From a virus: a stretch of DNA of 22,811 bases. The translations under genes were made by a program, and so were the position numbers. The stretch spans positions 1 to 22,811 of IMG/VR virus record IMGVR_UViG_3300005918_000145; one strand, 5' to 3'. Shown piece by piece: positions 1 to 22,811 of this stretch; positions within the stretch are counted from its first letter, which is position 1; each line of letters opens with the position of its first letter. Below the pieces are notes generated by a model, which was given only the letters and a program-made list of their open reading frames with translations, made no database searches and was not told the origin of the DNA.

Positions 1-479
1 GAATCCTCGGAAGTGAAATCCGTTTCAACATTGGCCGACACCTGCGCTCTCGGAAAAACGAAGGTCATGGTATTGCTACCATTGGGGTAGGTGTAAACAC
101 CCTCTACCCGAAGGTAAGCAGGCGCAACACGACCACCCAGGACAATCTCTCCGGAATGGACATCGGCGTAACTACCAGAGGGGTCAATCCCGTTAGCGAG
201 CGCCATGTTGTAAGGGGTGAGTTCTTTGAAAGCGCATTCAAGTGCGGCGCCTTCACGGATGGGGACGGTATAATCCTCAATCAGAGGAAAACCGGATTCG
301 AGTTTGTACCAATCGGTGTTCCCAACGAACTTGGTACTTGCAAGCGCTCCAATGGAATCGCTTGAGCTTAGGGCCGGAGTGGGTGCTGCAATGTGAGTTG
401 CTGATACGCCAACCCTAATTTGCATCAATCCAATGGCAATCGTGGAAGTATCTTTAGTGACGGGGCCTTGTCTACTCAT
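1..479 (-). CDS. Phage tail tube (major tail) protein, C-terminus cut by window edge
   Basis: The reading frame is open from an ATG at 479 to the window edge, giving 159 codons of an incomplete protein that begins MSRQGPVTKDTSTIAIG. The start has a clear AAGGAG ribosome site seven bases upstream. The protein is rich in Gly, Thr, Val and Ala and has the alternating beta-strand look of phage tail tube proteins, for example LESGFPLIEDYTVPIREGA at residues 60-78, where tube proteins have a strand-turn-strand. It follows the tail terminator candidate and a small zinc-ribbon gene, which is where siphovirus and myovirus genomes place the tube gene. The family call rests on context and composition; a baseplate or other tail subunit is the main alternative. 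The coding call itself is firm. Confidence 0.7.
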   Translation of the reverse strand, partial: MSRQGPVTKDTSTIAIGLMQIRVGVSATHIAAPTPALSSSDSIGALASTKFVGNTDWYKLESGFPLIEDYTVPIREGAALECAFKELTPYNMALANGIDPSGSYADVHSGEIVLGGRVAPAYLRVEGVYTYPNGSNTMTFVFPRAQVSANVETDFTSED

Positions 480-552
480 GGTTTAACTCCTTTCAGCTTA
501 ATTTAACAAAGTTGTTTAGCCGGATGATTTCAGGCAAGCTGATTGTGGAGCT

Positions 553-567
553 TCGGCAGGAAGCCGA
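553..567 (-). promoter_or_regulatory. Stem-loop between Com-like gene and tail tube gene
   Basis: TCGGC (553-557) and GCCGA (563-567) form a perfect 5-bp stem with a 5-base loop in the 104-bp gap between the zinc-ribbon gene and the tail tube start. No U-tract follows on the minus strand, so it does not look like an intrinsic terminator. It could be an RNA-protein or processing site. A 5-bp stem can also occur by chance. Confidence 0.25.
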
Positions 568-583
568 TTGAAGGGCCTACTTC

Positions 584-814
584 TTACGCGGCATCATCGA
601 AAGGGAAGTAGTTTAAAATGTTCATGTGGTTGCAGTTTCTCCTCAAACACTTAATCTTTAGGTTGCCGTGAACCCAGATATCCACAGGTGGATTCCCAGG
701 ATCGTTTGGATTCCGTCCGAAAACAAAATGATATAAGCCGTTTGGGGTTCTTTCTATTAACTTCTTACCACACTTCTCGCAAATAACAAAGCTTCTTTTA
801 TCCATATGGATCAC
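584..814 (-). CDS. Small zinc-ribbon protein, Com-like
   Basis: This 76-residue protein has a CxxC pair (ICEKCGKKL, residues 11-19) and a second Cys pair late in the chain (KIKCLRRNCNHMN, about residues 53-65), the layout of a zinc ribbon. The second half matches the pattern of phage Mu Com-type translational regulators, in which an IxIKCxxC motif ends in His/Asn. Here, however, the second pair is CxxxxC and about 35 residues separate the knuckles. The start is GTG at 814, overlapping the TGA of the tail terminator candidate (GTGA), which suggests translational coupling; an ATG at 805 is an alternative. In Mu, Com binds RNA and activates translation of mom. No mom-like gene is next to it here; the neighbour is the tail tube gene. 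The regulatory role is inferred. Confidence 0.6.
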   Translation of the reverse strand: MIHMDKRSFVICEKCGKKLIERTPNGLYHFVFGRNPNDPGNPPVDIWVHGNLKIKCLRRNCNHMNILNYFPFDDAA

Positions 815-1287
815 ACTTTCGCTGAAAATCTTAATCTACAAGTCAATATCTTATATTTTGTGCCATCCTCTGCTTCAAACTGCCTGCTTTCTGTAACGTC
901 CTGAACAACCATGCCGCCGTCTAAAAGCGTCCATGCCCCGGATGCCCGACTGCGGTAGAACGCAATCCTGGCCATGCCGTCCGTTTTATCTCCGTCAACC
1001 AGGTACTTGAAGGTTTTATCCCGCAACTGCGCCAGCTTAAACCCTTCGCCATCAGAGCGAGTGCAGCAATAGATATTCAGGATATGGTAGGACATATCGC
1101 TCAGCTGCATATCCCCAAAATTAATGGATACCCATTTATCCACCGCATGGCCTTGGACGTTGGGCGTGCTCAAGTATTTATCGAAGGTTAGTTGGACACC
1201 ATCGGTCGTATAGAGATTATCAACCCAATACTTTTTAATGGAATCTCTGATATTTGACTCTTTTGAAGTTGAATCTAATGCTGGCAT
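811..1287 (-). CDS. Probable tail terminator / tail completion protein
   Basis: This 158-residue protein starts at ATG 1287 behind TAGGAG. Its N-terminal helix (SKESNIRDSIKKYWVDNLY) is followed by alternating strands ending in KYKILTCRLRFSAKV. An N-terminal helix that would define a variable-length domain boundary, a central WVSINFGDM strand, and a C-terminal strand pair is the usual look of lambda gpU-like and SPP1 gp17-like tail terminators. The position between the gp10-like gene and the tail tube gene is also where terminators are found. It overlaps the preceding 59-residue gene by 13 bases and the following zinc-ribbon gene by a GTGA. No catalytic motif is visible. The family assignment is inferred from size, order and strand pattern. 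Confidence 0.5.
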   Translation of the reverse strand: MPALDSTSKESNIRDSIKKYWVDNLYTTDGVQLTFDKYLSTPNVQGHAVDKWVSINFGDMQLSDMSYHILNIYCCTRSDGEGFKLAQLRDKTFKYLVDGDKTDGMARIAFYRSRASGAWTLLDGGMVVQDVTESRQFEAEDGTKYKILTCRLRFSAKV

Positions 1288-1454
1288 GGCTCACTCCTAT
1301 AAATATCCACTGCGACACTCGTAACTTTTCCGCATATTCTGCTTATCCGAATGTCGTCCACCTTAACGCCGGTCTCTGCCTCGAACTGTTTCATCTCCCG
1401 GGTAATCATGTCGGACAACCAATTAGCCCGTTGCTTGACACTGATATAATCCAT
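1275..1454 (-). CDS. Small 59-residue phage protein between tail genes
   Basis: An ATG at 1454 behind a near-perfect AAAAGGAGG site opens a 59-codon frame that ends at TAG 1275-1277, overlapping the start of the tail terminator gene by 13 bases. The protein begins MDYISVKQRANWLSDMI and ends DIYRSEPCQH. It is predicted to have an amphipathic helix (residues 6-28) followed by a beta hairpin around VKVDDIRISRICGKVTSVAVDIY. I do not recognise its family. The strong ribosome site, the snug fit between two genes (the preceding stop is two bases away) and the balanced composition support a real gene. It may be a minor morphogenesis factor. Confidence 0.7.
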   Translation of the reverse strand: MDYISVKQRANWLSDMITREMKQFEAETGVKVDDIRISRICGKVTSVAVDIYRSEPCQH

Positions 1455-1456
1455 GC

Positions 1457-1666
1457 TCAGCCTCCTTTTATTTCGCTCGACAAATCAGAAAGCGTCTTAA
1501 AAAACACATCCTTTAAATAGGTGGCGGCCTCGGCAAGCTCTGGCTTCTCGTCGCTGGCAAACTTCACCTCGGAGTTATCAAGCGCGTCCAGCACCAAGTT
1601 TACCTCCCGAATGCTCATGTCCAAAATTACATGGATGTCCTTCGGTTCCACGTTTATTATTTTCAT
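1457..1666 (-). CDS. Small acidic protein translationally coupled to the cargo gene
   Basis: This 69-residue protein begins MKIINVEPKDIHVILDMS. Its ATG overlaps the TGA of the upstream gene as ATGA, so it is probably translated by coupling. It is acidic and mostly helical; the first third (IREVNLVLDALDNSEV) and last third (LAEAATYLKDVFFKTL) read as two amphipathic helices. There is no membrane segment or metal motif. Its partner could be the 230-residue upstream protein, since coupled pairs often make interacting products. I cannot name the family or exclude an ordinary tail-assembly role. Confidence 0.6.
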   Translation of the reverse strand: MKIINVEPKDIHVILDMSIREVNLVLDALDNSEVKFASDEKPELAEAATYLKDVFFKTLSDLSSEIKGG

Positions 1667-2355
1667 TTTAAGATCCCAGATGCTTCCATAAACTCTAATG
1701 TTTCATCTTGCGCTATCGCTTCAGGATAATCTTCAGCTTTCAACAATATAAACCAGCGGCCTCTCATCATAACACCCATGAGCCCTTCAAAACGTTCCCT
1801 CCCTATGGTTATCTGTTTGATTGCTCCGTTTTCTAATGTAACGCCTTCTGGTATTTTTGTAAGCATGACAACCTTTGTGTTTTCCCACCATTCACCGCAG
1901 CACTTTATTTGATAATCTTCAAGGACAAACACATGATCTATTATTTCTTTGTACCCACTAAAAACTCTAACGACTCTCTGCGTTGGGATATTCCCACTTA
2001 CCCGGTTCGTTTTTAATTTCGGGCAAGATCCTTCCCACGGAATTTCAATGCGCCGTGTAACCGTCAGCCCAAACTCGAAGGGAGATCCAATCTCTTCGTA
2101 ATCACCATAATCGCTCCCCAACCGGATAAACCCAAAATCACCGAGAGCTAGTTCATTTAAAAACGCATCAACAGCTTGGACAATCGGATCGTCATCGTGC
2201 CAATCGTAGGATAAATATACCCCTATGTAAGCGCCATCGGGGTTTTTAAACGAAGACTCGATGCTTGGCTCCAGTCCCGCCAGCGCCTCAGAGAACCCTT
2301 CAGCGCGCTTCTCATCAACGACTATCGCTATTTTGTCTGTATTCTCATTGAACAT
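1663..2355 (-). CDS. Promoter-driven accessory protein of unknown function (moron candidate)
   Basis: The frame is open up to an ATG at 2433, but that codon overlaps the -10 of the promoter at 2429-2457 and so cannot be in that transcript. The ATG at 2355 has a good GAGGAG site and starts MFNENTDKIAIVV, giving 230 residues. The N-terminal half is strongly acidic around residues 46-100 (YDWHDDDPIVQ, GSDYGDYEEIG). The C-terminal half is beta-rich with KCCGEWWENTK near residue 155. I do not recognise a family. The gene lies between the gp10-like gene and tail genes, where phages often carry cargo, and it has its own regulated-looking promoter. An acidic, possibly nucleic-acid-mimicking surface would fit an anti-defence or regulatory protein, but that is inference only. 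Confidence 0.75.
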   Translation of the reverse strand: MFNENTDKIAIVVDEKRAEGFSEALAGLEPSIESSFKNPDGAYIGVYLSYDWHDDDPIVQAVDAFLNELALGDFGFIRLGSDYGDYEEIGSPFEFGLTVTRRIEIPWEGSCPKLKTNRVSGNIPTQRVVRVFSGYKEIIDHVFVLEDYQIKCCGEWWENTKVVMLTKIPEGVTLENGAIKQITIGRERFEGLMGVMMRGRWFILLKAEDYPEAIAQDETLEFMEASGILK

Positions 2356-2428
2356 ATATTTCTCCTCGCGTCTCGACTGTGGTAGAAGGTGATGAGGAAC
2401 CGATTCCCTTGTCTCCCTTACTGTTTTT

Positions 2429-2457
2429 AGCATATCCGTTTACGGATATTTTGTCAA
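2429..2457 (-). promoter_or_regulatory. Sigma70-type promoter for the 230-residue cargo gene
   Basis: On the minus strand TTGACA (2457-2452) is followed by exactly 17 bases and TATGCT (2434-2429). The -35 is a perfect consensus and the -10 matches at four of six positions. Transcription would start near 2422, leaving a leader of about 65 bases before the ATG at 2355. The promoter lies just after the gp10-like gene, inside an otherwise continuous late gene array. Confidence 0.75.
2432..2449. promoter_or_regulatory. Operator-like perfect palindrome inside the promoter spacer
   Basis: ATATCCGTTTACGGATAT has two perfect 8-base arms around a central TT. It fills nearly the whole spacer and the first bases of the -10, so a bound protein would block RNA polymerase. 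TATCC/GGATA half-sites are known for some Xre-family regulators (HipB binds such half-sites with a wider gap). The binding protein is unknown. Confidence 0.65.
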
Positions 2458-2476
2458 GGCTAAAAAGCAAGTCAGA

Positions 2477-3001
2477 TTACCGCCAATCGGCCTCCATCCT
2501 TTTCATGAATGCGTCTATGCGCTTCTTCCAGCCCGCATTCTTATATTCTTCCATGGCAGGCTCAAAAACAGGCCGCTTCTTCTTCCCGTACTCTACCACC
2601 CTGCCGTACATCTCGATGGATTTTGCATCACCTTCAGGGCCTTTCTTGCCCTTGCCATGCCAGGACTTTCCGCCTGAGTCCATGGCGCCGGGATGCACAC
2701 CACCCAGGTATCCTTCGCCGAATCGGTACGACCCAAGAGACCGCACCAAGTCACCTCTTAATCGCCACGGGGACGGATATCCGCTCCATCCGTATTCGTA
2801 TTTCCAGTTTCGGTAGCGCTTCGAATATCCAGGGCTGGGCGCACGAAGCTTCATAATCTTTTCAGTCACAAGCTGATAATAATCAGTGGCGCAGTTAAAC
2901 TGAAGCGTATCCATACCCTGCACCTTCACCGTTGTTTGAAGCCGGGCCAGGGCCGCCTTTAATCTCGCAAAATCGCTCTGGTTTATTTCAACTTTTATCA
3001 T
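2477..3001 (-). CDS. HK97 gp10-like / tail completion (head-tail joining) protein
   Basis: This 174-residue basic protein has an N-terminal helix (QSDFARLKAALARLQTTVK), a long helix with a Lys-rich end, a Gly/Ser/Trp-rich middle, and a C-terminal segment RPVFEPAMEEYKNAGWKKRI. The (R)PVF-PAM-helix ending is the hallmark of HK97 gp10-like and related minor tail or virion-morphogenesis proteins. It starts at ATG 3001, which overlaps the last codons of the small GT-A-like gene by 14 bases; this is the left border of the glycan cassette. The product probably acts at the head-tail interface or in tail completion. The right-hand partner genes expected next to it (connectors) lie 8.7 kb away because of the cassette. 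Confidence 0.65.
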   Translation of the reverse strand: MIKVEINQSDFARLKAALARLQTTVKVQGMDTLQFNCATDYYQLVTEKIMKLRAPSPGYSKRYRNWKYEYGWSGYPSPWRLRGDLVRSLGSYRFGEGYLGGVHPGAMDSGGKSWHGKGKKGPEGDAKSIEMYGRVVEYGKKKRPVFEPAMEEYKNAGWKKRIDAFMKRMEADWR

Positions 3002-3377
3002 TTGACATCACCCACCCGTTCAACACCGTTTCGAACTTGACCTCACCTTCCGGCATCAAAGAACCCTTCTCAAGCGTGATATTTTCCCTGAACAGCCTGG
3101 GAGACCGAGACGCCTTATCTCCGCCTTTCATCCTATACAGAACCAACACATCAGCATCCGTGTGCTCTATAAACACCTTCAGCCCTTCAAGAAGCTGTTC
3201 GTCTATGTGCTCATCATCGTAAATTACGCCGTACCAATCATGCTTGGAATCCGTCCCATTGATTTCGTCCAACGATTTAACAAGGTGAACTTCGCCCTCC
3301 AATCCTGCAAAAGAATCGATTGATGCTTTCGGGTCTTTCGCGTCAGCACATGATTGAACGACAAACAGGGTTATCAT
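2988..3377 (-). CDS. Small GT-A-like protein at the end of the glycan cassette
   Basis: This 129-residue protein starts at an ATG coupled to the methyltransferase stop (ATGA). The order of elements resembles a stripped-down GT2/GT-A enzyme: a first strand MITLFVVQSC, a strand plus acidic motif WYGVIYDDEHID (residues 48-59), a helix EQLLEGLKVFIEHT, a strand ADVLVLYRM, and PRLFREN. The GT2 enzyme at 8954-9667 has the same succession (FILDFDEKMSDELKDFL, then ADVVCVSRI, then ARLIRRD). At about half the normal length it lacks a full acceptor domain, so it may be a degenerate or accessory subunit. The family call is a pattern match by eye; the coding call is solid because the gene is packed between two coupled neighbours. 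Confidence 0.5.
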   Translation of the reverse strand: MITLFVVQSCADAKDPKASIDSFAGLEGEVHLVKSLDEINGTDSKHDWYGVIYDDEHIDEQLLEGLKVFIEHTDADVLVLYRMKGGDKASRSPRLFRENITLEKGSLMPEGEVKFETVLNGWVMSNDKS

Positions 3378-3922
3378 TTGGTTCCTTTTCTGAACACTAC
3401 ATCCAGGGTGCAGCTTTTATTGAGAGGGATGGTATTCACCTGAATAAGTTCTAGCCCCTTCAACCTTGGGGTAATCCGCTCAATAAATGGAACTCCGACA
3501 TTCACACGATGAGAGGGATTGCCACCGTCTTCGACAGTAGGATAGCGTCCCCCAAGCATGTCAGGCAAAAGCAGCACAATCACGCCACCTTTTTTCAGCA
3601 GCTTGGCCCATCCCAGCAGACAATCTATTATCGCTCCTTCCGTGGGCAGGTCCTCCAACATATGAGAAGAGAATATGTAATCCACAAGGCCATCGGGGGC
3701 AAACGTGACAGCATCACCTTTGATGACATCTTCACCTACCTGCTCAACCGCTATTGGCTGAGGTGCTTGATCAACATGAAGGCAATCGTCTTTCAACAAT
3801 GGACAATTACCACAGCCCATATCAAGCCCTTTCCCGATTAAGTGTTTCTCCACAAACGAAATGTTATATTCGAAACTCGGTCTAATGTTATCGAGTACCG
3901 TCTGCAATCCCGTCATTCCCAT
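3374..3922 (-). CDS. Class I SAM-dependent methyltransferase
   Basis: This 182-residue protein has motif I GLDMGCGNCPLL (residues 32-43), an acidic residue at the end of strand 2 (HVDQAP), DYIFSSHMLEDLP (81-93) in the motif IV region, and the LKKGGVIVLLLPD strand (109-121). These are the standard Rossmann-fold methyltransferase landmarks. The HMLEDLP segment resembles small sugar- or lipid-modifying methyltransferases of the UbiE/Methyltransf_11 type rather than DNA methylases, and no NPPY or PC motif is present. The start is ATG 3922 with AAGGAG. It sits between a GT8 enzyme (one base gap) and the small GT-A-like gene (ATGA overlap), so methylation of a glycan is the likely role. The substrate is inferred. 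Confidence 0.8.
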   Translation of the reverse strand: MGMTGLQTVLDNIRPSFEYNISFVEKHLIGKGLDMGCGNCPLLKDDCLHVDQAPQPIAVEQVGEDVIKGDAVTFAPDGLVDYIFSSHMLEDLPTEGAIIDCLLGWAKLLKKGGVIVLLLPDMLGGRYPTVEDGGNPSHRVNVGVPFIERITPRLKGLELIQVNTIPLNKSCTLDVVFRKGTK

Positions 3923-3923
3923 C

Positions 3924-4619
3924 TTACACTCCTTGATTTACAGCCAACGCGTGAGCATCCCATAGGTCCCGATATTCTTGAGATAATCTTGACGTAAGGC
4001 CCGGTTTAAAAATGTAATGCAGCATCCGGATGTCATCACATTTCTTGTTCGTTACTGTCGTGTATTTCCCGTGAAGCTCGGTTATGTCGCTTTTGTTAAA
4101 GTATTCGTTATAAACGGCCTGGTCCCGCCCCCATGTCCCAGGCTGTTTTTGATGCTTCAATACGGCTTCATATGTTCCCGTATTAAGATACTTCTTCCCG
4201 ACACATATGAACCCACCAAAGAACTGTTTTCTCGGACTTTCCCATACCATGCCGAGGTCAGTAGCCGGCAAATCAGCCAAGCTCCCCAGGCAGATAACGT
4301 CGGCATCGCTGAATATTACCCTGTCATACCCTTTGATATTGAACATTTCATGGCTCCAATAACCGGGCCATTCTTTGTTGTGCTGTTTGTATTTCGCTGT
4401 ATCTACCTTATGGATTATCAGGTTTTCGTACAATGCGTGAAGCTCATCAAGGCTGCCGTCTATTGATAGATGGTCATCCATATCAGTGCAAAATATATAA
4501 CACGGGATATCGAGGCCGCTATTCATCTGCAAGCTCCGCAGAGCAACTTGCGCCATAGTAAAGTAATTACATGCGTGACGCTGGTTCTTGGTGACAACCA
4601 TGGCAAAACAGGTTTTCAC
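3924..4619 (-). CDS. Family 8 glycosyltransferase (GT-A, DxD)
   Basis: This 231-residue protein shows the GT8 pattern: an N-terminal strand (FAMVVTKNQRHACNYF), a helix MAQVALRSLQ, a strand PCYIFCTD, and the metal-binding FSDADVICLGSL (residues 103-114, DAD at 105-107). Then follow GGFICVGK and the late WGRDQAVYNEYF (about residues 163-174), where GT8 enzymes have the acceptor-side GDQxxxN motif. HYIFKPG near residue 203 resembles the final HxxGxxKPW metal ligand. The start is GTG 4619, overlapping the deacetylase stop (ATGTGA), with AAGGAG five bases upstream. It probably transfers a hexose from a nucleotide sugar to the cassette's glycan. Donor and acceptor cannot be read from the sequence. 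Confidence 0.8.
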   Translation of the reverse strand: MKTCFAMVVTKNQRHACNYFTMAQVALRSLQMNSGLDIPCYIFCTDMDDHLSIDGSLDELHALYENLIIHKVDTAKYKQHNKEWPGYWSHEMFNIKGYDRVIFSDADVICLGSLADLPATDLGMVWESPRKQFFGGFICVGKKYLNTGTYEAVLKHQKQPGTWGRDQAVYNEYFNKSDITELHGKYTTVTNKKCDDIRMLHYIFKPGLTSRLSQEYRDLWDAHALAVNQGV

Positions 4620-5176
4620 ATTATCTCCTTGATAAACATATATTCTTTATCATTTAAAGAAGCATAGAAATCGAATCTATGCTCAAGGCCCCTGTCTCCC
4701 AGGCATTCCGTCATATGACCTTGGATTCGTTCTTCTGGATTATCACTTGCTAAATATGTACGGAGGCCAGCAGGTCTTTTATTGTCATTCTTTGGCACAT
4801 CTGCTACCCAATACCCTTTTTCCATCAACCCCTCATAGGTGCCTCCAGATATACGCCATCCGGGGGCTTTAAATCCTTTGGTAAGCCCTAACCGTTCAAC
4901 CCTATCAAGGCAATCCAGTGCTTCAAGCTTGGTCCAATTCTGACATTCAGGCCCATCATGACTCCAGCCATGCGGGATCATATCGACCCACGGGATTTCC
5001 TTTATTTCTTCAAGCCAAACAGGGGAACACCTTCCAACGATAGTGAAAAGGTTTACTTTCAGTTGCGGTATCTTTTCTTTCAATTTAAACAATAAATCTC
5101 GCCTATCGCAATTAAGCCCTAGTATGCCATTTTCACAAAAATCATCGAACTCTAAGATATAGGGCATTATATCCAT
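4616..5176 (-). CDS. Polysaccharide deacetylase family protein (CE4/NodB-like)
   Basis: Up to 186 residues. FDDF (residues 10-13) matches the catalytic/metal Asp pair, IPHGWSHDG (67-75) carries the metal-binding His pair, and KGFKAPGW (100-107) matches the third NodB motif (RxPY/W). The spacing is compressed but in the right order. Enzymes of this fold remove N- or O-acetyl groups from sugars such as GlcNAc using a divalent metal. Two starts are possible: ATG 5176 (overlap of ten bases with the preceding gene) or ATG 5167 (TAATG overlap with a GAGATGG site). The second gives 183 residues and keeps all motifs. Next to two acetyltransferases and an aminotransferase, it suggests that acyl state on an amino sugar is adjusted. 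Confidence 0.8.
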   Translation of the reverse strand: MDIMPYILEFDDFCENGILGLNCDRRDLLFKLKEKIPQLKVNLFTIVGRCSPVWLEEIKEIPWVDMIPHGWSHDGPECQNWTKLEALDCLDRVERLGLTKGFKAPGWRISGGTYEGLMEKGYWVADVPKNDNKRPAGLRTYLASDNPEERIQGHMTECLGDRGLEHRFDFYASLNDKEYMFIKEIM

Positions 5177-6021
5177 CTCGTTATTTCTTTTACCGTTTTA
5201 CGAAAAGTGAAATCTTTAACATCGATTCTGCATTGTGCCGCAATTTCATTTCTTTTATCAGGATAGCGCAAAAAATAGTCTACCTGTGCTGTTAATTCGT
5301 CCAGGTCTTTATATGTTGGAATAGCCTTGGATATGTCTTTAAGCCCTACGTTTTCGTCTGATATGCAGAGGCACTCGCTACTCCTAAAAATGTCCAAAAT
5401 CCTAACAGCTACAAACCCGGCTAACCTCATGTCCTCATGCGCTGAGTAAAAGGACAATCGCCCTTGGCTGAAAAGACTACCTAAAGAACGGTTGTCGATG
5501 TAATCACCTTTATAATCGACCTTATTTATCAGATCGCCCAAAGCCTTATCCCATCCAACACCTACGAGGCAAATCCTATATTTGCCAGCTTCTATAAGGC
5601 GCCTCACCGCGTCAATTCTTTTCCCATGCCTCATCGCCCCTACAAAGATTATGTCATACTTAATCTCTCTCCGAGGACCGAACCCTTTTGACGATGCACC
5701 CAGCAAGACTGAGGTTTTATCTCTGCCTGCCATAAAGCTATTTGAAAGAACAAATATGTGTTCAAACTGTTTTGCGAATTCAGGCCACTCGCTGCTCTCC
5801 ACTAAGTCCGGGTGGGAATACACCCAACAAAACCTTCGGGGCGCCGACATACGATGCCCCGAGGAATACAACCCAAATAGATAAAAATCCAAGTCAGCAT
5901 TTTCTTTTACGACTTCGTACCCCTGGATAATGAACGCTGCTTCTAAGTCTCGTTTCACCCAATAATCGCCATCTTTTATATTGTTCATGCAGTCCGACAA
6001 CGATATTATCCGTATTTTCAT
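5167..6021 (-). CDS. CgeB-like GT-B glycosyltransferase (first copy)
   Basis: This 284-residue protein has an N-terminal strand (MKIRIISLSD), a second Rossmann half beginning IKYDIIFVGAMRHGKR (about residues 120-135), a strand YRICLVGVG, and a C-terminal ILDIFRSSECLCISDENVGL (residues 228-247). The last is the nucleotide-sugar binding end typical of Glyco_trans_1_2/CgeB proteins, where a strand ends next to a conserved acidic residue. It starts with ATGA coupling to the preceding GNAT gene. CgeB-like enzymes act on surface or spore-coat glycans. A related protein is encoded at 6888-7850; both contain IIFVGA or VLFVGA followed by a basic turn. The exact sugar is unknown. Confidence 0.75.
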   Translation of the reverse strand: MKIRIISLSDCMNNIKDGDYWVKRDLEAAFIIQGYEVVKENADLDFYLFGLYSSGHRMSAPRRFCWVYSHPDLVESSEWPEFAKQFEHIFVLSNSFMAGRDKTSVLLGASSKGFGPRREIKYDIIFVGAMRHGKRIDAVRRLIEAGKYRICLVGVGWDKALGDLINKVDYKGDYIDNRSLGSLFSQGRLSFYSAHEDMRLAGFVAVRILDIFRSSECLCISDENVGLKDISKAIPTYKDLDELTAQVDYFLRYPDKRNEIAAQCRIDVKDFTFRKTVKEITRWI

Positions 6022-6467
6022 GATGCTCTACCGGCGTGTGCTAAATAAGAGATTTTCCTAACCCTCTTCAGCCCCAGAGAATCCCAAAATGGCCATAAGA
6101 AGGATTTAGTTGTGTGCTCTTCCAAAAACCGTATCCCTCTCTCTTCCATCATCGGGATGCCTTTTAAGATTGAATATTTATAAAAACCTTTTTTTCTGTG
6201 CTTTGGGTTGCATATCCCTGTATGAAATATCCCTGTACTGATTTTGTCATCAACTATAAAGAAAACAGTAGAAACAACTTTTCGTCTTTTCGTAATGAAG
6301 AATATATGTGCATTCCCTGGGACATTCCATTTGACCCCGGTTAACGATTCCCATTGTTTAACCAATGCGTTAGGCACCTCCGGCTCATCAAAAGACATGG
6401 ACTTATACCCTTTTGCGAGGATAGGTTCCGTCAGATTCAAGTCGGCTATCCGCCCTTTGAAAAACAC
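6018..6467 (-). CDS. GNAT-fold acetyltransferase, second of two
   Basis: This 149-residue protein contains IFFITKRRKVVSTVFFIVDDK (strands 2-3) and GIFHTGICNPKHRKKGFYKYSILKG (motif A region), where HRKKGFYKY takes the place of the usual R/QxxGxG/A acetyl-CoA loop. FLEEHTTKSFLWPFWDSLGLKRV at the end matches the motif B helix and the N-terminus of strand 6 in GNATs. The start is GTG 6467 behind AAGGGG, and it overlaps the upstream GNAT by 22 bases. The acetyl-CoA loop lacks the second Gly, so catalytic competence is uncertain. I considered the Mu Mom family, which is also GNAT-like, but see no specific match. Confidence 0.6.
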   Translation of the reverse strand: MFFKGRIADLNLTEPILAKGYKSMSFDEPEVPNALVKQWESLTGVKWNVPGNAHIFFITKRRKVVSTVFFIVDDKISTGIFHTGICNPKHRKKGFYKYSILKGIPMMEERGIRFLEEHTTKSFLWPFWDSLGLKRVRKISYLAHAGRAS

Positions 6468-6901
6468 ATTACCCCTTCCGAAACAGACTCACGCACCCAA
6501 CCATTTCTGCGATACATCTTCATCGCTTTGCTATTTTCAGATATGATATAGCCGTATAGTTTATGCAAACTTAGACGTTCGAAAGCATGCTCCTCAACTT
6601 TCTTCAGTATCATTCCACCCAGGCCAATCCCTCGGTATTCCGCTTCACCAATATACACCCCGGGGTCAGCACTTAGGCTTTGAGTATCGATTCCGTTCAA
6701 AGAGGCATATCCGATATCTACGCCTTTAAAATTAACAATCCAGTAGATATCACCTCTTTTGCTCATGCCTTGATACCATTGCTTTTGGCTTTCTTCCGTG
6801 ATGACCGGGTCTGTAAGGAGGTATTTCGTCACTTCGGGTGACATCCGCCATAGGCGTACTCTTTCCAAATCAGACTCTTCAATGTCTCTAAGCGTTATCA
6901 T
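6446..6901 (-). CDS. GNAT acetyltransferase, PseH/RimJ-like
   Basis: This 151-residue protein is a textbook small GNAT: ITLRDIEESDLERVRLWRMSPEV at the N-terminus, YWIVNFKGVDIGYASLNGID (strands 2-3), GVYIGEAEYRGIGLGGMILKKV (residues 81-102, with the R-G-I-G-L-G acetyl-CoA loop), and LYGYIISENSKAMKMYRRNGW (118-138), where N-S-K-A-M-x-M-Y is motif B. The W-R-x-x-P-E-V opening is shared by N-acetyltransferases that act on amino sugars, such as PseH. Next to a DegT aminotransferase this suggests N-acetylation of a 4-amino sugar. The ATG at 6901 overlaps the preceding gene by 14 bases. The substrate is inferred. Confidence 0.85.
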   Translation of the reverse strand: MITLRDIEESDLERVRLWRMSPEVTKYLLTDPVITEESQKQWYQGMSKRGDIYWIVNFKGVDIGYASLNGIDTQSLSADPGVYIGEAEYRGIGLGGMILKKVEEHAFERLSLHKLYGYIISENSKAMKMYRRNGWVRESVSEGVMCFSKGG

Positions 6902-7850
6902 TTATGAACTTCTCAGCCAGTTTATTGAACGTCCAGTTCTCAAGAACCTTCTCCCGCCCCTTCATGATAATCTCATGACCTTCCATGATATGTTTTTGAT
7001 AGTATTTGATCTTAGCAACCAAATCATCGATGTCACGCCACTGGATAATCTCATCGGATTTAAACACGCCGGACAAATCAAAATCTGACTCTATGTAGAT
7101 AAGCCCCGTCGCAAGAGTGTTCGGCAGTCTCGTAGAAGAATACCTGGTTCGCGGAAGCTTTTCGTTGTAGAACATGCCGATGCTTAAGGTATAATCCTTT
7201 GACAGCTCCACAAGCTCTTTACCAAACTTTACAGGGATATTCCCACCGCTCCCAACAACGTCAACTTTTATCCCGGCCTGCCCCAGGGCAGCAATCACGC
7301 CTTTTCTATATGGCGTTAATGCACCAACAAATAAGACAGTATCGTTCTTTTTATGTTCAACTAATTTAAAGATGTCTTCGTCTGTGGGGTGCAGCACCCA
7401 ATTAACTTCTGATCTCCACATAGGAGTTCCATATAAGGCAGCCGAGTAAATCTTTAGTTTAGGAATGCCAGCGTCCAACAAATCATGATGAAATTGAAAT
7501 CTCTCCGGGTATGCGTCTCCAAAAAAAACACTAACCGAACAGTCTGTTTTCGCCTGAACAGCTTTAACCTCAGCCACGGTTATAGGGTTGTCCCTGATAG
7601 AAGAAGCCCCTTTGCAGCTTCCTCCTAAGTGAAGATGATCAATCTTATCCGGGAACCCACCAGCGCTTATATCCCCTAATGACAATTCTCCATATCTACG
7701 GAATGCGTTTTGCCATGGGGTATTTGTAGTACCGTGTAAGTTCCTGTAATGTATTTTTGGGTTTACCTTCGGGGCCACTGCCTTCTTAGGCGTGCGCTTC
7801 TTAGTGCCTTCCACCTTGGTAGTACGTTTCTTCGCTCGTGCCTTTACCAT
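6888..7850 (-). CDS. CgeB-like glycosyltransferase with a Lys/Arg-rich N-terminal tail
   Basis: This 320-residue protein has two parts. Residues 1-29 are almost purely basic (12 Lys/Arg, such as KKRTTK and KKRTPKK) and read like a histone-tail or nucleic-acid-binding extension. From about residue 33 a GT-B-like domain follows, with DTVLFVGALTPYRKGV (about 170-185) and RYSSTRLPNTLATGLIYIES (about 236-255), the latter in the nucleotide-sugar site where CgeB relatives have R-x-x-x-x-L-A. The ATG at 7850 has an AGGAG site eight bases upstream and no later ATG before the core domain, so the tail appears to be translated. It overlaps the end of the aminotransferase gene by 50 bases. The tail could bind nucleic acid, acidic glycans or a virion surface. 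Confidence 0.75.
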   Translation of the reverse strand: MVKARAKKRTTKVEGTKKRTPKKAVAPKVNPKIHYRNLHGTTNTPWQNAFRRYGELSLGDISAGGFPDKIDHLHLGGSCKGASSIRDNPITVAEVKAVQAKTDCSVSVFFGDAYPERFQFHHDLLDAGIPKLKIYSAALYGTPMWRSEVNWVLHPTDEDIFKLVEHKKNDTVLFVGALTPYRKGVIAALGQAGIKVDVVGSGGNIPVKFGKELVELSKDYTLSIGMFYNEKLPRTRYSSTRLPNTLATGLIYIESDFDLSGVFKSDEIIQWRDIDDLVAKIKYYQKHIMEGHEIIMKGREKVLENWTFNKLAEKFINDNA

Positions 7851-8952
7851 TATGATTTCTCCTGCTAAATGAATTAATAGCTCCGATCACTGTATCCACC
7901 TCAGCATCTGTCAACCCCGGATGCATCGGCAACGATAGGATTTCCTCAAAGTATTTCTCGGCATTTGGAATGGTTGGGATATTCCCGTAACATTCATATA
8001 AATGAATCGGTTTATAATGGACTCCGGTCATAATCCCTCGGTCCTTCAGGTAAACGCTCAAATCGTTTCTTCTTTGACACCTGATACAATAGATATGCCA
8101 GGAGGACTTAGAATCGTCCGTATCCATCATTGGGGTTTCAACATCCAACAGCCCCTTGGTATATCTTTCGGCTATTTCTTTTCTTCGAGCATTCATCATT
8201 TCAAGCTTCGATAGCTGAACCAGGCCGATAGAGGCCGCGATATCGTTCATGTGACATTTTAATCCTATCTCGCCCACTGAATATTCCCACCAATAACTCT
8301 TGTTTTGATCGCTCCTGTTCCATGTGGATTTATCAATCCCTAACCACCTGAGCTTTTTGGCCCTCTCGTACATCTCTTCATCGTCCGTGGTGATGGCCCC
8401 TCCATCCCCCATGGCCAAATTCTTTACAGCATGGAAGCTGAAAGCCCCCATTGTCCCGAGACTCCCGCATCTGGCCCCTTTATAGACAGCTCCAGCGGCA
8501 TGGGCGGAATCTTCTATGATAGGTATATCCCCGGCGATTTCTTTCAGCCGATCCATGTCTACAGGCCGTCCAGAATAGTGGACAGGGATGATCGCCTTTG
8601 TTCTTTTGGTAATCTTTCGAGCAACATCCTCCAGGTCAATTAATAAATTATCGTCCACATCCGCGAATATGGGTTCTGCTAGATTATATTTCACTACGTG
8701 AGCGGTCGAAACAAACGTCATTGTGGGGACAATCACCTCGTCCCCGTGATTAATTCCCAATAGCTTTAACGACAAGTCCAAAGCCGCAGTTGCAGAATTG
8801 AGTCCAACCGTATAACGGCACCCAATGTATTCAGAGAATTGCTTTTCGAATTGTTCCGTCTTTGGACCCAAGCCAATCCATCCAGATTCAAAGATGCTCC
8901 TCAAGCTCTCCAGCTCCTCATTTCCCATATATGGCTTAAATAGACTAATCAT
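7801..8952 (-). CDS. DegT/DnrJ/EryC1/StrS-family sugar aminotransferase
   Basis: With the ATG at 8952 (one base after the GT2 stop) the protein has 383 residues. LFKPYMGNEELE opens as in the family. The PLP site is clear: GLNSATAALDLSLK (50-63) cups the phosphate, EDSAHA (147-152) holds the PLP-pyridine Asp and His, and SFHAVKNLAMGDGG (172-185) carries the Schiff-base Lys177. GVHYKPIHL near the C-terminus matches the conserved substrate loop. These enzymes transfer an amino group from glutamate to a keto-sugar nucleotide (PseC, ArnB and WbpE types). The open frame also extends upstream to 9003, but that would overlap the GT2 gene by 50 bases without a ribosome site. No dehydratase making the keto sugar is in the window, so the host or another locus must supply it. 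Confidence 0.9.
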   Translation of the reverse strand: MISLFKPYMGNEELESLRSIFESGWIGLGPKTEQFEKQFSEYIGCRYTVGLNSATAALDLSLKLLGINHGDEVIVPTMTFVSTAHVVKYNLAEPIFADVDDNLLIDLEDVARKITKRTKAIIPVHYSGRPVDMDRLKEIAGDIPIIEDSAHAAGAVYKGARCGSLGTMGAFSFHAVKNLAMGDGGAITTDDEEMYERAKKLRWLGIDKSTWNRSDQNKSYWWEYSVGEIGLKCHMNDIAASIGLVQLSKLEMMNARRKEIAERYTKGLLDVETPMMDTDDSKSSWHIYCIRCQRRNDLSVYLKDRGIMTGVHYKPIHLYECYGNIPTIPNAEKYFEEILSLPMHPGLTDAEVDTVIGAINSFSRRNHNGKGTSEETYYQGGRH

Positions 8953-8953
8953 C

Positions 8954-9667
8954 TCAAGCCCCGTACATCGCGAATTCAGGTGCCAGCCTGGCCTCAAAAA
9001 CATCCGGCTCTAAGCCGAGCGTCTTGCGCCTTGCCTGCGTGGTGGCCCAAAGGATTTCAATATTTTCTCGGTCCCTAGCGTCTGCCTTACCGTGGTAGTG
9101 AATGATGTCCGTCCGCTCCCGGGTAATTTGTTTTTCCGGACCGATCAAGACGTGATGTGGAGAATTGATGAAAAACATCTTCGGGTCTCTCCGGATTAAA
9201 CGTGCCTGCCAATCGGGGTACTCCCCTATAGTGTGTGACGGCACCGGGAACCCTTGCTCATCCAGAAGCGCAAAGGGGGAATCGTCATGGCGCATGGATT
9301 CATGCGATATCCGAGACACGCAAACTACGTCGGCGTCCATGGGCATGCCATCCTTATCTACGCTTTCAAGGAAGTCTTTAAGCTCATCGGACATCTTTTC
9401 ATCAAAATCCAGGATGAAGCAAACTTCACCCGTTGGAATGTATGTCAAAGAAATGTTCCGCTGCATACTCTGAGCCGCATGATACCCACGGTCATAAAAA
9501 TGCTGGTACACTTCGCATTTCGGCCATTGGTTCAGCTTATGAACGGTGAAGTCCTGGCTGCCGCCGTCGATAACAATCACCCTGGACACCCAGTCAAGAT
9601 CGTGGAAGTCGCTAATCACCGGGTCCACCATCTTCTCTTCGTTTAACGATTGCATTAGGATGATCAT
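8954..9667 (-). CDS. Family 2 glycosyltransferase
   Basis: This 237-residue protein is a compact GT2: an N-terminal MIILMQSLNEEKM (where E10-E11 is the usual N-E-E), the nucleotide-binding IDGGSQDFT (33-41), GYHAAQSMQRN (61-71), and the metal-binding LDFDEKM (86-92, DFD). PDWQARLIRRDP (about 155-166) matches the acceptor-side strand. It starts at an ATG overlapping the stop of the large fusion gene (ATGA) and ends one base before the aminotransferase. The order resembles family enzymes that transfer one sugar to a glycan or glycoprotein. The acceptor is not known. Confidence 0.85.
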   Translation of the reverse strand: MIILMQSLNEEKMVDPVISDFHDLDWVSRVIVIDGGSQDFTVHKLNQWPKCEVYQHFYDRGYHAAQSMQRNISLTYIPTGEVCFILDFDEKMSDELKDFLESVDKDGMPMDADVVCVSRISHESMRHDDSPFALLDEQGFPVPSHTIGEYPDWQARLIRRDPKMFFINSPHHVLIGPEKQITRERTDIIHYHGKADARDRENIEILWATTQARRKTLGLEPDVFEARLAPEFAMYGA

Positions 9668-11670
9668 ATTAATTTCTCCAAAGCCTTTTTAACGATAAGC
9701 GGTGAAATGGTATTGATGCACGGGGAATTACACTGCTCGTTACGCCCCCAGCAATGGGTCATGCTTTTGCACACCTTCAGCATGTCCGGCTTCAGGTTAA
9801 TGATTTTACATCCTTGGACTTTGGGTTGGACCACCCTCGGCGGCGCCGGACCATAAACGACCACGGCATCCGTTCCAACAGCACCGGCCAGGTGAGACAA
9901 GAAGCTGTCCACGACAACAGCCGCTTTTGCGTGCTGCATGATCCAAGCTGATTCTTGCCAAGTGGTCTTTCCACGAAGATCGACCGCACCCTCACATCGC
10001 AAATCACTCGGGCCTCCCAACTGAATAAATTTCTTATCACCCAGGCTTTTAATGACTTGATCCATATGCGGGTAAGATCGATACTCTTTGCTTCCACCCG
10101 TTGTATGCACCACGATGTAATCGGTGTAAGAACCCCAGTGGGTTTCCCACCATTGGGGGCAAACGGGGGCAATAAAGATATCGTCCGATTCAACCTTCGT
10201 GAAATACGGATACATGCTGTGTAAAGTCACATCTAAATTGTTAAACCCGCCGTTGATGATATGTTCACCATGGGGGTTGTAGACGACCTCATATCGCTTC
10301 AGGTGCCGTTCATCCCACTCGATAATTTCGTCAAGATACGGGTTCCCAAAGACCACCCCTGCAAAGACCTTCTGGGTCATATAAACCAAGGGCATATCCG
10401 GATGCCGTTCCTTGATTCCCTTAAAGCACTGGGTCGTCATGAGGACATCCCCGGCAGAAGAATGCTGGGCGAACAGCACCGCTTCAATCTTCTTCTCAGA
10501 TTTTCGTTTCTTGCCAGCTTCGTTCAGGAGGTCGTTGATGTTGCTCACATCAGCCACCCAGTTTTTAGAAACGTCCAGCCCGTTCTGAATCATGTCTTTT
10601 CGATCCGAATCAGCAACCGACAAAATAGCGTCTCGGATATCTTCCACTCGGCAAGCCTTGGATTCCACAGAATCGTTCCGGCCTTCCATGCCACCCATCG
10701 GTATATACGAAAGGTCCTTGCACAAAACCATGAACCCGGCATCTTTTACCAGTTCCGACTGAGCCGTGGTATCAGATGCAACCACAGGCGTTCCGCAAAG
10801 CATGGCCTCAAGAGGTGTCCATGATAAACCCTCTTGCATACTGCAATTCACCAGGCAGTCAATGGCATTGTAAATACCCGGCATTTTCGATCGGTCGTAA
10901 GAAACGTCTGGTTGCTTGGCCACCAGGTCTCCATTGACAGCGCCGTTGGCTTGAGCAATCTGCTTCAGGTTATGGTATCCGTTCATGTCAGTATGGAGAT
11001 AAAGGACCATCTCAGGGTTGGTTTTCTTCGCTTCAAGAAACGCCTTCACAAGACGCTCGGGGGATTTCCGAATCTGGTTCTTTCCGACAAACCCGAATAT
11101 CGTTTTACCTATCGGGATGTTCGGGAATACTTCCATCCTTGCAGTGAATTTATCGGACGGGACAAATGTTTCCCAACCGTTTAATCTAGGCCGATAATAC
11201 TGGATTTTAGGCACGTGAGGTTTCAGCTGATCGTAGCCGTACTGGGAATAAACGCACGGGAAGTCAAGATCATTCAGAGGTCCTACCCAGCTTTTCTGGA
11301 GGTCCCAGGTATCGTAAGGGAATATCGCAATCCACTTGAACTTCTTCGCGTCCCGTAAAGACCGGATGGCGTTCCAAGCCGATAGGTATCGCCAGAAGTC
11401 TATGCCGACCATGCACAGGTAATCGAATTGCGTTTCTTGAATAAGGGAGATAAGGCGATTAGTTCCCCAGTAATCATTGGAGGTCGTACCGTTCACAAGA
11501 GTGTAGGGCAGCGGGTCAAACAGAACCGCAGAGGGGTTGGTTTCGTTCACAACAAAGCAGGCAGCCTGATATTTGTCGTGGTCAAGGTCCGACAAAATCG
11601 CGGCCAGCATGTTGGCATTTCCAGTTGTTCCGAGAGGGTTTTCACCCACGAAGAGAACTCGTTTTTTCAT
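9664..11670 (-). CDS. Two-domain glycosyltransferase: GT4 fused to GT9 (heptosyltransferase-like)
   Basis: This 668-residue protein is a fusion. Residues 1-385 form a GT4-type GT-B enzyme: TIFGFVGKNQIRKSPERLV (190-208) starts the donor half and NCSMQEGLSWTPLEAM (275-290) carries the E-x7-E pair (E280, E288), followed by GTPVVAS. A Lys-rich linker (GKKRKSEKK, 386-394) leads into a GT9 domain with AQHSSAGDVLMTTQCFKGIK (401-420), VVHTTGGSKEYRSYP (520-534), LGGPSD (551-556) and VVVDSFLSHLAGAVG (585-599). These are the landmarks of the ADP-heptose:LPS transferase family. A Cys-rich end (CKSMTHCWGRNEQCNSPC) may bind metal. The ATG at 11670 has AGGAGG. It opens the glycan cassette and probably adds two successive sugars. 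Confidence 0.9.
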   Translation of the reverse strand: MKKRVLFVGENPLGTTGNANMLAAILSDLDHDKYQAACFVVNETNPSAVLFDPLPYTLVNGTTSNDYWGTNRLISLIQETQFDYLCMVGIDFWRYLSAWNAIRSLRDAKKFKWIAIFPYDTWDLQKSWVGPLNDLDFPCVYSQYGYDQLKPHVPKIQYYRPRLNGWETFVPSDKFTARMEVFPNIPIGKTIFGFVGKNQIRKSPERLVKAFLEAKKTNPEMVLYLHTDMNGYHNLKQIAQANGAVNGDLVAKQPDVSYDRSKMPGIYNAIDCLVNCSMQEGLSWTPLEAMLCGTPVVASDTTAQSELVKDAGFMVLCKDLSYIPMGGMEGRNDSVESKACRVEDIRDAILSVADSDRKDMIQNGLDVSKNWVADVSNINDLLNEAGKKRKSEKKIEAVLFAQHSSAGDVLMTTQCFKGIKERHPDMPLVYMTQKVFAGVVFGNPYLDEIIEWDERHLKRYEVVYNPHGEHIINGGFNNLDVTLHSMYPYFTKVESDDIFIAPVCPQWWETHWGSYTDYIVVHTTGGSKEYRSYPHMDQVIKSLGDKKFIQLGGPSDLRCEGAVDLRGKTTWQESAWIMQHAKAAVVVDSFLSHLAGAVGTDAVVVYGPAPPRVVQPKVQGCKIINLKPDMLKVCKSMTHCWGRNEQCNSPCINTISPLIVKKALEKLI

Positions 11671-11693
11671 TTCTTCCTCCAGGAGGATTGTTG

Positions 11694-12314
11694 TTATCTT
11701 CTGTCTTCTTCGACTATGAGCACGTCCACGTTCGGGTAACGCCTTGGGTCAATGGTCGTGACCATGTAATACTCGCCTGCATACGGTGTCCATCTATCCA
11801 GGACTTGGGCACCTATTGATTGGGATATAAGAACCTCGTTCTTGTTTAACCCTATCAGCGCCAGTTCTTCATCTGTTGCCATGTCATTCCCGTAAAGCGC
11901 CGCCACGTGCATGGCGTCACAGTCACTCTTGATGACTTCCCACTCAGTTTCTTTGTGGTATGAATTGTTATCCCAGGATTCGCCGCTGGGCCTTGACAAT
12001 TCGCCACTTGCAATGTTGCATTTATAGAGAACCGTATCGTAATAAACAGAAGCGTTCTCGAACAACTCAGGTAACATATTCGTTACGAGGAAACGGGTAT
12101 CGGTGACATCGAACTCAATAACATCGCCCGTTGACATCTGAGTATCATAAGATGCCATAAGCTTGCGAAATGCTTCGATAGTTAGGGGCTTGGTTACTTG
12201 CGTTGAGAATTCAAGAATCCCGTATTCTCCTGAAATATTCCCAGCGTCTTGGAGGATTGTGAACGTAGCGCCAACATCTTCAATGGCACCTTTTATGTCA
12301 TTGCCAACGCTCAT
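11694..12314 (-). CDS. Probable head-tail completion (head closure) protein
   Basis: This 206-residue protein has an N-terminal helix (GNDIKGAIEDVG), then beta-rich sequence (ATFTILQDAG, YGILEFSTQ, DVIEFDVTDTRFLVTNML) and a C-terminal YAGEYYMVTTIDPRRYPNVDVLIVEEDRR. It starts directly at the stop of the connector candidate (TAA then ATG, no gap), suggesting coupling. Size, beta content and position, two genes downstream of the HTH protein and just before the cassette, fit a head-closure or head-tail stopper protein. No diagnostic motif is visible, so the assignment is by synteny only. It is the last structural gene before the glycan cassette. Confidence 0.55.
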   Translation of the reverse strand: MSVGNDIKGAIEDVGATFTILQDAGNISGEYGILEFSTQVTKPLTIEAFRKLMASYDTQMSTGDVIEFDVTDTRFLVTNMLPELFENASVYYDTVLYKCNIASGELSRPSGESWDNNSYHKETEWEVIKSDCDAMHVAALYGNDMATDEELALIGLNKNEVLISQSIGAQVLDRWTPYAGEYYMVTTIDPRRYPNVDVLIVEEDRR

Positions 12315-12764
12315 TTAAGAACCCGGAGTAATTATGGTTTCATTGTAATCACTGTAAGTCATATCCCGGCCAGTCTGGGGCTCCGTCTTAAACCCGGCAT
12401 CAATCTTCGAACCAGCCAGCTCATAGGCTGAGACACCAGCAAACTCAAAAGCGTTCTCTTCCTGAGCCTTCTCGAAGTTCTTATCCATCACATCTATAAT
12501 CCGCATGTAATGTTCGAAACGATGGTTAAGATAAATGGCCTTGAACCGAAATTTAGCCGCCGACTCAGACATCAGAAAGAAAAACAAATGTCGTTTAGAA
12601 CGATCCAGCAACCACTTCAGCTTAAACTCGCCAGTTTGCGGAAGGTCCCATCCGGTATCGCGCTCGGCAGCGTCAATGGCGTTTCCGTAATCAGCGTCGG
12701 CAAGGCTGGACGTTAAGCCCTTCACCTCAGCCTGGAGCTGCGTGATCATCTCAGTCCTGGTCAT
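12315..12764 (-). CDS. Probable head-tail connector (gp6-like adaptor)
   Basis: This 149-residue protein is mostly helical: MITQLQAEVKGL, DADYGNAIDAAERDTGW, FKLKWLLDRSKRHLFFFLMSESAAKF and RFEHYMRIIDVMDKNFEKAQEENAFEF. The bundle of four helices with a DxGW turn is reminiscent of gp6/gp15-type connector adaptors that sit under the portal ring. The first ATG is 12764 (overlapping the preceding gene by 14 bases); ATG 12749 one base after the stop is an alternative and has a closer AGGA. The gene order (HTH protein, this, closure candidate) fits the portal-to-tail junction. The family call is inferred from fold-like pattern and position. Confidence 0.55.
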   Translation of the reverse strand: MTRTEMITQLQAEVKGLTSSLADADYGNAIDAAERDTGWDLPQTGEFKLKWLLDRSKRHLFFFLMSESAAKFRFKAIYLNHRFEHYMRIIDVMDKNFEKAQEENAFEFAGVSAYELAGSKIDAGFKTEPQTGRDMTYSDYNETIITPGS

Positions 12765-13215
12765 CTTCTTTCACCTTCTCAAATTCTTTAATGATCAAAG
12801 CTATGGATTCATCGTTGGGAGTGCTTTTGCCAGAGCGCCACCTGGATACGGCCTGATACGAAACTCCAAGTCTCTTCGCTGCGGCTGAAATGGACGGACT
12901 TTTTTGGATTATTGCTTCCAGCTTGGGTAGGTAGGTTGTTTCAGGCAATGGAACGTCTAAAAGCTCCACTTTGGGTTCTTCAAACCCGGTAGGCGCGATA
13001 TTGGTATCATCGAGCCACGGGGTCTCTTCCACATCCTGTTCGATTTTTGTTTCAGTCACAGCAAAGGGACTCTCTGCCAGGACACGCACAACGGTCGACC
13101 CGTCACGCACTTCTCTTAAGATGTTATCTGGAATCGGGGAAACGGCATCGTCAAACACCGTCCCCTTCCTCCAGATTTTAGCACCTTTTAACGTAACTAA
13201 AATTTCGACTTTCAT
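12751..13215 (-). CDS. Structural-cluster protein with a C-terminal helix-turn-helix domain
   Basis: This 154-residue protein has an N-terminal beta domain (MKVEILVTLKGAKIWRKGT then IPDNILREVRDGSTVVRVL) like small proteins often found just after the major capsid gene. An acidic linker (TKIEQDVEETPWLDD) follows, then a helix-turn-helix at about 108-131, where SISAAAKRLGVSYQAVSRWR has the classic helix 2-turn-recognition helix spacing, followed by GKSTPNDESIALI. The C-terminal domain resembles Cro/Xre-type or YdaS-type DNA binding. A DNA-binding protein among head genes is unusual. It could regulate the phage, pack DNA or mark a DNA-contact point in the capsid. The start is ATG 13215 with AGGAG nine bases upstream. 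Confidence 0.75.
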   Translation of the reverse strand: MKVEILVTLKGAKIWRKGTVFDDAVSPIPDNILREVRDGSTVVRVLAESPFAVTETKIEQDVEETPWLDDTNIAPTGFEEPKVELLDVPLPETTYLPKLEAIIQKSPSISAAAKRLGVSYQAVSRWRSGKSTPNDESIALIIKEFEKVKEDDQD

Positions 13216-13235
13216 CTGCCGATTGCTCCTATTGG

Positions 13236-13706
13236 TTATGCGGGTTCAAACACCACGGCAATAGCGAAGGTACACATCTCAGTTGTGGGAGAAGCGGTCC
13301 TCGTCAAAGTCATGTCATAAGTCAATACATCGCCGTAGGACACATCGTTATTGTCACCGTCCATGGCGCATTGGGTGACGCCGGTATCAGCATCATCCTT
13401 TGTGGTTTTATTCGTGCTGGCCTCACCGCTCACATGAGCAATCACAGGCGCTGTGTCCAGGCACGAAGTACCGTTAATTTTAACATCAGCGGTAACGGAC
13501 AGCGTATCCGAATCGTCCTTCCCGCTCGCTCCAACAGACAGCCAAACATCGGAGATTTTGCCGGCAATATTGCAGGCGCCCAAAGCTCTACCGGGCGAAC
13601 TGGCCGAAAACTCCCCTGAAATAACCGCCATCATGGGCGATACTTCATTCGCCGCCCACTGCTTCCTTGCTCCGATGCTGGGGTATGGTCCACGTCTCTG
13701 TTCCAT
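13236..13706 (-). CDS. Small secondary head protein of unknown role
   Basis: This 156-residue protein has a basic start (MEQRRGPYPSIGARKQW) and then a Thr/Ser/Asp-rich beta sandwich pattern (ISDVWLSVGASGKDDSDTLSVTADVK, VLTYDMTLTRTASPTTEMCTFAIAVVFEPA). The alternating hydrophobic pattern and low charge suggest a surface-exposed head decoration or fibre-like protein. It begins 11 bases after the capsid stop with a GGGGGTG ribosome site. Similar beta-rich proteins next to the major capsid gene are often decoration or spike proteins, but I recognise no family. A virion structural role is inferred from position. Confidence 0.6.
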   Translation of the reverse strand: MEQRRGPYPSIGARKQWAANEVSPMMAVISGEFSASSPGRALGACNIAGKISDVWLSVGASGKDDSDTLSVTADVKINGTSCLDTAPVIAHVSGEASTNKTTKDDADTGVTQCAMDGDNNDVSYGDVLTYDMTLTRTASPTTEMCTFAIAVVFEPA

Positions 13707-13717
13707 CAGATCACCCC

Positions 13718-14944
13718 CTAATTCACTGTCAGTTGATAAACAGCGTCCTCATGATAAAGCACGGGAAGTCCCTTATCTTCAACTCGCAGGAAGATACCGT
13801 CCGGGTCTCTAACCACCCAGCGGTCAATCTGCTGCCCCCATCTACGATCCAGCTCATGCGGAGCCTTCATAAACTCGGCAATGGGTTCGCCATCCACGTT
13901 GTCCGCCCACATGGTAAACTTATCCGTGGGGATAAACTTTTTGGTCATGTAAACGTAATCCTCGGTCGCCTTATAAGCAGACGCCAAAGTACCTGTTGCC
14001 GTAAGAGTACCGGCATTGGTGTTCACAGCGGAAATGGTTATGGTTTCAGTGGTTTTTGCAGACACGTCCAAAACAGTCAGGGTTCCACCCACCTCAAAGT
14101 CCACGGTTGAATCAACCGAAACGGTGTGCGGCCCAGCACCGGCTGCCAGGGCAGACGTCAAATACGCCCTGATCTGGTACGCTTCGTCATACTGGTACAT
14201 ATTGCCAATTCCCAGCAAGCTTCCAATCACGCCTGTCGGATTAGCGAACAAGTCGCCTTGGCCGTATGAAGATTTCTGCATGAGGGTCTGGATGGTATCG
14301 TCGAACAGCAGCATTTGCAGAACTTCGCTGGTGAAAATCGCGTTGTTCAACACACCGGCGTTAGCATCGCTAACCACCTGCTTGGCATCGAAGATGTCTT
14401 CCAGGATGTTGCGCTTGGTCCCTGCATCCCACTTGTAGTCGGTCGCAAGGGTCACTTTGTTGTCATCAGGAATACCGTAGTCCAGGGTAATGTAAACCCC
14501 GTTCTTGTCCTTATAGGTAAACCCGTCGTTACAAAGCATCTGAGCCAGCATCCACTCTTCTCTGCGGTAGCTCCGGTTCCCAAGGTTTCGCACCTGGTTC
14601 CCGAGGGTCCTGGCTGATTTTTGATACCTGCGATCCGTACCGGCCTCGCGGATATTGTTCAGGAAGGACGAACCAAAAAAGGTACGCTCTTTCCAGAATG
14701 CCGCATGAGCTGAGTTTTCCCCAACTCCCGGGATGGCCACGGCGGGCGCTTCAGCGTCCTCAGCCGCAAATGGGGTTAACCCCCTACTGCCGATTTGGGA
14801 TTCCCATTCAATGTTGTCCGACTCGTAGTTCACAGTCTTAAACATTCCCTTGAGAATCAGGTTCGGCGGCATCATATACTTCGTGATCAGCTTGTTCAGC
14901 ACGGTTAATCGAAGTGCCGAAATGTCATTGATTCCTATAGGCAT
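13718..14944 (-). CDS. Major capsid protein, lambda gpE family, with inserted beta domain
   Basis: This 408-residue protein follows the gpE plan: an N-terminal helix-strand region ending NYESDNIEWESQIGSRGLTPF, a segment rich in R/Q helices (NNIREAGTDRRYQKSARTLGN, residues 96-116), and YITLDYGIPDDNKVTLATDYKW (151-172), where gpE relatives have VDFGRP followed by W. A further segment is LNNAIFTSEVLQMLLFDDTIQ (199-219). Residues 263-332 look like an inserted beta domain (TVSVDSTVDFEVGGTLTVLD then ETITISAVN). The start is ATG 14944 behind AAAGGAGGTG, one of the strongest ribosome sites in the window, as expected for the most abundant protein. It forms the capsid shell. No cleavage site is obvious. 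Confidence 0.85.
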   Translation of the reverse strand: MPIGINDISALRLTVLNKLITKYMMPPNLILKGMFKTVNYESDNIEWESQIGSRGLTPFAAEDAEAPAVAIPGVGENSAHAAFWKERTFFGSSFLNNIREAGTDRRYQKSARTLGNQVRNLGNRSYRREEWMLAQMLCNDGFTYKDKNGVYITLDYGIPDDNKVTLATDYKWDAGTKRNILEDIFDAKQVVSDANAGVLNNAIFTSEVLQMLLFDDTIQTLMQKSSYGQGDLFANPTGVIGSLLGIGNMYQYDEAYQIRAYLTSALAAGAGPHTVSVDSTVDFEVGGTLTVLDVSAKTTETITISAVNTNAGTLTATGTLASAYKATEDYVYMTKKFIPTDKFTMWADNVDGEPIAEFMKAPHELDRRWGQQIDRWVVRDPDGIFLRVEDKGLPVLYHEDAVYQLTVN

Positions 14945-14962
14945 ATCAATTCACCTCCTTTC

Positions 14963-15652
14963 TTATATGATGAAGTACGGATCGCTGTCGGAAGAACCTG
15001 TAAGGTCCGTCACAACATCCGCGTTATAGTTGTAAAGGCTTGAGGAATAGAGCATAGCGTTTTTAATCACTATCACTCCCTGCCCGCCCTTGGCGTTTTC
15101 GCCAGTTCCGGTATCCACTGCGGCTTTCAGCACACCAGTTGCAGCTACCCATGGATCTGTAGCATAGCTCTGGATCGCAATCACAGCACCCTTGGCAACG
15201 GTTTCCGAATCAAAAGCATTCGTCACCGTAATCTTTGCCATATGGGTGTAAGTGGTACGGTCAATGGCGGTAATGGCGCCCAGGTCCGTGTTACTCAGGT
15301 CACTGTCACCGGCAACCAGATGATCGCCCACAGCAAACTTGTAACTGTCGTCCATGGTTACATAACCATCAGTTCCCGTATCCGGATTAGTCACCAAAAA
15401 GGCAGCACCAAACAAGTTGGCAATACCCGCAGCAACGTTGCCCACTGCATCAAGGCCGGTATAAGGCACATGCTGACCAACCCTGTCGGTACTTTCCGTG
15501 ATGATACCCATGATGGCTCCGGCTTTAACAATGCCATAGCCTGCGGGGATCGTAATCGCTCTCGCGAACGCTTTGTCAGGATCGCTGTAGAAGAGTTTTC
15601 GCAAATCCTCCTGCCCGCCCCTGAAAATATATGGAGTTTGTCCTAACGGCAT
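14963..15652 (-). CDS. Head decoration protein
   Basis: This 229-residue protein begins MPLGQTPYIFRGGQEDLRKL. It contains VKAGAIMGIITESTDRVGQH (42-61), which matches the G-x-V-L-G-x-I-T pattern of lambda gpD-like head decoration proteins. A beta-rich middle (residues 100-163) follows and then QGVIVIKNAMLYSSSLYNY, similar to the conserved end of these proteins. It lies between the protease/scaffold and the capsid gene, which is the lambda C-D-E order. The ribosome site is AGGAGGTG. The protein is twice the length of lambda gpD (about 110 residues) because of the added beta domain, which resembles the one inserted in the capsid protein. It probably stabilises the expanded capsid. Confidence 0.7.
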   Translation of the reverse strand: MPLGQTPYIFRGGQEDLRKLFYSDPDKAFARAITIPAGYGIVKAGAIMGIITESTDRVGQHVPYTGLDAVGNVAAGIANLFGAAFLVTNPDTGTDGYVTMDDSYKFAVGDHLVAGDSDLSNTDLGAITAIDRTTYTHMAKITVTNAFDSETVAKGAVIAIQSYATDPWVAATGVLKAAVDTGTGENAKGGQGVIVIKNAMLYSSSLYNYNADVVTDLTGSSDSDPYFII

Positions 15653-15653
15653 A

Positions 15654-16220
15654 TCACTTCACCTCCTTTCTTTTTCCACCTGCGAGTTCAAACAGGCTGT
15701 CGGCCAAATCTTCATCGGCCTTGGCTTCGTGTTTCGCTTTGACGGTTCCTTCGTCCTCAACATCCTTCGAGGAGAATCCGGTTCCCATCACCTGAGACGT
15801 AGCGCCCCTGGTTTCCCAATCTTCCACTTCGGCTTTAACGGCCTCGGTGAACCCGGCTCGATCCAGAATTCCGTCCTGGACGAACTTTTCGTGGGATACC
15901 TGAACCTTCACCTTGTCGTGAAGACGTTCCGGAATATCGCTTCCACCCAGTGCTTCGGCCCAAATTGCGTTGGCCTCAGTCTTGATTTCACGCTCCTGAC
16001 GAATGGCTTCCGATTTTTGCAGACCTAAGACGGAATCCTGCAAAGAACTATTCTCTGCTTTCATCGCGGCTTCTTTCTGGCCAAAATCAGTGGAAAGCTT
16101 CTGCTCAACAGAACTTTCAACCTCTGCCACCAGTTCGGGGTACTTCTCCCTCAATTCCTGTGCGTTCATGATTTTCACCTCCTCCTCTGTAAGATTTTTG
16201 GTTTCTTTTTCGGCTGACAT
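15654..16220 (-). CDS. Internal scaffold reading frame within the protease gene (alternative start)
   Basis: Within the protease gene an in-frame ATG at 16220 (codon 297) has a GAGGAGG site eight bases upstream. A second ATG at 16169 (codon 314) has GAGGAGGAGGTG. Translation from them would give 188- or 171-residue proteins that contain only the charged, coiled-coil C-terminal region. Lambda makes its Nu3 scaffold the same way, by internal initiation in gene C. Part of the purine richness is imposed by Glu codons (EEG and EEEV), so chance is possible, but two perfect sites at the right domain boundary argue for a functional scaffold product. Confidence 0.55.
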   Translation of the reverse strand: MSAEKETKNLTEEEVKIMNAQELREKYPELVAEVESSVEQKLSTDFGQKEAAMKAENSSLQDSVLGLQKSEAIRQEREIKTEANAIWAEALGGSDIPERLHDKVKVQVSHEKFVQDGILDRAGFTEAVKAEVEDWETRGATSQVMGTGFSSKDVEDEGTVKAKHEAKADEDLADSLFELAGGKRKEVK

Positions 16221-17108
16221 ATCTATGCCCTCCTCGTTTTGGGATTGCAGCAAGGCTGCATCACCATGTGAAAGGTTTACATTAAGATCAGCCAATATCC
16301 TGGAAGGGACATCGCTGAAGGCAAGCACCTCATCGGCAAGTTTCTTAGACACTGCTTTCTCGCCCATGAACATCGCCGCTTGCGTAGCCATGACCTGCGC
16401 TTCAGGGATACCCCTGTTACGTGCAACGGTTTTGACGAACAGCTCGTAGTGATCTGTCACTTCGTCGTCCAGCATGGCCTTGGCCTCATCTGACAAAGGC
16501 CCATGCGGGCTGAGATCGGCTTTCCGGTCTCCTTTATATATAGTCGTGTATTTCATGCCGGCCTTGGCATCCGCTTCGGACTGATCACGGTGAACCGCAA
16601 TCACGCCGATGGACCCTACATGGCCAGTTCTGGAAAGAAAGATGGTATCGGCCGCAGACGCAATGGCATACGCCGCTGAGAAGGCGCTCTCGTTGGCAAC
16701 GGCGTAGATGGGCTTATCTCCCCGGGCCTCATAGATTTCGTCCGACAAATCCATAACGCCGGACGCTTCACCACCCGGGGAATCGATATCCAGCAGGATG
16801 GCATCGCTGTCCGATTCGAGTGCCGCCCGAAAATCGTTTCGGATGGAATCGTAGGTCGTAAGGCCGCTCATGGCATCCAGGCCGTGAGTCCTGTTCACCA
16901 AAGACCCGTGGACCGGCACTACGCTGATGTTTTTCGAATCAATGGTTTTACGACGATTTGTCTGTTTATATTCGACCTGTTCCAAGTCGGCCTCATAACC
17001 AATCCGGTTCCCGATCACGCCCAGAATTACGTCCAGCTTATCCGGAAGAATCATTAAGGGTGTGTTGATGACCTTACTTGCCAGTCGGCTTAGGATTATC
17101 TTGTCCAA
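15654..17108 (-). CDS. Capsid maturation protease, S49 (SppA/gpC-like), with C-terminal scaffold
   Basis: This 484-residue protein has a protease domain to about residue 280. Landmarks are VVPVHGSLVNR (63-73), LLDIDSPGGEASG (105-117, oxyanion region), and ESAFSAAYAIASAADTI (140-156) with the likely nucleophile Ser144. VGSIGVIAVH (164-173) and GDRKADLSP (193-201), with the likely general base Lys196, follow. Beyond that is a low-complexity helical region (ELREKYPELVAEVESSVEQKL) expected of scaffold. The start is TTG 17108 behind GGAGA, two bases after the portal stop. The enzyme cuts scaffold and sometimes portal or capsid during head maturation. The scaffold part may also be made separately. 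Confidence 0.9.
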   Translation of the reverse strand: MDKIILSRLASKVINTPLMILPDKLDVILGVIGNRIGYEADLEQVEYKQTNRRKTIDSKNISVVPVHGSLVNRTHGLDAMSGLTTYDSIRNDFRAALESDSDAILLDIDSPGGEASGVMDLSDEIYEARGDKPIYAVANESAFSAAYAIASAADTIFLSRTGHVGSIGVIAVHRDQSEADAKAGMKYTTIYKGDRKADLSPHGPLSDEAKAMLDDEVTDHYELFVKTVARNRGIPEAQVMATQAAMFMGEKAVSKKLADEVLAFSDVPSRILADLNVNLSHGDAALLQSQNEEGIDMSAEKETKNLTEEEVKIMNAQELREKYPELVAEVESSVEQKLSTDFGQKEAAMKAENSSLQDSVLGLQKSEAIRQEREIKTEANAIWAEALGGSDIPERLHDKVKVQVSHEKFVQDGILDRAGFTEAVKAEVEDWETRGATSQVMGTGFSSKDVEDEGTVKAKHEAKADEDLADSLFELAGGKRKEVK

Positions 17109-17110
17109 TT

Positions 17111-18817
17111 TTATTTCTCCTTACCCTTTCCCTCTTTTTCCTGCTTTTCAGGCGCCGTGCCGCCCCTACCTTTATTCTGTCTGTCCCCCTGGCCACTTCC
17201 ATCCTTCTTGGGTTCCCCTGGTTTCGGTTGCGCCGGTTCAGCCTGCATCCTCTCCTGAATGCCCTCGGCGTCCATGGCCAGCGGTAATTCCGGATACAGC
17301 TTCTTTTCCGTTTCGTACTGGAGCCTGAGCTTTCTGAAGTTCCCGAAGCCCATCTTCCTGGTTAATTCGCTCAAGGGGATTCCGGCCGTATCGTGCAATG
17401 AAGCGTGCTTGCTCCCAAAGAACGCTCTGGAACGCGCCTCGGCGTCGTTCACCTCGCTCGTTGGGAAGTTGATGTCGATTAGCGCCTCTGGTTTTCTCTT
17501 GACCTTCTTAAATGTCGGTTCCTGGTTCTTAAAGGAAACAGCCTCTTCCACCTCAAAAACGTCCGGAAAGTCGCTCACCTTGCTTTTCAGGAAGAACACG
17601 CCACTCCAGAAATCGAATCGGAGGAACTTTTCCCAGTAGCAGACCTCATCGCTTATCCGGTCGCTCATGGGGCCACGGGATTCCTTAACGGATGCAAAGG
17701 TGCCGCTTGATGTTCCACTGGAAACATCTGCCGGTTCATTCAGGCCGCTCGTCACCTGTTGCAAGATGTCCGTATCGCTGTCCGATATATTGGGGAGGTT
17801 TGGATTTAAGACTTTGGCTTCCATGTTGGGACCCAGCACCAAAGACCCGCCAGGTGTCTTTGGTGCCGCAATACCCGTTTTCTCCTTGTCGGCGTCCGAC
17901 ATCCTCAGCCATTCAATCCAGCTCCTGATATCCGTAAACTGAAACGCCCACATATACGCTCCAGCCGATTTCTTGTGGTCAATCTCGTACTTCTTGAGGT
18001 TCTCCCAATAGTTCAGCCACTCCAGGATGGTTCGGACGTGGCCGATGTTTCGTTTGGTGATATAAGACTGGTCCCACTCGATGATGAACCGCTTAAACCC
18101 GCCGATTTCCTTGAACTTACGCCTTCGGCTGTTCTTCAGCGCTTCAGCGTTAAACCCCTTCTGCTTCTTGGCAACGGACATTAATTCGGGGTATCTGGCT
18201 ATAAATATGGAGGGGATTTGTTCGTCGATCCCTTTCGCATCGTCCTTGATGCAATAGATCAACGGCATAGTCGTTTTGGAGGGGTGATAGATGATACCGC
18301 TATCCACGGTTCCGCTCTGGACACAAGTCGGGTCTATGAAGTCAATCTCGATGAAACCATCGTCGTGGACGGTCGCGCAAAGCCGCAACTCGCCTTCCAC
18401 CTTGGCCCTGACCACATACTTCGGCCAGAAGTTGTAAAGGCGGTTCCGGTGGTCCAGCTCAATCTCTTCGATGGCGTCCTGTATTTGCTGAATGTCCGAA
18501 CTGGTTTCAAACCCGTAGCCGGCCATTCGGCCGCCAAGACCACGGATGGCCGTATTGACCTGGGGAGTTCTCTGGAACTTCAGCCAGCTTTCTTCCTGGA
18601 GCCGTTCCCGGGTATAAGCAGGATCGTCCTTGTCAGACGAACCAGAGGCTGAAAAACCGTCCGGATCAGTGGCGCCGCGATAAGACCCAGAGCTTGAGTC
18701 ATACTGCCACGGGGCGCTCATGCTGATGGAGGGGAACTCCCGCGCCATTGCTTCGAGGTATTTATCCGGTATATCGTCGAGTGTAAGTTCTGGGTCTATT
18801 TGTTTTTCTTCAGTCAC
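17111..18817 (-). CDS. Portal protein
   Basis: This 568-residue protein fits a portal by size and position between terminase and protease. PQVNTAIRGLGGRMAGYGFE (about residues 85-104) resembles the N-terminal portal segment, and DEVCYWEKFLRFDFWSGVFF (about 390-409) is the long-helix region. The C-terminus (residues 520-568) is a charged, Gly/Lys/Gln-rich tail. It starts at GTG 18817, since no other start codon is in frame before the stop at 18893-18895. The ribosome site is poor (GGTGACTAT before GTG), and the codons just upstream form a mini frame ATG-GTG-ACT-ATG-TGA (18828-18814) overlapping the start. It forms the dodecameric ring for DNA entry. The subfamily is likely lambda-like but not certain. 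Confidence 0.85.
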   Translation of the reverse strand: MTEEKQIDPELTLDDIPDKYLEAMAREFPSISMSAPWQYDSSSGSYRGATDPDGFSASGSSDKDDPAYTRERLQEESWLKFQRTPQVNTAIRGLGGRMAGYGFETSSDIQQIQDAIEEIELDHRNRLYNFWPKYVVRAKVEGELRLCATVHDDGFIEIDFIDPTCVQSGTVDSGIIYHPSKTTMPLIYCIKDDAKGIDEQIPSIFIARYPELMSVAKKQKGFNAEALKNSRRRKFKEIGGFKRFIIEWDQSYITKRNIGHVRTILEWLNYWENLKKYEIDHKKSAGAYMWAFQFTDIRSWIEWLRMSDADKEKTGIAAPKTPGGSLVLGPNMEAKVLNPNLPNISDSDTDILQQVTSGLNEPADVSSGTSSGTFASVKESRGPMSDRISDEVCYWEKFLRFDFWSGVFFLKSKVSDFPDVFEVEEAVSFKNQEPTFKKVKRKPEALIDINFPTSEVNDAEARSRAFFGSKHASLHDTAGIPLSELTRKMGFGNFRKLRLQYETEKKLYPELPLAMDAEGIQERMQAEPAQPKPGEPKKDGSGQGDRQNKGRGGTAPEKQEKEGKGKEK

Positions 18818-18828
18818 ATAGTCACCAT

Positions 18829-18884
18829 AAAAAAAGCCCGGGTCAGGGAGAGAAGGGGAACATACTCTTCCTGGTCCAGGCTTT
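18829..18884 (-). terminator. Intrinsic terminator just before the portal gene
   Basis: On the minus strand the arms AAAGCCTGG (18884-18876) and CCGGGCTTT (18841-18833) form a 9-bp stem with one G-U pair. A further 4-bp inner stem lies inside, and T residues run through 18835-18829. It closes the small transcription unit with the Com-like gene. Because it is also in the path of late transcripts reaching the portal, antitermination or read-through must occur. Confidence 0.65.
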
Positions 18885-18968
18885 CGAGAAGCTCACTTAG
18901 TGGAGGGTTTTATGTGGCGCTTGAAGCGCTCAAACTACCTGTTAAAGATGATTCTGGCTCTAAACTGG

Positions 18969-19148
18969 CTAGAATCTGTTCTTACATCCGCACTTCTTAC
19001 ATTTAATTGTGAACCCGTGCTTTTTATTTAAAAATGATGTTATCGCAAAAAACAAGACCCCGTCACATCTGACACAGCACACCTTTCTTGGCCGCTGATC
19101 CTCTTTTTTATTGATGTAATCATCGTGAGATTGCGTTCTTGCGACCAT
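18969..19148 (-). CDS. Com-like zinc-ribbon protein with its own promoter
   Basis: A 59-residue frame runs from ATG 19148 (a stop lies two codons upstream, so this is the only start) to TAG 18969-18971. RKVCCVRCDGVLFFAI (residues 21-36) and GFTIKCKKCGCKNRF (45-59) give two CxxC knuckles, and the second has the (I)xIKCxxCGxxN form of phage Mu Com and related regulators. The promoter at 19169-19198 begins a leader of only about 14 bases, and the intrinsic terminator at 18829-18884 ends the unit. The sequence is AT-richer than the portal gene. Function is probably RNA or DNA binding control, by analogy to Com; the target is unknown. Confidence 0.7.
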   Translation of the reverse strand: MVARTQSHDDYINKKEDQRPRKVCCVRCDGVLFFAITSFLNKKHGFTIKCKKCGCKNRF

Positions 19149-19168
19149 TCTTTAGCTATCCAGTTTTT

Positions 19169-19198
19169 ATGTTATCCAAATGAATATCCATTTGTCAA
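19169..19198 (-). promoter_or_regulatory. Promoter of the Com-like zinc-ribbon gene
   Basis: On the minus strand TTGACA (19198-19193) is followed by an 18-base spacer and TAACAT (19174-19169). The layout matches the cargo promoter at 2429-2457: both read CTTGACAAA at the -35 and GGATA before or into the -10, then TAAAAAC. It lies downstream of the zinc-ribbon gene that ends at 19213. Confidence 0.7.
19178..19193. promoter_or_regulatory. Operator-like near-palindrome in the promoter spacer
   Basis: AAATGAATATCCATTT on the plus strand is a 16-base dyad with one mismatched pair. It sits between the -35 and -10, the same position as the palindrome of the other promoter, although the sequences differ. 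A repressor could occlude the promoter. Confidence 0.5.
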
Positions 19199-19212
19199 GT
19201 AAAAAAATGCAG

Positions 19213-19392
19213 TTATGGATATTTCTTATCCCAACCAGGCCAGTTTATGGGGCCTTCGATTTTAGTAACCTCCCTGAAGGTGCATTTCTCACAGTCATTC
19301 ACATATCTCACGGGAGGAATGCAAAGGTGTCTGCCGATGTCCCATCTTAAGGCTGCTCCGCATCTTCTACAGATTACGATTTCGTCTTTCAT
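19213..19392 (-). CDS. Small zinc-ribbon protein downstream of the nucleotide hydrolase
   Basis: With the ATG at 19392, which overlaps the preceding TGA (ATGA) and has a GGGAG site, the protein has 59 residues. IVICRRCGAAL (6-16) and VNDCEKCTF (32-40) are two CxxC knuckles of a zinc ribbon, with a conserved HLCIPP between them. A TTG at 19410 would add six residues but lacks a site. The C-terminal half (EGPINWPGWDKKYP) is Trp/Pro-rich. This differs from the Com-like proteins by having no IKCxxC motif. Its role is unknown; coupling to the hydrolase gene suggests coexpression. Confidence 0.65.
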   Translation of the reverse strand: MKDEIVICRRCGAALRWDIGRHLCIPPVRYVNDCEKCTFREVTKIEGPINWPGWDKKYP

Positions 19393-19775
19393 GGCCCGGA
19401 CTCCCGCCAATTTTCTGAAATCTCATCCTGGGTTGGGACATCGCTTCTACAACCTCGATAAGCCACTTCAACGCTTGAACTCCTACCGCACTCCTTAAAC
19501 TCCAGAAGCGCCAGGATATTCCAGGCCAAGTGCGCCAAGTGAGGCAAGCCGCTCTCCTCATCCAAATCATCCGATGCCAGAAGATGCCGCCACAGAGCGT
19601 CCATGTACCTTTCTTCAGCGTTCTCGACGTTCCGCCAGCTATTCCTGGAATACTTCTCAGTACCGAATGTCCCTACCTTCGCCACTTCCATGAGCGCCCG
19701 CCTGAAGTCCAGAAGCACCCCCGCCTGAATCTTACCGGCATCGTGCTTTAGTGGGTCAACCTTTAATTCACCCAA
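19389..19775 (-). CDS. DUF5664-like (MazG-type) nucleotide pyrophosphohydrolase
   Basis: This 128-residue protein starts at TTG 19775 within the end of the RNA ligase gene. The pattern KHDAGKIQAGVLLDFRRALMEVAKVGTFGTEKYSRNSW (10-47), then ERYMDALWRHLL and DEESGLPHLAHLAWNILALLEF (about 72-93), is that of the DUF5664 family (dATP/dGTP diphosphohydrolase N-terminal domain), related in fold to MazG. The GxxKYxxxNW, RHLxA and D/E-SGxxHLxHxxWN motifs are present. Such enzymes remove or reshape dNTP pools and are frequent in phages, some with modified DNA bases. The first seven codons are nearly identical to those of the RNA ligase gene because both lie in copies of the 22-bp repeat. Confidence 0.7.
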   Translation of the reverse strand: MGELKVDPLKHDAGKIQAGVLLDFRRALMEVAKVGTFGTEKYSRNSWRNVENAEERYMDALWRHLLASDDLDEESGLPHLAHLAWNILALLEFKECGRSSSVEVAYRGCRSDVPTQDEISENWRESGP

Positions 19776-19777
19776 AA
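19756..19777. repeat. Direct repeat copy 1 (start of the hydrolase gene)
   Basis: A 22-base sequence beginning tcaacctttaat and ending cacccaaaa matches 20810-20831 at 21 of 22 positions. The single difference is one t/c. The copies are 1,054 bases apart and lie exactly at the start codons of two successive genes. This copy overlaps the last codons of the RNA ligase gene. Confidence 0.85.
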
Positions 19778-20829
19778 TTCATCCCCACATTTTTATTGAG
19801 TAATTCTTGAAACCATGGTCTGGCTTTGTTGGAAATCGACCTTCCTACATCTTTCAAAATAAGATTATTTTTTCCTAATGTGTCTGCCTCTTCTGCTGCG
19901 ATATCATTAACAATCCACCTTAGAAAATCACCCATTTTTTGGATCGTCGGTTCTTCCCCTTCAAAAATTTCAATTATTGCTTGATTCAACCTGTTTTCAG
20001 TGACAGCGTACTCAACAAATTCTCTAACATTATTAATTTTATCCACGTCAACATCTGCTATTTTCTTGACCTTCGATACTGAATGTTTTTCTCCCTTAGT
20101 TTTGAATATGTGCCTGGTCCCAGCGTATTCGGCTGTCCATACGATTCCTTCGCCAACGCCGGAAACATTAAATTTTTTTCCAACTGGACATTCATTTTCA
20201 ACTTGGTTAACTAACTCAACAAATTCATTTTGCGCTAACTCTGGGTAAGCAAAATCTACCGCTACTTCAAAAGTTTTAAAGTCGTTGATGTTGTAAATTA
20301 AATTTTCCGGATCTCTCAAATAAGTAGAATCTATATAATATGAATCACCTTCTGCTGGTACAATTTTAACAGCGAAGACAATAAACATTTTTGGTAGTTG
20401 ATGGATAGCGCAACCTCGATTAATCCCTTCACCACAGTATTCTCCAAAAATGCTAATTATTCCTGGATTTCCTTCATTAAAATAGAAATGGGAAACGAGG
20501 GCTATCATATCTCGAAAACTATCCTTTCTATCATTGCAAAATTGCCAAAAACCATTATTATCGGCTTCAATAGATAAGATCCTTTTCCTTGATTGTGTCC
20601 ATGTTTTTCCATTATTTGAAACACAAAAACCGCCATTCGACCCATGTAATTTCACAGTTCCATGAAAAGTGATGGTTGGCTTCTTTACATTGGGGTTAAA
20701 TATAGGTTCATTATCTTGATCTATCCCTTCAAACTGTGCTTGATGAACTACATTACGAATTACATCTCGGAATTGAGGAATTTTAGAAAATGAAACATGC
20801 CGAGCATTATCAACCTTTAATCCACCCAA
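19768..20829 (-). CDS. Rnl2-type RNA ligase
   Basis: This 353-residue protein carries the nucleotidyltransferase motifs: motif I TVKLHGSNGG (58-67, nucleophile Lys60, matching KxHGxN of T4 Rnl2), motif III SIFGEYCG (126-133), motif IV GEGIVW (226-231) and motif V FKTKGEKH (242-249). It would seal 3'-OH/5'-phosphate RNA ends through an AMP-enzyme intermediate; T4-type ligases undo host anticodon-nuclease damage. The start is TTG 20829 behind GGGAGG. No kinase partner is in the window. A hand count of one 60-base line gives 38% GC, against 53% in a terminase line. With the flanking direct repeats this suggests recent acquisition. Confidence 0.85.
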   Translation of the reverse strand: MGGLKVDNARHVSFSKIPQFRDVIRNVVHQAQFEGIDQDNEPIFNPNVKKPTITFHGTVKLHGSNGGFCVSNNGKTWTQSRKRILSIEADNNGFWQFCNDRKDSFRDMIALVSHFYFNEGNPGIISIFGEYCGEGINRGCAIHQLPKMFIVFAVKIVPAEGDSYYIDSTYLRDPENLIYNINDFKTFEVAVDFAYPELAQNEFVELVNQVENECPVGKKFNVSGVGEGIVWTAEYAGTRHIFKTKGEKHSVSKVKKIADVDVDKINNVREFVEYAVTENRLNQAIIEIFEGEEPTIQKMGDFLRWIVNDIAAEEADTLGKNNLILKDVGRSISNKARPWFQELLNKNVGMNFG

Positions 20830-20831
20830 AA
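20810..20831. repeat. Direct repeat copy 2 (start of the RNA ligase gene)
   Basis: This is the second 22-base copy, 21 of 22 identical to 19756-19777. It covers the TTG start of the RNA ligase and the last codons of the small membrane protein gene. The GGGAGG ribosome site lies just outside it. Confidence 0.85.
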
Positions 20832-20984
20832 GGATTTCCTCCCAATCTCACGAATTAACTCGGTCACTTTCCAAACTCCGAAGCCCATCAAAACAAGCGG
20901 CATCGCCATCGCGGTCAGGCACACACAAAAGAACTCAGCTACTGCGGTTGGCTTTTCTACGTTTGTTCCTGATAGCTCTTTCAT
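20817..20984 (-). CDS. Small single-helix membrane protein
   Basis: A 55-residue frame runs from ATG 20984 (GGGAG site seven bases away) to TAA 20817-20819. It begins MKELSGTNVEKPTAVAEFF, continues with the hydrophobic stretch CVCLTAMAMPLVLMGFGVW (20-38) and ends KVTELIREIGRKSFWVD. One membrane helix, with a short polar N-terminus and a basic C-terminus, is predicted. It overlaps the Cys-rich coiled-coil gene by 50 bases and the RNA ligase by 13. Candidate roles are holin-like, spanin-like or membrane-anchored accessory; no lysis genes are nearby, so none is favoured. Confidence 0.6.
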   Translation of the reverse strand: MKELSGTNVEKPTAVAEFFCVCLTAMAMPLVLMGFGVWKVTELIREIGRKSFWVD

Positions 20985-21132
20985 CTTTCAACTCCCTGTT
21001 TTCTTTCCGTAAAAAACGGATTAGCTCATCTTTGTGCTCTGCCTCAACCTTCAGCTTTTGCAATTCCGCACAGGTTCCCTGGACACCTAAATGCTCTATA
21101 AACGGTAATCCGCAACTCTCACAACATTCCAT
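20935..21132 (-). CDS. Cys-rich coiled-coil small protein
   Basis: The ATG at 21132 has a strong AAAGGAG site. The frame is open further upstream to an ATG at 21207, but that start has no ribosome site. From 21132 the protein has 65 residues: MECCESCGLPFIEHLG with CCxxC, a further Cys in QGTCAEL, then a highly charged helix (KLKVEAEHKDELIRFLRKEN and RELKDERAIRNKRRK). Heptad spacing suggests a coiled coil, so it probably forms a dimer with a metal or Cys-rich head. Such short phage proteins can be regulators or hydrolase inhibitors. I recognise no family. Its last third overlaps the membrane protein gene in another frame. Confidence 0.6.
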   Translation of the reverse strand: MECCESCGLPFIEHLGVQGTCAELQKLKVEAEHKDELIRFLRKENRELKDERAIRNKRRKANRSS

Positions 21133-21215
21133 TGGCTCTCCTTTATATAAAGAACCTGCCTTCCCTGCTTTCCCCTTATGAAAACAAGCGCTGCCATTCG
21201 CTGGCATTTGCGCTA

Positions 21216-21285
21216 TAGCCTGAGCTAACTGAGCAGGTTTGGTTCGCTGGGACCGACAGGAGGCCCCCCGAAAACGGTCAGGCTA
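21216..21285. repeat. 70-base structured intercistronic element
   Basis: TAGCCTGA (21216-21223) and TCAGGCTA (21278-21285) are a perfect 8-bp inverted repeat. Inside, on the plus strand, GGTTC and GGACC (4-base loop) and CCG/CGG around AAAA can form further stems. It resembles a multibranch fold but is weaker on the minus (transcribed) strand. It lies between the Hc1-like gene and the next start. Confidence 0.35.
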
Positions 21286-21287
21286 CA

Positions 21288-21452
21288 TCAAACTGATTCT
21301 TTGCGCCACTGGACCTTCAGCTTAGCGATATTATCAAGCGCTTTCCTGGCACGACGGCCGGCGCTACTATTCCCATCGTAAAACTTATCACCGTCTATTC
21401 TGGCAATATCCATCCACTTTTTAATCTCTTCGAATGTGTCTTTACCTTTCAT
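21288..21452 (-). CDS. Histone H1/Hc1-like small basic protein
   Basis: A 54-residue frame from ATG 21452 (AGGAG site, ATGA overlap with the upstream gene) to TGA 21288-21290 begins MKGKDTFEEIKKWMDIARID and ends IAKLKVQWRKESV. The middle NSSAGRRARKALDNIAKLK resembles the Hc1 histone-like family pattern (G-N-x-x-A-G-x-R-A/V-R-K-A-L-x-x-I-K-K-L), a small helical protein that packs or coats DNA. The arginine triplet RRAR and lysine-rich ends fit nucleic-acid binding. It could act in DNA handling during packaging. It is too short for many gene callers. Confidence 0.6.
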   Translation of the reverse strand: MKGKDTFEEIKKWMDIARIDGDKFYDGNSSAGRRARKALDNIAKLKVQWRKESV

Positions 21453-21664
21453 GGCTTTTTCTCCTTTTTAGCTCTTTTTTCCGAATCCCATGTCAATTTA
21501 GCCAGTTTAGCATTGGCTTTCCGGATGCAATCATCGCACCTGTCTAATTCCGTCAGGCATATGGAGACTGTCCCTTCATCCCATGTTCGTCTGAAGTCAG
21601 CTGGTTCCGCGTTCCCTTCAATGACCTTCCCGCAGTTTTTTACATCACAAATCGTAACTTGCAT
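21449..21664 (-). CDS. Small Cys-rich protein after the terminase
   Basis: The 71-residue protein starts at ATG 21664 behind AAGGAGG and ends KKEKKP with a Lys-rich tail. ICDVKNCGKVI (5-15) and RCDDCIRKANAKL (42-54) give CxxxxC and CxxC pairs, with TVSICLTELDRC in between, as in a zinc knuckle or HNH-type zinc fold without catalytic His. The stop overlaps the next start (ATGA). It may contact DNA; the exact role is unknown. The terminase stop is nine bases upstream. Confidence 0.65.
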   Translation of the reverse strand: MQVTICDVKNCGKVIEGNAEPADFRRTWDEGTVSICLTELDRCDDCIRKANAKLAKLTWDSEKRAKKEKKP

Positions 21665-21673
21665 CTTTCCTCC

Positions 21674-22811
21674 TTAATAATCCCCAATCAAGTTGCTCCG
21701 GTCCGTGAAGAAGAAACCAAAGCTCTTTAAACCCTTACGCTCCCTGAAGCTCTCAACTCCCAAGCTCAGACCACCGTACACAGCGCTGCCCACCGCAAAC
21801 ACGCAATCATCCTGCCGTCCGTACTTCTCACTCTTCTCCGGGCTACCGAACTTCCCTTGGGTCGCCGCCGGATTGTGGTCAAACACCCCAATCTCTTCCT
21901 TCAGAATGTCGTCCTCTTTATTCCCCCTTACCCACACAGGCGCCGCCTTAAACCGCCCATGCTTGTACGCCAGGAACAATTCCGTAAACATTGTCCTCTG
22001 TCTCGAATAGGTCGGGTAATAAATGTCGGCCAGGATATTGTTCTCATTGCACCAGTTCACCAAGTCCACCGCGCCCCATCGTTCCGTCCCGAAGGCGTCA
22101 ATACCGTCAAACTCCTCCTTAATGGCAATCAGCGTGTCCTGAATCACCTCAACCGAATGATCCTCAATGTCGGCCAAATGCAGCAACACGTAAATATACC
22201 GGGGCGCCTCAGACTCGTCCACAGGGTACGGATTCGTCCTACTTCCCATCAGCCCTTTCGCAATCGCCACCACAATGGTTCTCGCAGACGTTTTGGTTTT
22301 CATCGGGTCAGCCCTATCCATCCCCGTTAAAATCGCCCAGTTCGTGTCGTAAATGTTGCTAAGTTTCTTCAGATCGTCCTGGGTGGCCATCGCGCCTCTT
22401 CCACTCACCTTGTCCCTCAGTTCGTAGATGTCGCTTATCGGCCACAGCCTCTTGTCCATGTCAGCAAACAAATGCCCGTGCTGATCTTCCAGCTGCTGCA
22501 TAATCTCGGGATTCTTGACCTCAAGAATCTCATCATCGCTCTGCCTGCTGATAATCTTCCGCTCCTGCTGAATCATCCGGTTCTTGTTCGTCAGGATGTC
22601 CATAAGCGCCTTGTGGACGTTCACCTGCTTATCAATCCCCACATAGTTGGTCGCCTCAATCATCTCATCCGTAAAAACCCGCTCGCTGCCGGCGCTCCAT
22701 AAATTCTTGAAGTACCGCTCAAACTCCCCAAACGGAAACTTCTCCTTATAAGAATCAAGCTGCTGCTGGGTCATGTTCGGATTAAAAAAGTCCTTATACG
22801 ACCCCTTCGCG
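21674..22811 (-). CDS. Terminase large subunit, N-terminus cut by window edge
   Basis: The frame is open through the right edge (AKGSYKDFFNPNMTQ precedes the first internal Met at 22774), so at least 378 residues are present and the ATPase Walker A motif is outside. The FFNPNMTxxQ stretch resembles the end of a terminase ATPase domain, and GEFERYFKNLW follows. NWAILTGMDRADPM (about 155-168, counted from 22774) places an Asp where the RNase H-like nuclease has its first catalytic acid. YIYVLLHLADIEDHS and GVFDHNPAATQGKFGSPEKS with RQDDCVFAVGSAVYGG complete the nuclease core, whose final acidic pair is RQDDC. It translocates and cuts phage DNA. The call rests on these motifs plus position upstream of the portal. 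Confidence 0.8.
   Translation of the reverse strand, partial: AKGSYKDFFNPNMTQQQLDSYKEKFPFGEFERYFKNLWSAGSERVFTDEMIEATNYVGIDKQVNVHKALMDILTNKNRMIQQERKIISRQSDDEILEVKNPEIMQQLEDQHGHLFADMDKRLWPISDIYELRDKVSGRGAMATQDDLKKLSNIYDTNWAILTGMDRADPMKTKTSARTIVVAIAKGLMGSRTNPYPVDESEAPRYIYVLLHLADIEDHSVEVIQDTLIAIKEEFDGIDAFGTERWGAVDLVNWCNENNILADIYYPTYSRQRTMFTELFLAYKHGRFKAAPVWVRGNKEDDILKEEIGVFDHNPAATQGKFGSPEKSEKYGRQDDCVFAVGSAVYGGLSLGVESFRERKGLKSFGFFFTDRSNLIGDY

Follow-up and report, generated by a model that had tools for sequence, protein, structure and literature searches.

The cassette of sugar enzymes at the neck junction

Within the window, by which we mean the whole 22,811-nucleotide stretch of viral DNA analysed, 11 open reading frames, all on the - strand, occupy positions 2988-11670 between a neck gene (11694-12314, -) on one side and a tail-completion/Neck1-like gene (2477-3001, -) on the other. 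This confirms the layout proposed in an initial annotation made from the sequence by itself, in which 11 same-strand genes were placed between a head-closure candidate and a gp10-like gene. Most of the 11 genes encode sugar enzymes. The features referred to herein, with the evidence for each, are:

11694..12314, -, conn2: neck/head-closure candidate, fixed left neighbour (position)
9664..11670, -, c1: GT4-GT9 fusion glycosyltransferase, fixed left end (Pfam, motifs, tree)
8954..9667, -, c2: GT2 glycosyltransferase; gene conserved, yet exchanged between phages (Pfam, motif, tree)
7801..8952 (likely start 8952), -, c3: DegT/PseC/ArnB-like sugar-nucleotide 4-aminotransferase (Pfam, NCBIfam)
6888..7850 (start 7850 or GTG 7814), -, c4: GT-B transferase, C-terminal half Glyco_trans_1_2/CgeB-like (Pfam)
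6446..6901, -, c5: GNAT acetyltransferase, PseH-like (Pfam, NCBIfam, PDB)
6018..6467 (start perhaps 6398), -, c6: GNAT-like by eye only (motif-like residues)
5167..6021, -, c7: second GT-B transferase, C-terminal half Glyco_trans_1_2/CgeB-like (Pfam)
4616..5176 (start perhaps 5167), -, c8: CE4-deacetylase-like motifs DDF and HGWSHDG by eye only (motif-like residues)
3924..4619, -, c9: GT8 glycosyltransferase (Pfam; relatives in other cassettes)
3374..3922, -, c10: SAM-dependent methyltransferase candidate (Pfam below cut-off; relatives in several cassettes)
2988..3377, -, c11: 129-aa minimal GT-A-fold protein, fixed right end (AlphaFold2 and structure search)
2477..3001, -, gp10-like tail-completion/Neck1 candidate, fixed right neighbour (PHROGs matches of relatives)
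13236..13706, -, g13236: Ser/Thr-rich 156-aa protein adjoining the capsid gene (speculative acceptor lead)

A scan of the window for RNA families and tRNAs found none. The genes are tightly packed, with only a ribosome-binding site in the 23-nt gap between conn2 and c1 and a 14-nt overlap between the end of c11 and the start of the gp10-like gene. While that overlap had been correctly described, the long overlaps at 7801-7850 and 8954-9003 were found to be an artefact of choosing the most upstream start; alternative starts at ATG 8952 (c3) and GTG 7814 (c4) would leave overlaps of about 0-14 nt. As to the flanks, relatives of the gp10-like gene match PHROGs 5, 222 and 26, each named 'tail completion or Neck1', in keeping with its label, while conn2 had no profile match and owes the name 'head closure' solely to its position. 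Profiles of conn1, conn2, gp10, tt1 and g13236 had no credible PDB sequence relatives.

Sequence or fold support was obtained for nine of the 11 enzyme labels given initially. The GT4, GT9, GT2 and GT8 family profiles gave Pfam matches above cut-off. c1 matched Glycos_transf_1 (3.5e-13) and Glyco_transf_9 (8.8e-8), and across 10 diverse orthologues its EX7E motif (E280 invariant, E288 at least 90% conserved) and a GT9 segment, DSF.SHLAGAVG, were conserved. c2 matched Glycos_transf_2 (2.8e-5) and has an invariant LDFDE motif; among PDB sequences it has SunS as its sole relative (E 1e-4). The remaining transferases c4 and c7 matched Glyco_trans_1_2 (2.2e-7 and 2e-11, respectively), and c9 matched Glyco_transf_8 (1e-6), with a DAD motif found by reading. 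The Methyltransf_11 match of c10 was weak (7.8e-4; 20.5 bits against a cut-off of 21.2). c3 matched DegT (4e-112) and the NCBIfam models ArnB and PseC with 309 and 305 bits, both below the equivalog cut-offs (423.5 for PseC). c5 matched Acetyltransf_3 (5.6e-17) and NCBIfam PseH (86.8 bits against a cut-off of 93.1), and its top PDB match was PseH 4xpk (E 2.9e-8). Since c3 resembles PseC and c5 resembles PseH by sequence, an N-acetylated 4-amino-sugar is implied. Pfam and NCBIfam revealed no family match for the PseB dehydratase, PseG, PseI or PseF in the cassette of the window, and the host could supply these activities. The two labels left unproven are those of c6, the second 'GNAT', and c8, the 'CE4 deacetylase', neither of which had a match in Pfam, PHROGs, NCBIfam or PDB sequences. 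Thus the earlier view that the enzyme set could make and decorate a glycan holds insofar as the types needed are present, with the deacetylation step and a second acetylation remaining putative.

c11 was assigned from its predicted structure. An AlphaFold2 model built from seven close sequences was unusable (pLDDT 41.8), and a 27-sequence alignment was used instead (pLDDT 93.7, pTM 0.87). The best PDB folds for this model are the peptide glycosyltransferases ThuS and SunS (VIA-align Z 13.0, 126 residues, 2.7 A), and the modelling thus indicates a GT-A fold. A DXD-like site, Y-D-D/N-E, lies at the expected strand end; E56 is invariant, and D54 and D55 are found in 23 and 16 of the 27 sequences. 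The profiles of c11 and c2 did not match when compared, so that c11 is not demonstrably a recent fragment of c2. The closeness of both proteins to SunS/ThuS may mirror which GT2 structures have been solved.

Constant ends and an exchanged middle

To see how the arrangement fares in related genomes, as the initial annotation had proposed, we compared the junction across metagenomic contigs. The c1 orthologue lies beside the same neck gene in all 52 contigs found by c1; conn2 is directly upstream of c1 in 49 and within four genes in the other three. At the opposite end, the tail-completion gene comes directly after c11 in 26 of 32 contigs; a single inserted gene separates the two in five more. 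In empty-site relatives the flanking genes are joined directly. The 45 full-length copies fall into 38 clusters at 95% identity, and the recurrence of the arrangement is far beyond chance. Across a large group of uncultured phages the cassette is the norm and not the unusual case it had been taken for. In sister phages without a neck cassette, a glycosyltransferase island lies between the portal and protease genes.

The cassettes of relatives range from 2 to 16 genes and contribute further nucleotide-sugar and decorating enzymes. Among 220 cassette gene junctions, 182 overlap or are separated by at most 5 nt, and neither cassette end has a gap able to hold a promoter. Promoter-like sites were no commoner than (in fact below) shuffle expectation and terminator-like sites slightly above it, which is uninformative. 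That the cassette belongs to the virion operon is borne out by its position, which is identical in all relatives that bear it: the genes were always found in the neck module, and not in the host-surface or lysogeny locus that had been named as the contrary outcome.

Close relatives occur only in metagenomic contigs. Distant relatives sit in metagenome-assembled genome bins of four unrelated groups, although such bins may hold misbinned viral contigs. No close capsid relative was found in phage collections, and a search of the literature on phage glycosylation islands found nothing on this phage group.

The two ends and the middle of the cassette have different histories. Trees of conn2 and c1 keep the backbone clade (99 and 100) and the c11 tree does not reject it, whereas the c2 tree does (p-AU 3e-10). 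Compared with the relative L107, terL, portal, conn1, conn2, c1, c11 and gp10 are only 28-52% identical, while c2, c3-c5, c7, c9 and c10 are 68-78% identical to their counterparts. The GC content of c3-c9 is 0.40-0.456, versus about 0.52 for capsid, portal and gp10. The trees and identities indicate that the ends track the phage backbone and that c2 and the middle genes are swapped in the fashion of an O-antigen locus. This design of fixed ends and a variable middle is visible only through relatives, beyond the single sequence from which the initial annotation was made.

Comparison with known systems

Glycosyltransferase genes inside structural operons are already known from Corndog (PMC4351075), phiPsal1, Mae-JY09 and pelagimyophages (PMC7029224). 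In Corndog, the portal-protease junction, where the sister phages of this group have their island, is occupied by an O-methyltransferase, two glycosyltransferases and a GlcNAc-transferase (PMC4351075); glycosylation of the capsid is reported to require Corndog gp38 (Freeman 2023, as cited in PMC12363180). Both Corndog (cluster O) and Che8 resemble the present phages in having glycosyltransferase and methyltransferase genes within the structural operon, and their virion proteins are glycosylated. The cassette described here differs from the four Corndog genes in its size, its junction, its fixed ends and exchangeable middle, and its nucleotide-sugar enzymes. As a check for homology to Corndog gp36-38 or Che8 gp110 at the sequence level, c1 and c2 were compared by tblastn with 50,697 phage records, and no mycobacteriophage was among the matches. 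Pontimonas phiPsal1 and Microcystis Mae-JY09 each have, between capsid and neck/adaptor genes, a GT4 akin to the first half of c1, part of which it matches at about 27-30% identity; the order in phiPsal1 is GT4-methyltransferase-GT2. These loci are small and have neither a GT4-GT9 fusion nor a mini GT-A end gene. The host-recognition cluster by gp14 in pelagimyophages and cyanomyophages is likewise large and hypervariable, has several glycosyltransferases and lies beside a neck gene; it differs in belonging to T4-like phages, in spanning about 45 kb and in including tail fibres, and the passages of PMC7029224 that describe it report no constant end genes.

Outside phages, flagellin O-glycosylation by Maf/FlmG and the Pse pathway offers a precedent for soluble transferases that modify self-assembling subunits in the cytoplasm (PMC7591256). 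It may share PseC/PseH-type sugars with the cassette but is bacterial, and neither a Maf/FlmG homologue nor a complete Pse pathway was found here. The glycocin S-glycosyltransferases SunS and ThuS, which act on a peptide acceptor, have the GT-A fold modelled for c11 and a weak kinship to c2; c11 corresponds to the fold core (129 aa versus 333-421 aa for SunS/ThuS chains), and no bacteriocin peptide gene was seen. In the chlorovirus PBCV-1, virus-encoded soluble glycosyltransferases build the capsid glycan. c11 has a weak fold match to the PBCV-1 glycosyltransferase 2p72/2p73, but PBCV-1 is a eukaryotic algal virus whose capsid and gene layout are unrelated to this group.

Two other candidate relatives were discarded: the Aphanizomenon phage Yong-DA record with a DegT gene also has ParA/ParB and export genes of the Wzy/Wzc type and does not look like a structural region of a phage, and a B12-radical-SAM relative in Streptomyces phage SF3 is situated outside the head genes.

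Proposed glycosylation of a virion protein

We propose that the cassette serves the cytoplasmic glycosylation of a virion protein, to which we assign a probability of roughly 0.7; the cassette would then, with equal confidence, be a virion 'glycotype' locus. The cassette would be transcribed and translated together with the head and neck genes and, given this co-expression, its soluble enzymes would be at work in the cytoplasm of the host during synthesis of the virion subunits. Nucleotide-sugars of the host may be 4-aminated by the PseC/ArnB-like enzyme, N-acetylated by the PseH-like enzyme and methylated by the methyltransferase, and the glycosyltransferases would build a short glycan straight onto the virion protein, either ahead of assembly or in the course of it, in a way similar to the cytoplasmic O-glycosylation of flagellin. 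The closeness of c11 and c2 to the peptide glycosyltransferases SunS/ThuS and the use of the Corndog junction by the sister phages speak for this reading. We infer the co-transcription, the acceptor, the sugars and the order of steps. The backbone genes c1 and c11 probably perform the acceptor-specific steps, and c2 and the middle genes, traded between phages, would determine the glycan chemistry. A bolder version, to which we give slightly less than even odds, is that the two backbone genes attach the glycan to the virion protein, with c11 as acceptor adaptor or initiating enzyme, and that horizontal exchange of the middle alters its chemistry. Related phages whose capsids are near-identical would then differ in their sugar surface, and the locus would be a virion counterpart of the bacterial O-antigen cluster. 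As a speculative candidate for the acceptor we note g13236, which has a conserved TRTASPTTE-like stretch and occurs in most cassette-bearing contigs and in none of the cassette-less contigs with a readable site, a pattern confounded by kinship.

The main competitor, late remodelling of the host surface, was named at the outset; the enzymes would change host LPS, capsule or teichoic acid and block superinfection or the binding of progeny to debris. GT8, GT9 (heptosyltransferase-like), CgeB-like and sugar-amine or other sugar-nucleotide enzymes are indeed common in LPS and capsule loci, and the hypervariable glycosyltransferase island before the pelagimyophage neck gene was interpreted by its authors as changing host LPS (PMC7029224). 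Among 344 cassette proteins, none reached a hydropathy of at least 2.1, a value attained by 30 of the 589 remaining proteins from the long contigs, and Pfam recognised no lipid-carrier transferase, flippase, polymerase or GtrA/Oac-type family among the scanned cassette genes. Because neither a clear membrane protein nor such lipid-carrier, flippase or polymerase functions were recognised, we prefer glycosylation of a virion protein, the modified protein itself being a prediction. Soluble enzymes could yet act on an inner-leaflet lipid-linked intermediate, but the genes lie constantly in the head-neck operon with no room for their own promoter, and the sister islands occupy a different site of the head operon; we consider host-surface remodelling unlikely.

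A further possibility, that the genes are lysogenic-conversion cargo (morons) lodged in the late operon and without function in the virion, would suit the lower GC of the middle genes and the integrase-family genes of three of the 25 virus contigs searched (G005, G009 and G035). Morons usually carry their own promoter, the cassette ends co-evolve with the backbone, and the other 22 contigs, fragments of which several exceed 80 kb, have no integrase, making this explanation improbable. It is marginally harder still to credit that the glycosyltransferases coat the phage's own DNA against restriction: phage glycosyltransferases do glycosylate DNA, complex glycans included (Pyle 2024, as cited in PMC12619734), but no thymidylate-synthase/hydroxymethylase-family gene was found in 15 long contigs (fragments), and a position among neck genes and the exchange pattern are unexpected for DNA modification. 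Equally slim is the chance that c11, with its GT-A-like fold, serves in assembly of the neck and that only the other genes, unrelated to it, are glycan enzymes. A structural role of c11 unrelated to sugars is suggested by contig L095, which has c11 without c1 or any other cassette gene, and by a DXD-like site in which only the glutamate is invariant; against it, empty-site relatives with the same neck genes do without c11, and the smallest cassette, that of L092, consists of precisely c1 and c11.

To our knowledge, glycosylated virions have been demonstrated for just a few phages of actinobacteria; the effect known from these phages concerns recognition by antibodies. The relatives described here provide a clean comparative design, with one backbone, differing middles and empty-site sisters, and the c1-c11 pair of L092 a minimal two-gene system for finding the acceptor and the function. 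If virion glycosylation is indeed the role of the cassette, sugar coats would be a routine, fast-evolving trait of some natural virions, for which mammalian antibodies would not be the selective force.

Gene layout and cassette content

Every recognised gene of the 22,811-base virus fragment lies on the - strand, and the gene order is unchanged in a longer, near-identical contig (30,775 b). In transcription order, with the terminase, portal and tail labels based in part on gene order, the window contains:

(-) terminase fragment, RNA ligase and pyrophosphohydrolase-like gene, before the portal
(-) portal, then S49-type protease (PHROG 53), then decoration-like protein
13718-14944 (-) Phage_cap_E capsid
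(-) Ser/Thr-rich 156-aa protein, directly after the capsid
12751-13215 (-) HTH protein, between the 156-aa protein and the neck candidates
12315-12764 and 11694-12314 (-) two neck candidates (conn1, conn2)
11670 down to 2988 (-) eleven cassette genes (c1 to c11)
2477-3001 (-) tail-completion/Neck1 candidate (gp10-like), followed by tail genes

The left cassette gap is 23 nt and holds a ribosome-binding site, and the right end overlaps the gp10-like start by 14 nt; an overlap with that start was already noted in the initial annotation. Its enzyme labels were largely upheld by Pfam, which matched GT4 plus GT9 (c1, 9664-11670), GT2 (c2), a DegT aminotransferase (c3), two Glyco_trans_1_2/CgeB-like transferases (c4, c7), one GNAT (c5) and GT8 (c9); the methyltransferase (c10) scored slightly below cut-off, and the supposed second GNAT (6018-6467) and CE4 deacetylase (4616-5176) had no match in any profile or PDB collection searched. 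Since the aminotransferase is nearest to ArnB/PseC and the GNAT to PseH by NCBIfam, both below equivalog cut-offs, and PseH is also the best PDB match of the GNAT, together they imply a predicted N-acetylated 4-amino-sugar, whose 4-keto precursor would come from the host.

Outside the cassette, a zinc-ribbon-like protein of 73-76 aa with CxxC-type Cys pairs (584-814, -), between the tail-terminator-like and tail-tube-like genes, is among the best conserved group-wide (43-82%), including relatives with 45% capsid identity. The 12751-13215 (-) protein has a Cro-like helix-turn-helix C-terminus. Almost every relative has it in the interval from capsid to connector genes, at lengths of 71 to 206 aa; this is an odd location for a DNA-binding domain. 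Between terminase and portal (19389-20829, -), the RNA ligase (GC 0.356), which turned up in the window and the near-identical contig alone, accompanies the dATP/dGTP-pyrophosphohydrolase-like gene. A 256-aa gene between the gp10-like and tail genes (1663-2433, -), present only in the same two, gave no match in a family search.

The cassette junction across relatives

Related contigs were gathered by scanning viral contigs with c1, c11 and the capsid and neck proteins as queries, followed by gene calling and iterated-profile labelling. We found conn2 directly upstream of c1 in 49 of the 52 contigs with a c1 orthologue, and at most four genes away in the other three; these include close copies, 45 full-length c1 proteins forming 38 clusters at 95% identity. 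The gp10-like gene directly follows c11 in 26/32 contigs; a tail-tube-like paralogue is inserted between them in five, all of one lineage, and the next gene is unlabelled in one (L095, which has c11 alone). This second tail-tube-like protein (e.g. L059:6682-7206, +) is divergent (24% identity). The site is empty, with gp10 directly after conn2, in six contigs and in the sister phage G015. Complete cassettes (n = 25) span 2 to 16 genes and 2.4 to 11.1 kb, the minimal one (L092) holding c1 and c11 only, and 182 of their 220 internal junctions overlap or are at most 5 nt apart, exact start positions being soft because the gene caller favours short overlaps. The proposed eleven-gene cassette within the virion operon, with overlapping starts and stops, is thus real and systematic, as the same junction recurs across relatives.

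The cassette ends are c1 and c11, and the middle varies among relatives; among its products are transferases (GT4, GT2, GT8), radical-SAM enzymes (B12-radical-SAM and others), methyltransferases, a carbamoyltransferase, a pyruvyltransferase-like protein, enzymes of GDP-mannose-dehydratase-like and RmlD-like type, a cytidylyltransferase and a GFO/IDH oxidoreductase. The B12-binding radical-SAM enzyme (e.g. L067:5572-6777, +), a putative glycan-decorating enzyme, ranks with the most frequent of the middle genes (18 family members) and usually directly precedes c11; a protein with such domains also occurs in a portal-protease type island (L040:2074-4284). Seven backbone relatives stay together in the conn2 and c1 trees (support 99 and 100), and this clade, picked on backbone identity though pairwise c2 identities had already been seen, was rejected by the c2 tree (p-AU 3e-10) and not by c11 (p 0.45). 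The clearest apparent case of middle-gene exchange is the related contig L107, in which c2, c3, c4, c5, c7, c9 and c10 are 68-78% identical to those of the window, versus 45% for terL, 51% for portal, 48% for conn1, 42% for conn2, 52% for c1, 28% for c11 and 43% for gp10; its capsid (73%) is the only similar backbone gene. GC of middle genes c3-c9 (0.40-0.456) is below that of capsid, portal and gp10 (0.516-0.529). GIY-YIG/NUMOD3 homing endonuclease genes lie at the cassette left edge in two relatives, at L064:13366-14217 (+) and between conn1 and conn2 in contig G003; such endonucleases are possible movers of the variable part. With its fixed ends and swapped middle, the cassette behaves like O-antigen loci, which likewise exchange their middle.

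Candidate acceptor

A model of c11, the 129-aa end protein, built from a 27-sequence alignment (pLDDT 93.7), has a compact GT-A fold whose closest matches are ThuS and SunS, two glycocin S-glycosyltransferases (Z 13.0, 126 residues, 2.7 A; Foldseek E 6e-5), and SunS is the sole PDB sequence relative of c2 (E 1e-4). As SunS and ThuS are peptide glycosyltransferases, this predicted kinship fits a protein acceptor, with few GT2 structures available for matching. The DXD position in c11 reads Y-D-D/N-E, and since E alone is invariant, c11 may be either an enzyme or an adaptor. The 156-aa protein adjoining the capsid, in which a TRTASPTTE-like stretch is conserved, occurs in 39/49 cassette-bearing contigs (duplicates removed) versus 0 of about 10 without a neck cassette, an association confounded by kinship; this candidate acceptor is only a lead, just the first place to look.

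Virion protein or host surface

G015 encodes a multi-GT2 protein of 1054 aa between portal and protease, together with a methyltransferase, a PglD-like acetyltransferase and a DegT fragment. L030 and L043 carry similar islands at this junction and L040 just upstream of the protease gene; no such island was present in any c1-bearing contig whose portal-capsid interval is readable. L079-L083 are also among the sister phages with a glycosyltransferase island there instead of at the neck. The portal-protease junction is also where mycobacteriophage Corndog, whose virions are glycosylated, has a methyltransferase and three glycosyltransferase genes (PMC4351075). Glycosylation of the Corndog capsid reportedly requires one of these junction genes, gp38 (Freeman 2023, cited by PMC12363180).

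The cassette could instead remodel the host surface, as the authors of a report on a comparable pelagimyophage island interpret that island (LPS remodelling; PMC7029224). Against this, none of 344 cassette proteins reached a 19-residue hydropathy of at least 2.1, versus 30/589 other long-contig proteins (p about 1e-6), and lipid-carrier GT, flippase and polymerase families were absent among the genes scanned. Phage changes to surface polysaccharide usually require membrane proteins. GT4 and GT2 matches are almost confined to the island, including in 50-90 kb contigs, no hydroxymethylase-type gene for DNA glycosylation was found in the long contigs searched, and integrase-family genes occur in 3/25 virus contigs. 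Together, these gene-content data speak for a virion protein being glycosylated in the cytoplasm, short of proof; flagellin O-glycosylation would be the mechanistic model (PMC7591256).

The cassette is therefore most likely a virion glycosylation locus. Such loci are already known and this one recurs in relatives, which tempers its earlier description as an unusual case; what is new is a junction without a report in the literature consulted, and a locus that is richer and modular, with fixed ends.

Follow-up and report, generated by a model that had tools for sequence, protein, structure and literature searches.

A unit of about 370 nt on the minus strand, immediately ahead of the head genes of an uncultivated phage, combines a promoter-like site, a small zinc-ribbon gene of the Com family, two tandem hairpins and an intrinsic terminator with which the second hairpin is merged. 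Judged from its sequence, the unit is probably a transcription attenuator operated by Com, a reading that we place slightly above even odds (about 0.55). The window, that is, the whole stretch of 22,811 nt that was analysed (IMGVR_UViG_3300005918_000145), carries every one of its genes on the minus strand, and was found without mismatch inside a 30,775-bp contig (G001), which comprises locus L001 and others.

Zinc-ribbon gene, tandem hairpins and terminator

The unit begins at a promoter-like sequence (site 2; 19169–19198, minus strand) composed of a −35 hexamer TTGACA (19198–19193), an 18-nt spacer and a −10 hexamer TAACAT (19174–19169). It matches the consensus at 10 of 12 positions and is among the two best promoter-like hits of the scanned region. 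The first ORF after it (18969–19148, minus strand) encodes a zinc ribbon of 59 amino acids with the pattern CxxC...CxxC, and the gene is present in 20 of the loci compared. Alignment of the 20 members (A4) shows a four-cysteine ribbon of about 40–60 amino acids in which C25, C28, C50 and C53 are invariant, with an N-terminal part that varies among members. The Pfam model PF10122 (Zn_ribbon_Com) is matched by 13 of the 20 (best E-value 7.6e-7; only the L163 member lies above the curated cut-off), phrog_13819 (gpCom) by 11 (best 4.4e-7), and the PHROGs annotation 'translational regulator' by 14. The window's own protein matches neither the PF10122 nor the phrog_13819 model; it is too diverged to score alone, and its membership of the Com family therefore rests on its relatives. 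A second zinc-ribbon ORF, located in the tail region (584–814, minus strand) and kept in distant relatives (mostly 43–70% identity), displays a weak likeness to a translational regulator family.

Between the zinc-ribbon stop codon and the portal-like gene, a single conserved block was found in 11 of 11 relatives examined, with the order GAGCGCTTCAAGCGCC, linker, GAGCTTNNCNAAAGCC, terminator stem and T-run. In the window, the first hairpin (P1; 18916–18931, minus strand) reads GA-GCGC-UUCAA-GCGC-C, and the second (P2; 18879–18894, minus strand) reads GA-GCUU-CUCGA-AAGC-C, its 3' arm AAAGCC doubling as the 5' arm of the terminator. The terminator, AAAGCCTGG...CCCGGGCTTTTTTT (18829–18884, minus strand), precedes the portal-like gene and folds with about −24 kcal/mol (−22 to −31 kcal/mol among the units). 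Its upper stem covaries, with 8 pairs showing double changes across relatives. An A-rich arm ahead of the U-run is ordinary in terminators.

P1 is conserved in 20 units, with three pairs carrying compensatory double changes and 97.5% of cells paired, a value that none of 500 shuffles equalled. P2 is invariant (GAGCUU..C.AAAGCC in all 20 aligned units) though the terminator uses only its 3' arm, and because it never varies, covariation cannot test it. On its own, P2 is weak (−1.9 to −2.4 kcal/mol). Both P2 and the terminator need AAAGCC, and the full structures are mutually exclusive; when P2 is imposed on the window RNA, the fold loses about 9 kcal/mol of stability together with the base of the terminator. 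Of 20 units, only 15 have the same loop base in P1 and P2 (P = 0.04–0.07), which is suggestive only of co-variation between the loops.

The association of these hairpins with Com is well supported. In the sequences compared, the architecture GA-4bp-loop-4bp-C turns up once in every 12.7 kb of strand; all 18 distinct doublets found in 3.3 Mb of scanned strand sit in Com units, against an expectation of 0.13. The hairpin sequence selected for Com by SELEX is NGAGNNCC(N)2-3GAGNNCCNN, and its GA is essential (PMC6483171). The exact bipartite motif GAGNNCC(N)2-3GAGNNCC is found in P1 of L004 and L005 (GAGCGCCATCGAGCGCC) and of L179 (GAGCGCCTGAGAGCGCC). The window hairpins have 5-nt loops and share the architecture of the Com ligands, not the exact bipartite motif. 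Rfam at the gathering threshold gave no match to the window, and a permissive search returned nothing but matches far under that threshold, mir-128 among them.

The gene that follows the terminator (17111–18817, minus strand) is the first of the head operon and has 32 relatives by tblastn. No family model matched it, and it is named portal because of gene order, as the genes for an S49 head protease and for the capsid follow it. Elsewhere in the window, a cassette of about 8.3 kb between head/tail connector genes (3374–11670, minus strand) contains glycosyltransferases, a DegT/DnrJ aminotransferase, GNAT-like acetyltransferases and a methyltransferase-like ORF, a content that suggests synthesis of virion or host-surface glycans. 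An ORF of the dATP/dGTP diphosphohydrolase type adjoins an RNA ligase ORF (19389–20829, minus strand); these are possible nucleotide-pool or RNA-repair genes.

The zinc-ribbon gene and the RNA block are conserved together in 20 related sequences, in more than one position. In L013 and L051, the entire unit including its promoter is placed after the portal gene, and a version with a 40-aa Com-like protein lies ahead of portal in L046 and its kin. The zinc ribbon and RNA of L163 and L176 lie ahead of the prohead protease with one extra ORF between them, and L171 and L172 hold further versions. No promoter was seen before com in L163, L171 and L176. The unit, with its own promoter and factor-independent terminator at site 2 and its relocation in L013, displays the sequence hallmarks of a moron and evidently moves as a block. 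The initial annotation had proposed a cargo cassette, and for site 2 this was broadly right, the unit being self-contained and placed differently among phages; the Com gene, the hairpins and the terminator, which give it this character, had escaped notice.

A covariance model of the RNA (R1) had no match in distant relatives without the zinc ribbon. It matched a Desulfobacterales genome (L179) 3 nt after a Com-like stop codon, where the next gene encodes an HTH protein, far from head genes. The scan of about 1,270 genomes from three groups with R1 gave one match, a count that means little given the weak pre-filter. A DNA pattern scan of 389 genomes found no unit, and among named phages, searches at the DNA and protein level found no relative except a com-like ORF in a Vibrio phage.

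The two promoter-like sites

Site 2 had been paired with a second promoter-like sequence, site 1, at a separation of 16,740 bp. Site 1 (2429–2457, minus strand) consists of TTGACA (2457–2452), a 17-nt spacer and TATGCT (2434–2429). Its spacer palindrome, ATATCCGTAAACGGATAT (2432–2449), is a perfect 18-bp candidate operator that is clearly non-random; none of 500 shuffles was equally symmetric. The spacer dyad of site 2, CAAATGGATATTCATTTG (19177–19194), is an imperfect candidate operator with a symmetry of P about 0.018 relative to shuffles.

The words said to be shared by the two sites are all present on the plus strand: GTTTTTA at 19163–19169 and 2423–2429, TATCC in the same register (offset 10 at both sites), TTTGTCAAG shifted by one base (offset 27 at site 1 and 28 at site 2), and TAAAAA downstream, in plus-strand order, at each. 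The promoter with a spacer dyad that was described for both sites is likewise found on the minus strand, as TTGACA-17-TATGCT with ATATCCGTAAACGGATAT and TTGACA-18-TAACAT with CAAATGGATATTCATTTG. As had also been claimed, both start units outside the core structural genes, namely an ORF without relatives at site 1 and the Com gene, RNA and terminator at site 2. The site 1 ORF (1663–2355, minus strand; 230 aa) has no family match and no homologue among the relatives compared.

A scan for equally good intragenic hits, which had been named as the refuting observation, gave a divided result. Unanchored, the scan of the 30.8-kb contig found intragenic matches to site 2 that are better than site 1; with the −35 hexamer fixed, 7 of 1,469 background TTGAC[AT] sites resemble site 2 as closely as site 1 does, which lends modest support. 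Beyond generic promoter parts, the likeness of the two sites appears suggestive but weak.

Site 1 has closer kin outside the window. Three non-coding matches to TATCCGTnnACGGATA at up to three mismatches are present in the 30,775-bp contig, at site 1 (0 mismatches), L001:1681 (2) and L001:548 (3), where shuffled sequence gives 0.08 at up to two mismatches and 0.77 at up to three. All three share a common register, CCTTGNNN followed by 3 nt and the palindrome with the −10 at its end, and the palindrome type TATCC-N6-GGATA. The sister promoters (L001:539–600 and L001:1672–1740) lie before terminase-small-like and zinc-ribbon genes; they precede the terminase-small-like gene and an operon with a ParB/MT-A70 fusion and the large terminase, and by this gene content are evidently packaging-operon promoters, not cargo promoters. 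The repeated promoter family of the initial annotation thus exists, in the form of site 1, L001:539 and L001:1672, but site 2 is its weakest member, and the sisters open packaging operons. As a wider family, the palindrome promoter was discarded, since a collection-wide scan gave 55 matches, roughly the number expected by chance by a rough estimate; in that scan, two separate palindrome sites were found only in this phage. The fusion protein (L001:3097–4584, plus strand; upstream of the large terminase) consists of an MT-A70 adenine methyltransferase joined to the N-terminal and HTH domains of ParB, and was not found in 10 other unit-bearing or related records. HipB, an XRE-family repressor, recognises operators of the form TATCCN8GGATA (PMC3376134); the half-sites are those of site 1, but the site 1 spacing is N6, not N8, and the palindrome fails as a HipB operator.

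In the relatives, the position of the site 2 promoter is kept. TTGACA lies 330–380 nt upstream of portal in L002–L005, L007, L008, L010–L012 and L032, and immediately upstream of the Com-like gene in L037. The half-site words vary, mostly being of the TGTTAA type, and in L005 the operator words of the portal promoter recur in the terminase promoter. Such fast-changing operators at a fixed promoter would fit a repressor of drifting specificity, as a candidate only. In L003, L004, L010–L012, L032 and L007, the start codon of the Com-like gene is about 29–33 nt past the −35 hexamer, so near that the mRNA may be leaderless.

Genes of the HTH_3 type were searched for in the window contig and 16 relatives, and the window contig has one clear case, fused to a head-region protein. 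This protein (12751–13215, minus strand), encoded after the capsid gene, has a conserved N-terminal domain and a C-terminal DNA-binding domain that is swapped between HTH_3 and a C2H2-type zinc finger (comparison of L004, L005, L003, L013, L038 and L050). It was rejected as the operator-binding repressor: relatives replace the HTH by C2H2 fingers yet keep the operator words unchanged, so the operators are not accounted for by the HTH_3 fusion. A 64-kb relative has a CI/Cro-like pair, likewise rejected as the regulator, since it carries no copy of that relative's portal-promoter operator (TGTTAA type).

These observations bear on the idea that sites 1 and 2 form one cargo-promoter family under a shared phage repressor, which concerns the promoter only and is compatible with the attenuator. 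The spacer dyads at both sites, the GGATA beside the −10 and the TAAAAAC downstream that they have in common (7 of 1,469 background sites), and the two true sisters of site 1 speak for it. Site 2, though, shares with site 1 the half-site word GGATA and departs from it in palindrome spacing and register; the sisters open packaging operons, the window contig yielded no repressor gene, and the CI/Cro-like pair of the 64-kb relative comes without operator words of the TGTTAA type. A common family is therefore doubtful, at perhaps one chance in four.

Proposed attenuation and competing explanations

In the proposed attenuator, transcription from site 2 would produce Com and would normally be halted at the terminator. 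Accumulating Com would then bind both GA-stem-loop-stem-C hairpins, and Com-bound P2 would take AAAGCC and block the terminator, allowing RNA polymerase to read through into the head operon. Through the site 2 spacer dyad, a DNA-binding repressor would control the time at which the cassette is switched on. What the sequence itself shows is the anatomy of the unit, its conservation and covariation, the mutually exclusive pairing, the association of the RNA with Com genes and its resemblance to published Com ligands; that Com binds the RNA, that it antiterminates and that a repressor acts at the dyad is inferred. A weak P2 facing a strong terminator is as expected of a protein-stabilised antiterminator, and because the two share AAAGCC, a protein that holds P2 would favour read-through. 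Several points count against the attenuator: the extra ORF that separates Com from the RNA in L163 and L176; the HTH gene, rather than a head gene, that comes next in L179; the failure of the window's own zinc ribbon to score with the Com models; the invariance of P2, which puts it beyond a covariation test; the A-rich arm, ordinary in terminators; and the limited agreement of the P1 and P2 loop bases. An upstream promoter may also serve the head genes. The broader proposition, that the element is widespread in phages and that Com antiterminates through tandem hairpins, the second merged with the terminator, to time the capsid operon or other downstream genes, is put forward tentatively, at somewhat below even odds.

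Among the alternatives, the hairpins could be a 3'-UTR target for Com autoregulation or mRNA processing, with the terminator simply ending an independent moron. A unit with its own promoter and terminator that moves as a block, and hairpins directly 3' of the com stop codon, would agree with this. Such a role does not account for the overlap of P2 with the terminator in every unit or for the head genes downstream of most units, and since no promoter is seen before com in L163, L171 and L176, the transcript is not always independent. We regard this explanation as unlikely.

Less probable again is a translational switch like that of mom, in which Com would act on read-through transcripts and free the start region of the next head gene. 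This is the role in which Com is known (PMC6483171), and in the Vibrio phage the unit runs into a stem with the Shine–Dalgarno sequence of a methylase gene; here, the overlapped stem is a terminator that ends in a U-run and does not include the portal start region. The least probable reading is that the RNA acts in trans as a small RNA from the 3' end, for instance against a host system, as decoy or inhibitor, with Com as partner or chaperone; its strong conservation and the strong terminator at its end, while the N-terminal part of the protein varies, are outweighed by hairpins that match cis-acting Com ligands and a P2 merged with the terminator.

Relation to known systems and significance

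Com of phage Mu is the translational activator of mom, a single DNA-modification gene, and its site lies beside the translation inhibition stem of mom, which it partly overlays (PMC6483171). The Mu com-mom system and the present unit share a small CCCC zinc-ribbon gene and a GA-4bp-loop-4bp-C hairpin, which in mom is GA-AUGC-CUGCGA-GCAU-C beside the inhibitory stem (PMC6483171). They differ in that here no mom gene is seen, two hairpins stand in tandem, an intrinsic terminator is overlapped and head genes come next. In Vibrio phage ST2-1pr (MZ496293.1; L180:1480–1610), an unannotated 36-aa Com-like ORF is followed by the exact bipartite Com motif, and the Com-type hairpin there overlaps, by its 3' arm, the stem with the Shine–Dalgarno sequence of a dpnA-type methylase gene. 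The mom hairpin, SELEX RNA I, the Vibrio leader and both window hairpins display one GA-stem-loop-stem-C architecture. As an inhibitory stem is overlapped in mom and the Vibrio phage, and a terminator instead here, we infer control by transcription attenuation.

With antiterminators of the BglG/LicT type, the unit would share a protein-bound hairpin that overlaps and excludes a terminator. Their protein family is unrelated, and in the present case a phage carries the regulator gene immediately ahead of the RNA. Like phage morons, the unit comprises a promoter, a small gene and a terminator between core genes; unlike them, it has a conserved 3' RNA element and stands before genes that it could control. 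The Com family and its ligand were already known, and the tandem, terminator-merged element without a visible mom gene appears to be the new part; it was not found in Rfam, the family libraries or the literature searched, of which coverage was partial.

Com-type genes and hairpins thus travel together, with a terminator, in many uncultivated phages in which no mom gene is seen, and the natural hairpin variants could help to map Com recognition. If the terminator is controlled by Com, Com would represent a broader family of phage regulators, and the unit a new switch for the timing of capsid-gene expression.
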